Positions 1 to 64,000 of a DNA stretch of 64,000 bases are shown piece by piece; the first letter of the stretch is position 1, and each line of letters starts with the position of its first letter. The notes under the pieces are model-generated. The model did not search any database. It was not told the origin of the DNA and worked only from the letters and a program-made list of their open reading frames with translations. Source of the stretch: Ceratobasidium sp. AG-K (lineage: Eukaryota; Basidiomycota; Agaricomycetes; Cantharellales; Ceratobasidiaceae). The position numbers and the translations under genes were made by a program. The stretch covers positions 6,572,001-6,636,000 of the forward strand of contig JAWNGF010000001.1 in the NCBI GenBank assembly GCA_037039685.1, written 5' to 3'.

Positions 1-120
1 TTTGAGTCTGTGGCACCTTGAAGTGGTTGTCCTTGCAAGCTGAGCTCAGCTGATGCACATTGTGCCACTCTCAGGCTCACTTGGGGGCAAGCCACAAACA
101 CCACCCAACTCCAACACACC

Positions 121-879
121 ACATTTCCCAAGGTTTCAGTTGAAACAGTCTGCCAAAGGCTCAAAGATGAAGGCCTGTACAACTCTAAACAGTTCAAGGT
201 CCCCAAACTGAACTGTAGCCCCATCAAATTACCGCATGCCTGGAATGGGGAATTGAGTGGCTTCTCTGGACCCCAGCAAACTAGGCATTTGTTGTCTATT
301 CCAATGCCTCAAAATTTTATCTTTTTGGCTTGGATGGATGTCAGCAAGTCTGGAGGGAACCTGGGCAAGCTCTCAATCCACGTTATGTGCAAAAAAAAAG
401 TGGCTCACGGTGGGGGATCAGTCATGGTCTGGGGGTGTGTCACACATGATGGAGTAGGCCAACTTTGCTGCATCAACGACAGGCTCACATTGCCTGGGTA
501 TGTCAAGATCTTGAACAAGCATCTGCTCAGGTCTGGGGAGAACCTCAAAATTGACCTGCACAACATCCTCTTCCAATGTGATAAGGATTGGAAGCAATGG
601 ACAAAGCTGGCATGTGATTTCCTTACCAAGCAGGAAGTCGACTTGCTCCCCTGGCCAGCAGCCAGCCCCAATATGAGTATAATTGAAAACCTAGGGGATT
701 ACCTGGACCAACAGGTTCATTCTCAGGTGCCAGCTCCAAGCAACAAGACTGAACTTTGGGAGTTTCTGCAGGAAGAGTGGTATAAAATTGACAAAAAAAT
801 TATTGACAATCTATATGACTCAATTCCTACCAGAATCCAGGCATTGGTGGAGGCAAAGGGTGGGAACACTGAGTATTAA
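121..879 (+). pseudogene. Tc1/mariner-like transposase remnant
   Basis: One frame is open from at least base 121 to the TAA at 877-879. The N-terminal part (133-240) resembles the second helix-turn-helix of Tc1 transposases (VSVETVCQRLKDEGL). The rest follows the DD34E catalytic domain: the VMVWGCVTHDGVG strand, a QCDKDWKQW segment where Tc1 proteins have QQDNDPKHT, and SPNMSIIENL where they have SPDLNPIENLW. The first catalytic Asp may be in WMDVSK, but its context is degraded; the Asn in SPN replaces the usual Asp. No terminal inverted repeat was recognised and the left part may lie outside the window. The protein would cut and paste its own DNA element; this copy is probably inactive. Confidence 0.7.
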
Positions 880-1232
880 TTACAGAATTTCCTTGTTTCT
901 GATTGTTGTGTAATGTACAATACTCTTGTCCAGTGAATCAAGCCACAAAAGTTTTGCCAAGGTCTATTGACCTACTTCCCTCAAAGACAAGTCATTTCAT
1001 GATCATTTGCTATGAGACTAGGTACATATATACTAATCATACATGTGAGTCCGACAGTAATCTTTACTTAATTTTGCAACTCCTACACCATCTGTTGCAG
1101 TCATTGGGCACCTTTAGGGTCATGTGCAGCAAGACTTTTGTGGTCTAGTGTAGGTTTCTTCCAGCTAGTGCTATATGAGGCTAGCTGGTGCTGGGTAGGC
1201 ATCTGTTCCATGGAGGGCAAAGATGGTAACAG
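880..1232. other. Spacer between Tc1 remnant and element A
   Basis: No gene recognised. It may contain the right flank of the Tc1-like element. The last five bases (1228-1232, aacag) are the left copy of the probable target-site duplication of element A; the right copy at 27936-27940 reads aacgg. Confidence 0.5.
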
Positions 1233-1646
1233 TGTCATGAGCTGACTAAGCTCAGACACTTTATTCTGATTTTATATCTTTTTTTCCGAACACTTTCCTT
1301 TTTTGGTACAAATGTCCTCTGGCGCTTAACTTGTATCATGTGACGTATTTGTCTTTCCATTTGATATTGGTGTTGCTTCCAGAACTTCCAGAATGTCGAG
1401 TCATACCTCTTATCTTGCTTATCATTGGTTGTACTTGGCTTTCTCACACTGATAGATGATGACGTGGCACTGATCCCTCATGTATATAAACCCAGAGGTC
1501 AAGCCGGTTAACAACAAGGCTTGACCTCCTCTCCACTAGGACCTGATCAATCAATCCTCTAAACTATCACTACTCCTTGGGTTCTAAGACTTATCTAAGT
1601 TGAACCCCTTAACCTTTTATACACCTAATTGACCCAAGTCGGGACA
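1233..1646 (+). repeat. 5' LTR of element A
   Basis: 414 bp, TG...CA ended, about nine differences from the 3' copy at 27522-27935. A TATA box (tgtatataaac, about 1479-1489) lies upstream of the 12-nt sequence aaggcttgacct (1516-1527), which is complementary to the primer-binding site at 1649-1660. Transcription is therefore expected to start near 1510-1516. Confidence 0.92.
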
Positions 1647-1648
1647 TT

Positions 1649-1660
1649 AGGTCAAGCCTT
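1649..1660 (+). promoter_or_regulatory. Self-complementary primer-binding site of element A
   Basis: aggtcaagcctt lies two bases after the 5' LTR and is the perfect reverse complement of aaggcttgacct at 1516-1527 inside the LTR. This is the arrangement of Tf1/sushi elements, in which the 5' end of the transcript folds back to prime reverse transcription instead of a tRNA. Confidence 0.75.
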
Positions 1661-2127
1661 TCTAGCATTGGCCTTAAGCCCCTGCTCTTCCACCAAGTAG
1701 ATAGAACGTACACGGGAAAACGGGCATAGTACAATGGACAAAGAGCTATACTTGATATAGACCAGTAGTCCCACATTGCTATACGCTGTCAGTGAACCCA
1801 ATTGTTATCCTCTTTTGGGTCATAGCAGCTTTAGTCAGCTAAATACACCCTTACTCTGTTATACACTGTCGTTATCACACCCGCCCAAGGCTGTTGATAA
1901 TTGATAAGATCAGATAAGGAGTATATAGAGCAAAAGCTTAGTGTTCAGCACCCTTCACATCCCCATCAACATCTTGAGGAAGCCAGATCCTCTCAAGCCA
2001 ACCTGGAAAGTGGTTGGAGCACCACCCAAGTTAACACTCATATCCATCAAGAACCCCACCAATTAGTCATTTCCATCAGTACGCACTAAAAAAGGATTAA
2101 TTAGTAACTGACTAATTAACCTTAAAA

Positions 2128-2939
2128 GTGTTCCCCGCATTCTTTAGCCTCTGCAAAGCAGTCTTTAGACTAAAAGACTTTGTACTTGATCTAGACACCA
2201 AAGTCAACAAGTTAAACAGTCGAATTGAGGTACTAGAAGAAGATCAGGTTGAACAAGCAGAGGAACTAAGGGTTGAACATACAAGAAACAACGAGAACTA
2301 CAATCAGTTTGAAGCTGACTACCAAACACTTCACTCAAGGCTTGAGTTCATCAAAATCAGCATCGAGAATACGAACAAGCAACAAGCCTATCAAGACTGT
2401 GTGCAAAGCATAAACCTTGCTGACACCAACATTGAAGTCAAGTGCCTACAAGAACCAATCCGCGTCCTGATTGAAAACTGCAACCAACTCATTAAAATCC
2501 AAGAAAAGCACACTCGAAAGGTCAAAAATCTCATCAACAACAACAAACGTCAGTGGTGCACCATCGAAACCCTTAAGGACAAAATCAAGAGTGGATACTG
2601 CCCCCTTGCATCAGAAGTGCGTATTCCTATTAATCAGGATTACCGCCTTCTAAACCATCTTAACACCATTGCTCCCAACCCTTTTCAGTGGGACCAAGAC
2701 CTCGACTCACACAGGAACAACACCAGGAACAGCTCAGGCTAGAGTCCCTATCACTCTTTATCCAAGACGTTCATTGTAACTACATATACGAACAGTATGA
2801 CAAACTAGGAGTGATCAACGCATTGTTGCTGGAGGACAAAAATCTCGAATTGGTGTTTTTAAGAAGTTTACATGTTATTAAAGATAGACAAGTTTGCCGA
2901 AGGATTCGCAATATTCTGTACGGTCTGGGCTCCCAATAA
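2128..2939 (+). pseudogene. Leader ORF of element A, coiled-coil protein upstream of gag
   Basis: The 1.3-kb stretch between primer-binding site and gag holds a reading frame at 2128-2742 rich in Glu, Asn, Lys and Gln, with heptad-like leucines (DLDTKVNKLNSRIEVLEED), so a coiled coil is likely. After a frameshift near 2690-2740 it continues to 2939 in another frame (LFIQDVHCNYIYEQYDKLG). No ATG is evident at its start and a short open frame at 1901-2089 may be part of the same decayed gene. I do not recognise the protein. Elements B and C have no counterpart there: their gag begins 30-62 bp after the LTR. It may be a duplicated gag N-terminus, since the gag proteins of B and C also carry long coiled coils. 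Confidence 0.45.
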
Positions 2940-2963
2940 ATCTACACTTCTCCCTGCTCCAAT

Positions 2964-3153
2964 ATGTCTAGAGCTCCATCACCCAGTCAAGGAGGGTTCA
3001 CCCAAATATCTGAAACATCCCCACCCAATGTAGTAGCACATGCAATCAATGTGCTAATAGATGAGGTGTGAAAGATAAATGGCCACATCAATGCCTTGAA
3101 TAGCATCACTACCACGCTAGAACAAGGAATTGACAACACTGTTGCGGATGTCA
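2964..3153 (+). pseudogene. Element A gag, fragment 1 (N-terminus)
   Basis: ATG at 2964 opens the gag frame (MSRAPSPSQGGFTQ). A TGA at 3069-3071 interrupts it (GTG TGA AAG). The frame runs up to the insertion point of B1 at 3153/3154 and resumes without a shift at 7713, since GTC A + TG GCA joins in phase. Gag would form the particle that packages the element RNA. Confidence 0.75.
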
Positions 3154-3609
3154 TGTTGTGAGCTAGCTCACAACATCGGACTCGCCCATTGTCTCGCCCG
3201 CCTTTCTCTCTCTTTCTGTTACGTTTCCTTTTCTGTTTGCCGCGTTGCCACCTTCTTGTGGTTATCCTGTTACATTGTGTAACGCGGCTGTGCTTTGTAC
3301 GAGTCATGTCTGTTCATACAGCATGACTCACATGGACACTCCTGACTGGCTGTTATGTATGACTCGTGTGGCTGCGTCTTGTATGACTCGGTCTCTTTCT
3401 GAATATATATAGAGGATCAACAAGCCTGGTAACCCCAGCTTGTTTTGTCTCGTCAAAACATCCCCATCGAGTGACACTTAGAACCACCCCTACCCTCAAG
3501 AGCCTACAGACGCTTAAGTGCGTTGCGGTTCAAGAGGTCACTTAGGTCTTAGTGCCGTCCACTCTCCATCGCGGCTCGTCTCATAGCCACCAAGAAGAAG
3601 CCTACGACA
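3154..3609 (+). repeat. 5' LTR of B1
   Basis: 456 bp, TGTTGTG...TACGACA. The first 22 bp (3154-3175) form a perfect palindrome not kept in B2 or D. A TATA-like tract (atatatatag, about 3400-3410) precedes agcttgttttgt at 3437-3448, the complement of the primer-binding site. Confidence 0.93.
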
Positions 3610-3611
3610 TT

Positions 3612-3623
3612 ACAAAACAAGCT
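3612..3623 (+). promoter_or_regulatory. Self-complementary primer-binding site of B1
   Basis: acaaaacaagct begins two bases after the LTR and is perfectly complementary to agcttgttttgt at 3437-3448 in the same LTR. Confidence 0.75.
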
Positions 3624-3639
3624 TATCAAACATACAAAC

Positions 3640-5634
3640 ATGTCTATTCAAGAAGACGGAGGGTCACGTCCTTCATCCACCAGATCAACAAGAAGAGGAC
3701 CCAGTCGGGCAGCAAGGCCCACAGGATCATTAAACAAGCAAGATATCGCACAAACTCAAGCGGGAGGTCCTGCCCGTTCACGCTCTCAGAGCCAATCTTC
3801 AATGCCAGGAGCTTTCGGCATCTCTGACATGACAATAGTACAAGAGGAAGAACCCACCATCACGAATAGAGAACCAGGAGACCTCACAAATGACCCCACT
3901 CCAGCTGTGATTCGCATTTCAACTGGAAGTCCAGGGCCATCACGTCCCTTGTGGCCACTAGGGAATAGGAGGCAGTTCTTTTCTCCCCAGCCCGAAGCGC
4001 ATGGGGGCATGTCGCTTGTTCCCATTAGACCTCCTCCTACACCACACATTCCCAATGTCCCTACAATCCCTCAAATCGGAGGAACCATCACCAACGCAGG
4101 ACCAGTCCCAATGTCTTCCCAGCCAGTCACACCAGCGATTCCAGCACCACCCTATATCCCACAAGGATACTCCGGGCAACCGGTCTTGGCACCACAAGGC
4201 GCCGGTGATCCGGGAAGCTCAAGTTCCAGCCCTAGCGGCAGGACTGTAATCAGTAATTTAGACGACCTGGACAACCTCCTACAAGGAAGACACAACGCCA
4301 CCCTTAGGGTTATAGACGGAATGAGGGTTACCATGGATCGAAGGCTTAGTGGCCTAGAACAAGCCACACAGGTCTTAGCAAACAACCAACAAATCTTTAA
4401 CGACTCCATCAACACCCTACAAGGCACCTTAACAGACATTCTGAACTCGGCAAGAAATGGCAAACACAATTCCTTCCTAGTAGGACAAGACGTAACACGC
4501 CTTCGAAATGAGGTTGCCAACACTCAAGGACTAGTAAACAATGTACGCAAAGAGCTCAACACTACTAGACAAGGGCAACTCGAGTGGAATGAGGCAGTAA
4601 CTCAGGGACTGGAAAACTTACGACAAGAAGGAACCTCCTTCACTACCAAAATCACGGAAGTTCAAGAAGCCATCAACAATATGCGAGAAGAAATTGATGA
4701 AACTTCCCTGCACGGGATCCCGTCTAGGCAATCAAATTCCCCACCTCATCCAGACGCGGAATCCACCAGGATTGACGAGTTAGAATTAAGGATCCAACGA
4801 CTGACCGAGAACCCAAATGCTGGTAGCAGTCCACGTCGTCCCAAGGTGACTCGTCCAGAAGCCTTTGACGGAAAGAAAGGAGAAGGTGCCGAAATGTTCA
4901 TCACACAAATGGAGAGCTACTTTGTGCGTCTAGGCGATCAATACAATTCCAGCGAAGAAAGGATCCGCGAAGCTCTAGCAAACTTTAAATCCGAGAACAA
5001 GGCCGCGACTCACTGGGCACAAGTACTCTTGCGATCACTTAACCAAGGAGAGAACAACCAAAATCTCATCTCATGGGAAAGCTTCAAGGCACACTTCATG
5101 GAACAATTCAGCGACCCTAACAAAAAGGCCCAGGCCGAATCAGACATTTGCAAATGTAAACAGAACAATTCGGTAGCAAACTATGCTTCGGAATTCCGAT
5201 ACCTTCTGGTGGACGTAAACTGGGGACAGGAGGCTTTAATCAACCAATTCAAAGAAGGGTTGAAGTCAGAAGTCAAGACCGAACTAGCTCGCTTTGAACT
5301 GACCCTGATCAATGAAGATGGGACAGAACGGGAACTTTCCCTTGACCGATGGATCTCAATCGCAATCTCTATCGACCAGAAATTGCAACAAATCAAAACC
5401 TCTACAGGAAAGAAAGCAGCCCAACCAACCGCTAGCGGTCAATCCTCTACAAAGCGACTGCCCGACGAAGTTTACAAAGCAAGGATAGCAAGCAACCGCT
5501 GCCTGAAGTGCGGACAGGAAGGACACCATTCATTCAAATGCCCATCCAAGGAATGGATAACAACGGAACCCAGCGTTAAAGGAAGGGAGGCGACAATTAT
5601 GGAAAACTCGGGAAAAGAAGGGGTCTCCCTCTAA
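3640..5634 (+). CDS. Gag polyprotein of B1
   Basis: 664 codons, ATG at 3640 just after the primer-binding site. The first ~200 residues are Pro/Ser-rich and disordered. A coiled-coil region (roughly 205-395) holds repeated Leu/Asn/Gln stretches. The capsid-like retrotransposon gag domain (RPEAFDGKKGEGAEMFITQM onward, about 403-530) follows, and a CCHC zinc knuckle (CLKCGQEGHHSFKC) lies near 625, which should bind RNA. It is about 90% identical by eye to the gag of B2 and has no stop. Its preservation in a copy without pol fits a recent insertion or a role in packaging. Confidence 0.93.
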   Translation: MSIQEDGGSRPSSTRSTRRGPSRAARPTGSLNKQDIAQTQAGGPARSRSQSQSSMPGAFGISDMTIVQEEEPTITNREPGDLTNDPTPAVIRISTGSPGPSRPLWPLGNRRQFFSPQPEAHGGMSLVPIRPPPTPHIPNVPTIPQIGGTITNAGPVPMSSQPVTPAIPAPPYIPQGYSGQPVLAPQGAGDPGSSSSSPSGRTVISNLDDLDNLLQGRHNATLRVIDGMRVTMDRRLSGLEQATQVLANNQQIFNDSINTLQGTLTDILNSARNGKHNSFLVGQDVTRLRNEVANTQGLVNNVRKELNTTRQGQLEWNEAVTQGLENLRQEGTSFTTKITEVQEAINNMREEIDETSLHGIPSRQSNSPPHPDAESTRIDELELRIQRLTENPNAGSSPRRPKVTRPEAFDGKKGEGAEMFITQMESYFVRLGDQYNSSEERIREALANFKSENKAATHWAQVLLRSLNQGENNQNLISWESFKAHFMEQFSDPNKKAQAESDICKCKQNNSVANYASEFRYLLVDVNWGQEALINQFKEGLKSEVKTELARFELTLINEDGTERELSLDRWISIAISIDQKLQQIKTSTGKKAAQPTASGQSSTKRLPDEVYKARIASNRCLKCGQEGHHSFKCPSKEWITTEPSVKGREATIMENSGKEGVSL

Positions 5635-5636
5635 CT

Positions 5637-6880
5637 GTGTGTGGAGAGACAAAAAAACCGGCAACGGAAACAATGTACTTTAGAGCGACAAATGAATCTA
5701 CCATTGTTTACGCGAACGTTGCCGGAATCACAGAACCTATCCCAACCCTTATCGACTCTGGAGCATCAAAAAACTTCTTGGACATCTCGTGGGCTCGATC
5801 CAACAACATTCCACTCATTGAACTCTCCACTCCTAGAAAAGTAATTGGCATCCAGGGGAAGGAACTCTCTCACCAAATACGTTTCAAAGCTAAGCTGCAA
5901 CTAGAGGTAGAAGGAAGAACATTCAAACAAAAAGACCATCAAAGAAACTGGATAACAAAAAGCACGGGCCATTTGTCGTGAAACGACAGATAGGGTCACA
6001 CGCTTACGAGCTTGATTTGCCAGCAACAATGAGGGTGCACCCTGTTTTCCACATCGAATTGCTGAGCCCTTACAAAGGAGACACTGAATTCAGCCGTAAC
6101 CAACCCCGACCACCGCCAATCATAACGGAAGAAGGAGAGGAAGAATACGAAGTAGAGAAGATTCTGGACTGGAAAGAGACAAAGGACGGTCTTTTTTACA
6201 GGGTCAGATGGAAGGGTTATGGAAGTGAGGAAGACACAGAACAAAGGGCGGAAGATTTTGGTCACCTTTCAAGGATCATCAAGGACCTTCTACGCCGACA
6301 CCCCGAGGCTCCCACGCCATCTAACTACACTCCAGGGAAGATAAAAGGCAGAGGAGGCGAGACCAGTAGTGTCACTTGCAAAACTTGCTACTACTCCAAA
6401 AAACACTCCCAACTCCACGCTTTAAATCTTTTTTGCCCTCTGCAATGCCTGCCGTCTCCCGCTCCACCATTGCCAACAACCTCACCCGCGTCCTGGAGGG
6501 ACCTGCCTTTGCCACAGCAAGGATCCTCGACTCCGGGGCCGCCCTATACGTCTTCAAGAGGTCGCAACAAGGCTCGGGGAGAATGCATTTCAGGGCCTCG
6601 GACGACATCCTGCACTCAGACCTGGGGGAATTCCAGTGGGTCGGGAAGAAATGGCCGACACGAATGCAGCTCCTGCGAAAGGACATATTCGTCTGCCGAG
6701 GGTGCGCCGCATTCCAGGTCTCGGAGGTCGTTCTCCTCTCCACCCACATGCTTGGGGTGGTTGAATGGGGACAAGAAGGGGCTTACTCGAGCGAGTGGGT
6801 ACCAGGATACGACGGGAGGCAACCAACACTGCGACCCCGGTGGAACGACGCCTGGGACGCCAACTACGAGAGGGACTTGA
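5637..6880 (+). pseudogene. B1 pol remnant: protease N-terminus joined to chromodomain
   Basis: The pol frame opens as in B2 and carries the aspartic protease motif DSGAS (about residue 40). At the 5916-5928 microhomology it jumps to the end of the integrase region and shifts frame, stopping at 5981. The chromodomain frame restarts at 5978 (EYEVEKILDWKETKDG, RVRWKGYGSEEDTEQRAEDF) and remains open to 6880, but the last ~435 nt overlap ORF3 and appear to be a passenger frame. RT, RNase H and nearly all of integrase are absent. Confidence 0.88.
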
Positions 6881-7209
6881 GCGACTGGAAGCTGGAAAGG
6901 GGAAGATACCAGAAGGAGAAGTTCGAGTGGGCGCCTAACTGGTGGAAGTGGGAGGAAGCGGACGTTTCGGCATGGAAGGAAGCAGAGCCCGATGTGCGAC
7001 AGTGGGACGAGGAGCATGTGGAGGCCCGGGAGAGGGTTTTGGACTGGTCAAATGCAGATTGGACTAAGGAGGAGACTTGGGAAGAATGGGAGAAGTTCTC
7101 GGACGAACCGGGAAATACCGTCTTCAATCCCATCGACCTGACCCTGGAGGAGGACGAGGGACTGGAGGAGTACATGCTTGCAAAAGGCAAGGATTGTGGG
7201 ATCCAGTAG
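6445..7209 (+). CDS. ORF3 accessory protein of B1
   Basis: 254 codons, starting at the ATG of MPAVSRSTIANN, in a different frame from pol and overlapping its open end by 436 nt. Residues 1-142 are identical to B2 although 17 nucleotides differ, so this frame is under purifying selection. N-terminal half: compact, with VCRGCAAF (Cys pair at 84 and 87) and EWGQEGAYSSEWVPGY. C-terminal half: tryptophan-rich and acidic (W at short regular spacing from about 148 to 215), ending NTVFNPIDLT plus an acidic tail. No signal peptide or membrane segment is visible, so an envelope role is unlikely. I recognise no family. The start lies downstream of a pyrimidine tract, as in the other copies. Confidence 0.85.
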   Translation: MPAVSRSTIANNLTRVLEGPAFATARILDSGAALYVFKRSQQGSGRMHFRASDDILHSDLGEFQWVGKKWPTRMQLLRKDIFVCRGCAAFQVSEVVLLSTHMLGVVEWGQEGAYSSEWVPGYDGRQPTLRPRWNDAWDANYERDLSDWKLERGRYQKEKFEWAPNWWKWEEADVSAWKEAEPDVRQWDEEHVEARERVLDWSNADWTKEETWEEWEKFSDEPGNTVFNPIDLTLEEDEGLEEYMLAKGKDCGIQ

Positions 7210-7251
7210 AGCCCGTCCAGGTCCCCTAGACGGTCTCTTAGGGGGGAGTAA

Positions 7252-7707
7252 TGTTGTGAGCTAGCTCACAACATCGGACTCGCCCATTGTCTCGCCCGCC
7301 TTTCTCTCTCTTTCTGTTACGTTTCCTTTTCTGTTTGCCGCGTTGCCACCTTCTTGTGGTTATCCTGTTACATTGTGTAACGCGGCTGTGCTTTGTACGA
7401 GTCATGTCTGTTCATACAGCATGACTCACATGGACACTCCTGACTGGCTGTTATGTATGACTCGTGTGGCTGCGTCTTGTATGACTCGGTCTCTTTCTGA
7501 ATATATATAGAGGATCAACAAGCCTGGTAACCCCAGCTTGTTTTGTCTCGTCAAAACATCCCCATCGAGTGACACTTAGAACCACCCCTACCCTCAAGAG
7601 CCTACAGACGCTTAAGTGCGTTGCGGTTCAAGAGGTCACTTAGGTCTTAGTGCCATCCACTCTCCATTGCGGCTCGTCTCATAGCCACCAAGAAGAAGCC
7701 TACGACA
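7252..7707 (+). repeat. 3' LTR of B1
   Basis: 456 bp, two differences from the 5' copy (near 7654 and 7666). A purine-rich tract (ggggggagtaa) precedes it. Followed by tgtca at 7708-7712. Confidence 0.93.
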
Positions 7708-7712
7708 TGTCA

Positions 7713-8186
7713 TGGCAATCCAAAATCAAACCTCACAGATTGCACCCCTTCACCAATTAATAACTGCAGTATCTCAATCACTAACAAACCTGGGAGCAAC
7801 ACCCTCTACAACTGCATCAACAACTACTCCAGGGTACAAACTCAAAATGCATCCCCCAGAAGAATTCTCTGGAGATGTAGATAAATTTGATGAGTTTAAA
7901 TCGCAAAGTACCCTGTACATATACCATACATCCCCGCAAGCAACTACAGAACAAAAAATCACTTATATCATGGGTTATTGCAAAGGGCCCGCCTACGTAT
8001 GGATGCAACCTGGAATTGACGTAGATACGGCAAGAAGAGGAGCAACCAATTGGCTGCACAACATAGATGAATTCTGGAACTAAATGCAAGCTAGGTTCGG
8101 CGACGTCCACAAAATCAACCAATATAGACAACTATACAAAAAATTGGTCCAGAAGAATTCCGTTCAAGATTATCTACAGGATTTTG
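7713..8186 (+). pseudogene. Element A gag, fragment 2 (capsid region)
   Basis: Continues the gag frame of fragment 1 (MAIQNQTSQIAPLHQL..., then KMHPPEEFSGDVDKFDEF and KGPAYVWM, typical of the retrotransposon gag domain). A TAA at 8081-8083 interrupts it. The frame runs to the C insertion at 8186/8187 and resumes in phase at 16159 (GATTTTG + TCACT). The TSD ttttg occupies 8182-8186. Confidence 0.8.
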
Positions 8187-8676
8187 TGTTGTGACCTGTC
8201 CCGCCCTCTGCCTCTCCTTCTGCGGACTTGTGGCTTGTATCGGCGCCTTATGCGCCTCTTCTGTATAGATGTGCCCTCTCCCTTGTTTAGTGAGGTGTAT
8301 GGATGATGTGTCACCATGAGTCATATGACTCATGCTGTTTTCTATTGGCTGGCCTGAGCAGCCCCCTTTATGACTCAGACTCTGACTCAGGCTTGTGACT
8401 CATGTACCTTATATGACTCACTCGCCTTTTGCCTATATATACTGGCTTGCAAGCATGGTCACCCCCAGCTTGCTTTGCCTTGTCAACTCTCCCTGCAGTG
8501 TGTGATCAGAGGCACTTGGCTACTTAGCCACTACAGCAGCCACTTGGGATTTGGAGCTAGGACTTCTACTCAGAAGCTAGCAATTTCCCTTAGCGATTTA
8601 GTCTACTTAGACTTATTGCTCACGGTCAACAAGGCAATTAGCAGTTGTCAACTCTCCTACTTAGCAGGTTGCGACA
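8187..8676 (+). repeat. 5' LTR of C
   Basis: 490 bp, TGTTGTGACC...GCGACA. TATA-like tatatata (about 8443-8450) lies upstream of agcttgctttgc (8467-8478), the complement of the primer-binding site. Confidence 0.93.
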
Positions 8677-8678
8677 TT

Positions 8679-8690
8679 GCAAAGCAAGCT
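8679..8690 (+). promoter_or_regulatory. Self-complementary primer-binding site of C
   Basis: gcaaagcaagct starts two bases after the LTR and pairs perfectly with agcttgctttgc (8467-8478). Against family B both sides differ at matching positions, so pairing is kept. Confidence 0.75.
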
Positions 8691-8737
8691 CTTTTCCGCT
8701 GAGCCACAAGAAAACAAGATCACGTGATCTCTCAACA

Positions 8738-10942
8738 ATGTTTACAAGATCCTCGAGCGCAGCGTCAAACAGGCAGGCTACTGAGCCCGCGCCACAAATA
8801 GTTGAGCTACAATCAAACCCATCAAGAGGAGCAAGGGATCAAGCTGGAGATTGGACGGCCCCACTTAGAAGCAATAGCCGGGTATCAAGACCTCCATCTA
8901 CTAGCGTCCCAGGAGGAATCGGAAATATTATCGAAAATTCAGGAACTCAAGGAGAAGCATCTACCTCAAACAAACAAGGGTCCACTTCTCCAACTATCCA
9001 AAATGTTGAACAGCCTATCAACACTCCTCCTCCACCAGAACCACAAATCAGTCAAAGGGACATAGTTAGCCCCAGAGTACATTGCGTCATTAGGATACTG
9101 CCACCACCTAGAAATGCCACTCCAGGGCCATCAAACCCTGCCCAAGCACTACCCCCACAAGCACACACCTTGACAACCGGAAGGCGGCAGCCACTAGAAA
9201 TGCCAAACTTTGACAACATTTTTCCTCCCACAACGGGAACTCCAGTAGGGCCTATGGTATCCACACCGGCGTCAATGCCAGGAATGATAGTGACCACTAG
9301 GACACATAGTGCAGCCAGCGTACCATCCACGTTCGAATCCCAACAAAGCATTGAAACCATCTCTCAGGATGAATGCCTGAGAAACAAATTACTGGTAGAA
9401 AACGTCAAAGGAAGAAGGGTCAAAACCCTAGAAAGAATTTTCAACATGCTACAGGTCCAATACCAACAAGAAAATGCAGTTCAAGCCCTGAGAATCGAAG
9501 GCCTAGAACGCCAATGGGAAATCCAGGTGGCCAATACTACAAATATGATGCAGCAAATTGAGCGCATTGCTTCAAGGACCAAAGATGGGGTCAACACCTT
9601 CTACAAACATCTCCAAAATGTCAATTGCGCACAACAAAGGATCGAACAAACATTGGAGCAGATCAACCAACAATTAGGGGCTCAAAACCAATTGATCACC
9701 CAGAACCTACAAAACCAAGTAGGACAAATTGATAGAATGGAAGAGACCATGGGAAGAATGGCCGAAGGAATGAGGAACATCACAATCGCCCTAGGACGGA
9801 TCAATGAAGAAGTTGCGGAAGGATTCCAAGAACAAACCAATCAACTCAGGGAAATCCGAACAGGAGGACAAGAAACATTTGACCTTCTTGAACAAATTGG
9901 AGCCGATGCCCAAGTAGAATCGGATCACTGACGCAAGGAGTCTAAATGCACTTCCATAGAAATCCCAAACCCTAGGGAACCTCCTCCACATAGGAGAAAT
10001 ATCTCACCTCAGGGAAGACGGTCTCCCTCATTTGAAGTACAAGGGCAATCAGGCTATCAAATTAGGGACAAAGGGAGAACTCTCATTATCCAAACAGGAC
10101 AAGGCGGAAATGGGAATGGATCAGGTCCACACATCAAAATGCCCAAAGCATTCGAAGGAACAAGGGGAACGGCAGCTGAAACATTCCTTGCACAAATGAA
10201 AGCATTTTTCCGTCTGAACCCAAATCAATATGATACAGAAGAATGTCGAATCGTCGCCACCCTGATGAACATGGCAGAGGGAGCAGCAGGAAACTGGGCA
10301 CAACCCGCTCTCAATTGATACAACGACAACAAGAACCACCCCTGGCTAGAATCTTGGGAAGCATTCCAAAGCGCCTATGAGAAGCAATGGAGTGACCCCA
10401 GCAAGAAAATTCAAGCGGAACAAGGAATCCAATGCCTCTATCAAAACAAATCCATAGGTGAATATGTCTCTGAATTCCGACTTCTCGCACAAGCACTCGA
10501 TTGGAACGATGCCGCCCTGATTGCACGCTTCAGGCAGGGGCTGAGTAGACTCATCAAAGCAGAACTCGTGCGCGAAGAACTCAGGGACAAGAGAACCGCT
10601 GCACAAAGGAACCTAGAAGGATGGATTGACATTGCCCTCCAAGCCGAAGAAATTCAGAAACTCACCAACCCACAGAACAAAGGAAAGAAAGAAGACAAAA
10701 GCAAGGGATCCAAACCTTCCGGGCAAGTGAAAGGAGATCTTGTTCCAAAAGCAGAAAAGACACGACAGAAGGAGAACAGCCTCTGCATCAAGTGTGGAGA
10801 AGCAGGACATACAATTGCTGATTGCAAAAAGGAATGGACCTACAAGGACAAAGGAAAGGGACCGATGAAAGGGAAAGCCAGCAAAATGAAGGAAGGAGAA
10901 GCAGAGGAGACCAAGTCCACCGATTTGGAGTTGGAAAACTAG
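8738..10942 (+). pseudogene. Gag of C with two TGA stops
   Basis: ATG at 8738 (MFTRSSSAASNRQ). A single frame runs to TAG at 10940-10942 except for TGA at 9929-9931 and 10316-10318, both readable as CGA to TGA. Order: Pro/Ser-rich N-terminus, long coiled coil (roughly residues 215-395), gag capsid domain (HIKMPKAFEGTRGTAAETF onward, about 465), CCHC zinc knuckle (CIKCGEAGHTIADC, about 685) and a Lys-rich tail. About 734 residues if the stops were sense. Same layout as the gag of B. Confidence 0.88.
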
Positions 10943-10959
10943 ATGGGCGTCGCTACACC

Positions 10960-13900
10960 ATGGGTGAAGATGCCCCGATATCCTCTCTGCAAAATGTATA
11001 CTACTGCAAAGCCACAAATGAATCACCCATGGTATATGCACAAGCAGAGGGAATCACGGAAAACATCTCTACTCTCATCGACTCCAGCTCCAGTAGAAAC
11101 TTCATCGACCTGAACTTTGCGAAGAAAAACAAAATTCCTTTGATCTCCTTACAAACCCCTAGAAACGTGGAAATGATCGACGGAAAAACTCAAAAGGATT
11201 TGATCTGCTACCATTGCAAATTGAAATTCAATATAGAAGGAAGAACTTTTGAACAAAGATTCTATGTCATGCCAACAGGGACTCAGCCTATGATCCTTGG
11301 CATGACATGGTTGAAGGAAACAAACCCTGAAATTTCCTGGGCCCCATTCTCTATCAAGTGGAGAAAGGAGCCTGACATCCAGCCAAAAGCAGGAATGTTA
11401 CAAGAACTTCCAGAAGAACTCAAGGACTTTGCCGATGTCTTCGACAAGGAACAATACAACAAACTCCCAGAACATAGGGAATGGGATTGCAAAATTGACT
11501 TCTATGACAACAACAGGCTTCCAAAACCAAAAAAGGCCTATCCACTGTTGCCCAGAGAACGGGAAGCCACAAAGGAGTACGTGAAGTCAGAACTGAAGTC
11601 AGGAAGGATCAGACCGAGCGACTCCCCTGTCGCTGCTAGTCTGTTCTTTGTCACAAAAGCCCTGAAACCAGGACAAACTGTCCCTGACCGGAGACCAGTC
11701 ATTGACTACAGAGGGGCAAATGCAGAAACTATCCCTGACCGCTACCCCATACCTTTGATGGACCAACTTCTGGAAATCTTCAAGAAAAATAGCGACAAGT
11801 CAGATGAGGAACTTTTCATCACTTCCCTGGACTTGAAAAATGGTTTCTGGAACGTGAGAATCAGAGAAGGAGACAAATGGAAGACAGCATTCAGCACTTC
11901 CGAAGGCCTCTTTGAATATACCGTTATGCCCTTTGGACTGAAGAATGCACCTTCAATGTTCCAAAGGATGATGGACAACATCTTCAGGGACTCAATCGGA
12001 AAAAAGATAGTAGTCTACATTGACAATATCTTGATCATCTCTAGAGGAAGAAACCAACATACCCTGGACATCAGAGAAGTCCTCGAGAAGCTGCGGAAAA
12101 ACAATCTATATGGGAACCTCAAAAGTGCACCTTTTACGGCAAAAAAGCCAATTGGGTAGGCTTTGTTGTGGACGAAAATGGTATCTCCATGAAGAAAGGC
12201 AAGACCAAGACTATCCAGGAATGGCCTGTTCCGAAAACTGTCAAACAGCTACAAGCTTTTGTTGGTTTCTGCAACTTCTACAGGAGATTCGTGGTTTCCT
12301 TCTCCTCAGTTGTCAAACCCCTGACTCAGCTCACACGAAAAGACCAGAAATGGGAATGGAAGGAAATACATCAAGAAGCCTTTGAAAACCTGAAGAAAAT
12401 GATTTTGGAGGAGCCAGTGCTGGCACATCCAGATGAATCAAAACAATACTTCCTGGAAACAGATGCCTCAGGAGTCGCTTTAGGAGCAATCCTTAGTCAA
12501 CGACAGGACGACAGATACTTGCACCCTATTGGCTTCCTCTCCAAAAGCTTCAAGGACACAGAACTGAATTACAATACACACGACAAGGAACTTTTTGCTA
12601 TCATTGAGGCATTGAAACACCGGCGTATCCACCTTGAAGGAACAAAGGAACCAGTGATCATCTACACGGACCACAAAAACCTGACCTACTGGAAGGATTC
12701 TGTCAATTTCAACCAAAGACACCACACATGGCTTTTGATGTTAGCAAGCTACAATTTTGAGATCCATTATTGGCCTGGGAAGATGTCGGAAAAACCAGAT
12801 ATCCTCTCAAGAAGAAGTGACCATGGGGACATAGCATTGGCGGAACAGACAATGATATCTGCTGAGCAGTTCAAGGGTTTTGCGGCCCTGATGAGAACCG
12901 ACCTCATGACTGACCTCAAGGAAGCTCAAGAAGAAGATGAAAGCCTTCAAACCTTGATTAGCAGCACAAAAAACAAGGATTCCCTTCTGCCGTCAGTGAA
13001 AAAACAATTCAAGGATTACGAATGGGAAGAGAACCTTCTATGGTACCAAGGAAGAATCGTCGTCCCAGACGAAAAAGGTATCAAACTGAAAATACTACAA
13101 CTGCACCATGATACACCCATGGCAGGACACCAAGGACAAGCTAGAACCTTAGAACTTCTGTCCAGAAGGTACTATTGGCCTGGGATAAAAGCTGAAGTGA
13201 ACCGCTTTGTTGAAAGCTGTGAAATCTGCCAAAGAGGGAAGGGAAGCAAAGGACACTTGCCGCTCAAACCCTTACCCATCCCGAAAAAACCCTGGGAAAA
13301 CATCGCTTATGATTTCATTGTGAAACTCCCAAAATCCAAAGGGTTTGACAGTGTCCTTGTTGTCGTAGATCGCTTCTCAAGAATGGCACATTTCATTGCC
13401 TGCAACAAAGCCACCAACTTGGAACAACTTGCCGACATCTTCATCAAAGAGGTATGGCGCCTCCACGGCTTCCCAAAAACCACGGTTTCCGATAGAGGAA
13501 CAACTTTCAAATCCCACTTCCTAGAGGTGGTGTACAAGAGACTCAACATCCAACCAACCTTCAGCACCGCCTTCCATCCAGAGACTGATGGGCTTGCAGA
13601 AAAAACAAACCAGTGGCTAGAGGGATGGCTGAGAATATTTTGCAACCATCAACAAGATGACTGGGCCAAATGGCTACCTATTGCGGAATTCTGCCACAAC
13701 AATCACAGAAATCGCATCACAAACAAGTCACCGTTTGAAATTGTCTATGGAATGACTCCAAAATGGAGCATTGAGGATTACATGACTCAGTCTCCGGAAG
13801 GCGACAAATGGACAAATGATATGAAGGCTGTGTGGGAAGAAGCAAAAGCTATGATGGAGTACCATCAGACAAGGGAAGAGCTTCCAAAAACGATCTACAA

Positions 13901-15539
13901 AGAAGGAGACAACATGTGGCTTTTGACCACCAACATCAACACTAGGCGCCCAAGCAAGAAGCTTGATGACAAAAAGACTGGCCCCTTTGTTGTCAAAAAA
14001 CGTATCTCTTTGCACGCCTACCAACTTGACCTCCCCAAGTCCATGAGAATACATAACGTCTTCCATGGAAACATGTTGACTCACTACAAAGAAGATGTGG
14101 ATTTCCATCGAAACCAACCCCAACCTCCGCTGATAGTTATGGAAGAAGGGGAGGAGGAATACGAAGTAGAAAGGATCATTGATTGGCATCAAGACCCTGA
14201 CGGGCTGAAATACCGCATCAGATGGAAAGGTTACGGACCTCTAGAAGATACAGAAGAACGGGCGGAAAAATTTGCCAATATGACTCAGGTGATGAGAAAG
14301 TTCCAGAAGGACTTTCCCACCGGCCCTCTTCCTCTGAATTTCAAACCACAGGAATACAAAAAGACAAGAGGAAAGGCAGCTGAGGTCCTCATCCCAGCTA
14401 CTCAGCCTACCACTCCCAGTCCGCTCTTAGCAAACACTCAATCAAAAACCTTTTTTTCACTTTTACAATGGCCCCCATCCGCTCCAACAACACCGCCGCC
14501 ACTGCCTGCCTCGCCTCTTACAGGCTCAGTGCTGCCTATGGCAAAGCCATCATGGCCAGAGGACCAGGCGAATTTGCCATCAACTGCAGGGCCACAGCGC
14601 CTTGGTCCCTCAAGGAGGCCAGGAAACTGGCCAACGACCTTGAGCCTGGGGTTCACCTTGGCTACATCCCCCTTGCCAAGCGAGGCGACCTCAAGTGGGA
14701 CAAAGAACAAAAGTCCCTCATCCACCCCCAACTCGGCTCCCTCCTCTGGGTCAGCCACCCCAACGCCCGGCCCTCAGACCCAACTGACATTGGCCATAGC
14801 AAGTATTACCACTACCATGGCTGCATTGGACTCACCGTCCGCAATGTTGTCACCAAGAGCATTGATGCCTGGAATAGGGACACGGGCTACAAGTGGGAAG
14901 GAGACAAGTGGTTCAAGCGAGAAACCGACCCCTGCGTCGCATTGGCCAATGGAGGTTACATCAATAGCGACGGAATCTGGTGGAGCGATTGCTCCTACGA
15001 CTTCACTAGCGGTTGGCCCGCCCCTTGTGAGTGGCAAAGAAAGCCTGAACCACCAGTCGCTGACAATACCTACCCCGAAACCCCTTCCAACGCTATCTAC
15101 TGGTCAAAAGGCGCCGACGGAAGCAGCCAAGTCGACATGGCCGACCAGCCAATGGAACCAGGCGAAATCAAGGAGGAGGAGGTCGACATCCCTCCCCCTC
15201 CCCCTATCACCAACACAGAGGCAGAGCGAATGGAGCGGGAATGGAACGCAGCCTGGGACAAGGCCCAGGAAAACATCAAGGCCCTCATCACCAACGTCAG
15301 GCAGGCAATCGCCAAACTGGAGCCCCACCCGCCCGCTGACCGCATGCCTTGTGACGCCAATGTCCTGGAGGCCTACCGCCTTGTCCAGTGCGGATCCTGG
15401 AAGGTCAACCAGCTCAACAAGTGGCTCAACCAACAACAAGAGCAGTGGGCACTCCGGGAGCAGCAAGAGCTCGAGTGCTTGCAACTACAACACCAGGAAG
15501 AGCTCGACAGGCTCTACCAGGAGAAATGGGACTGCATGA
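10960..15539 (+). pseudogene. Pol of C (PR-RT-RNase H-IN-chromodomain), inactivated
   Basis: The pol frame lies -1 relative to gag and overlaps its end. ATG at 10960 precedes the protease, whose catalytic triplet reads DSSSS instead of DSGAS. RT has FITSLDLKNGFWNVRI and FGLKNAPSMFQRMM, but the catalytic box is YIDNI instead of YIDDI. A one-base deletion near 12121 shifts the frame; it continues from 12123 with RNase H (FLETDASGVALGAIL), the integrase zinc finger (HHDTPMAGHQGQARTLELL...CEICQR), integrase core (YDFIVKLP, VSDRGTTF, AEKTNQ) and chromodomain (EYEVERIIDW...RWKGYGPLEDTEERAEKF). Beyond about 14460 the frame stays open for 1,072 nt but is a Ser/Pro/Thr-rich shadow of ORF3. Confidence 0.9.
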
Positions 15540-15622
15540 ACAAGGTCCTTGAATCGGACATGCAAAACCTTGCGGAATGGGTTGGTTGGTTGGAGCTGAA
15601 GGAATGGGTCACCCGCAGATGA
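14468..15622 (+). CDS. ORF3 accessory protein of C
   Basis: 384 codons from an ATG after a pyrimidine tract, same place and frame relation as the ORF3 of B, but hardly alignable: the proteins share only a short start pattern (M-[PA]-x-x-R-[SA]), tryptophan-rich composition and an acidic/helical C-terminus. The first ~190 residues look globular (KYYHYHGCIGLTVRNVV, DGIWWSDCSYDF, PCEW); then a Pro/Glu linker (EEEVDIPPPPPI) and a Gln/Glu-rich coiled coil (about 330-370). No signal peptide or membrane span. It is intact, although the gag and pol of the same copy are broken. Function unknown. Confidence 0.7.
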   Translation: MAPIRSNNTAATACLASYRLSAAYGKAIMARGPGEFAINCRATAPWSLKEARKLANDLEPGVHLGYIPLAKRGDLKWDKEQKSLIHPQLGSLLWVSHPNARPSDPTDIGHSKYYHYHGCIGLTVRNVVTKSIDAWNRDTGYKWEGDKWFKRETDPCVALANGGYINSDGIWWSDCSYDFTSGWPAPCEWQRKPEPPVADNTYPETPSNAIYWSKGADGSSQVDMADQPMEPGEIKEEEVDIPPPPPITNTEAERMEREWNAAWDKAQENIKALITNVRQAIAKLEPHPPADRMPCDANVLEAYRLVQCGSWKVNQLNKWLNQQQEQWALREQQELECLQLQHQEELDRLYQEKWDCMNKVLESDMQNLAEWVGWLELKEWVTRR

Positions 15623-15663
15623 GGTCCAGGCGCTCCACTACCTGGCCCTATGTGGGGGGGCAA

Positions 15664-16153
15664 TGTTGTGACCTGTCCCGCCCTCTGCCTCTCCTTCTGC
15701 GGACTTGTGGCTCGTATCGGCGCCTTATGCGCCTCTTCTGTATAGATGTGCCCTCTCCCTCGTTTAGTGAGGTGTATGGATGATGTGTCACCATGAGTCA
15801 TATGACTCATGCTGTTTTCTATTGGCTGGCCTGAGCAGCCCCCTTTATGACTTGGACTCTGACTCAGGCTTGTGACTCATGTACCTTATATGACTCGCTC
15901 GCCTTTTGCCTATATATACTGGCTTGCAAGCATGGTCACCCCCAGCTTGCTTCGCCTTGTCAACTCTCCCTGCAGTGTGTGATCAGAGGCACTTGGCTAC
16001 TTAGCCACTACAGCAGCCACTTGGGATTTGGAGCTAGGACTTCTACTTAGAAGCTAGCGATTTCCCTTAGCGATTTAGTCTACTTAGACTTATCGCTCAT
16101 GGTCAACAAGGCGATTAGCAGTTGTCAACTCTACTACTTAGCAGGTTGCAACA
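15664..16153 (+). repeat. 3' LTR of C
   Basis: 490 bp, about 13 differences from the 5' copy, preceded by a G-rich tract (gtggggggg) and followed by the duplication ttttg (16154-16158). Confidence 0.93.
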
Positions 16154-16158
16154 TTTTG

Positions 16159-16847
16159 TCACTTATTCATCAGTACTCGGGTACACTGATCAAGTACTTC
16201 GTGATGATTTCTACAATGGTCTTAAAGATGAAATCAAAATGGCCATGGTATCACAGAACTTCAAACCCCATGAAGCAACAAGGACATTTAACCAAGTTTG
16301 CAAATGAGCCCTGGAAATCAATTCCACAATGAATGCCATTAATGCACCAAAAAAAGTTCAAAGCCTACAAGCCAGCACCTCAAAACAAACTACACCTAAG
16401 ATGGCCACAAACACTGCAAACACCTTACTAGGCCAAAGGTTCAACATAAACAATCATGTCTTCATGTCAAAACCTACAGGGGGGGTTCAATATGGAAAAA
16501 TCTCAAGTATTTCCAGGAACGCAAAAGGCCGTGCAGTTCCACAAATCTCCTGGGATGATGGAACTAAAGGAAATGTTCTGTTTGGAGCAATTCAGGAAGA
16601 CACCAGAACCACTACCTTCACCACTCCCACAACCCAAACGCCTAAGACATCCACTCCCGCAAAAGACCCCAATGCAATGGATCTTGATGGCAAGGGAAAG
16701 ACACCCATGATTTGCTTCACCTGCGGCGGCAAGGGACATTCAGCAAGAGTCTGTCCTTCCAAGAACACGGCCTCGGGATTTGAAGCCCAGATTGAAGAAA
16801 TCTCTTCAGACGTTGAGTTGGGAAAAGACATCACCGAGGCTTATTAA
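16159..16847 (+). pseudogene. Element A gag, fragment 3 (zinc knuckle)
   Basis: Resumes the A gag frame after C (YSSVLGYTDQVLRDDFYNGLKDEI). A TGA at 16305-16307 breaks it. The C-terminus has a CCHC zinc knuckle (CFTCGGKGHSARVC, about 16711-16752) for RNA binding and ends at TAA 16845-16847. The pol frame starts 36 bp later in the -1 frame. Confidence 0.85.
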
Positions 16848-16882
16848 GGAGCCAAGTACTCGGTGATAGATTAGCTAGTAAT

Positions 16883-19800
16883 ATGGATGAACTAGAAATC
16901 ATGTCAATATCAAATGAAAACCAATTATACCTTGATTTCACCGCTCATCCACTAGCTATGGCTCCTGATTCTAAGTCAGTTAACAAATCAAAAAAGTTCT
17001 ATGGACAAGCACTACTTGATTGCGGCGCAACCTCCTGCTTCATCAACCCTTCCCTAGCAAAAGAAGCAAACCTCCCCCTTTTTCAACACAAAAAACCAAA
17101 GACTTTGCGAGTTATAGATGGGCAAGAAGTTTTGTCTGGAAAGGTCACCCACTATACCAAATTTAAACTTGCCATGGGAACACATTCCAGCAAAATAGAA
17201 TGTCACGTCACAAACATTGGAAGACACCCCATTGTACTTGGGATGTCATGGCTCAAGAAACATAACCCACAAATTAATTGGAAAAATAGGACAATTGCAT
17301 ACACAAGCAAATTTTGCTCAAAAAACTGCCTAGAAGTCCCATCTACACTCCAAATTGCTGCTGAAACTATATTACCCAAAGAATATAAGGAGTTCGCAGA
17401 TGTATTTGACGAATCCAGATTGGAGGAACTCCCACCTCACAGACCAACCGACATCACATTAGATCTCCTACCAGAGGCCAAATTAAAGCATGGCCCTATT
17501 TACAAGACGTCCCCAGCTGAAGACAAAGAAATGAAGAAAGTACTGGAAACCCTCATCCGGAGGCGACACATTCAAATTTCCAAGTCTCCTTTAGCATCAC
17601 CGGTTCTATTCGTCAAAAAACCCCATCCAGAAGATCCAAACAACCCAGAACTACGCTTTTGCGTTGACTATAGATACGTGAATTCGCTGTGCAAATTCAA
17701 TGCGAGTGGAATCCCTCTACTGGATCAATGGTTAAGGGCCCTGGAAGGATTTGTTATTGGTACCACTCTGGACTTGGCACAGGGATTCCATCAAACCCAA
17801 ATAGCGGCAGGACATGAATGGAAAACAGCCTTCAAAACTCAGTACGGCATGTACGAATGGAAAGTCATGCCCTTTGGTCTCAAGAACGCTCCATCAAGCT
17901 TCCAGTCCCTGATGAGCTCCATATTCAGGGACATTATGGGGGTTTTTGTACTCGTATACATTGATGATATCTTCATCTTTTCCAAACGAGTTGAAGATCA
18001 CCCAGGACACGTCAAAGAGGTACTAAGAAGACTAAGGGAACACAAATTAATTGCAAAACTAAGGAAATGCAAATTCCACCAAACCAAACTGGACTGGGTA
18101 GGACTGGTCATTTCCAATAAAGGAATCGAAACGGATCAGGAAAAGGTCATGGCAGCCATGAATTGGAAAGCACCCAAGAATGTCAAAGAAGTTCAAGAGT
18201 TCCTGGGATTTGTCAATTTCTATTGAAGATTCATTCAAGACTTTGCTGGCAAAGCCAGACCTCTATACAACCTACTCAAGAAGAATCAAAAGTGGCAGTG
18301 GACAAGCAGAGAACAAGACACCATGAATGCACTAAAGGAAGCTCTTAAGGTGGCACCTGTAATGATGCAGCCTGATCAAAATAAGGATTTTTTCCTCGAG
18401 ACAGATGCATTGGGGTTTGCCACAGGAGCAGTTTTATCTCAAAAGGATGAAGAAGGAAAATTACACCCAGTAGCTTTCCTTTCTAAATCACTAAATCCGG
18501 CTGAACGAAACTACGACATCTTTGATAAAGAACTATTGGCAATTATTAGGGCCTTCAAAGAATGGCGGCACTTACTTCAAGGCACGGAAAAAGCCATTCA
18601 AGTTATGACAGATCACAAGAATTTGGAATACTTCTCATCATCCAAACAATTAAACCAACACCAAATCCGCTGGATGAACTTCTTAGTGGACTTCAACTTC
18701 CAAATCATGTACAGGCCAGGAAACCAAAATAAAAAAGCAGACATTCTCTCAAGACAATACAACCTAGAACCTTTGGGGGGAGTAGAGAACCAAGTTCTCC
18801 TCAAACCAGACGTTTTTATTTCTGCTATTACCCCTGACCAGGAGATCAACGATCTAATTAGAGAAGCAATCCTTGAAGACCCCAGATTAGAGGAAGCTCA
18901 CAAAAAGTTGAGAAATGGAGAAAAAGTCAAAGATTGGGAATACAGAGAAGGACTCCTAATGTTCAAGGGAAAGATCTTTGTCCCCAAGGATGAAACTGTC
19001 AGAAACCTGATATTGGAATCGTGCCATGACAATATTACAGCTGGGCATCCTGGACAAGCAAGAACATTGGAATTGATCTCACGAACTTACTACTGGCCAA
19101 GCATGAAGAAATTTGTCAACTCTTATGTGTCACACTGTGAAACATGCATTTGAGTTAAACCATTGAACCAACTCCCCACAGGACTACTGCGTCCCTTACA
19201 CATTCCTGAGAGACCTTGGGAAGAGATCTCCTACGACATGATTGTAGGGCTCCCAGAGTCAGAAGGATATGACGCAATCTTGAGAGTGGTAGATTGGTTC
19301 TCCAAGATGGCACATTATCTCCCTTGCAAATCAGCCGCCACAGCAGTAGACATAGCCAATATCTTTGTCGCAAACATTTGGAAACTTCATGGTACACCAA
19401 AAGCAACAGTCTTGGATAGAGGGTCCACTTTCAACTCAAAGTTCATTAAGCATCTGTTCAAATGGTTGGACGTAAAACCCACCTTCAGCACAGCCTATCA
19501 TCCAAGGACAGACAGACAGTCAGAACGAGCAAACCAAGTTGTTGAAATCTTTATCAGGGCTTTTGTCAACCATAGGCAAAACAACTGGGTAGCCTTACTC
19601 CCTATGGCAGAATTTGCTTACAACAATGGAATCCAAGCATCCACTGGCAAAACCCCTTTCCAGATCTGTCAGGGTTTCAACCCTAGAATGAACATTGGGG
19701 AAGAATCAGACTACACTGTTCCTGAAGCTGATGCCCATGCAGAATTCCTGTTGAAAGGATACAATGAAGTCAAAGCCGCTCTCATCCTAGCAAACCAATC

Positions 19801-19898
19801 CTACAAACACTACTTTGATAAGGGAGCCAAAGAACCAGAAGAGATAAAACCTGGAGATAAAGTCTGGCTTAATCATCAAAACATATCCACAGACAGAC
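16883..19898 (+). pseudogene. Element A pol: protease, RT, RNase H and integrase with two TGA stops
   Basis: Protease motif is LLDCGATSCF; RT has TLDLAQGFHQTQI, FGLKNAPSSFQSLM and an intact YIDDI. A TGA at 18224-18226 replaces the first Arg of the conserved NFYRRF. RNase H follows (FFLETDALGFATGAVL), then the integrase zinc finger (CHDNITAGHPGQARTLELI...CETC) and a second TGA at 19151-19153, where relatives have Gln-Arg. The integrase core keeps YDMIVGLP, LDRGSTFNS and SERANQ. B2 inserted at 19898/19899, after NHQNIST, just before the chromodomain segment. Product in life: replication and integration enzymes of A. Confidence 0.9.
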
Positions 19899-20356
19899 TG
19901 TTGTGAGCTGGCTCACTCCATTGGACTCGCCCATTGTCTCGCCCGCCTCTCTCTCTCTCTTTCTGTTACGTTCCCGTTTCTGTTTGCCGCGTTGCCACCT
20001 TCTTGTGGTTATTCTGTTACATTGTGTAATGCGGCTGTGCTTTGTACGAGTCATGTCTGTTCATACAGCATGACTCACTTGGACACTCCTGACTGGTTGA
20101 CTGCTGTGACTCATGTGGCTGCGCCTTGTATGACTCGGCCACTTCTTGAATATATATAGAGGACCAACAAGCCTGGTAACCCCAGCTTGTTTTGTCTCGT
20201 CAAAACATCCCTTCTGAGTGACACTTAGAACCACCCCTACCCTCAAGAGCCTACAGACGCTTAAGTGTGTTGCGGTTCAAGAGGTCACTTAGGTCTTAGT
20301 GCCGTCCACTCTCCATCGCGGCTTGTCTCATAGCCATCAAGAAGAAGCTTACGACA
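19899..20356 (+). repeat. 5' LTR of B2
   Basis: 458 bp, one difference from the 3' copy (the base after ccatt/ccatc near 19922). TATA-like atatatatag lies near 20150-20160, then agcttgttttgt at 20184-20195. About 90% identical to the LTR of B1. Confidence 0.95.
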
Positions 20357-20358
20357 TT

Positions 20359-20370
20359 ACAAAACAAGCT
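20359..20370 (+). promoter_or_regulatory. Self-complementary primer-binding site of B2
   Basis: acaaaacaagct, two bases after the LTR, pairs perfectly with 20184-20195 in the LTR, 9 bases ahead of the gag ATG. Confidence 0.75.
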
Positions 20371-20378
20371 TAACAAAC

Positions 20379-22376
20379 ATGTCTATTCAAGAGGATGGAG
20401 GATCACGTCCCGCATCCACCATATCAAGAAGAGGACCCAGTCGAGCAGCAAGGCCCACAGGATCACTAAATGAGCAAGATATTGCACAGACTCAAGCAGG
20501 AGGCCCCGCTCGATCGCGCCCCCAAAGTCAAGCATCAATGCCAGGATCTTTCGGCATTCCCGACATAACAACTGTACAAGAGGAGGAACCCACTATCACG
20601 AATAGAGAACCAGGAGATCTCACAAACGACCCCACTCCAGCTGTAATTCGCATTCCAACTGGAAGTCCAGGACCATCACGTCCCTTGTGGCCACCAGGGA
20701 CTAGAAGACAGTTCTTTTCTCCCCAACCCGAAGCTCATGGGGGCGTGTCGCTTGTTCCCATTAGACCCCCTCCTACACCGCACATTCCCAATGTCCCCAC
20801 AGTCCCGCAAATTGGAGGAACTATCACCAACGCAGGACCGATCCCATTGGCTTCCCAGCCAGTTACACCAGCGATTCCAGCACCACCATATGTCCCACAG
20901 GGTTACTCCCAGCAATCAGCTCCAGTACAGCAAGGCGCCGGTGATCCAGGAAGTTCAAGTTCAAGTTCCAGCCCCAGCGGCAGGACTATAATCAGTAACC
21001 TAGACGACCTGGACGACCTTCTAGAAGGGAGACACAACGCCACCCTTAGGGTTATAGACGGAATGAGGGTCACTATAGATCGAAGGCTTAGTGGTCTAGA
21101 ACAAGCCACACAAGTTCTAGCAAACAACCAGCAAATCTTTAATGACTCCATCAATACCCTACAAGGAACCTTGACGGACATTCTGAACTCGGCAAGAAAT
21201 GGCAAACATAATTCCTTTCTAGTCGGACAAGACGTAACCCGCCTTCGAAATGAAGTTACCAATACCCAAGGACTAGTGAATAATGTACGCGAAGAGCTCA
21301 ACACTACCAGACAAGGACAACTCGAATGGAATGAGGCAGTAACGCAAGGACTAGAAACCTTACGACAGGAGGGAGCCTCTTTCACTATCAAAATCACGGA
21401 AGTTCAAGAAACTATAAACAACATGCGAGAAGAAATGGACGAAGCATCTCTGCACGGGATCCCCTCTAGGCGATCAAATTCTCCACCGCATCCAGATGCG
21501 GAATCTACCAGGATCGACGAATTAGAATTGAGAATCCAACGACTAACCGAGAACCCAAACATCGGTAGCGGATCACGTCGTCCCAAGGTAACTCGCCCAG
21601 AGTCCTTTGACGGAAAGAAAGGAGAAGGCGCTGAGATGTTTATCACGCAAATGGAAAGTTATTTTGTACGTCTAGGCGATCAATACACTTCCGACGAGGA
21701 AAGGATCCGCGAAGCCCTAGCAAACTTCAAATCCGAGAACAAAGCCGCCACTCACTGGGCACAAGTTCTCTTACGATCGCTTAACCAAGGAGAAATTAAC
21801 CAGAGTCTTGCCTCATGGGAGGGTTTCAAAGCACACTTCATGGAACAATTTAGCGACCCCAACAAAAAGGCAAAAGCCGAAATCGATATCAGGAAATGCA
21901 AGCAGAACAATTCGGTAGCAAACTATGCTTCTGAATTCCGTTACTTATTGGTTGACGTCAACTGGGGACAGGAAGCACTGATCAACCAATTCAAGGAAGG
22001 ACTGAAGCCTGAAGTAAAAACCGAACTAGCTCGATTCGAATTAACCCTGATTAACGAGGACGGAACGGAACAAGAGCTGTCCCTTGACCGATGGATCTCA
22101 ATCGCAATCTCTATTGACCAGAAATTGCAACAAATCAAGGGCTCTACAGGGAAGAAGACAATCCAACCAACCGCTAGCGGACAATCCTCTACAAAGCGAC
22201 TACCCGACGAAGTATACAAGGCAAGGATAGCAACCAACCGCTGCCTAAAGTGCGGACAGGAAGGACACCGCTCATTCAAATGCCTGTCCAAGGAATGGAT
22301 AACAACGGAACCCAGCGTTAAAGGAAGAGAGGCAACAATTGTGGAAGACTCAGGAAAAGAAGGGGTCTCCCTCTAA
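20379..22376 (+). CDS. Gag polyprotein of B2
   Basis: 665 codons from ATG 20379 to TAA. Disordered Pro/Ser-rich N-terminus, coiled coil, gag capsid domain (PESFDGKKGEGAEMFITQM onward, about 404) and CCHC zinc knuckle (CLKCGQEGHRSFKC, about 626). It should assemble the cytoplasmic particle. The pol frame is -1 and open from about 22322, giving a 55-nt overlap in which I find no canonical X-XXY-YYZ slippery heptamer, so the way pol is translated is not settled. Confidence 0.95.
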   Translation: MSIQEDGGSRPASTISRRGPSRAARPTGSLNEQDIAQTQAGGPARSRPQSQASMPGSFGIPDITTVQEEEPTITNREPGDLTNDPTPAVIRIPTGSPGPSRPLWPPGTRRQFFSPQPEAHGGVSLVPIRPPPTPHIPNVPTVPQIGGTITNAGPIPLASQPVTPAIPAPPYVPQGYSQQSAPVQQGAGDPGSSSSSSSPSGRTIISNLDDLDDLLEGRHNATLRVIDGMRVTIDRRLSGLEQATQVLANNQQIFNDSINTLQGTLTDILNSARNGKHNSFLVGQDVTRLRNEVTNTQGLVNNVREELNTTRQGQLEWNEAVTQGLETLRQEGASFTIKITEVQETINNMREEMDEASLHGIPSRRSNSPPHPDAESTRIDELELRIQRLTENPNIGSGSRRPKVTRPESFDGKKGEGAEMFITQMESYFVRLGDQYTSDEERIREALANFKSENKAATHWAQVLLRSLNQGEINQSLASWEGFKAHFMEQFSDPNKKAKAEIDIRKCKQNNSVANYASEFRYLLVDVNWGQEALINQFKEGLKPEVKTELARFELTLINEDGTEQELSLDRWISIAISIDQKLQQIKGSTGKKTIQPTASGQSSTKRLPDEVYKARIATNRCLKCGQEGHRSFKCLSKEWITTEPSVKGREATIVEDSGKEGVSL

Positions 22377-22378
22377 CT

Positions 22379-25300
22379 GTGTGTGGAGAGACAAAAAAAC
22401 CGGCAACGGAAACAATGTACTTTAGAGCGACAAATGAATCTACCATTGTTTACGCAAACGTTGCCGGAATCACAGAACCTATCCCAACCCTCATCGATTC
22501 GGGAGCTTCAAAGAACTTCTTGGACATCTCTTGGGCTCGATCCAACAACATCCCACTCATGGAACTTTCCACTCCTAGAAAAGTAATCGGTATCCAGGGG
22601 AAGGAACTCTCTCACCAAATACGTTTCAAAGCGAAGCTGGAACTAGACGTGGAAGGAAAAACCTTTAAACAAATCTTCTTTGCTATGCCTACTGGGGAAA
22701 CTAAACTTATCCTAGGACTAGAATGGTTAGAAGAAGCAAACCCGGTCATCGATTGGAAAACAAAGCACATATCATGGCGGCCAGAACCCATCAAAGCAAG
22801 AACAGCCTCAATAGACGACTTACTGGAAGAATTCAAGGAATTTGCCGATGTCTTCAGTGAAGAGAAATTCAAAAGAATCCCAGATCATCGACCATACGAC
22901 TGCGCCATCGATTTCAAGGAAGGAGCCGAACTTCCAAAACCGGCCAGACCAATCCCACTCTCTCCAGCAGAATCAATTGCACTAAGAGAATACCTGGATG
23001 AAGAAATCGCAGCAGGAAAGATCCGACCAAGCAAATCACCCATTGCATCACCTTGTTTCTTTGTTAAAAAACCCATCGATCCAAAAAATCCAGGAGCAGT
23101 TCGCCAGCTACGACTTGTTCAAGACCTCAGAGGAGTAAACGCCATTACAAAGGACGACAGATTCCCAATGCCCCTAATGGAAGACCTCCTGGATAAAATC
23201 AAGGACGCAAAAATTTTCTCCAAAATTGATCTACGCATGGGTTTCAACAATATCAGAATTAGGGAAGGTGACGAATGGAAGACAGCTTTCAGAACAAAGG
23301 AAGGACTCTTCGAATACGTCGTCATGCCTTTTGGATTAAAAAACGCGCCCGCCATCTTCCAAAGATATATGAATCACATTTTCCATGATCTTATTGACGT
23401 ATGTGTCATTGTTTACATTGACGACATCCTGGTCTTCTCCAAGGACAGAAGCCAACATACCGTGGATGTCAGGAAAGTACTAAAGATATTACTGGAGGAA
23501 AATCTTTTCGCAAAGCTTCCAAAATGCGAATTCTTTGTCACCAAATTAACGTATACTGGACTTGGAATCAGCGACTCGGGCATCTCTATGGAGGAAGAAA
23601 AGGTCAAAGCAATAAAGGAGTGGAAGGAACCAAAAACAGTCAAGCAAGTCCAAGCGTTCCTAGGATTCGCGAATTTCTACCGAAGATTCGTACCAAATTT
23701 CAGCCGTTTAGCAAAACCCCTGACAACCTTGACAAGGAAGGAGAACAAATGGGAATGGGGAAACAATCAGCAGGAAGCATTTGAAGCCTTAAAGGCGGAG
23801 ATCAGCAAGGAACCCACTCTACGCCATCCGAACCCTGACAAACCCTTTTTCTTGGAAACAGACGCAAGTGGAGTAGCAATGGGAGCAATCCTGTCGCAAA
23901 GGCAAGATGATGGCTACCTACACCCTATTGCTTTTCTTTCAAAATCTTTCAACGAAGCCCAGCTCAACTACGACATCCACGATAAGGAACTTATGGCTAT
24001 TATAGAATCCTTAACACATTGGAGACTATATCTAGAAGGAACAAAAGACCCCATCACCATCTACACCGATCATAGGAACCTACAGTTCTGGAAGGAAGCA
24101 AGAACTTTCAACCGTCGACACGCAAGATGGCATCAATTGCTTGCTTCCTATAACTTTGATATCATATACCGCCCTGGAATCCTATCATCTAAACCGGACC
24201 TATTGTCTAGACGATCCGACCATGAAGATACTCCCACGCCTGAACAGGTTATGATATCTGTCGAAAGGTTCAAGGGATTTGTGGGACAAGTAAACACGAA
24301 TATCATAGAAACTATCAAGGAGGCTCAGGATACAGATGAAGGACTAGCACGAATCAAGGAAATCTGCAAGTCAAGGGAAACGTTACCAAAGACCCTACAA
24401 CACAGCGCGAAGGATTATGATTTCAAGGAGGGACTATTATGGTTCAAGGGAAGGATCTACGTACCAGAAGATAAGGAATCCAGACTGGCCATCATGCGAA
24501 TTCATCACGATTCGAAAATTGCAGGACATCAAGGACAGGCTAGAACACTGGAACTAATATCAAGAAGATACTTCTGGCCAGGAATGAAGCAAAGCATAAA
24601 CAGATACGTGGAATCATGTGAGACCTGCCAACGGACAAAGGGATCAAAGTCATTAGTACCGATCAAACCTCTGGAGATTCCAAAAGGACCGTGGGAAGAC
24701 ATAGCGTTCAACTTCGTAGTAAAGTTACCAAAATCCAGGGGATCAGATAGCATCTTAGTAGTGGTGGACCGATTCTCAAGAATGGCGCACTTCATACCCT
24801 GCAAAGAATCTCACACGGCAAGCGACCTGGCAAATCTTTTTATCACAAATGTTTGGAAACTGCACGGCTTTCCAAAGAGCACAATCTCAGACCGAGGGAC
24901 TACTTCCAATTCCAAACTTATAAAGGCCGTTTACGAGAAAATTGGAACTAGCCCAGGGTTCAGCACTGCCTACCACCCCCAAACGGATGGAATAACGGAG
25001 AGAATCAATCAATGGATGGAAGGCTGGCTACGATCGTTCGTCAACTACCGACAGGATGATTGGGCGGACTTGTTACCAATTGCGGAATTCAGCTATAATC
25101 TACAGAAGCACCGCGTAACGGGTAGTTCCCCCTTCAAAATTGTCTACGGGAGGGAACCACTGTGGAACATCTCAACAGAAGAATCAGCAGTTCCAGAAGC
25201 AAACAACATCACAGGAAAATGGCGTAAAATCCACGATGAAGCAATCGCATCAATGGAAACCCAAAGGCTTCCAGAAGAAGCGCCGAAGAACGTGTACCAA

Positions 25301-26293
25301 AAAGGAGATCTAGTTTGGCTGCTGGGAAAGAACATTCAAACGAAAAGACCATCAAAGAAACTAGATAACAAAAAGCACGGGCCATTTGTCGTGAAGCAAC
25401 AGATAGGGTCACACGCTTATGAGCTTGATTTGCCGGCAACAATGAGGGTGCACCCTGTTTTCCACATCGATTTGCTGAGCCCTTACAAGGGAGATACTGA
25501 ATTCAGCCATAACCAACCCCGACCACCGCCAATCATAACAGAAGAAGGAGAGGAAGAATACGAAGTAGAGAAGATTTTGGACTGGAAAGAGACAAAGGAC
25601 GGTCTTTTTTACAGGGTCAGATGGAAGGGTTATGGAAGTGAGGAAGACACAGAACAAAGGGCGGAAGATTTTGGTCACCTTTCAAGGATCATCAAGGACC
25701 TTCTACGCCGACACCCCGAGGCTCCCACGCCATCTAACTACACTCCAGGGAAGATAAAAGGCAGAGGGGGCGAGACCAGTAGTGTCACCTGCAAAACTTG
25801 CTACTACTCCAAAAAACACTCCCAACTCCACGCTTTAAATCTTTTTTGCCCTCCACAATGCCTGCCGTCTCCCGCTCCACCATCGCCAACAACCTCACCC
25901 GCGTCCTGGAGGGACCTGCCTTTGCCACGGCAAGGATCCTTGACTCCGGGGCCGCCCTATACGTCTTCAAGAGGTCGCAACAAGGCTCGGGAAGAATGCA
26001 TTTCAGGGCCTCGGACGACATCCTGCACTCAGACCTGGGGGAATTCCAGTGGGTCGGGAAGAAATGGCCGACACGAATGCAGCTCCTACGAAAGGACATA
26101 TTCGTCTGCCGAGGGTGCGCCGCATTCCAGGTCTCGGAGGTCGTTCTCCTCTCCACCCACATGCTCGGAGTCGTTGAATGGGGACAAGAAGGGGCGTACT
26201 CGAGCGAGTGGGTACCAGGTTACGACGGAAGGCAGCCAACGCTCCGACCTAGATGGAACGACGCCTGGGACGCCAACTACGAGAAGGACCTGA
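22379..26293 (+). CDS. Pol polyprotein of B2 (PR-RT-RNase H-IN-chromodomain)
   Basis: Open for 1,304 codons, first ATG at 22415. Protease DSGAS at residues 40-44; RT with FSKIDLRMGFNNIRI, FGLKNAPAIFQRYM and YIDD at 346-349; RNase H from about 490 (FFLETDASGVAMGAIL); integrase zinc finger about 704-750 (HHDSKIAGHQGQARTLELI...CETCQR); integrase core with ISDRG and ITERINQ, but IAFNFVVKLP where relatives have YDFIVKLP, so the first Asp of the D,D-35-E triad is Asn at about residue 778; chromodomain about 1059-1110 (RVRWKGYGSEEDTEQRAEDF), which usually directs insertion to methylated-histone chromatin. The natural end is probably near 25860; the remaining ~145 codons shadow ORF3. Confidence 0.93.
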   Translation: MCGETKKPATETMYFRATNESTIVYANVAGITEPIPTLIDSGASKNFLDISWARSNNIPLMELSTPRKVIGIQGKELSHQIRFKAKLELDVEGKTFKQIFFAMPTGETKLILGLEWLEEANPVIDWKTKHISWRPEPIKARTASIDDLLEEFKEFADVFSEEKFKRIPDHRPYDCAIDFKEGAELPKPARPIPLSPAESIALREYLDEEIAAGKIRPSKSPIASPCFFVKKPIDPKNPGAVRQLRLVQDLRGVNAITKDDRFPMPLMEDLLDKIKDAKIFSKIDLRMGFNNIRIREGDEWKTAFRTKEGLFEYVVMPFGLKNAPAIFQRYMNHIFHDLIDVCVIVYIDDILVFSKDRSQHTVDVRKVLKILLEENLFAKLPKCEFFVTKLTYTGLGISDSGISMEEEKVKAIKEWKEPKTVKQVQAFLGFANFYRRFVPNFSRLAKPLTTLTRKENKWEWGNNQQEAFEALKAEISKEPTLRHPNPDKPFFLETDASGVAMGAILSQRQDDGYLHPIAFLSKSFNEAQLNYDIHDKELMAIIESLTHWRLYLEGTKDPITIYTDHRNLQFWKEARTFNRRHARWHQLLASYNFDIIYRPGILSSKPDLLSRRSDHEDTPTPEQVMISVERFKGFVGQVNTNIIETIKEAQDTDEGLARIKEICKSRETLPKTLQHSAKDYDFKEGLLWFKGRIYVPEDKESRLAIMRIHHDSKIAGHQGQARTLELISRRYFWPGMKQSINRYVESCETCQRTKGSKSLVPIKPLEIPKGPWEDIAFNFVVKLPKSRGSDSILVVVDRFSRMAHFIPCKESHTASDLANLFITNVWKLHGFPKSTISDRGTTSNSKLIKAVYEKIGTSPGFSTAYHPQTDGITERINQWMEGWLRSFVNYRQDDWADLLPIAEFSYNLQKHRVTGSSPFKIVYGREPLWNISTEESAVPEANNITGKWRKIHDEAIASMETQRLPEEAPKNVYQKGDLVWLLGKNIQTKRPSKKLDNKKHGPFVVKQQIGSHAYELDLPATMRVHPVFHIDLLSPYKGDTEFSHNQPRPPPIITEEGEEEYEVEKILDWKETKDGLFYRVRWKGYGSEEDTEQRAEDFGHLSRIIKDLLRRHPEAPTPSNYTPGKIKGRGGETSSVTCKTCYYSKKHSQLHALNLFCPPQCLPSPAPPSPTTSPASWRDLPLPRQGSLTPGPPYTSSRGRNKAREECISGPRTTSCTQTWGNSSGSGRNGRHECSSYERTYSSAEGAPHSRSRRSFSSPPTCSESLNGDKKGRTRASGYQVTTEGSQRSDLDGTTPGTPTTRRT

Positions 26294-26622
26294 GCGACTG
26301 GAGGATGGAGCAAGGCAGATACCAGAAGGAGAAAATCGAATGGGAGCCTTACTGGTGGAAGAAGGAGGAGACTGACGTGTCGGCATGGAAGGAAGTAGAG
26401 CCCGATGTGCGACAGTGGGACGAGGGGCATGTGGAGGCCCGGGAGAGGGTTTTGGACTGGTCAAATGCGGATTGGACAAAGGAGGAAACTTGGGAAGAAT
26501 GGGAGAAGTTCTCGGACGAACCGGGAAATACCGTCTTCAATCCCATCGACCTGACCCTGGGGGAGGACGAGGGACTGGAGGAGTACATGCTTGCAAAGGG
26601 CAAGGATTGTGGGATCCAATAG
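25858..26622 (+). CDS. ORF3 accessory protein of B2
   Basis: 254 codons, same length as B1 and D. The first 142 residues equal those of B1; about 13 of the next 50 differ (WKLER/WRMEQ, FEWAPNWW/IEWEPYWW), so the tryptophan-rich region tolerates change. The last ~60 residues are again nearly identical. Overlaps the open tail of pol by 436 nt in another frame. The upstream sequence ctttaaatcttttttgcc could be a TATA/initiator for a separate transcript, which is inference. Function unknown. Confidence 0.88.
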   Translation: MPAVSRSTIANNLTRVLEGPAFATARILDSGAALYVFKRSQQGSGRMHFRASDDILHSDLGEFQWVGKKWPTRMQLLRKDIFVCRGCAAFQVSEVVLLSTHMLGVVEWGQEGAYSSEWVPGYDGRQPTLRPRWNDAWDANYEKDLSDWRMEQGRYQKEKIEWEPYWWKKEETDVSAWKEVEPDVRQWDEGHVEARERVLDWSNADWTKEETWEEWEKFSDEPGNTVFNPIDLTLGEDEGLEEYMLAKGKDCGIQ

Positions 26623-26664
26623 AGCCCGTCCAGGTCCCCTAGACGGTCTCTTAGGGGGGAGTAA

Positions 26665-27122
26665 TGTTGTGAGCTGGCTCACTCCATCGGACTCGCCCAT
26701 TGTCTCGCCCGCCTCTCTCTCTCTCTTTCTGTTACGTTCCCGTTTCTGTTTGCCGCGTTGCCACCTTCTTGTGGTTATTCTGTTACATTGTGTAATGCGG
26801 CTGTGCTTTGTACGAGTCATGTCTGTTCATACAGCATGACTCACTTGGACACTCCTGACTGGTTGACTGCTGTGACTCATGTGGCTGCGCCTTGTATGAC
26901 TCGGCCACTTCTTGAATATATATAGAGGACCAACAAGCCTGGTAACCCCAGCTTGTTTTGTCTCGTCAAAACATCCCTTCTGAGTGACACTTAGAACCAC
27001 CCCTACCCTCAAGAGCCTACAGACGCTTAAGTGTGTTGCGGTTCAAGAGGTCACTTAGGTCTTAGTGCCGTCCACTCTCCATCGCGGCTTGTCTCATAGC
27101 CATCAAGAAGAAGCTTACGACA
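26665..27122 (+). repeat. 3' LTR of B2
   Basis: 458 bp; preceded by the purine tract ggggggagtaa and followed by cagac. Confidence 0.95.
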
Positions 27123-27127
27123 CAGAC

Positions 27128-27510
27128 CTTCAGTAAAACTCTCCCACAAAGTTTTAGGCCCCTACAAAGTATTGGAAAAAATAGGGACTCACGCCTTTAA
27201 ACTGGAACTACCAAAGTCTTTGAAGATCCATCCTGTCTTCCATGTCATGTTGCTCAAGACGTTTCACTCTGATCCCCATGGTCGCGAACCCGCTCAACCA
27301 CCCCCTATTGTCACGCAAGAAGGAGAAGAAGAGTGGGAAGTCAAAGAAATCCTCAATTCCAAGAAAATTTGCCATCAACTTCACTATTATGTCAAATGGA
27401 AGGGATACTCTCATGCAGACAATTCTTGGCAAACAAAGGAGGACCTCAAGAATGCTCCTGAGCTAGTTGATAAATTCCACAAACTCCACCCCACCGCACC
27501 AGGCCCTTAA
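27128..27510 (+). pseudogene. Element A integrase C-terminus and chromodomain
   Basis: Continuation of A pol after B2: VKLSHKVLGPYKVLEKIGTHAFKLELP, then the chromodomain (EWEVKEILNSKKICHQ, YYVKWKGYSHADNSW, WQTKEDLKNAPELV), ending TAA at 27508-27510. Joining it to 19898 leaves a one-base frameshift right at the insertion site, so an indel arose nearby. Directly followed by the polypurine tract and 3' LTR of A. Confidence 0.85.
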
Positions 27511-27521
27511 AAGGGGGGTAA

Positions 27522-27935
27522 TGTCATGAGCTGACTAAGCTCAGACACTTTATTCTGATTATATATCTTTTTTTCCGAACACTTTCCTTTTTTGGTACAA
27601 ATGTCCTCTGGCGCTTAACTTGTATCATGTGACGTATTTGTCTTTCCATTTGATATTGGTGTTGCTTCCAGAACTTCCAGAATGTCAAGTCATACCTCTT
27701 ATCTCACTTATCATCGGTTGTACTTGGCTTTCTCACACTGATAGATGATGATGTGGCACTGATCCCTCATGTATATAAACCCAGAGGTCAAGCTGGTTAA
27801 CGACAAGGCTTGACCTCCTCTCCACTAGGACTTGATCAATCAATCCTCTAAACTATCACTACTCCTTGGGTTCTAAGACTTATCTAAGTTGAACCCCTTA
27901 ACCTTTTATACACCTAATTGACCCAAGTCGGGACA
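27522..27935 (+). repeat. 3' LTR of element A
   Basis: 414 bp, about nine differences from 1233-1646; followed by aacgg (27936-27940), one mismatch from the left duplication aacag. Confidence 0.92.
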
Positions 27936-27940
27936 AACGG

Positions 27941-30430
27941 ACAGAACATTTTTGGACATGACTAAGCAATGACTAAGCAGTGGCTGCGCAGTTTTACCAA
28001 ATTAGAAGTGTTACAAATGCTTAGTAACATTGGCAATTTTGATCATACTTCTGAACTGGCCAGGAGTTTCCCTTCCCCTGTGCACCAATGTATGGGTAAG
28101 CTCTTGTTATTTCCTAAATTTAGCCATCAATTCACACACCTTATTAGCCTTGTCCCACGCCCATTGGGATGGAACATTCATATTCCAGGTACTTGAGTTG
28201 TATTATAGGTACTTTTGGGGAATGCCAACGACAAAATGTGTCTGTGGTGGCTGTTTGTGAGAAGCAACATGGCAAGTGGGACTTGGCTTTGCCCGTAGCC
28301 TACCATGTGCGCACAGGCCATCCTAATCTGTGAGTCTCCTTCACAGTATCTGCTTGTATCTTACATTATCTTTGGGCTGATATTACCAAGACAATCATAA
28401 TTTAATATGATCTAAACTAGCTGTTATATCGCAGTATCCAACAGTGTCCAACAGTAGATACAGTCGAAATCTTTGGAGTGATCTCTGGCGTTACAACTGT
28501 GCATGGGTGAATAATGAGTAGACCAGTACCTCCCCCATGCTGCTTTGTCGGAACTCGGGCTATAACAGTACAATGTCTGTCCAAGCTTGGGGAGTGGAGC
28601 ATGAGCTTAGCACTGGGATACACTATTATATTAAATTTGCCTAATTGACTCAAGCCGCCATTAGCTTGCGTGAGAATAAAGAAAAACAAAATTTGCGAGT
28701 TATTTGGGCAAGTGTATTTAAGTAAGAGTGAACAGGAAAGCCTCAATGATGGCTAAGGGTACTGGGCGGCTAGAAGTCTCTGGGACGCTGCAAGGAAGTG
28801 AAACTGCGAGATGCAAAAATGGTTTGCGGGGGTGGTAGACTCGCCCTGACTCATGACAACTATAACAATGGGTGAGACACTGAAAAATAACCCCGAGTGA
28901 GCGGCAGCAAGAGAACATAGAAGATATTCAGAGGGTCACATGGGTGTCTGGTGGGTTGAGCGGGGTAGCGCGAGCGCCCCAATGGTCAAGTCGGGGTTGT
29001 GAGTCTCCGCGGGCTGCGACTCAATGATTGCAGTAACTGCACTTTGTTTCAGGATTGTACTTTTGGACCAGAAAAATACGTGCGGACAAGCATTGAATTA
29101 CACTGGTGAGGGAATCACCGACTCGGTACTATCCCTACCAAATGTTAGGGGCTGATTATGCCCACCCATCAGCATAGCTATATGCGTCCGATAAGCCCGT
29201 GTACGGGACCAATCAATGGCGACATTCAATCGGGATACCGGCTATCGTAAGGCGTGGCAATAGTAACTCACTCGAACCGAATCCTTCCCGCCGGTTGATG
29301 GCTTACCCGTACCGGGAATCCAGGCCAGCCTCGATTACCTAATCACGCTTCGATCTCTTGGTATAAAATTAGAGTTCCAAATGAATCATTAATAACCTCA
29401 AGATTACCTTTTACGGCCTCGGCGAGCGCGCCCTGTCAGCCAAATTCGTCTGATCAACCAACAAAGGGGCAAGTCGGACAGCTGTCAACACCGGCGCTAT
29501 CATTCACCTGTCAGAATACAACGGGGATAACCAGGCCGTATCTAAACTGGGGGTGCTTGCCATCCGGTTACGGCATGTTCCAGACAACCTGTCACCCAAA
29601 AGGGGTTCCTCTTTGGTGGGCGCCAGCTCACATGTCCAGTGTTGAAGTGTGGGACTGTTGCGGGCGATGGCTCATAAAGGTATGGGTGGGACTTTGTCAG
29701 ATAGTGATTTGTAGTCGCAGTAGTGAGAGCTGTCCAGGAGTGGCTGCGCGTCAGAGGTTATGACGAGGACCGCCATGGATGTCGCTGCTGAAACATACCT
29801 CCGAGGTATGACGTATGTTACGGTGATAATGCACCGCACCAATTGCTGGAGCTGCACACGCAGAGCGGTATGGCTATGTGCGGCATTCCGGTACGGGAGT
29901 CTTTTGTTAGACTGAAAGGACGAGATCACAGCTATCCCCAAACATCCTCGGTATATCGAGCTCCCCGTTCGATTTGACCGCAAATGGGATGGTTCTGCAA
30001 CATTCATGGCACATCAATGTTCAACAGGTATGCGAAAGTACCGGCCAAAGTTGCTCCGAGTGCAAAGCATTCTGGGCGGAGGCATACCCGTGGACGGTAA
30101 TAGAGTTCCGTAAAGCGTCAAAGCTCAGGGGCCGCTCTCTCGGCGAGTTCAGCCTTCCCCGAAAGGCAAGCGATGTCGATCATCGACCATCCAGGCACGG
30201 GATAAAACTCAAATTGTTCCTAATGTGTCAGCCTCGATCTGATATGTTGAAGTGTATGGCACTTATATCTCGCCACGGTCGGTCGAAGATCCCTTGTCGG
30301 CCCCCTGCCTTGCGTCGTCAACCAGCTCATCCTCATGGATACTCTTAAAATATCAGTAGGTGGTTGGTTTGGACAGAAGAAGAGCGTGTACGTGATTTGC
30401 TTATTTTGGTTGTGGCCCGGCTAATTATTA
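27941..30430. other. Intergenic stretch, no gene recognised
   Basis: About 2.5 kb without a convincing open frame, conserved motif or spliced gene. Short open stretches (for example 29974-30348) show no recognisable protein. A GC-rich hairpin (ggggtagcgcgagcgcccc) lies near 28963-28981. Confidence 0.5.
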
Positions 30431-30538
30431 TTGCCCATTCGGTTCCCGTCGACACAGGAAATGCTCACAGTAAGTATCATCCCGTTGTGTGTGTCCCTTA
30501 TGTATGAATCATTCACTCGCAGGCAGCCAATTCCTAAC

Positions 30539-31573
30539 ATGCACGCGCTCGTTATTGGCATCGACGCATATGCGTGCGATAAGATTTCAAACCTCTCAGG
30601 CGCTGTTGCCGACGCCGAGCGCATCAACGAGTTCCTACGTGGTGAACTTGCAGTCCCTGAGGACCAGATCATCATTCTGCGCAACGAACAGGCTACCCGT
30701 AGGGCTATCATTCATGAGTTCCGCGCTCTTCGAGCAAACTCAAAGATCAATCGGCTTGACCCTATTGTGATTTATTTTGCGGGTCATGGCACCGAGGTTG
30801 ATACTCCCAACGGACGTAGCCATAAGGGATACAAGTCCAAGACGCAGTGCCTTGTCCCTCAAGACGTCGGTCGACCAGACGAGGGAGGGGATGCGGTTCG
30901 TCCCATTCCCGACTATACGATCTCTGCGCTGCTCTATGCTTTGGCGGAAGAGAAGGGGAATAATATTGTGAGTATTGATATTTATCCAGGTGATAAAACT
31001 GACTTGGGATAGACTGTAATCCTCGACTGCTGTCACTCTGCCAGTACGACTCGGGGTGTCTTTAATAGCTCTAGGAAGAACCAAACTCCGAACCCCTTTC
31101 TCTCACCGTCATCCATTCCATCCCTTCTCAATTCCAATTTATCTCTGGGAGGTACTCGGGCACGCTACATCAACCCGTCTGCCCTCCCCGAACTCATGGC
31201 CCATCATGATAGCGATATCCACATTCGTTCGACGGCAGGTTTGCCCCAGCTTTCAGTCATCTCTGAGGCCCCCGAGCCCAGAAAGTCCTTCCAGCGTGGC
31301 ATGCGTTCTCACGTATTGCTTGCTGCCTGTGGGCACTCCCAACAAGCCTTTGAGCGACGATCCGGCCGCGGTGGATATTTTACCTCATACTTGTTGAAAT
31401 ATCTTCGACAGAACGAGATCGACAAGCTGACGTACAAGATCTGCATGAACGACTTGCCAACTCTGAACACGCCACGGTAGGCCCTTCATTCTATTTGTAT
31501 TCGGCACGTTCCTGAAGTGAGTTTATTTTTGGTTAGGGACCAGACTCCAGTATGCGAAGGGGAGCATGTCTAA
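30539..31573 (+). CDS. Caspase-domain protein 1 (peptidase C14-like), truncated
   Basis: Exons 30539-30967, 31013-31476 and 31537-31573; 930 nt, 309 residues. The caspase/metacaspase fold starts at once (MHALVIGIDAY), with catalytic His83 in YFAGHGTEV and Cys150 in LDCCHSAS, then SFQRGMRSHVLLAACGHSQQAFE and GGYFTSYLL. The introns match those of its paralogue at 44735 exactly in position and phase. The frame stops just after TPVCEGEHV, where paralogues continue for ~470 residues. An upstream exon may exist, because a conserved acceptor and the residues PIPN precede the ATG in three paralogues. Likely a cysteine peptidase cutting after basic residues, as metacaspases do; role unknown. Confidence 0.8.
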
Positions 31574-31649
31574 ATCGGAGATGGCCGTGGATCACGACCT
31601 ATGGGACGTTGTCGAAATGAAGGTTGTCGTTCGGCGCCAGGGTTCGTGA
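31574..31649 (+). pseudogene. Detached C-terminus of caspase gene 1
   Basis: From 31581 a different frame reads HDLWDVVEMKVVVRRQ then TGA at 31647-31649, matching the last residues of the paralogue at 47250 (FELWDVVDMKIIIRRDAE). So gene 1 once had the long C-terminal region, and roughly 1.4 kb was deleted between CEGEHV and this tail, shifting the frame. Confidence 0.75.
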
Positions 31650-32405
31650 AACCCCGGAAGGGTGCTGATTGGTGTAGGATTTTATTCGTTCCCGAGTCAT
31701 GTCGTCGTATAATCGCGACTTTTTCTTTTGGCTTTTTGCTGCGCTGCTTTTGTTCCGCCTAGTTCGTTCTGCTCGTTTAGTTTATCACATTATGTATTTT
31801 CGGTCCCTTTATATTCCTTACTGTATTTCAAGCGCGTCTTAGTAACTACTGCCCGGTAATTCCTCTCGAACCAATGAACTAGATTGGGAAGATCTGAGCT
31901 TCAGATGACCTTGAGTGATTATCAATATCACGCGGAACCTGGTTGAATCAGTGGGCGCTATCACCCTGCCACATAAATCCGATTGACCCCTATCTTTTCG
32001 ATGAACGATAACGTACAAGAAAGTCTCGACGCCGGCTCATATGGGCCCAAAATCCTCAGAGATCGGTATGAAGCCTTGAGCGACCTATTTATGTCAACTA
32101 GACCAACGCCCTTGCGTTGTTGGTCATCGGAGTCAGCTCGAAGCGCTCGGCAACTCTATGTCTGACGTGTATTTTGAAATTACCGGGGAGCGCCGATGCC
32201 CGATCATCAAGTTTCGCGCTCGTTGAATTTCACCACTTGCCACACGATCTCACTAAACCTAACGCAAGAGAAGACCATAACATGATTTTATTGTTCGTGC
32301 TCCACTAATATCTGTGTCTATATATATGACGGTGAATCTTTCTCTAGGCCTCTTTAAGGCGAGGACGGCTGTCAACTCAGACACTTTGAGCACCTCTCCT
32401 CGAAC
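31650..32405. other. Intergenic, no gene recognised
   Basis: Spacer between caspase genes 1 and 2. A TATA-like tract (tatatatatgac, about 32317-32330) lies ~80 bp ahead of the start of gene 2 and could be its promoter. Confidence 0.4.
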
Positions 32406-35339
32406 ATGGTTTCCGCTGTTTCGGCAGAGGTGGTAGGAAAGCTGTAAGTATGACACAACTTGGGTCTGTGTTTATTGATATTGTTCTAGATGTGGCCGAG
32501 AGGGCCCACGGCCATTTCCACAGCCTGAACCTCAAGCGCAACAGGTGCCATCCGCAAGTATAAAGTGAGCGCAGACTATACGCTAAAGTGTTCAACACGC
32601 TAATAGTACCGTATTATATCTAGCATCATTAACCCACCGCTACATGCACTTGTAATTGGCATCAACAACTATCAAAACCACACCAGATTACAGGCTGCAG
32701 TCCGGGATGCCGAAGCTTTCCGGGCCTACTTGGTGCAAGCGCTTTCAGTCCCAGATCATCAGATTACGTTCTTGCATGATGAGCAGGCTAACCGAGCGGG
32801 AATCATTGCCGGGTTTAATAAACTAATCCACGATAACAGCATACAACGGGGCGACCCGATTGTGATATATTACGCTGGACATGGTGGTGAAATCCAAGCA
32901 CCTCCAGAACGCATCCACCACGGATCAAAGATTCAATGTATCATCCCTCAAGATGCGGGCACAAAATTAACTCCTGGAGCTTCCCCCATTCCGGACTTTA
33001 CTATTGGCGCTCTGTTGGATAAGTTGGCCAGAGCCAAGGGTAATAACATCGTATGCATCCCCTGTCCTATTTATGATTCAATACTCATTTCGTACAGACA
33101 GTAATATTTGATTGTTGTCACTCGGCCAGTGGATCGCGTGACGAGACGGACCAATCTCGTTTTGTCAAGAGTGACGATCTGTGTCTTTTGCCAGCCCAAA
33201 CGGACTCGGATCTTGTTCCTCCCATTTCTACAGAGTCAAGGGATTTGGCTGTTTCCGAAGGGTTCGCGGGCCAAGCTATGAGCTCACATATACTTATTGC
33301 TGCCTGTGCCCACGGGGAAAGTGCATACGAGAACAAGGACACAGGGCAAGGGTACTTCACTGCAGCGTTGTTGGATGTTTTAGGCAAAGGGGTAGAACGA
33401 TTGACATACAAGGGATTTATGCAGCGTTTCCCTAAGCTTGAACCGAAGGGAGGGTATGTTGTGGTCACAATTTACGCTTGGCTTCCAGCTGACATGGTGC
33501 CCTAGCTCACAGAACCCTGTATGCGAGGGGCAACATATCAATCGCATACTCTTCAACGCAAAGGTGATCGGCGCTGATAGCTCCTTTATCGTCATCAAAA
33601 CGGAAAGGGGAAGTCATTATCTGCAAGCCGGACTCGCCCAGGGCATCACTCCCGGTTCAACTTTCGCAATCCATTCCGACCTTGTCATCGGACCTAATAA
33701 TCCAGTTCTTGGAACACTGGTCGTCAAAGAATCAAAACCTTTCCTGTCTGTTCTGCAGTTGCCGGAACATGTCCCTCCATTTACCGTTCCCTCTGAAGCC
33801 TACGGTCGGCAGATTGGAGGTGGACCCGGCCGAGAGTTAAAAGTTTCTTTCACTGCAGAATTCATGAATGCTTCCCGACCAGACCCACTTTGGGAGTCGG
33901 CATTTTCTGGTAACAAGAATAATTTGGCGCTATGCCCCACGGACGAAGAATTCGCACAGGTTGTGGTGGGACGAAACACGGAGGGACGAGCGACGTTTGT
34001 GATTCGGAACCCAGCCGCAATCAAGTACGGTGTCGATACACTACCTCATGTGGTGCACATGGAAGCCAAACCTGTGTTACACGTGCTTCAGGCTGCTGCG
34101 CATTGGAGTTGGCATTTGAATCGCACGCCCGGGTCTCATCCATTCCAGAGGTCTGTCAAGCTGGAGTTTTATAAACTAGCAGAAAAGGGTTGGAACGACG
34201 CTGGCGAACGCATAATGGCCCCACGGGGCGACAACCTAAATAATGCGGGCGACGCGGAAATCGTGGTTCGAAGCGGGGAGAGTTATGGACTCAAGATCGT
34301 CAACAATTCGGCACGGGATCTGTATACGTACCCTTTTTACTTCTCGGTTATGTCCCAAGCAATATGTAAGTTTCCCTCTTTCAGAGCCGGCGGGCCATCT
34401 TACCCTGCCCAACGCAGATCCTTTATTCACCAAGGTCGTTGGTGGAGGAAGAGTTGATCCATCCCTACCGAGCAACCGAACCGCGCCTGGTGGGAACTTT
34501 GTGGCTGTGGGCTTTGGATCGGGAGGGGTCATTCCGTTCCGCTATCGTCTGAGGGATGACAACGATATCGAATTGGGGATATACAAAGTATTTCTGACTA
34601 CCTCTCCGGCGGATTTTGACTCTATCAGGCTGGATAACCCCTTCGATCATCTCGGCGGTAATGTCCGCGCTCTCATGTGGGATGAAGAGGTTGACGAGAT
34701 GATGGACGGCCAGGATCTTTGGGACTCAGTTGAAATGACTCTTATCCAGCGCAGATATCCTGATCCCGAGAGAAACACAGGTGCTTCCGTTAGATCATTT
34801 CCCAGATGAGGGAACTAACTTGTGCCTCAACTCATTCAGAGCCACTTTTGACCGCCGAGTCTCGAAGTCCTGTGAAGATTCGGGCCTTCGGACGGGCCAA
34901 CTCATATTCGTGGTTTAGAAGCGCAACTTTATCCGAGGAAATAATCTCCAAAGCATCTTACATGCGACTCACCACCAAATCAACCGAACGCGGTCCTCCG
35001 AACGGCGTTTCGGTAAGTGTCAACCTTCACTAAATTACCAGTTTCTCACCCTTCACGCAGCCTCAACGAAGTCACACCTGGTTTAGTATTTGTATCATTG
35101 CAGAGGACGGCTTGCCTAGGCAAGGGCCTGATGAAGAGACACTTCAATGGCAGAGCCACGGAAACAAGCACTCGGACCCTTCTGACGTGGATGCGCCCTG
35201 GATTCCAGGACAGATTTTTGAGCGCGACCATGAAATTTGGAGTTACGTAAAGGCAGGTGACTCATTCGAAATCTTAGTGGTTGCGCGAGACAAGGGATGG
35301 ATGAATGTAGCAGATATGGGGCTCCTGGAAATTTGCTGA
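32406..35339 (+). CDS. Caspase-domain protein 2 (peptidase C14-like), full length
   Basis: Eight exons: 32406-32443, 32490-32564, 32624-33050, 33098-33453, 33506-34365, 34418-34780, 34840-35012, 35061-35339; 2,571 nt, 856 residues, one frame. A short Pro/Gln-rich N-terminus precedes the caspase domain (HALVIGINNY from about 45) with His124 (YYAGHGGE) and Cys187 (FDCCHSAS). A long C-terminal region shared with gene 3 follows (CEGQHINRILFNA, ESYGLKIVNNSARDLYTYPFYFS, KVFLTTSPADFDSI, LWDSVEM), then a tail not found in gene 3 (SYVKAGDSFEILVVARDKGWMN). It is the most divergent paralogue. The C-terminal region has no family I know. Substrate and role unknown; cell-death or immune signalling is a guess from the fold. 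Confidence 0.85.
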
Positions 35340-35501
35340 ACCTGTATGAATGCATATATGCGGGATTTTGTAGCAATGAATAAAATTCAGCACGCATTGA
35401 TCAGAAGTACAAATTCCTTATCCCTTTCACAAGTAAACTTTAATCGCATTGCAGAATTTACTCTTTTGTAGGACACGCTTATTCGCGGGATCGAAAACCG
35501 G

Positions 35502-37663
35502 TTACTGGTCGAACTCAGCCCTTTGCAGAGTCTGGCTAATCTGGAGCTGCTTAACCAGGAAGTCCTCGTCAACCCCATAGTTCGGATTCCACCTTCCTTC
35601 AAAGTCCTCAATGACCTGACCACCCGTTCGCCCATTGTGTGCCTGAGATCCCCTAGTAACTTCAAACAGCTGACGCACGCCGCGTTCGGCGCTTTCAAGT
35701 GCACCCGCGACCCATCTAGTTTACGATTGAATTGTGAGAGGGGCTGGGTTGCGTAAAGATAGAAACTAACCCATGGATAGTGCTAATGGTCTCCCCAACA
35801 AAATGTACGTGGCCGTCAGCGGCGGAGCGAGTGAGAGCTGTGTAGAATTGTTGGTACTGGCACGGGCCAAAAATCCCGAATGCGCCTTTGATACCAAATT
35901 TTAGTAAATATCGGCGCCCATGGATTTGAACGCACCCATTGAGTTGGGGTGGTGAGACCAATCCCAAGGGTAAATCTTTTCGAATTGGTCCCTCAGGAAG
36001 TCAATCTCGAGACCATGCACGTAGGCGAGGTCAGCAAGCATAAGCTCCTTCAGACGTGATTGATCCGGTTCGCCCATCAGTGCACCAAGCGCAACAGCGT
36101 CCTGGGCTAAACGGTGAGAGTCTATGTTAGATTTATTCATGGTAACGGTGATGAACATGACCTACTCCATGTATAGCTCGCGATCAATACGGTTGATTTT
36201 CCATCGCCATATGAAGGATAGACGATTGTCCTCGCTAGTCTATCAGTTGAACTCTGACCCCCATAGATTCCTTGCTCGGTCCACCAGGCCGTCTTAAACT
36301 TGATACCAATCTTGCACGAAGGTCCTACCGAAACCTGGCGTAGTGCAGTACGCTGTTGATAGTCAAGCTTGCAGGTCGAGGTATCAATTGTCCGGAGGCA
36401 AGGAGGAGGAACCGCAAATATGACATGGGAGTACTCCCCAAAGCTCTCCGGCCCGGCCTCTGAGTTATTGCTTTCCCCTTGTAATCCAAAAAGCTTTAGC
36501 CTTGCTTGGGTAAGCGGGATCTGGTCACTGTAAACAGCGGCCGTGACGCGGCGTTGCTTCTTGATCGTGACAGTGTCCTTCCAAGTAGGATCGTTCGTAA
36601 GCTTGTCCTCCATTGCACGGATGATGTTCTGGGAGCCCCCACTGAAAATGTTATTGACATGTCAGGGCTAATGTAAGGCTCATAAATTACTCGACTCGCC
36701 TGACGCAGCACCATTCCAATTCATCTGGGCTGTCTTTGTTGTACTGGAAACATAATTCTTCATACACTGTCTCGCTGCCTTACGGTTAGTGTTTGGCCGT
36801 GTTTATCAATGACGAGGACCTACGCCAGGGCTCGGTCAAACCACCCGGTTCCAAAGCACATAGTTTCTAAATAGTCGACGGTGGCGGCGTCAAGGTGACT
36901 ATGTTCCATCAGATACCTACGCGTTGTATAATCGTCGAGTTTCATAAGGTGCGCAATACCGGCCTCGCGATCTTGAAGTATCCTGTCGATCAAATCGCTC
37001 AGGGCGTTGTGCAACACGGTAGAAGGATTTTGCTGTGCGAGGAAATCGGGTACAGTTCCACCCTTGGCGATGCCAACGTGAAAGGGATCGGTAGCATACG
37101 ACTTAACCTCAGTGGCACCCCGTCGATAACGCTGAAGATTGAACGCTAGCCAGTTCTCGTTTTGAGTGATTCTGTACGGTACGCGATCGAGGCCCAAATA
37201 TTCGATCAAGTTCCACGTCGGTTCCATCAGCTTCGTTTTCGGGAATCGCATGGCCCCAACATCCTGCGACGTAAATCTGTGAGTTAGAGGTACTGCCAAG
37301 TCTCGAAAAACTCACAAAATAATCCCACTGGCCGCCATTTTCAAACTTATGAGTGCGAAGTCGGCCCCCAAGCACATCGCTGGCCTCAAAGACGTCGACT
37401 TGGCAATTGACACCAATCATCATCGCCGCGTAGAGCCCCGCGACGCCCCCTCCGACGATAGCGATTTTGCTTGTCGGACAAGTATCGGAAACGTTGACTT
37501 TGAATGGCAGAGTACCATGGGCCGACATGGGTAGCTGGGGACCGGGAACGCCGGTCGGTTTTTGGAACTTGCTGTGGTACTCCTCGAGGATCTTCTGGCA
37601 GTGGAACCGTCGCGCCTCAGAGGCCTCGGGCAGGGCAAAGTTGGTATCCGTCGAAGGTAGCAT
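35502..37663 (-). CDS. Flavin-containing amine oxidase / L-amino-acid oxidase-like
   Basis: Seven exons in transcript order: 37663-37316, 37263-36824, 36774-36700, 36641-36166, 36121-35936, 35885-35771, 35715-35502; 1,854 nt, 617 residues. Intron 3 uses a GC-AG pair. FAD-binding: IAIVGGGVAGLYAA (about 67-80), VFEASDVLGGRLRTH (91-105). Also MRFP after WDYFDVGA, SGGSQNIIRAM, YTWNSHRLAQDAVALGAL and the C-terminal FAD motif GPCQYQQFYTAL...HFVGETISTIHGWVAGALESAERG. It should oxidise amino acids or amines to oxo-acids with ammonia and peroxide. No secretion signal is obvious. The start was chosen because a TATAAAG (minus strand of 37726-37732) lies ~65 bp upstream. Overall intact. Confidence 0.9.
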
Positions 37664-39263
37664 TGAATTGGCTGTTCGTATGGCAAGAGTAGGTTGATTG
37701 TAAGAATGGTCCCGGGACGACCTCGCTTTATATCGGTGACGATGGGAGTCCAGGCGCGGACTAACGCAAGTCCGGAGACTTCCGCGAGGTTCGAGGTGCT
37801 GCGTGAACATGATTGCGAGGTTGTGGCGGACAGGTACTACCAGGGAAACAATGCGATTCAATCCAGAAATGGGTTTTAGTGACACTCAAAGACACATCGA
37901 CTGGGTCCAATTTCACAGCGAAATCGATGAAAGCGACTTTTTGAATCGAGATTGGACCCACCTGTCGCTCGATCGAAGTGTTAGGGCGCTCATTGTGACC
38001 ACCTGACTAAATGTGATATGTTCCTGTGTGTCGGAGGAGCAATACGCAGTACCGGGTACCTTGTCCAACGCCCCAATGCCCTGCGATTTGGACCGGGTGG
38101 CGGTAGCCAACGACCGGCTACACTGCTCCATGTCAATGACCAGGACCGAGATCTTTGATCACGAGTCCAGTCGTGTATATTAACGATTCGATTTTACGTA
38201 CGTGTTTGCTCCTTTATCTGCCATAGTCCGTATAAGCACGTATGAAGCATCGTCGTCCTCAGAGTGCAAGCTAAGTTAAGTGATTTTTCAGAGATACCGA
38301 GATAAACAGGTAGTTGGTCTCAAGTAAGGAGCCATTACGAAGTTAAACATCGATGGGACGCGATGACCGCGATCAATGAATCGTCTGTGTAGCCAATTAA
38401 TCGCGAATCACCTCATTTAGAGGCTGGACACGCCGCCAGTTTCGAGGGATCCTTTATTCTTATGTTATGTTCGACTCTATCCGTCGCGCAGGATGAACAT
38501 AATAAGGAGATCGAGTGTTTCCCGTACTGTGATGGTCGTTGTCTTGAGCCAAAACAATATGATTGGACATCAGGGTCCAGAGCTCGTTCGGAAGCGTACG
38601 TAATTACCGCGACTTGCCGGTCCTAAAAAGGGAAATTCCGTCCACTACCAAAACGGTCCACACGATCCGCTGGCGGAGGGGTAGGGCCGAGGAACACATC
38701 CAGAATGACTACGAGATTTTAAACCCCAGTCGTACAGCGACACTAGTCTACCATATGCGTTGTACCACGGTTGTCTGGGAAAGTACATTCTTCAAGAGTC
38801 CGCCGTGAAAAGGCAGTGAATGAAGTCCTGCGTTGTAATCATGGTCGGGCATTACTCATGCATTCAGCGGGTCGCGGGTGTGCAGCCTAGCACATACGTA
38901 TTCCACAGGGTCCTCACCGCTCCGAATGGAATATTCGAATCCCACCAATGACGCGGCTTGGCGTGGAGACAGTAACCGCGCTTACTTACGTGGCAGTTGC
39001 TGACACATACCGCCAAATCCAACCGCGACGATCGCCATGCCGAATGGAGGGCAGAGGCCAGGCCAGCCTTTCCAGCCGCGAACGCGCGGCTTGCATATCT
39101 GAGGCTGAAATACGTCTGTGCTCCCCTTTTCAAATGCGTATATATACAATCTAGGCCTACGTTGTCCAGCATCCACTCAGACTTTTCTTCTCCGCTGGTA
39201 TTCACAGCACACCCCATTCGAACCCACTACCGTTCTACATAGACCACTCTCTCGACAACTACC
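37664..39263. other. Shared 5' intergenic region of amine oxidase and SDR 1
   Basis: 1.6 kb between divergent genes. TATAAAG for the amine oxidase lies at 37726-37732 (minus). For SDR 1, a TATA tract (gcgtatatatac) lies near 39135-39147. The block at about 38975-39070 (ttacgtggcagttgctgacacatacc...) resembles the block at about 41709-41790 upstream of SDR 2, so promoter and gene were duplicated together. No gene recognised. Confidence 0.55.
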
Positions 39264-40701
39264 ATGGGAAACCTCTTTTCTCAAGGCCTCGTGTCTCAAA
39301 CCTTTCCTCCCAAACCCCTCTTTACCGTTGAACAAATACCGGATTTGACTGGACAAGTTATCATTGTTACTGGGTGGGTAACGGTTCCTCGTAACGCAAC
39401 ATTACAACTGACGTCATGTCCCTTACAGCGGAAATGCCGGCGTTGGGAAAGAAACCATCAAGGTGTGTTCGACCACACCCAACCTTGACAAGTTCTAACT
39501 TTGGCGTCCAGGCTCTTTTAAACAAGAACGCCAAGGTCTACCTGGCTGCGAGGAGCAAATCAAAGGCAGATGCAGCCATCGAATGGCTCAAGCAGGAAAC
39601 CGGTGGCAAGACTCCGATCTTCCTTGAGCTCGACCTTGGAAACCTCGCATCGGTTCGGAAAGCTGCAGAAGAGTTCAAGAGGTACGGATTTCCACACAAC
39701 GCAATATCGTTTACTGATGTTCTATCGAACTTTAGCAAAGAACAAGAACTCCATGTACTGTTCAACAACGCGTGAGTGATATCCGCATATTTTGATCGCT
39801 ACGATACTAAATATGGCTTAGGGGGGTGATGACCCCGCCCGTAGATCAAAAGACCTCGGACGGCTACGACCTGCAGTTTGGTACCAATGTGCTGGGACAC
39901 TACTTCTTCACCTCCCTGCTGCTTCCCACGTTGATCCACACCGCAAAAAACTCGCCCCTAGCTCGTATGTCCTTCACTCGCTCATTTTGCACCTGCCTAA
40001 CATCTACGCTAGATGGCCATGCCCGTGTTATTAACACTTCGAGTTCCGCCGTCTATTTCATGCCCAAGAGCGGCATCGTGTATGATACCCTCCGACCGGA
40101 CCAAGAAGGTGCACAGGCGTGCGAAAAGACTGGCACGCAGGTATTATATGCCCAGAGCAAACTTGTAAGTCTTTATTTCTCCCCAGCTACCATATCCTTA
40201 CCCTCGTTCGCAAGGGCAACGTTCTCTTTTCGAACGCACTGGCAAAGAAATACGCCGACCAGGGTATCATCTCAGCCTCGCTGAACCCAGGTACGTTTAC
40301 GCACTATTTTCGGCCTGCTGAGTGAATTAATCTCTATCCGTAGGGAACCTGAGGACCGAGTTACAGCGCCACTTGTCCGCTCCATTCGCTTGGGTCTTGG
40401 TAAGTTCCAATTGTACCTCCACCCTCGGTATAATAAACTAACGACATGTAGAATCAAATGATGTACCATGCAAGCTATGGTGCTTTGACTCAGCTCTGGA
40501 GTGGAACCATGCCCGAGGGAGTGAATCATAACGGCAAGGTTTGTTCACTATGCCAATCCTATCGTGCTTTAATACTCATTAGTTCCTCCACAGTTTTTGA
40601 TTCCGTGGGCGAGGGTGGGAGATCCAGGCGCGCTGGGGCGCGACGAGGCTGAAGCCGAGAAACTTTGGACGTGGCTAGAGGAACAGGTCAAGGGGTACTA
40701 A
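39264..40701 (+). CDS. Short-chain dehydrogenase/reductase 1
   Basis: Ten exons: 39264-39373, 39429-39462, 39512-39681, 39736-39771, 39822-39964, 40013-40164, 40215-40290, 40344-40399, 40452-40538, 40594-40701; 972 nt, 323 residues. Classical SDR order: [24 protein letters not shown] (TGxxxGxG at 36-43), [17 protein letters not shown] (115-118), NTSSS with the catalytic Ser (about 174), YAQSK (Tyr210, Lys214), LNPGNLRTEL. It should be an NAD(P)-dependent oxidoreductase; the N-terminus ([18 protein letters not shown]) resembles retinol-dehydrogenase/WW-oxidoreductase-like fungal SDRs. Substrate unknown. First of a tandem pair. Confidence 0.9.
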
Positions 40702-41972
40702 TCCCCAGAACATGCACGATTTCACTGTAATTCATTTTCATGTTGTACCTTTGCCTTGGGATTTAGGCCTTGTATTTGCTTGTGATATAGTAATCCAGCT
40801 TTAATTAATTCTCGGGCTCTATGCGCGCAGAATTTCGAGACCCTTATATGGTATGGGCTACGTACTCGTATCGTCGAATGGTCGCAGATGTTTGCGTCAT
40901 ACATATGAACCACACTCTCCGTTCAATTCCGCAATTTCAGTGGGCTCGATTGGTTGTAAGGTCCTCGGCTGGTTCGGCTGAAATGATTGCAAGCGCCTAG
41001 ATGAACTCCCGGTCTTTCGAGGGCGACTAAAGCCCTCGTGGGGCCCTACTGTAACCCCCTGGTGAGAGCTACTGTATGAGTATTGTGTGCCATACAGCTT
41101 ATCACGGTAAATTCAAATTCTGACAGTCACTATACTCAAGCAAATCCGCCGGTTCTCTTTTGGGCTCGTGAGCGCCGATTTGCTTGGGCGTGCTCGCTTA
41201 GGTATAGGAGCACCAATTGCACAGCCACTCGGGTGCTCCTGAGTGCTCCTTTACCCAAGCGAGCACGTATGAGCAAACCGGCGCTCGCCAGCGTCAGAGG
41301 ATTTTGGTGACGCACTATATCAGATTCAGCCTCGACGATAGGCTTCCCGAAAGATGCCCGAGCGATCTGCGCAATTTCAACTGCAAATGTTTCACGCGGG
41401 GAGCTCATGCGCGCGAATACAATATCTCAGACAAGCAAACGTGAGAAATGCATCCAGCTACGGCGTCCGCCAAAGTCATTTCGGGGCTTTTCAGTACTTT
41501 AGCAGGATCCCAATTGGCCAAAGTCAGGTTTTGATGACGTACAACAGAAGGCAGAGTCGACAAAAGCTGCACGGGCTACTCGTAGTAGGACCGATCACGT
41601 ACAGCATACGCTTTGATCAAAGCAGCATTCAATAGTAACCTGGAGACTCCTGATAGTTCCAAATAGAATGTATCTTGAGAGACACGAGATGGTGCTGACC
41701 ATACTAGCTTACGTGGCACTTGCGTACGCATTCGGCGAAATCAAACTGTGTTCGACGATCACCGAGGTGGAGGCGGGACTATAGCCCGCTCAGCCGTGAA
41801 CGCATGGCTAAGCCCAAGGATACGACTATGGGCATAATAATGAAGGTATATATGTGCGCAATGCATAGGCAATATCTGACATCGACTTCGCCTCGTTCAG
41901 ACTTTACTACCGACACCCGAGTCTAATCTAAATCTATCGTTTTCTTAAACAATAAACCTCTCTGCAACTACC
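40702..41972. other. Intergenic between the two SDR genes
   Basis: No gene seen. Contains the long imperfect inverted repeat 41170-41286 and, near its right end, the promoter block of SDR 2 (TATA-like ggtatatatgtgc at about 41845-41857). Confidence 0.5.
41170..41286. repeat. Imperfect inverted repeat (possible foldback/MITE)
   Basis: Left arm 41170-41214 (gagcgccgatttgc...tgctcgctt...ggagcacc) and right arm 41243-41286 are mutual reverse complements with a few mismatches, separated by a ~28-bp loop. No clear flanking duplication was found and no second copy was noticed in the window. Confidence 0.6.
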
Positions 41973-43399
41973 ATGGGGAATACATTGTCTCAGTTCTTTC
42001 CACCCAAGTCTCGTTTTGCCGTTGAGCAAATCCCAGATTTGACTGGTCAGGTTATTATCGTCACCGGGTCAGTAGCGACCCTTTCTCGTCTGGCGTAACG
42101 AATTGACGCCATTCTACAACAGTGGAAATGCCGGAGTGGGAAAAGAGACTATCAAGGTAAGCCCAAGTGCTCTCAACTCGACTTCTTCTAACTTGGGCTT
42201 CCAGGCTCTGTTGAACAAGAACGCGAGGGTTTACCTAGCCGCGAGGAACAAGTCCAAGGTAGACACAGCGATTGAATGGCTCAAACAGGAAACCGGCGGC
42301 AAGTCACCGATCTTCCTCGAGCTGGACCTTGGCAATCTTGTGTCGGTTCGGAAAGCTGCCGAAGAGTTCAAGAGGTAGTCCACTCTCGTCACTCCATCAT
42401 ACTCTACTGACGGTTCATTGAACTGCAGCAAAGAACAAGAACTCCACGTGCTTTTCAACAACGCGTGGGTGGTATCCTCTTGTTTTGATACCTGGGTACT
42501 GATTTTTGGTTAGGGGAGTGATGATCCCACCCGTAGATCAGAAGACCTCGGACGGCTATGACCTCCAGTTTGGCACCAATGTTCTGGGACATTACTTCCT
42601 CACCACCCTGCTACTACCCACGTTGATTCATACTGCGAAGAACTCACCTATAGCTCGTATGCCTATTGCTTATTCGTTGCATATCCTCTTCTAACGCGTG
42701 GGGCAGATGGCCATGTCCGCATCATTAACACTTCGAGCGGCGCTATCTATCTCGCACGCAAGGGCGGTATCGCATACAATAGTCTCCGGACGGACCAGGA
42801 AGGCGCAAAAGCATGCAAAAAACTGGGTACGCAAACACTGTATTCTCAAAGTAAACTAGTACGTCCAATTCTCTCTAGTTGTTACAACTACTCAACTTTC
42901 TGCTAGGGCAATGTTCTCTTTTCCAATGCGCTGGCGAAGAAATATGCCGAACAAGGTATTATCTCGGTCTCGCTGAATCCAGGTACGCTCCACCTCTATC
43001 CCATATCGATTTCAACCGGAACTAATTTCAAATGTCAGGCAACCTCAAGACCGAACTACAGCGTCACCTACCCACCCCGGTTGCTCGAGTTTTGGTGGGG
43101 TTTCGAAGTGCCTTTCACCCCTGATATGTAGGCTGACGTGTAGCAGGACTTGATGCTGTATCACGCAAGCTACGGTGCTCTGACCCAGCTTTGGGCCGGA
43201 ACAACGCCCGATGGGTTACAACACAATGGCAAGGTCGGTAATTCCACGTCTGATCCATTGGCTTCAAACGCTTATGAGTTACTTCCAATAGTTTCTGATT
43301 CCTTGGGCTAGGGTGGGAGATCCAGGCCCACTGGGGCGTGATGATGGTGCAGCCGAGAAGCTTTGGTCATGGTTGGAGGAACAGGTCAAGGGCCACTAG
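41973..43399 (+). CDS. Short-chain dehydrogenase/reductase 2 (tandem paralogue)
   Basis: Ten exons: 41973-42067, 42123-42156, 42205-42374, 42429-42464, 42514-42656, 42707-42858, 42907-42982, 43039-43094, 43147-43233, 43292-43399; 957 nt, 318 residues. Exons 2-10 have exactly the lengths of SDR 1 (34, 170, 36, 143, 152, 76, 56, 87, 108); only exon 1 is 15 nt shorter. Motifs kept: [50 protein letters not shown]. Differences cluster around the substrate side ([18 protein letters not shown] against VYFMPKSGIVYDTLRPDQ), so specificity may have shifted. Both genes look functional. Confidence 0.9.
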
Positions 43400-44734
43400 C
43401 CCTAGGAATCTGTATAGCTTTTCTGTGATAATTCAGCTTCCAGTGGATATTGTAGACCTCAATAATGGGTATATGCGCTTTCTCAAACTTATACTGGAGT
43501 GATTGTGATGCAATCTCAATTACGCCGAATGAATGAGAAGTCCTAGCAAGGGATCACGGTAAAAGTGCCCACTCAAGGGGAGAGGTTAGTGGCAATATCC
43601 ACAAATCTCAGTTCGGCCAGGAGCCCGAGGGGACCATGATGGCTGTAACGAAGCCGATTTCAATACGGAACCTCCAACGCACTAATCAGAATTTCGAGCA
43701 ATGGGCATGTGAGACCACGCTGAGAGCATACGGAACACACATCCGTTATTACTTTGTGTTGCGTTGAATGTTTCTATCGAATCACCTGGGTGTTTAGGAT
43801 GGAGTTAGCGCCTTGGAAACCATTGATTTGGCTCGCCAAGTACTCTGATTTGAAATTACTGCATTCTGGTTCCGTGGATTCCAATCTTATTACAATAGCG
43901 CACCGCCTCGCGGAGATCTGTGGATATGGCAGAAGTAGACGGTCGTGTTCCTGCTCCCTGCCAGGCTGGTCGGCATAGACGAAAGGTATCTAGATTTCAT
44001 AGTGACTAGTAGGACACATACGCATCGTCCAGTTATTATCTTCATGACCTTATAGCACTCTCATCGGTGGGATGCAAATGATTGGCGCCCCGGTGTCTCG
44101 ACCAAACACTGTATGGGTGAGCTGGGCTGCCTGCAATAACCGGTGGACTCTGATGCATAACCTGTGGCTAGATTGAACGACCCTCCGTTTGATGGGCGTC
44201 AAAAATACCTTCCTGTTCTACGGGTCAATGCAGCTAAAATAATCGAGGTACAACTGCACGGCCTGAGGGGTGTACACTTCCTTTGGGTTGGCGTATCATT
44301 TGATCGAGAGTTATAACCTCTCAACACCATGGGTTCGCCACCATAGGGGCTAGTGTGTTGTCCTACTCGGTTTCGGTCACCGTGCCATACCGATCTTTGA
44401 TCATCCAGGTACAGAATGGGCGCTAAGCGGTTTCTAATCATGATCACGCCTTATAGCGCCAGAACTTTGCGGTAGATCGGCTTTTGACCCCCCCCCTCCC
44501 CCTGGTGCTACACCAAACATACATCCATACCATGAGTAAGCTGCATTTATCAATGACCGGCTTGACAGGACGGGCAAGGAGTGTGTGCGTAGTGTGGCTT
44601 GGCTCGCAGTTGTAATGCAGCTCATCAGTTTTACCCAAATGGCAGGTATCATCGCAGGAGGTACCCTCAGTACGTGCGTCGGTACTCTATTATTCCTTTC
44701 CGTATGAACCCCTTGTAGGAAACCAATTCCGAAT
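43400..44734. other. Intergenic, no gene recognised
   Basis: Only short unconvincing open frames. Its right end probably holds an upstream exon of caspase gene 3: a donor-like ca|gtacgt near 44669 and the acceptor ttgtag at 44713-44718 precede the residues KPIPN directly before the ATG. Confidence 0.45.
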
Positions 44735-47250
44735 ATGTATGCCCTCGTAATCGGCATCGACACCTATGAGTGCGACAAAGTTTCTAGTCTGTCGGGTGCG
44801 GTGGCCGACGCCGAGCGCATGGACCAATTTCTTCGTGACGAGCTCGCAGTCCCCGCCAACCAAATTGTTCTCCTTCGCAACGAAGCGGCCACTCGTCGGG
44901 CGATCATTCACCACTTCCGAGCCTTTCGGCAAAATCCAAGCATCAGCCCGCTGGATCCGATTTTGATATATTTTGCTGGTCACGGCACCGAAGTTGATAC
45001 TCCCAATGTATGTACCCAGCGGGGACAAAAGCCAAAGACGCAATGCCTCGTTCCTCAGGACGTTGGTTTACGAGACGAGGCCGGAGACGCAATCTGTCCG
45101 ATTCCGGACTATACTATATCCTTGCTACTCTACGATCTAGCTGAAGTAAAGGGTAATAATATTGTAAGTACTAACATCAATGTCAACAACAAGATTCAAG
45201 GGAGCTAAAATCAAATAGACTGTGATGCTCGACTGCTGTCACTCCGCTAGTACCACACGAGGTGTCTTGAATAGCTCAAGAAGGCTCTCTCTATCAGTAT
45301 CATCTATTCCATCCCGAATCAAATCCACGTTGTTTGGTACCATCCAAGCACAAGCACGCTATACCGACCCATCTGCGCTTCCCAAACTCAAAGACCATCT
45401 CGATCATGATATCATTGTTCGGTCCGCCCCGGAACTACCGCAGTCTCCTATCGCTAGGGAGACACTGGGTTCAAGAAAATCCTTGCAGCGTGGTATGCGT
45501 TCCCACGTGCTATTAGCTGCTTGTGCACACTCCCAGCAAGCTTTTGAGCGACGGGCGGGTCGTGGAGGCTACTTTACCTCATACCTGCTAGGTTACCTTC
45601 GACGCCACGAGATCGACAAGCTGACCTATAAGACCTGTATGGACGACTTTCCAACTCTCAACACACCACGGTGCGTCTTTCAATCTCAAATTACATACTT
45701 TTGCGTTGCTGATGTCACTTGTTGGGTAGTCATCAGACGCCAGTGTGTGAAGGGGAACATGTGAATCGATTCTTCTTCAACGCTTCAGCGCCTGAGGCGC
45801 ATTCATCCTTGATTCCGATCATATTCGATGGGGTGAAGTACGTGCTGAAAGCAGGGACTGCCCAAGGCATCATGCCCAACTCTCGATTCAGCATACATCA
45901 GGGAAATACACTCGGCCCTCATAACCCCGACATCGGGCAGTGTCGTATCCACGTCGTGATCGGTAAGCCGTCGGTATCGGCCTGTCGACTCAGTGCGCAG
46001 ATCAAGGACGCACTGAACGGATTTCGCATGGCGATGAACGACGCTCATTTACTTGGAGCTGACTCGTTTGTTCCACTGGCGCCAACCACACCCCATCCGA
46101 GGTCTCGCGGTACCCTGGATTCCAACATATCACCTACTAGTACAACTCGTATTGTAGCATTTGCTCGTCTACTGCAACCGATGCCGTCTCATACCTTGGA
46201 TATTTACTTCACCGACGCCTTGAAGAAGGCTTTTCTAGGGGATATTGCTCAGCTAATTGGTACAGAGCGGACAGAACGGCAAGACCAAGTTCAGCTTGAG
46301 GCCCCGTCACCAGAAGAGGCAAACGTGATTGTAGGGTTGGACGATCGGAACGACCGTGTGACGTTTACCCTCGCCAATCGGATAGCAAGCTCGGAGCATA
46401 GGTCATACGTTCTGCCCCATACAATAGCTCCAGCCCCTGATGGTGTTAAGGCCGTATTATCATCCATGTTACAGTGGCGATGGCACATGCTGCGTGAACC
46501 ATGCGATGGAATCCGTCCATTCGAAAAAGATCTGCACATCAAGTTCTACAAACTTGGGCGGGCGGATTACAGCCGCGACGACGATAACTTGGTTCCCGTA
46601 ACTAGGAGTCTAAACGAGAATGGTACTGCAATTATTTCCGGCTCCTCAGAGGAACAGTATGGCCTCAAGATTATCAACAAGTCTTATCGCTCGTTGTATG
46701 CGTATCCATTCTATTTCAGCACTGCTAATCAGTCTATTCGTATGCATTTGATTTCTCACTGTCTTGTATGATAACTGACCAATATTCGTATATAGGGCCA
46801 CTGTTCTTCAGGGTGTACGGCAGAAACAGAGTCGACGCGCCTCTCGAGGTGAATGGCGAGATGTCAATGGGATGCGGCGACGACGACTACCTACCGCTCT
46901 CGTTCCAGCTTGCTGAAGCCACAGAAATATCCGAAAATCTGCTGGATGTGGGGATTATTAGATTTTTCGTCACAACCTCATCAGCAGATTTCGAGTCGGT
47001 TACGCAACTATCACCTTTCACAGCGCCCTCCTGGGTCAAATCCGACGCAGACGAGTTTTCAGATGGACTTTGTTTCGAGTCGAAGCGACATGCGATGGCG
47101 GCGCTCGCGAACGAAAGTGTTAGGATTGCTGCTTCGCCGCTCTCAGCTCAACGTACCGATGTGCGAATGTTTACCGCAGAAATGGCTGGAAATTTTGAGC
47201 TCTGGGATGTGGTGGACATGAAGATAATTATTAGGCGGGATGCTGAATAA
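44735..47250 (+). CDS. Caspase-domain protein 3 (peptidase C14-like), full length
   Basis: Exons 44735-45163, 45219-45670, 45730-46739, 46796-47250; 2,346 nt, 781 residues. Caspase domain MYALVIGIDTYECDK with His83 (YFAGHGTEV) and Cys150 (LDCCHSAS), then a Ser-rich insert, RSHVLLAACAHSQQAFERR and GGYFTSYLLGYLRR. The C-terminal half (from CEGEHVNRFFFNAS) contains FTLANRIAS, QYGLKIINKSYRSLYAYPFYFS, FFVTTSSADFES and ends ELWDVVDMKIIIRRDAE; same plan as gene 2 without that gene's final tail. Best reference for the truncated genes 1 and 4. Catalytic pair intact; no signal peptide. An N-terminal coding exon upstream is possible. Confidence 0.87.
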
Positions 47251-49023
47251 ATGTATTTTATGGAGAATGGAAACCTGTATGGCATTGTTTCAGCTGTAGT
47301 ATTGTAGTATTTTGTTTCACCGTTGTTTAGTAGTCATTCGTTCCATCTACGCTTCGTGCTATGGTATGCACTTCTACCACTCAGTTTGTTATGGTGAAGG
47401 GGTTTTATGCTCAATTCTTGAGCGTCTGGAGTCATTGGAAGGCGATTCGAATTCACAGTAGCTCAAGCTGGCCCTTCTTGGATATATGTCGACCACCAAG
47501 CTCAATAACCGGCTATATGCGTGGTGTGTTATAAATACCAAGTAGTGTGCAGGACAAGGGTTACTGAAGATAAATGAGAACAGAGAGAACATTTTTCTCG
47601 ACTAGGCTAGACTGAAAAACGTACAAAGACAATAGGAATGCAACTATAACATCTACGAAGTTTGCTGCTCTCCATGGATCGTAGAGACTACGCCTCCAGG
47701 GTCGCCTACCTGAGTTGCAAACCCCAAACCTAACCGCAGTTATCAATCGCATTTATGAGTTGAACAGGGGGTTTGAGAATGAAACTGCTGTTCCTTTTCA
47801 CTCGAACTTTTCATTTCACGCGCTCGAATTCATGTTCTGATGCATCCTCATGAGGCTGAAAATTTTCGCATACAATACAAGTACACCAACTGTCCGACAT
47901 TTATAGGTCCCAGTCGCCCCGCTGAACAGCTAGGCGCAAAATGACGCCATGCTTGATCCCATAACCAGTGAGGTAAATAAGGATACCTTGCGGCACGCAG
48001 TGGTCGCGGCTGCCGGGATGAGCGTATTCTTGGATCGACGTGCAGGCACCTCGGTTAACGTTTTGCGCTAAGGCCTTTAGTGATGGGCGTCAAAAGACAT
48101 TTTTCAGACGTTGGTGACCCAGTTGCGTGGCCTTCTGAAACGAGCGCCGACTGATATATGCAAAACAAAGGGTAGTGACTCCAAGTCCGCGTCAATCGCA
48201 CGGAACAAGCCACGTCCTTGAGACAACACGGTAATGCAGTGGACATGATGTCACATAGCCGGTGTGTTGAATGCTCACGTCGGTTGTCGCCTGTGTGCGG
48301 GCTCCTGATATCGGCGCCCGCTGCTGACCCGAACAATCGTTCGTGTCCGTGGTTAATTTCCATATAAGGCTTAAGCAACGCCACTCGTTAGGCGCCGTTG
48401 ATGAACATTCCGGCACTGGATTTCTCCTGGGGCATGCCTTAGTTATTCTACTGTACGGCGATCACGGTAAACCGAAACTCACCCAAGTTGTAAAACGTTC
48501 CTCGTGGTCAAGGCTGCACCGGATAAAAAAACTTGATGAACGAGGGCAATACCCAGGCCGGGGACCAGGGTCCGACCTGATTCGTTCGAGAGGCAAACGC
48601 TGTGAGCTGCTTGGTTTGTGTACCGGCTGCGCTTTCGCCGATCGGTCCTGTGTGATGCTACTAATTGATTGTTGAGGCGCAGGACGGGCGCCAACAGGTT
48701 CCTGGAAGCTCTTGGGCCATTTTCGAGTGTGGGATAGCATAGATGTCAACTATAAAGCAGCACAAGTTTTTCGTTGGGGCACTATCGATCCCCTTTAGAA
48801 CGTTCAGAATACTTTGTGTCCTCATGAACGTACTACAAGCATCGTTAGCAGGCTTGACGGAGCGTGTTCAAGATGTGTACGTTGTCTCTTTCCCTCTAAT
48901 CGTCCTGGGGCTCACAGTATCGGCTTATTAGGTACCGCCGCACGAAGTATCCCCAGTACGTAGTTTGATAGTTTATCCACCCGTTAATATAAGCTCATTA
49001 TTTGCAGAAAGTCAATTCCGAAA
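47251..49023. other. Intergenic, no gene recognised
   Basis: About 1.8 kb without a convincing gene. A possible upstream exon of caspase gene 4 ends near 48958 (ca|gtacgt), with an acceptor tttgcag at about 49001-49007, parallel to the layout at gene 3. Confidence 0.45.
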
Positions 49024-50182
49024 ATGCATGCGCTCGTTATCGGCATCGATAATTATGCGTCAGAAAAAATTTCCAAACTCTCAGGAGCTGTCTCGGACGC
49101 CGACCTCATTGACCGATTCCTCCGAAACGAGCTTTCAGTTCCGGCCAGCCATATCAAGGTCCTACGAGATCAAGAAGCGACCCGTGCGGCCATCATTGCC
49201 GAATTCTGTGCGCTGCGGGAGAACCCCTTGATCGAACCCCTCGATCCTATTCTGATTTATTATGCGGGCCATGGCAGCGAAGTGGATACACCTAATTCTT
49301 ATGTCCGTAGAGGGAGCACGCCAAAAACGCAGTGCCTCGTACCCTGCGACGTCGGAGTTGGAGAAGCTGGAGCTGAGATCTGTTCAATCCCGGATTTTAC
49401 TCTTTCTGCGCTTCTCTATGATCTGGCAGAGGCAAAAGGAAACAATATTGTAAGCATTGATAATTACCTCTTAGAACGTTCAGATACTAATTTATGCAAT
49501 AAGACTGTAATATTCGACTGCTGCCATTCGGCGAGTAGCACTCGAGGTGTCCTAAGTGGATCCAGAACACCATCTCCCTCCGCCTCATCTGCATCCTTGT
49601 CATCTGCGAGTCCACCTCCAACACCCATCTCACCTGCCTCAACTATCTCGTCAATCTCATCTGGTGCCATTAAAGCCCGATACACAGACCCATCTACCCT
49701 CCCCAAACTCGGTGTTCAACTCGACGATAATATACTCACTCGGTCGAGCCCAGACCTACCTCGGGGCTCTATTCTACGGGAGGCGCTCGGGTCTAGAAAG
49801 TCGTTCCAGCGCGGTATGCGCTCGCACGTGTTGCTCGCAGCCTGCGGCCACTCGGAGAAGGCCTTCGAGCGGCCCTCGGGTAATGGTGGTTATTTTACCT
49901 CGCAGCTCTTGGCGCGTTTGCGACGCGTTGGGGTTGAAAAACTGACCTACAAGACGTGTATGGAAGACTTTAAACTAAAGACCCCGCTGTAAGTCTTCCA
50001 TTTAAACTTTGAAGTCGCCTCCAAGAGCTAACAATGGCGTTTCTGACAGCACGCAAACCCCCGTCTGCGAGGGAGAGTACGCCAATAGGTTCCTCTTTAA
50101 CGCTTCCGAACCAGGAGCCCATTATTCTTTCATCATCAGCAAAAAACGCCCACAGGGTCCAGGCCCACCCTTGCTAAATTAG
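49024..50182 (+). CDS. Caspase-domain protein 4 (peptidase C14-like), C-terminally cut
   Basis: Exons 49024-49449, 49504-49988, 50050-50182; 1,044 nt, 347 residues. His83 (YYAGHGSEV) and the catalytic Cys149 (FDCCHSAS) are present, followed by a Ser/Pro-rich loop (about 157-190), SFQRGMRSHVLLAACGHSEKAFE and GGYFTSQLL. Intron 1 (49450-49503) is 54 nt and stop-free, so retention would add 18 residues. The protein follows paralogues as far as CEGEYANRFLFNASEPGAHYSFIIS, then ends TAG at 50180-50182 in unrelated sequence, losing the whole C-terminal region. It may act as a caspase-only form or be a decaying copy. Confidence 0.8.
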
Positions 50183-50461
50183 TTGACAGCATGTCAGATT
50201 TGACTAATTTCACTTCAATTTGGCGGGAATTTTGTGAGCGGGGTGTTTCGAGTCGACCTCCGTCTCGGTGAGCCAAAATTAGTGAACTATGTACTTGAAA
50301 CATGCAAAATGTACAATTAAGTAGAATTAGTAGAATTAGTGGGATTAGTGGGGTCACTCGGGTCCACAGCCCTCGAAAACAGTACATTGGGCGCAAACTA
50401 TCGATCTCAATCATCCGTCCTACTACTCTCAACTTCCTCTAACACCCCTTGTCCCAGTATT
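50183..50461. other. Intergenic with short AATTAGT-type tandem stretch
   Basis: No gene seen. About 50316-50350 is a degenerate repeat of gaattagt/ggattagt units. The unrelated sequence that replaces the 3' part of caspase gene 4 begins near 50147. Confidence 0.5.
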
Positions 50462-52253
50462 CTACCCGAGTTTGGATCCTAGGCGGAGGCGCCACACCTA
50501 GATCGCACGACAATCCTCCCCACTTGTTGGGTATGATGAGATTAGTATCATCACGAGTGGTCGCGCATTTATGGGACTTACGTCGTCAAGCTCCAACTCA
50601 TTCTGTGCGCCCGTTCTCCAATGAGCAGGCGACTTGACCCCAACTGCGCTCACACGGGAGCGGAGCGGTCTGGCTACTCTGATCTCCTTGAGCGACGCTG
50701 TGGGCCCCGAGGACCTTTGAGCGAGGGATGGCGAAGCGGGCACCTGACGTTGGTGGCTCGTGCTTGGTGGTGTAGTGGGACGCGGTGGGTTAGCACGAAT
50801 CGCAACAGGGGATGGCTCACGGGTCGGTGAAGGAGGTTGAGGCGCGGGAAGCTCGACTACAGGGGTAGGCTGAGGAGGCGGCACACGAGGAGTGGAAGGT
50901 TCTGCCGTGGGAGGTGCGTCTTGAGCGCCGTGGCCAGCCCGACCCATGACCGACATGGGCATGCGCGGCACGAAACTACAACGGCGAGGTGGCTTGGCTG
51001 CGCCCTTCTTCTCCAGCTCGAGGGCTGCCAAAGCCTGCTTCTTCCTGGCCGACCCCTCTACTTCGGCTTCCTCTCTCGGACACTTGGGTGTAGGAGGCGC
51101 AGACGTAGCACGGGCTGGGGTATTAACAGCTTTCGGGGTTCCAGTAGGGATAGGGGTGGTTGCGCGAGTAGGGGTGGAGGTTACATTCAAGCTGCCGGCA
51201 GACGAAGAGCGCCGAGGGGTGCTTCCACTCAGGAGCTTGAACTCGAACGGTCCCAGCGCGTTGCCGGGGCTCCATGAAACAGGTGGTGGGCGCACGGGCA
51301 ACTGAGAGACCTCGAAGGTAAGAGGTGACCAAGCTCTGGGAGAAGGGGCGGGCTGGGGGTTGGAAGGCGCTGCGAGGGTAGAAGGTCCAGGCGCTGGCTC
51401 GACCGCAAAGGCTGGCACGGGGGCAGGCAACGATGCGGGCTTCGCAGGGACAGCCTTTGGCAATGGGGGTACCACAAAGGCGATGGAGGCGGCGGGTGCA
51501 ACCAGTGCTGGTGGAGGAGCAACTGGCGAAGGTGGTTCCACGGCGAATGTTGGCAGGTTGGGAGCGGAGTTGGAGGCCGAGTTGGACGTCGCACCAGGCG
51601 CTTCGGGTTGTTCAGTAAACACAAACGCAGGGACAGGGGGCTGGTGAGCGGTTGACGCTGATGGTGCGGGTGCGCTCTCTCCCTCGGCCTCCTCGTCTTC
51701 GTCATCGTCGGTGCGGAATCTGAGTCCACCAGTGATGGCGGTCACGTCCATCGTGCGTTCCTCGTCGTCAAACCGGCCCTCAAAGTCACCACTAGAGCTC
51801 GAGCGGTTATCGTCCTCGTCGTCGATGGAGATGTCGGCCTGCCCAGCACCCATACTCTGTCTGGCAGCTCGAAGGCAAGAAAGCGTATCGTCCAGTCCCA
51901 TGTCGCGATCGGCAGTGCTCTGCTGGGAGCTCGACGTCGTGTATGTACCCTGCGGGCTGAAAGGGGCAGACTGGGAATCCTGAGACGCAGGGATGAATCC
52001 GCCCCGGAACTCCGAGTTCATCGTGCTGGCGGTGCTATCGTCGTCCAGCTCCTCCCGCGTGGGTAAGGCTCTGAAGCTCGGCCCAAGCCTCGCTCTTCCG
52101 CCGGGGAACAATAGACTTGCCAGTCTTGACCATGTACTCTCCGCTATCCTTGTCCTTGTCCTTGGACAGCTCTTCTGTCTGGTCATTGATATCGCTGGCA
52201 CGGCTGAGGTCTCGTCGGTCGACGCTTCGGTCTAGGGGGGGAAGGGGCGCCAT
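50462..52253 (-). CDS. Proline-rich, intrinsically disordered protein, 5' structure uncertain
   Basis: A minus-strand frame is open from 52201 to 50582; a final 12-codon exon at 50497-50462 follows an intron 50581-50498 (gtaagt...ctag). It is Ser/Pro/Ala-rich with an acidic motif region (DDNRSSSSGDFEGRFDDEERTMDVTAITGG, about 51720-51815), repeated APxPAFAVEP segments and a basic patch ARKKQALAALELEKKG. The true 5' part is more likely the overlapping frame from 52253 (DKDKDSGEYMVKTGKSIVPRRKSEAWAELQS), which would need a frameshift or an unrecognised intron near 52050-52080. Alternatively translation starts at the ATG 52021 (MNSEFRGGFIP). The low complexity suggests a nuclear or scaffold regulator, but I do not recognise the family. 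Confidence 0.5.
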
Positions 52254-52261
52254 GGGAGCCG

Positions 52262-52573
52262 AAGAGCGGCGTCGAGATGGGGTGCTGATCTAATAGGTGT
52301 CCGTCAACTCCATGCTGTCCTTTCCTCCGCCCTCGCCACCATCAAACTGCTCCTCCTCGGCCCCGAAACTATCACCAGCCTCCATACTATGCTTGCTCCC
52401 ATCGTCAAATTCCACCCAGGCTTCACTGACCTCCTCGCTGTTGACACGGCGTGTTAGGGCTCCTTTTTGTAGTCGAGGCTTCAGGGGTAGGGGGGTTGGC
52501 GGGTGAAGAGTGAGCAGCGGAGGAGCGGGAGAAGAGGCAGTCGCAGTCGAATTGACGGTTGGCTCAAACATGC
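52262..52573 (-). CDS. Possible 5' exon of the disordered gene, or a separate gene remnant
   Basis: From an ATG at about 52573 (MFEPTVNSTATASS) a minus-strand frame encodes TRRVNSEEVSEAWVEFDDGSKHSMEAGDSFGAEEEQFDGGEGGG and meets a TAG at 52291-52289; the same frame continues STPSRRRSSAPMAPLPPLDRS into the next feature. Either the stop is a mutation in one longer gene, or an intron ending at this TAG removes part of it. Confidence 0.4.
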
Positions 52574-52616
52574 TAGGGAGGTGTAAGACATATGAATCCT
52601 TCTCATGTACAAGCCA

Positions 52617-52832
52617 CTCACTGGCGTTGGCTGCTGAGCGGTTGATACTTGTGGTGTGGGTGCGCTCTCCCAAGTCTCCTCGTCTTCATCGTTGTCGGTG
52701 CAGAATCTGAGCCCACCAGCTATGGCAGTCACGTCCATTGTGCGCTCCTTGTCACCGAACCGGTCCTCAAAATCACCGCTTGAGCTTGAGCGGTTATCAT
52801 CCTTGTTGCCGATGGAGCTACCGGGGGGATTG
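52617..52832 (-). repeat. Diverged partial duplicate of the disordered gene
   Basis: This segment encodes KDDNRSSSSGDFEDRFGDKERTMDV-type sequence plus GGLRFCTDNDEDEE, about 80% identical in DNA to 51632-51836, which encodes the same block in the main gene. It is a fragment next to its source, about 1 kb away in the same orientation. Confidence 0.75.
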
Positions 52833-53264
52833 GCAGTGGACGGAGAGCGGGAGAAGCAACTGTAACTAGGCAAATGTAAGCCATAAAAATCTGCCCAACA
52901 CGCAAGGCACTTACCATACTGAAGCCGGGTGGCAAAGCTCACTGGCACGCACCGAGCAAAGGCCTCTGATCAGCTGCCGCGTTTGTCTCAGTGCAACCCA
53001 CAATCAGTACAACTCGTATTTTATTCGTAGCTACTAGTTGGTCATGCATGGAGTGGTTTACGGTGCAATACTTGATCGTCTGTGGAAGCATGGTGGTGGA
53101 GAGTGTGACGACGGCAGGCTAGGCGCTTACCCAATTAGGGCAAGTTGGTCACGATGCATTTGGTTATTTTGCACATACCAGCACCCCGAAAAAAAATCCA
53201 CGGTAATGCAAAGATCTAACATACAATTACATTGTGACTCTATAAACCATATACGCGTTTGAGA
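52833..53264. other. Intergenic, no gene recognised
   Basis: Spacer between the duplicate fragment and the 3' end of the Plavaka-type transposase. The left terminus of that transposon may lie here; no inverted repeat was identified by eye. Confidence 0.4.
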
Positions 53265-56200
53265 TTATTTGGAATGTAAAAACAAGAACATATGCGGGTC
53301 TAAATACGAGTTAAGGTAAAATGACTCAAACGCCTCAAGTGGTGGAGGAGAAGACATAGAAAATGGTGGGGTACTCTGGTGGAATTCGGGTATGAGATGG
53401 CAACTTCGACGAACATCAGAAAGGAAAAATATCTGCCCCATATAATGACGATCGTATATCGCTGGGTATCGCTCGCGGTTGACACGATACATATTGGTAA
53501 GCACAATGGGTTTTGAGCTATGGGGGCAACGGAAGAGCTGTACATAAACAAGGGGTTCGGGAATCCCGTATCTCGGTGGAAGGGTGAAAATAAGCCGTAC
53601 TTGACCAACGATATGAGCTAAAGGTATGTAGGGTGTCAAGCTATTGCACGGTACACAATTTAACTAGCGTCCTACCTGATATCCCATATGAGAATTCGCC
53701 AGGGGCTGTTGGGGCTTTTTGTATCAGGACGGTATCAAACTTACTTCCTCGTCGTCGTGCTTTCTGCAACTGCTTGCCCGTAGAATGAGGCGACGCATGG
53801 ATGATATCAACAAACCCATCGGGATCTGTAAGGTCGTCACGGATGATTTGAGTCGCTTTGGGGAAGACAGTGACAAGGTCTTGAGGTAACACAGAGATGC
53901 CTGATTGTGGGGCTTTTTTCTCTAAAAATTTTGAGAGAGACCAGTCGAACCAATGGATTCCAAAAATCTCTTCGAGTCGATCCTGTGCCACTGGGGTGAA
54001 TGGGCTTTTTTGAGCAATATGCCAACCAGGCAAGCTATATAATGAATACCCGAGTTAGATTTGAAGTTGTATTTATATGCTCACGCTTCTTTGAAAATGA
54101 GTGGACGTACCTGTTTGCAGAGGCTGTTTCCTTATCCGTGCGATGATTGTCTGAGTATTCAGGTATTGCCCATTGAAGGTATGCATCAAATTTGAAAACT
54201 TGCTCTCGACGATCCAGGTATTGAACCATCTGGGCAAAAAATTGGTTCCTGTTTGTTGCCTGGTAGGCTCGCTTGGCGAAATTAATATGAAGGCGCTCTG
54301 GGCCTTCTGTATTGTAGCCGTCAAGTGTTCCAAGCTCCCGAATCGAAGCCGAGTAATGAAGCATCGAGTGAACCTTGTTGATGTTGAAGTGTGTGCGAAC
54401 ACCTCGATCAATAAAGACTTTTTTCGATTCGTGGAACCGTCTGAGTGCGTCGTCAAGCCATTGAAGTGTTATTTCCGTGTGGAATGGGAGTTGGGCATAG
54501 TAAATGAAGTTGATCGTTGCTCGAATCACAGGCATGACATCTTCAGGGACAAGCTCGGCCATAACACCAATGAATACCTTTTCCATCTCGCAATGCTCCT
54601 TGCCAGTTGTTTGTGCTAGCTTGGTTACCCCAGACAGAAAATGTCGAAGCTTTGTATGCTCAGGCATCCATTTATAACGATCATCAACAGATGTTGCCTT
54701 GATCAACTCCAGGCACCACTCCATCAGATGATCCTTAAAGACTCCTTTATGGAGCTGATGAAGGAGATCTGGTGTGAGTGCCTTAAATATATCGCAGTGT
54801 GGCAAGTCAGCCCAGAAAGGTTTTCCAAATGGGCGAAGCCCCTCGTTAACAAAAAGCTCGGTTGTGTGTCCCAGGGCCTGTGCTTCGAGTGCGTTAGCAG
54901 TATGCTTGTGGACTCGATCGGGTGCCTTCTTGAGGTGACCCCGCTTGTTGAACGGGATGGTGCAACGGTGACAAAGGTTTCTTTGGCAGCACGCAACCAA
55001 TGTTTGCTCTGGGTTGTCCGCTATGTAAGCAGCCAGGATTGGAAAGCATTTTCGAACATTCCCATCCCCGCATGCCATATCCACGCCGTTTCGGCCAGCT
55101 TGTTCCAATGGTCGGACTAACTCCTTCATGCACATGTGAAATAATCGATCTTTCTGCGGACAGATCATGAGAAACTATATGCGCCAAGAAAAAAAAAATA
55201 CCTGGTTTTTCTTTTCTTGTTTTGTGAAACAGTCTAACTTCAGAACCGGTAGGTAGCCAAGCAAGAGTGTTCCATACAAGTTAGGTTTGCGGCAAGTGCC
55301 TTTTGGAATATTTCCCAATGTGATATACACTGGGTACGCTTGCTTTCCTCCACCAAAATTTGTCAAGTGAGTCGCATCGGAGGCCAAAATGACTGGGAGG
55401 ATGGTCGCATTCGGTGGCAAGTCTTTTGAGTGCTATAAGTTGTTAGTAAATACCATACACTTCCATAATTTATCCATTATTTTATTGCTCACTTGTATCC
55501 GCCACCACCAATCACCCGTCCACATTTCCCCATATGCATGTTGTGTTTCTTCAATATTGTTCCATTCATGTCAGGGTGCGAAAACCATATCTTTGGCATA
55601 TATTGGATTTTCTAAAAGCTCTCGGATCACCCCCAGGATATCTCGTGACCAGAGCTCGACAACCTCCTGGATAGGTTTGCCATCCGGTCCTATTTGATCA
55701 CCGACAATCATAACTGGCTTCACCTCCCACCATGGCCCAGCTGTTGGGAGCTGGTCGAGTAACTTGTTGAGCATATAGTTGCTCTGGAACAAGAGTCCAG
55801 CTCGATTGAGAATCTTTGTTTAACTGGTTAGTCAGTATCCCCCTTTTTATTAGCTTAATTGTATACTTACTAAGGGAAGCTTCAGTAGCTTCTCACAACT
55901 GCCTTGACTTATGTCATTTTCGACCATCCACTTGACAAATTCAAATTCAAGAAAGTCCGCAAACGGTGCGGCAGGGGACTCGCCTCGCTCCATCTTGGAG
56001 CGATGCAGTCAATCCAAGGCTGGTAAACATTGGCTGATCGGAGCACCCCATAAAGATGAGTCGCTATTTGGGCCTTCCTCGGGCTGAGGCGACGATTCTG
56101 TCCCATTCTCATCTGGACTGTTACCGTCAGCTCCTAGGCGCAAATCCTGATTGGGGGGTGGAGACGAGGTGGCAGGAAACGCAGGACTCAAGGGACTATC

Positions 56201-57078
56201 TGTAGGTGAGTGTGTCATGAATGAATACTCGCCCTCAGGCTCGAGATATTTGTCGTTGATTCCCTCGATCTCCTGCATCGACATATTCGCAAAACTTAGC
56301 TCAATTTCTGATACAGGATCTTCGTTGGCCATACTCATGTCAGGGCCAATGCTGATATCGAGTGCATCGATCCTGTTGTGCTCTTCAGTTTCTCCCATAT
56401 CAGAATCAAGGTCTCCTCCACTTGGCTCATCGTCAATGTCCGAGGTATGGCTGGCTTCCGAATCTGTATTGCAGTCAGAGTCTTCGCAGTTTGCAGCCTC
56501 ATCCTCGGACATAAGATGAGCAATACTCAAGGATTGTGAGCATAATAATACGCTGAGATAAGCAAAAACTTACAAACTATTTAGCATCTGGTCTATTTCT
56601 TCAGTGCTTGGTGGCGGTACATCCGTATTGGGATGAGGGCTGGTTGGGTTTGCAGGCTGGGGGCATCTGGTCACTGGTGGCGTGGAATTCTTCAGTAGGT
56701 ACTCATGTCCATGCTTTTCGACCATATTGAGCACACTAGCACCAGTAGGTTTAACATATAGACAGCGGGTTAATAAATTGCTTACATAGCTTTGATTGCC
56801 TCAAAGCGCACTTGGCGCCGCTGCCATTGTCGTTCCTTCTTTGCGCACTTTTTGATTTGCGCAGGGGTGAGTACTGGGGGCGGGGGTACGATTTCCTGTG
56901 GCAGAATACTAAATGCTGGGCTGAAGCTCAAAGGACGGCTTTTGGGAGTAGGTATTGAGAGGGGGTAATTAGGTGGCGAATGAGTACCATGCTTTTGTGC
57001 TTGATGGCTCTTTTGTCCGCCCACCGTTGTGAAGAACGTATCGCAGTCTGGGCACCATCGAGACAGGTCACCAGGCAT
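53265..57078 (-). pseudogene. Plavaka-type (KDZ/CMC-like) DNA transposase, decayed
   Basis: Spliced minus-strand gene from about 57078 (MPGDLSRW). N-terminal C2H2 zinc finger (CPDCDTFFTTVGGQKSHQAQKH), acidic linker (about 56090-56510), then LFQSNYMLNKLLDQLP, GDQIGPDGKPIQEVVELWSRDI, LPPNATILPVILASDATHLT, YITLGNIPKGTCRKP, FNKRGHLKKAPDRV, the signature DLLHQLHKGVFKDHLMEWC, GPERLHINFAKRAYQATN and the C-terminal SCHLIPEFH...ESFYLNSYLD. TGA stops at 55571-55573 (P*HEW) and probably 56009-56011 break it. Plavaka transposases are usually near 1,000 residues in agaricomycetes, which fits. Exons were not resolved individually. It lies divergent from the DUF6532-like gene, only ~160 bp away. Confidence 0.8.
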
Positions 57079-57239
57079 GGTGGGTGGTTTGGACAAAGCA
57101 CCTTTGGGTATAATGCACTCGCAATCGTGTATTCATGCCTGAGATGTGTCTGAAATTACCTACAAGCTAGTGTGGGCGCTTGTAGGTGTTCGGTTCCTTT
57201 TGTTTGACACTTTTCCAACACGCTAAACAGACTACCATC
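57079..57239. promoter_or_regulatory. Bidirectional promoter between transposase and DUF6532-like gene
   Basis: 161 bp separate two divergent ATGs. A hairpin (acctacaagc ... gcttgtaggt, about 57158-57186) sits in it. No TATA box stands out. The shared promoter suggests the two genes travel or are expressed together. Confidence 0.45.
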
Positions 57240-59841
57240 ATGCCGCCAAAAGGGAAGGCCAATGCTACTGCCTCTCGTGCAAACACCCAAACTGCGAATG
57301 CAAAGCACGCCAAGGACGAAGATGACCAGCCACCCGCTGCCCCTGCTGCCAAAAAAGGACGCACCACTCAGAACGCGTCAGATCAGGTTGACAACAACAC
57401 AGTCGGGGGCGAAACCGCCAACTTGTCAGGTATGGATATGGACTAGGCGCTTTGATTTAGGCTAACATTACAGCACTCGCACCCATAGATCTCCCAGATG
57501 CTCCTGTCGTGACTGTCAAGAAGAAAACAGGACGCGGAAGGGGCGCCAATACGGCCAAAAACAAGAAAGTGGAGCACAAACTGGAGCCCAACCCACCCGC
57601 CGGTACCATTTCCATTGGTCCCACCGTCGGGACTCCCAATTCTCCGACACAAGATGTCGGCATGTTACCTCCGCCCCCGGAGAAAAAGAAGAAGTCCAAG
57701 GGCAAAGGACCACTCAAGACTGACAACACCATGTCAGCCCCGCAAGATTTGACTCTGGCTGAAACAGAGTCAACCTCAAAAACACGTCCAGAGCGCAAGA
57801 CAACACAATCAAGGGTTGCCAAGCAAGGTAATGTCTTATATATGGTTTTTAGATTCTACTCAATGACTTGCTTGTTGTAGTGTCACAACAAGAGGACAAC
57901 AGTAAGTTTTGGCATTAACTCAAACTTTGTCAATACAGGCTGATAATCCGTGACAGAACAGCGTCAGAAAGAGCAAAAACTTCAGCACCGAGTAGAAAAG
58001 CAACAAAAAACCCCAATTAGCGAGACACCTGAGGAAACTGAAGCGTTTCTGGCAAGTGCCCGCAAGGCCTCCGACCCCAAGTCAACTTCAAAGAATGGTC
58101 AAGTGAGTAGCCCATTCTCGTAGACGATTGTGTATTGTGTTAATTGGTATCATCAGGTCTCTTTATCGCACTCCGTTCCACCTCCCAATAAGCAACAAGA
58201 AAGCAATCTCTTAATTGCTTAGCGGGTGGCAAAGCATATGGTTTCCCCGGCTCCTTCTGCCTTCTCAGTTGCAACAAGCGGTTCACATAGTGCCAATATA
58301 TCAGCCCCTCCTACTGGACGGGGTACGCATCTCGCCCCTCCATCTGTTACAAGCTCTCGAGCAGCCTTGGTTCAACCAAGTGGATTGTCGCATAGTTGTT
58401 CTGCGTCGATTGCTGCACCACCTTCTGTTGCCTCTCAAGCTGGATCTCTGTGTGCACCTTCAACTCGGACCACCTCCCCTCTCCCCGAAGACAATTTTGG
58501 AGCTGCGAATGATCCATTTTTGGATTCCATGCTTGCCGAGTCCCTCGAGAGTCTTCCACAGAGCCTGGCTCCCAAGCTTCTTCCCCTCGTCCCGCTTCCA
58601 GCTCTGTTGAGGGAACCCAGGCGCAAGATCCCACTGGAAGAGATTGATTACGACAACCTTTCGCTCAAGCAACAGAAGGCGTACAATAAGAAGACCAAGC
58701 TGACAATGAATGCGCTTGTCAACAGTGATCAGACAATCGTTTCAGCCATTGTCAGTAGACTCGATGCGCTCGTAAATACTCACAATCCATTCCCCAACGA
58801 CGACGACCTCTTTATGCTTTGTTCAGAGGCAAATGCATGGGGATGTCGAAAGTTTGGAAGAGCTAATTTCGAATTGCTTCCAGGAAGCCCATACTTTAAG
58901 CTGGTACAATTTGTCTCCGCATTTTTCTTGTCTCAGTCACATCATGAATTACTGACTCTTTGACTCTAGCTCGATGGACGACTTGCCAACATGCGTAGTG
59001 GTTTAGTCAAACACACCGACCATGAGGCACCTACAAAATATGGGTTGCTGTCACCAACCGACCCAAAGGCGGTGGAAAAGAACCAAAAGCTTGTAACGCT
59101 GCTTCTACACAATGCCAATTTCACGCTCCCAGTGAGTTTAGTGTTTGACATCTGATTTTCCTTATCTGGATGCTCTGGGGGCGGTACTAACATGCCCTTA
59201 TCTTATCTTAGTCATTGGAACCAAAGGACCGGGGCGCATTCTACAAGAATCCCCTCTTTGTCTTGATTCTCCAGCAAGCTTTTTTTCGGACAACGCAGAG
59301 CACGGGTGTCAAACATTGTGATCTCTGGCGCACAGTGACGGTTCCAGCCTTAGCCGCCGTCGCAACAGTCATATGTTCGAGTCCTTAACCTCAGTTCTCA
59401 CTAATATGTCTGTTTGATTGTAGGTCAAGAAAGTATTAATCGAATACAAATCTGGAAAGCAAATACGGAAAAAGTTCTCAGGCAATGAGTTCTGGAGCAA
59501 ATACCTATCGCACATTGTCACATTATGCCATATGTACCAGGCTGACCCCGACCGGCTCGAAACCTACTGTTCCAAGATGTCGCAGAAGCTTTTGTGAGTG
59601 TCTTCCGCTTACGGAGGATGCGATCACAATGACCAACTGGTAAATCTTCAGTATTGCTTTCAGATCGCCATTCAGTGCAATCAACAACGAGCCTGTTTCT
59701 GTTGCACCACGCATTCCGGTGGCCATCATTGCCGCAGAGTATGGCAGGTCGTCAGGGTCAAGCGCCCGTACCTGTTGTAAGCTTCTTCTTGGTGGCTATG
59801 AGACAAGCCGCAATGGAGAGTGGACGGCACTAAGACCTTAG
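57240..59841 (+). CDS. DUF6532-like protein, 3' end cut by an LTR insertion
   Basis: Exons 57240-57429, 57474-57827, 57881-57901, 57957-58102, 58223-58903, 58970-59131, 59212-59367, 59424-59593, 59664-59841; 2,058 nt, 685 residues. The first ~400 residues are Lys/Pro/Ser-rich and disordered (MPPKGKANATAS; GRGRGANTAKNKK). The C-terminal ~280 match the basidiomycete DUF6532 pattern: KLTMNALVNSDQTIVSAI, GAFYKNPLFVLILQQAFFRTT, LAAVATVVKKVLIEYKSGKQIRKKFSGNEFWSKYLSHI. The LTR of element D begins at 59773 inside the last exon and supplies the final ~23 codons and the TAG at 59839-59841. The natural C-terminus is lost, though most of the domain seems present. Function unknown. Confidence 0.7.
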
Positions 59842-60246
59842 TGACCTCTTGAACCGCAACACACTTAAGCGTCTGTAGGCTCTTGAGGGTAGGGGTGGTT
59901 CAAAGTGTCACTCAAAGGGGATGTTTGACGAGACAAAACAAGCTGGGGTTACCAGGCTTGTTGGTCCTCCATATATATTCACAAAGTGGCCGAGTCATAC
60001 AAGGCGCAGCCACATGAGTCATACAAAAACAGCCAGTCAGGAGTGTCCATGTGAGTCATGCTGTATGAACAGACATGACTTGTACAAAGCACAGCCGCAT
60101 TACACAGTGTAACATATAACCACAAGAAGGTGGCAACGCGGCAGGAAAAACAAATCAAAAGGAAAAACAAAGAACAAACACAAGTACAGGCAACAAGAGA
60201 GGATGAGACATAGACGAGTCCGATGGCGAGAGCATGGCTCACAACA
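59773..60246 (-). repeat. 3' LTR of element D
   Basis: 474 bp on the minus strand, TGTTGTGAGCC...TACAACA, clearly homologous to the LTRs of B1 and B2 with more indels. TATA-like tract at about 59970-59980. Confidence 0.88.
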
Positions 60247-60291
60247 TTACTCCCCTTTTAAGGTCCTTGAGGGGAACCCAAAAGGACTGAT

Positions 60292-61056
60292 CTACTGCAC
60301 CCAGCAGTCCTTGTTGACCTTTTCGACCAGGGAGTCGAGCTCGTCCTCTTTTTCTTCCGTGAGGTCGATGGGGTTGAACACAGTATTACCTGGTTCATCG
60401 CAGTGTTCCTCCCACTTCTCCCAGGTCCTCTCGTCCGTCCAGTCCGCCTTGGACCAGTCCATGACCCTCTCCTGCTCCTCCACATGCTCCTTGTCCCATT
60501 GTCGTACGTCCGGCTCAACCTCCTTCCATTCCGACAAGTCCGCATCCTTCTCCTGCCACCAGAATGGCTTCCATTCGAACTTCTCCCTCTGGTAGCGTCC
60601 CTGCTCCATCCTCCAATCCGCCAAGTCTGCTTCAAAGTTCTTGTCCCATGCGTCTGTCCATCGAGGCCTCAGAGTGGGAGGGCAACCTTTGTATCCTGGT
60701 ACCCATTCGCTGCTGTAGGCTCCTTCTTGTCCCCATTCGACCACCCCGAGCTTGTGCATGGATAGCAACACGACTTTGGACACTTGGAAGGCTGCGCACC
60801 CTCGGCATACGTAGATGTCTTTTTGCTGGAGCTGCATGCGTGTTGGCCATTTTTTGCCAACCCATTCGAACTCCCCCAGGTCGGAGTGCAGGATGTCGTT
60901 GGAGGCATGGAATTGGAGCCGCCCTGGACTCTGCTGGGACCTCTTGAAGACGTAGAGCACTGCTCCTGAGTCAAGGATGCGGGCCGTCTGGAAGCCTGGC
61001 CCGTTGAGAACACGAACGAGGTTGTTGGCAATGGTGGCACGGGTGACGGCGGGCAT
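60292..61056 (-). CDS. ORF3 accessory protein of D
   Basis: Again exactly 254 codons (MPAVTRATIANN...). About three quarters identical to the ORF3 of B1/B2, including VCRGCAAFQVS, VVEWGQEGAYSSEWVPGY, EPDVRQWD and EPGNTVFNPIDLT. Intact, although pol of the same copy has at least three stops and a frameshift. Overlaps the open tail of pol (to 60669) in another frame. Confidence 0.85.
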   Translation of the reverse strand: MPAVTRATIANNLVRVLNGPGFQTARILDSGAVLYVFKRSQQSPGRLQFHASNDILHSDLGEFEWVGKKWPTRMQLQQKDIYVCRGCAAFQVSKVVLLSMHKLGVVEWGQEGAYSSEWVPGYKGCPPTLRPRWTDAWDKNFEADLADWRMEQGRYQREKFEWKPFWWQEKDADLSEWKEVEPDVRQWDKEHVEEQERVMDWSKADWTDERTWEKWEEHCDEPGNTVFNPIDLTEEKEDELDSLVEKVNKDCWVQ

Positions 61057-64000
61057 AGTGTGCAAGAGAGATTTAGGGCTTTAAGTGAGTAGAGTGAGTT
61101 GGAAAGTGAGCAAGTTTTGCAAGTTGTGTTGTCGTTCCGTTCCGCCCTTCCTTTAATACTTGTCGTTTTGTAGTTTGACGGTGTTGGGGCGTTTGGGAAA
61201 TCCTTCAAGACCTTCCTCATTACTACCTTGAGGTGACCAAAATCTTCTGCCCGTTGTTCTGTGTCTTCTTTTTCATCATAACCCTTCCATCTAACCCTGT
61301 AGAACAACCTGTCCTTTGTTTCCTTCCAGTCCACGATTTTCTCCACTTCGTATTCCTCTTCTCCATCTTTTGTTGTGATCGGCGGCGGTCAGGGTTGGTT
61401 TCTGTGGAAGTTCTTGTCCTTTTTGTATGGGCTAAGAAGATTGCTGTGGAACACAGGGTGTATTTTCATGGTTTTTGGGAGCTCCAATTCGTAGGCGTGA
61501 CTTGATATGATTTTTTTTTTTGATCTTGAAAGGACTGTATTTCTTGTTGTCAAGTTTCTTGTTGGGACGGTTTGTATTTATGTTTTGTCCGTAAAGCCAG
61601 ACAAGGTTGTCCTCTTTGTATTTTGGTTGGTGTTCAACTGTGTCCTTTCTCCTGTGCCATTCCATTGCTGCTTTTGCTTCGTCCCATACTTCCTGCCAGT
61701 TGTCCGCTTTCTTATTTGCCTCAGGAATCGTGGTAACTTCCTTTAAGACATTCCATAGCGGTTCTCTGCCGTTGACGATCTCGAATGGGGTTTTTCCTGT
61801 GATCCCGTGTCGTTGGTTATTGTAGCAGAATTCTGCGATAGGAAGCAGTTCGGCCCAGTTGTCTTGCCTGTAGTTAACAAATGTGCGAAGCCATGCTTCT
61901 ATCCACTGGTTTATTCATTCCGTTATTCCGTCTGTTTGTGGATGATATGCAGTGCTGAACGTCGGTGTTGTTCCGATTTTTTGGTAGAGGGCCTTCAGGA
62001 ACCTGCTGTTGAAAGTTGTTCCTCTGTCCGAAACTGTACTTTGTGGGAAGCCATGTAATCTCCAAACGTTTTTCAGGAAAAGGTCGGCTAGTTGATCTGC
62101 AGTTGTTGATTCTTTGCAGGCTATGAAGTGTGCCATGCGGGAGAACCAATCTACTACCACTAGAATGCTGTCATTGCCTTGTGATTTTGGGAGTTTTACG
62201 ATGAAATCGTATGCAATATCCTCCCATGGGCTGTTCGGGATTTCGAGTGCTTTCAGTGGTACTTGGTTTTTTGTTCCTTTTGCCCTTTGGCACTGCTCAC
62301 AAGAGTCAACGTATTTGTTTACTGTTGCCTTAAGCCCCGGCCAGTAGTATTTTCTTGAGATTAACTCTAGCGTTCGGGCTTGACCCTGGTGTCCTGCCAT
62401 TGGTGCATCGTGGTGTAATCTGAGGATTTTTAGCCTAGTGTCCTTGTCTTCTGGCACGTAGATTTTCCCATCTATCCAGAGCAGGTCTTCCTCAAAGTTG
62501 TAGTTCCTAATTCCTTGTTGCACAGATTTGGGTAAGGTCTCCTTGTCTTTGCACAATTCTATGATCTTCCTGATGCTCTCGTCTTCGGATTGTGCTTCCC
62601 TAATGTCCGCAATGATGTCTGACTTGACTTCTCCGGCGAATCCCCTGAACTGTTCCTCCTTGATCATGATTTGCTCTGCTGTTGGTATTTTGCTATGATC
62701 CGCTCTTCTGGACAGTAAGTCTGGCTTTGTTGACATGTTCCCCGGATGGTAAACTATTTCAAAGTTGTAGGAAGCCAGGATTTGATGCCATAGAGCGTGA
62801 CGTCGGTTAAATGTAGTTGCCTTCTTCCAGTATTGCAGGTTACGGTGATCGGTGTAGATTGTTATTGGTTCTCTTGTTCCTTCTAAATGTAATCGCCAGT
62901 GTTTTAGTGATTCCACAATAGCCATCAATTCCTTGTCATGAACATCGTAGTTCATTTGTGCAGCATTAAAGGATTTTGATAGGAAAGCGATGGGATGTAA
63001 GTAACCGTCGTCTTGTCTTTGAGAGAGTATTGATCCCATAGCAATGCCGCTTGCGTCGGTTTCCAATATGTAAGGTTTTGTTGGGTCTGGATGTCGCAGT
63101 AGTGGTTCCTTGCATATTTCCTTCTTCAGGTTATCGAAAGCCTCCTGTTGTTCTGCTTCCCATTTCCATTTCTGGTCCTTCCTTGTTAGAACGGTTAAGG
63201 GTTTCGCCAGGCCGCTAAAGTTTGGTACGAATCACCTGTAAAAGTTTGCAAATCCTAGGAAGGCTTGGACCTGTTTGACTGTCCTTGGCTCCTTCCATTC
63301 CTTGATTGCTTTGACCTTTTCCTCTTGCATTGATATTCCTTCCTCGCTGATATTTATTCCTGTGTAGACAAGTTTTTTGACGAAAAATTCGCATTTTGGG
63401 AGTTTTGCAAAGAGGTTGTTGTCCAACAGGATTTTGAGTACCTTTCGAACATCCTCCACATGTTGGCTTTGGTCTTTGGAGAAAATTAATATGTCGTCGA
63501 TGTAAACAATGACACAGATGTCAATCAGGTCGTGGAAAATATGATTCATATATTGTTGGAATGTTGCCGGCGCATTTTTCAATCCGAAGGGCATGACGAT
63601 ATATTCGAACAGGCCTTCCTTGGTTCGGAATGCTGTTTTCCATTTGTCTCCTTCTTTAACTTGGATGTTGTTGAACCCCATACGCAAGTCTATTTTACAA
63701 AAGATTTTTGCGTCCTTGATCTTGTCAAGGAGATCTTCCATTAGTGGCATAGGGAAGCAGTCGTCTTTTGTTATTTTGTTGATCGGGCCGAAGTGTTGAA
63801 CCAACCTGAGCTCTGGAGGTTTTTCTGGGTCCTTTGGGTCTTGTCCCTTTGTGACAAAGAAGGTTGCTGCGGCTACTGGTGACTTGCTTGGTCGGATTTT
63901 GCCTGCCGCTAGTTCCTCATCTAGGTACTTTCTGAGGGCTATGGATTCTGCGGGTGAGAGTGGGATTGGCCTAGCGGGTTTAGGAAGTTCTGCTCCTTCC
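60669..64000 (-). pseudogene. Pol of D (RT to chromodomain), several stops, incomplete
   Basis: In coding order from the right edge: RT (KIDLRMGFNNIQV, FGLKNAPATFQQYM, YIDDIL), TGA at 63234-63232 in NFYR*F, RNase H (DASGIAMGSILSQ), integrase zinc finger (HHDAPMAGHQGQARTLELI), core YDFIVKLP and VSDRGTTFNS, TGA at 61917-61915 in ITE*INQW, frameshift at an A/T homopolymer near 61510, TGA at 61391-61389 in NQP*PPP (B2 has CGA) and chromodomain (EKIVDWKETKDRLFYRVRWKGY). The frame then stays open into ORF3. Non-functional. Confidence 0.9.

What the first reader, a model, noticed from the sequence alone, without database searches (positions are those of the whole stretch)
6445..7209. ORF3: a selected, uncharacterised third protein in Ty3/gypsy elements
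Three elements (B1 6445-7209, B2 25858-26622, D 60292-61056) have an ORF of exactly 254 codons after pol. Between B1 and B2, codons 1-142 have 17 nucleotide differences in 16 codons, every one silent in ORF3, while about 16 alter the residue read in the overlapping pol frame. That separates the real gene from the shadow frame using only this window. The protein has a Cys-pair N-terminal domain and a tryptophan-rich acidic C-terminus, no signal peptide or membrane span, so it is not an obvious envelope. It also survives intact in copies whose pol is deleted (B1) or broken (D), so it may act on packaging, nuclear access or host silencing (inference).
Basis: partly seen in the sequence, partly recalled or inferred. 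Interest (0 to 1): 0.9.

Follow-up and report, generated by a model that had tools for sequence, protein, structure and literature searches.

The report
Selected third gene in fungal retrotransposons
Many copies of a jumping element in this fungus carry a third gene that natural selection keeps intact and that shares its DNA with the end of the pol gene; it makes an accessory protein whose job is not yet known.

Summary
In detail: B1 and B2 differ at 17 bases in codons 1-142, none changing ORF3, 16 changing the pol frame; D lies on the minus strand. Across 51 genomic copies ORF3 has omega about 0.23-0.31 in 25 independent pairs; in 20 copies picked by upstream DNA alone it is 0.20, and 16 of 20 ORFs are intact. 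It has no significant Pfam, PDB, gag or pol match. The neighbouring element C carries a distant relative, a 384-aa ORF3 sharing a CRGC core (hhalign E 2.7e-5).

Two corrections. Pol is no mere shadow frame: it stays open to one of two stops in 51 of 51 copies; simulation expects premature stops in 11.3 of 20 pairs, 0 are seen. This is dual coding. And survival in B1 and D says little, because their LTR pairs are 99.3% and 98.3% identical.

ORF3 coding starts at its own ATG, about 105 nt below a TATA-like box. I favour a separate, internally started mRNA for a nuclear accessory protein; function is inference. A 2010 figure legend already names an unexplained 'add. ORF' in fungal elements.

The parts
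6445..7209 (+). ORF3 of element B1 (254 aa)
25858..26622 (+). ORF3 of element B2 (254 aa)
60292..61056 (-). ORF3 of element D (254 aa), minus strand
14468..15622 (+). ORF3 of element C (384 aa), distant homologue of the 254-aa ORF3 through a CRGC core
22415..26293 (+). pol of B2 (protease, RT, RNase H, integrase, chromodomain); its last 436 nt overlap ORF3 in another frame and the frame is kept open
25858..26293 (+). dual-coding overlap of pol and ORF3 in B2
14468..15539 (+). dual-coding overlap of pol and ORF3 in element C (1072 nt)
25753..25761 (+). TATA-like box (GATAAAAGG here; TATAAAAGG or TATTAAAGG in related copies), 105 nt before the ORF3 ATG
25790..25801 (+). frozen block TGCAAAACTTGC, about 37 nt after the TATA-like box; its pol codons (CKTC) hardly vary at silent sites; candidate transcription start region (inference)
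20379..22376 (+). gag of B2
19899..20356 (+). 5' LTR of B2
26665..27122 (+). 3' LTR of B2 (1 mismatch in 458 against the 5' LTR)
3150..3610 (+). 5' LTR of B1
7248..7708 (+). 3' LTR of B1 (3 mismatches in 461)
8187..8678 (+). 5' LTR of C
15664..16155 (+). 3' LTR of C (13 mismatches in 492)
59773..60250 (-). LTR of D next to ORF3 (8 mismatches in 478 against the LTR beyond the window end)

Best explanation
ORF3 is a true accessory gene of a chromodomain-bearing Ty3/gypsy lineage in a fungus. It lies after the chromodomain, in the -1 frame relative to pol, and its first 129-145 codons (about 350 in the C family) share DNA with a pol tail that is also kept open, so both proteins are made from the same bases. 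Translation starts at ORF3's own ATG, not by frameshifting from pol. Because many pol AUGs lie upstream on the full-length RNA, the likeliest source is a short 3' mRNA started at an internal promoter: a TATA-like box 102-105 nt before the ATG and a frozen block 33-37 nt further on. The protein has a basic N-terminal half with a CRGC core and an acidic, tryptophan-rich C-terminal half; I think it is a nuclear regulatory or adaptor protein that touches nucleic acid or chromatin with the first half and host partners with the second, working like (not related to) the Tas transactivator of foamy viruses. Shown: real gene, purifying selection, dual coding, own start, homology of B and C ORF3. Inferred: separate mRNA (about 0.5), nuclear regulator (about 0.25).
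For: Selection: omega 0.23 (overlap) and 0.31 (rest) in 25 pairs from 51 copies; 0.20 in 8 pairs from copies chosen by upstream DNA only, ATG kept 20 of 20, full 254-codon ORF 16 of 20; C family 0.38 in 9 pairs. Dual coding: pol frame open to the same two stops in 51 of 51 and to codon 145 in 19 of 20 unselected copies; simulation with ORF3 constraint alone gives premature pol stops in 11.3 of 20 pairs, 0 seen, and in the C family 5.4 of 6, 1 seen; pol-silent changes in excess in the C overlap (z 4.8) and B/D overlap (z 2.1) but not outside it (z -0.3). Own start: upstream of the ATG the pol frame is constrained (omega 0.46) while the ORF3 frame is not (2.49) and holds stops in 16 of 20 copies; ATG in 50 of 51; 11 of 51 have an ORF3-frame stop within 66 nt before the ATG. 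Promoter-like: TATA-like match at -105/-102 in 51 of 51; silent-site difference 0.03 in the -71 window against 0.15-0.59 in the other windows. Homology of B and C ORF3: hhalign E 2.7e-5.
Against: No RNA or protein data. Only 9 of 51 TATA-like boxes are perfect TATAAAA; 31 are GATAAAA, 10 TATTAAA, 1 TATAACA, and the box lies in pol codons IKGR whose residues are conserved anyway. The frozen block falls just short of my own run threshold (Lys codon 0.94 against 0.95). The block CATCCCAGCTACT of element C is in 20 of 20 close copies but altered in the divergent copies shown. ATG depletion in the leader is modest: 5 seen, 13.2 expected in 22 copies; 4 against 7.2 in C. Activation-domain-like windows are common in B2 (22 of 216) but rare in D (2 of 216) and C (4 of 346). 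The SIM-like PIDLT motif is absent from the C family by eye. The structure model is unusable (pLDDT 34.6). hhalign probability for B-C homology is only 74%, over 48 columns.
Confidence: 0.45

Rival explanations
1. ORF3 is made from a spliced mRNA (LTR promoter, intron removed over gag-pol), as for retroviral accessory genes.
For: Also gives a short mRNA with the ORF3 ATG near the 5' end. Close C-family copies have a conserved pyrimidine-rich CCCAG stretch upstream of the ATG.
Against: In the B/D family the only AG common to all 48 aligned copies in the last 160 nt is at -99, inside AAAAGG, a poor acceptor.
Confidence: 0.2
2. ORF3 is a structural or replication helper (Gag, integrase or RNP partner) rather than a nuclear regulator.
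For: It travels with gag and pol and is under selection during replication; highly conserved Trp columns suggest a folded binding surface.
Against: No similarity to gag or pol; nothing here ties it to particles.
Confidence: 0.3
3. ORF3 counters host silencing (small RNA, heterochromatin, SUMO-linked repression).
For: A PIDLT motif followed by acidic residues near the C-terminus, like SUMO-interacting motifs as I recall them, is NPIDLT in 47 of 51 copies; chromoviruses carry a chromodomain.
Against: Motif not seen in the C family; the SIM reading is recalled, not tested.
Confidence: 0.2
4. ORF3 is an envelope gene.
For: Third ORF after pol, the usual place of env (PMC5408684, section 3.3 read).
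Against: No hydrophobic span, no Pfam hit.
Confidence: 0.02
5. The ORF is a chance open frame or a displaced pol piece.
For: It overlaps pol.
Against: omega 0.2-0.4 in the ORF3 frame and above 1.7 in the other two; no pol or gag similarity.
Confidence: 0.01
6. ORF3 is made as a pol fusion by -1 frameshifting.
For: It lies in the -1 frame and overlaps pol.
Against: ORF3 frame before the ATG is unconstrained with stops in 16 of 20 copies; 11 of 51 have a stop within 66 nt of the ATG; ATG kept in 50 of 51.
Confidence: 0.03

Closest known systems
'add. [quoted passage not shown] 2010, PMC2864245 (section 5 read in full; figure itself not held)
   Same: An extra ORF of unknown function drawn in full-length fungal elements of a survey centred on chromodomain-bearing Gypsy families.
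   Different: Only the figure legend names it; which element, where, and whether it is homologous, selected or dual-coding is not said in the text I read.
Non-envelope ORF3s of bdelloid rotifer LTR retrotransposons (GDSL lipase, DEDDy exonuclease), PMC5408684 (passages and section 3.3 read)
   Same: Third ORF downstream of pol that is not an envelope.
   Different: Those are captured enzymes with clear domains; this one has no significant Pfam match and overlaps pol.
Foamy virus Tas, expressed with an internal promoter (starts of abstracts seen in a search listing: PMC8670036, PMC4929722)
   Same: 3' accessory gene; internal promoter in addition to the LTR is what I propose by analogy.
   Different: No sequence match to any Pfam family; different host, no env; promoter and transactivation untested.
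Fungal chromoviruses as surveyed in PMC3248453 (passages only)
   Same: gag-pol Ty3/gypsy elements, chromodomain as an added pol domain.
   Different: The passages shown mention no third ORF.

Membership tests
Chromovirus (Ty3/gypsy LTR retrotransposon with chromodomain) | gag and pol between LTRs, with RT, RNase H and integrase | tested here: met
   B2: gag and pol domains, LTRs 19899-20356 and 26665-27122
Chromovirus (Ty3/gypsy LTR retrotransposon with chromodomain) | chromodomain at the pol C-terminus | tested here: met
   PF00385 E 9.5e-8 in B2 pol and 6.9e-9 in C pol, both above cut-off
Retroviral envelope | signal peptide and membrane span | tested here: not met
   No long hydrophobic stretch by hydropathy; no signal-peptide program run
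Displaced gag or pol domain | profile similarity to the element's own gag or pol | tested here: not met
   hhalign E 0.36 to pol residues 1-1090 and 0.41 to gag, probability 0.2% and 0.1%
Foamy virus Tas/Bel family | sequence membership | tested here: not met
   No Pfam family at E <= 1 for two ORF3s; best of 26 members 0.03 to unrelated families; that Pfam holds a foamy Bel model is recalled
Foamy virus Tas/Bel family | expression from an internal promoter | tested here: inconclusive
   TATA-like box and frozen block; no RNA data
Foamy virus Tas/Bel family | transactivation of the LTR | not testable with these tools
   needs a reporter assay
Dual-coding overlapping gene | both frames kept by selection | tested here: met
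   ORF3 omega 0.2-0.4; pol frame stays open against simulation
Captured-enzyme ORF3 (GDSL, DEDDy, dUTPase) | enzyme domain | tested here: not met
   No significant Pfam or PDB match
Single ORF3 family shared by B/D and C | common profile and position | tested here: met
   hhalign E 2.7e-5, probability 74%, 48 columns; same place and frame offset relative to pol

The most novel reading that the evidence does not exclude
ORF3 founds an old family of fungal chromovirus regulators: a foamy-virus-like plan (internal promoter, 3' regulatory gene) evolved on its own in a retrotransposon, with the regulator written over the pol tail in a dual-coding overlap of up to about 1.1 kb.
Probability: 0.2. Interest if true: 0.85.

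Novelty: new variant of a known kind. Interest (0 to 1): 0.6.

Why it matters
Extra ORFs in LTR retrotransposons are usually dismissed or called envelope-like. Here one is shown by per-frame tests to be selected, shared between two diverged element families in one genome, and dual-coded with pol. If it is a regulator with its own promoter, intracellular retrotransposons evolved complex-retrovirus-style gene control. The high copy number makes the question directly testable from public RNA data of such fungi.

Tried and rejected
Rejected: envelope; displaced pol or gag; chance ORF; -1 frameshift fusion; use of B1 and D survival as evidence of function. B1's pol deletion junction is shared by none of the other 29 loci compared; L004 and L030 are truncated differently. 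An apparent step in pol conservation at -540 came from a few truncated copies and was dropped.

Led nowhere: viral-contig scans; PDB profile searches, best E 2.8 and 0.31; AlphaFold model, mean pLDDT 34.6 and pTM 0.21, so no fold search was run and the second structure job was not used. Six E-lineage copies (all with long open pol frames, of 150 scored) serve as a control clade: pol ends at the same codon after the chromodomain in 6 of 6; after it, within the shared sequence, 5 of 6 have no stop-free stretch of 80 codons and L103 has one of 89.

Sampling and dropped rows: L001-L030 are the 30 best protein hits (3 with an internal stop); L051-L070 were chosen by me among rows without internal stops. 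That choice could bias omega down, hence the DNA-chosen control (ranks 16-36 of 40 hits, less one already fetched; 8 pairs from 17 of 20 copies). D/mid pairs alone give omega 0.36. Searches used 20 of the 25 pairs (five of the closest left out) and 7 and 6 of the 9 C pairs (truncated copies left out; one search also needs an open start). C family: 29 loci, 19 open beyond 330 codons, of which L033 and L041 are truncated; L080 dropped as 5'-truncated. One search used 21 of 22 representatives (L062 dropped). In the C family the pol frame has early stops in L074, L075 and L076, i.e. 3 of 19; two truncated copies show none and 14 reach codon index 346-366. In one search frame +2 shows a deficit of silent changes in both overlaps (z -4.7 and -2.8), the mirror image of the pol-frame excess.

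Full report
Observation. The three 254-codon ORFs are where the finding puts them, D being on the minus strand. The B1/B2 count is exact: 17 differences in codons 1-142, 16 codons, none altering ORF3 and 16 altering the pol-frame residue. Elements B1, B2, C and D lie in a 53.6 Mb genome of 17 contigs. B2 has gag, and pol with protease, RT, RNase H, integrase and chromodomain, so it is a chromovirus. That the host is a basidiomycete fungus is my inference from the elements and neighbours, not from a call.

Selection. I compared 51 copies: 30 best protein hits, 20 more diverged ones chosen from rows without internal stops, and D. The protein alignment has no gaps. In 25 non-overlapping nearest pairs omega in the ORF3 frame is 0.23 in the overlap and 0.31 beyond it; the other two frames are above 2.2. 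Codons 51-106 are the most constrained (0.16). Because choice by protein hit could bias this, I searched the genome with 430 nt lying wholly upstream of ORF3 and took 20 of its 40 scored hits. The ATG is kept in 20 of 20, the 254-codon ORF in 16 of 20 (two more end one or two codons early, two are broken), and omega is 0.20 in both parts (8 pairs).

Relatives. Element C has a 384-aa ORF in the same place and frame offset. Of 29 of its genomic copies or relatives, 19 are open beyond 330 codons, and omega is 0.38 in 9 pairs. Profile comparison joins the two ORF3s over 48 columns (E 2.7e-5, probability 74%): residues 54-101 of the 254-aa form against 83-133 of the 384-aa form, around a CRGC core. 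Outside this genome only three partial metagenome proteins were found, 84%, 71% and 67% identical. There was no significant Pfam or PDB match and no relative in viral contigs. A control lineage, element E, ends pol at one codon just after the chromodomain in 6 of 6 copies and lacks a comparable ORF; one of the six has an 89-codon stop-free stretch.

Dual coding. The pol frame continues into ORF3. In 51 of 51 copies it is open to one of two stops (31 at codon index 144, 20 at 128), and in 19 of 20 unselected copies to 144. Simulating each pair with ORF3 constraint alone gives premature pol stops in 11.3 of 20 pairs (minimum 5 in 300 runs); 0 are seen. For the C family 5.4 of 6 are expected and 1 seen, although 3 of its 19 open copies do have early pol stops. 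Beyond the pol stop, 44 of 51 copies have at least one stop in that frame. Silent changes in the pol frame exceed expectation in the C overlap (z 4.8) and in the B/D overlap (z 2.1) but not outside it (z -0.3). So the pol tail is translated, or at least kept translatable, while its residues are only loosely constrained. Synonymous shuffles of single copies are weaker support: a stop-free pol frame in 3-6% of shuffles each.

Start of ORF3. Between chromodomain and ATG the pol frame is constrained (omega 0.46) and the ORF3 frame is not (2.49, stops in 16 of 20). The ATG is kept in 50 of 51. A frameshift fusion is therefore unlikely. Since many pol AUGs would precede this ATG on the full-length RNA, a shorter mRNA is likely (established knowledge of scanning; inference here). 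A TATA-like sequence stands at -105 or -102 in 51 of 51, but only 9 are perfect TATAAAA, and pol residues IKGR account for part of its conservation. About 35 nt further on, the codons TGC AAA ACT TGC are almost frozen at silent sites (0.94-1.0 in 22 representatives) although only 13.6% of 169 comparable pol codons reach 0.95, and ACT is the rarest Thr codon (30 of 344). The stretch from -75 to the ATG has no upstream ATG in 48 of 51 copies. This fits TATA plus initiator, but does not prove it. In B/D copies the only AG present in all 48 aligned sequences is at -99, which argues against a spliced origin in that family.

Function. The first 128 residues are basic (pI 8.7, 9.3 and 9.5 in B2, D and C) and the rest acidic (4.3-4.5) and Trp-rich. 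Sixteen Trp columns are kept in 50 or 51 of 51 copies, and NPIDLT in 47 of 51. The AlphaFold model is too poor to use. A nuclear regulator or adaptor is my leading guess (about 0.25 alone), with a structural helper and a silencing antagonist close behind.

Novelty. An additional ORF of unknown function is named in the Figure 3 legend of PMC2864245, so the kind is not new. My nine answered paper searches showed no description of this protein family, its selection, or a dual-coding overlap; that covers only the held open-access library and the terms used.

Noticed in passing
16329-19906 and 27124-27510: B2 sits inside another chromovirus (E): its pol runs up to the B2 5' LTR and resumes right after the 3' LTR, with a chromodomain-like end and no ORF3.
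   Followed up: partly
L058 (and possibly L057): ORF3 of L058 looks like a mosaic: 91-96% identical to D over its first three parts and 71% in the last, where it is nearer B2 (79%); L057 has a B-like end at the protein level only. Suggests template switching between families.
   Followed up: partly
20151-20196 and 8437-8480: Both LTR types have a TATATATA stretch followed within about 25 nt by an inverted repeat built on CAAGC/GCTTG, maybe an RNA hairpin near the transcript start.
   Followed up: no
30461-31012, 44735-45208, 49024-49992: Three caspase-domain (Peptidase_C14) genes or gene pieces lie in about 20 kb.
   Followed up: no
54035-55168 (-): Plavaka transposase (PF18759, E 3e-55).
   Followed up: no
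12123-12189 and 61513-61517: pol of C and of D each carry at least one frame disruption in the window.
   Followed up: partly
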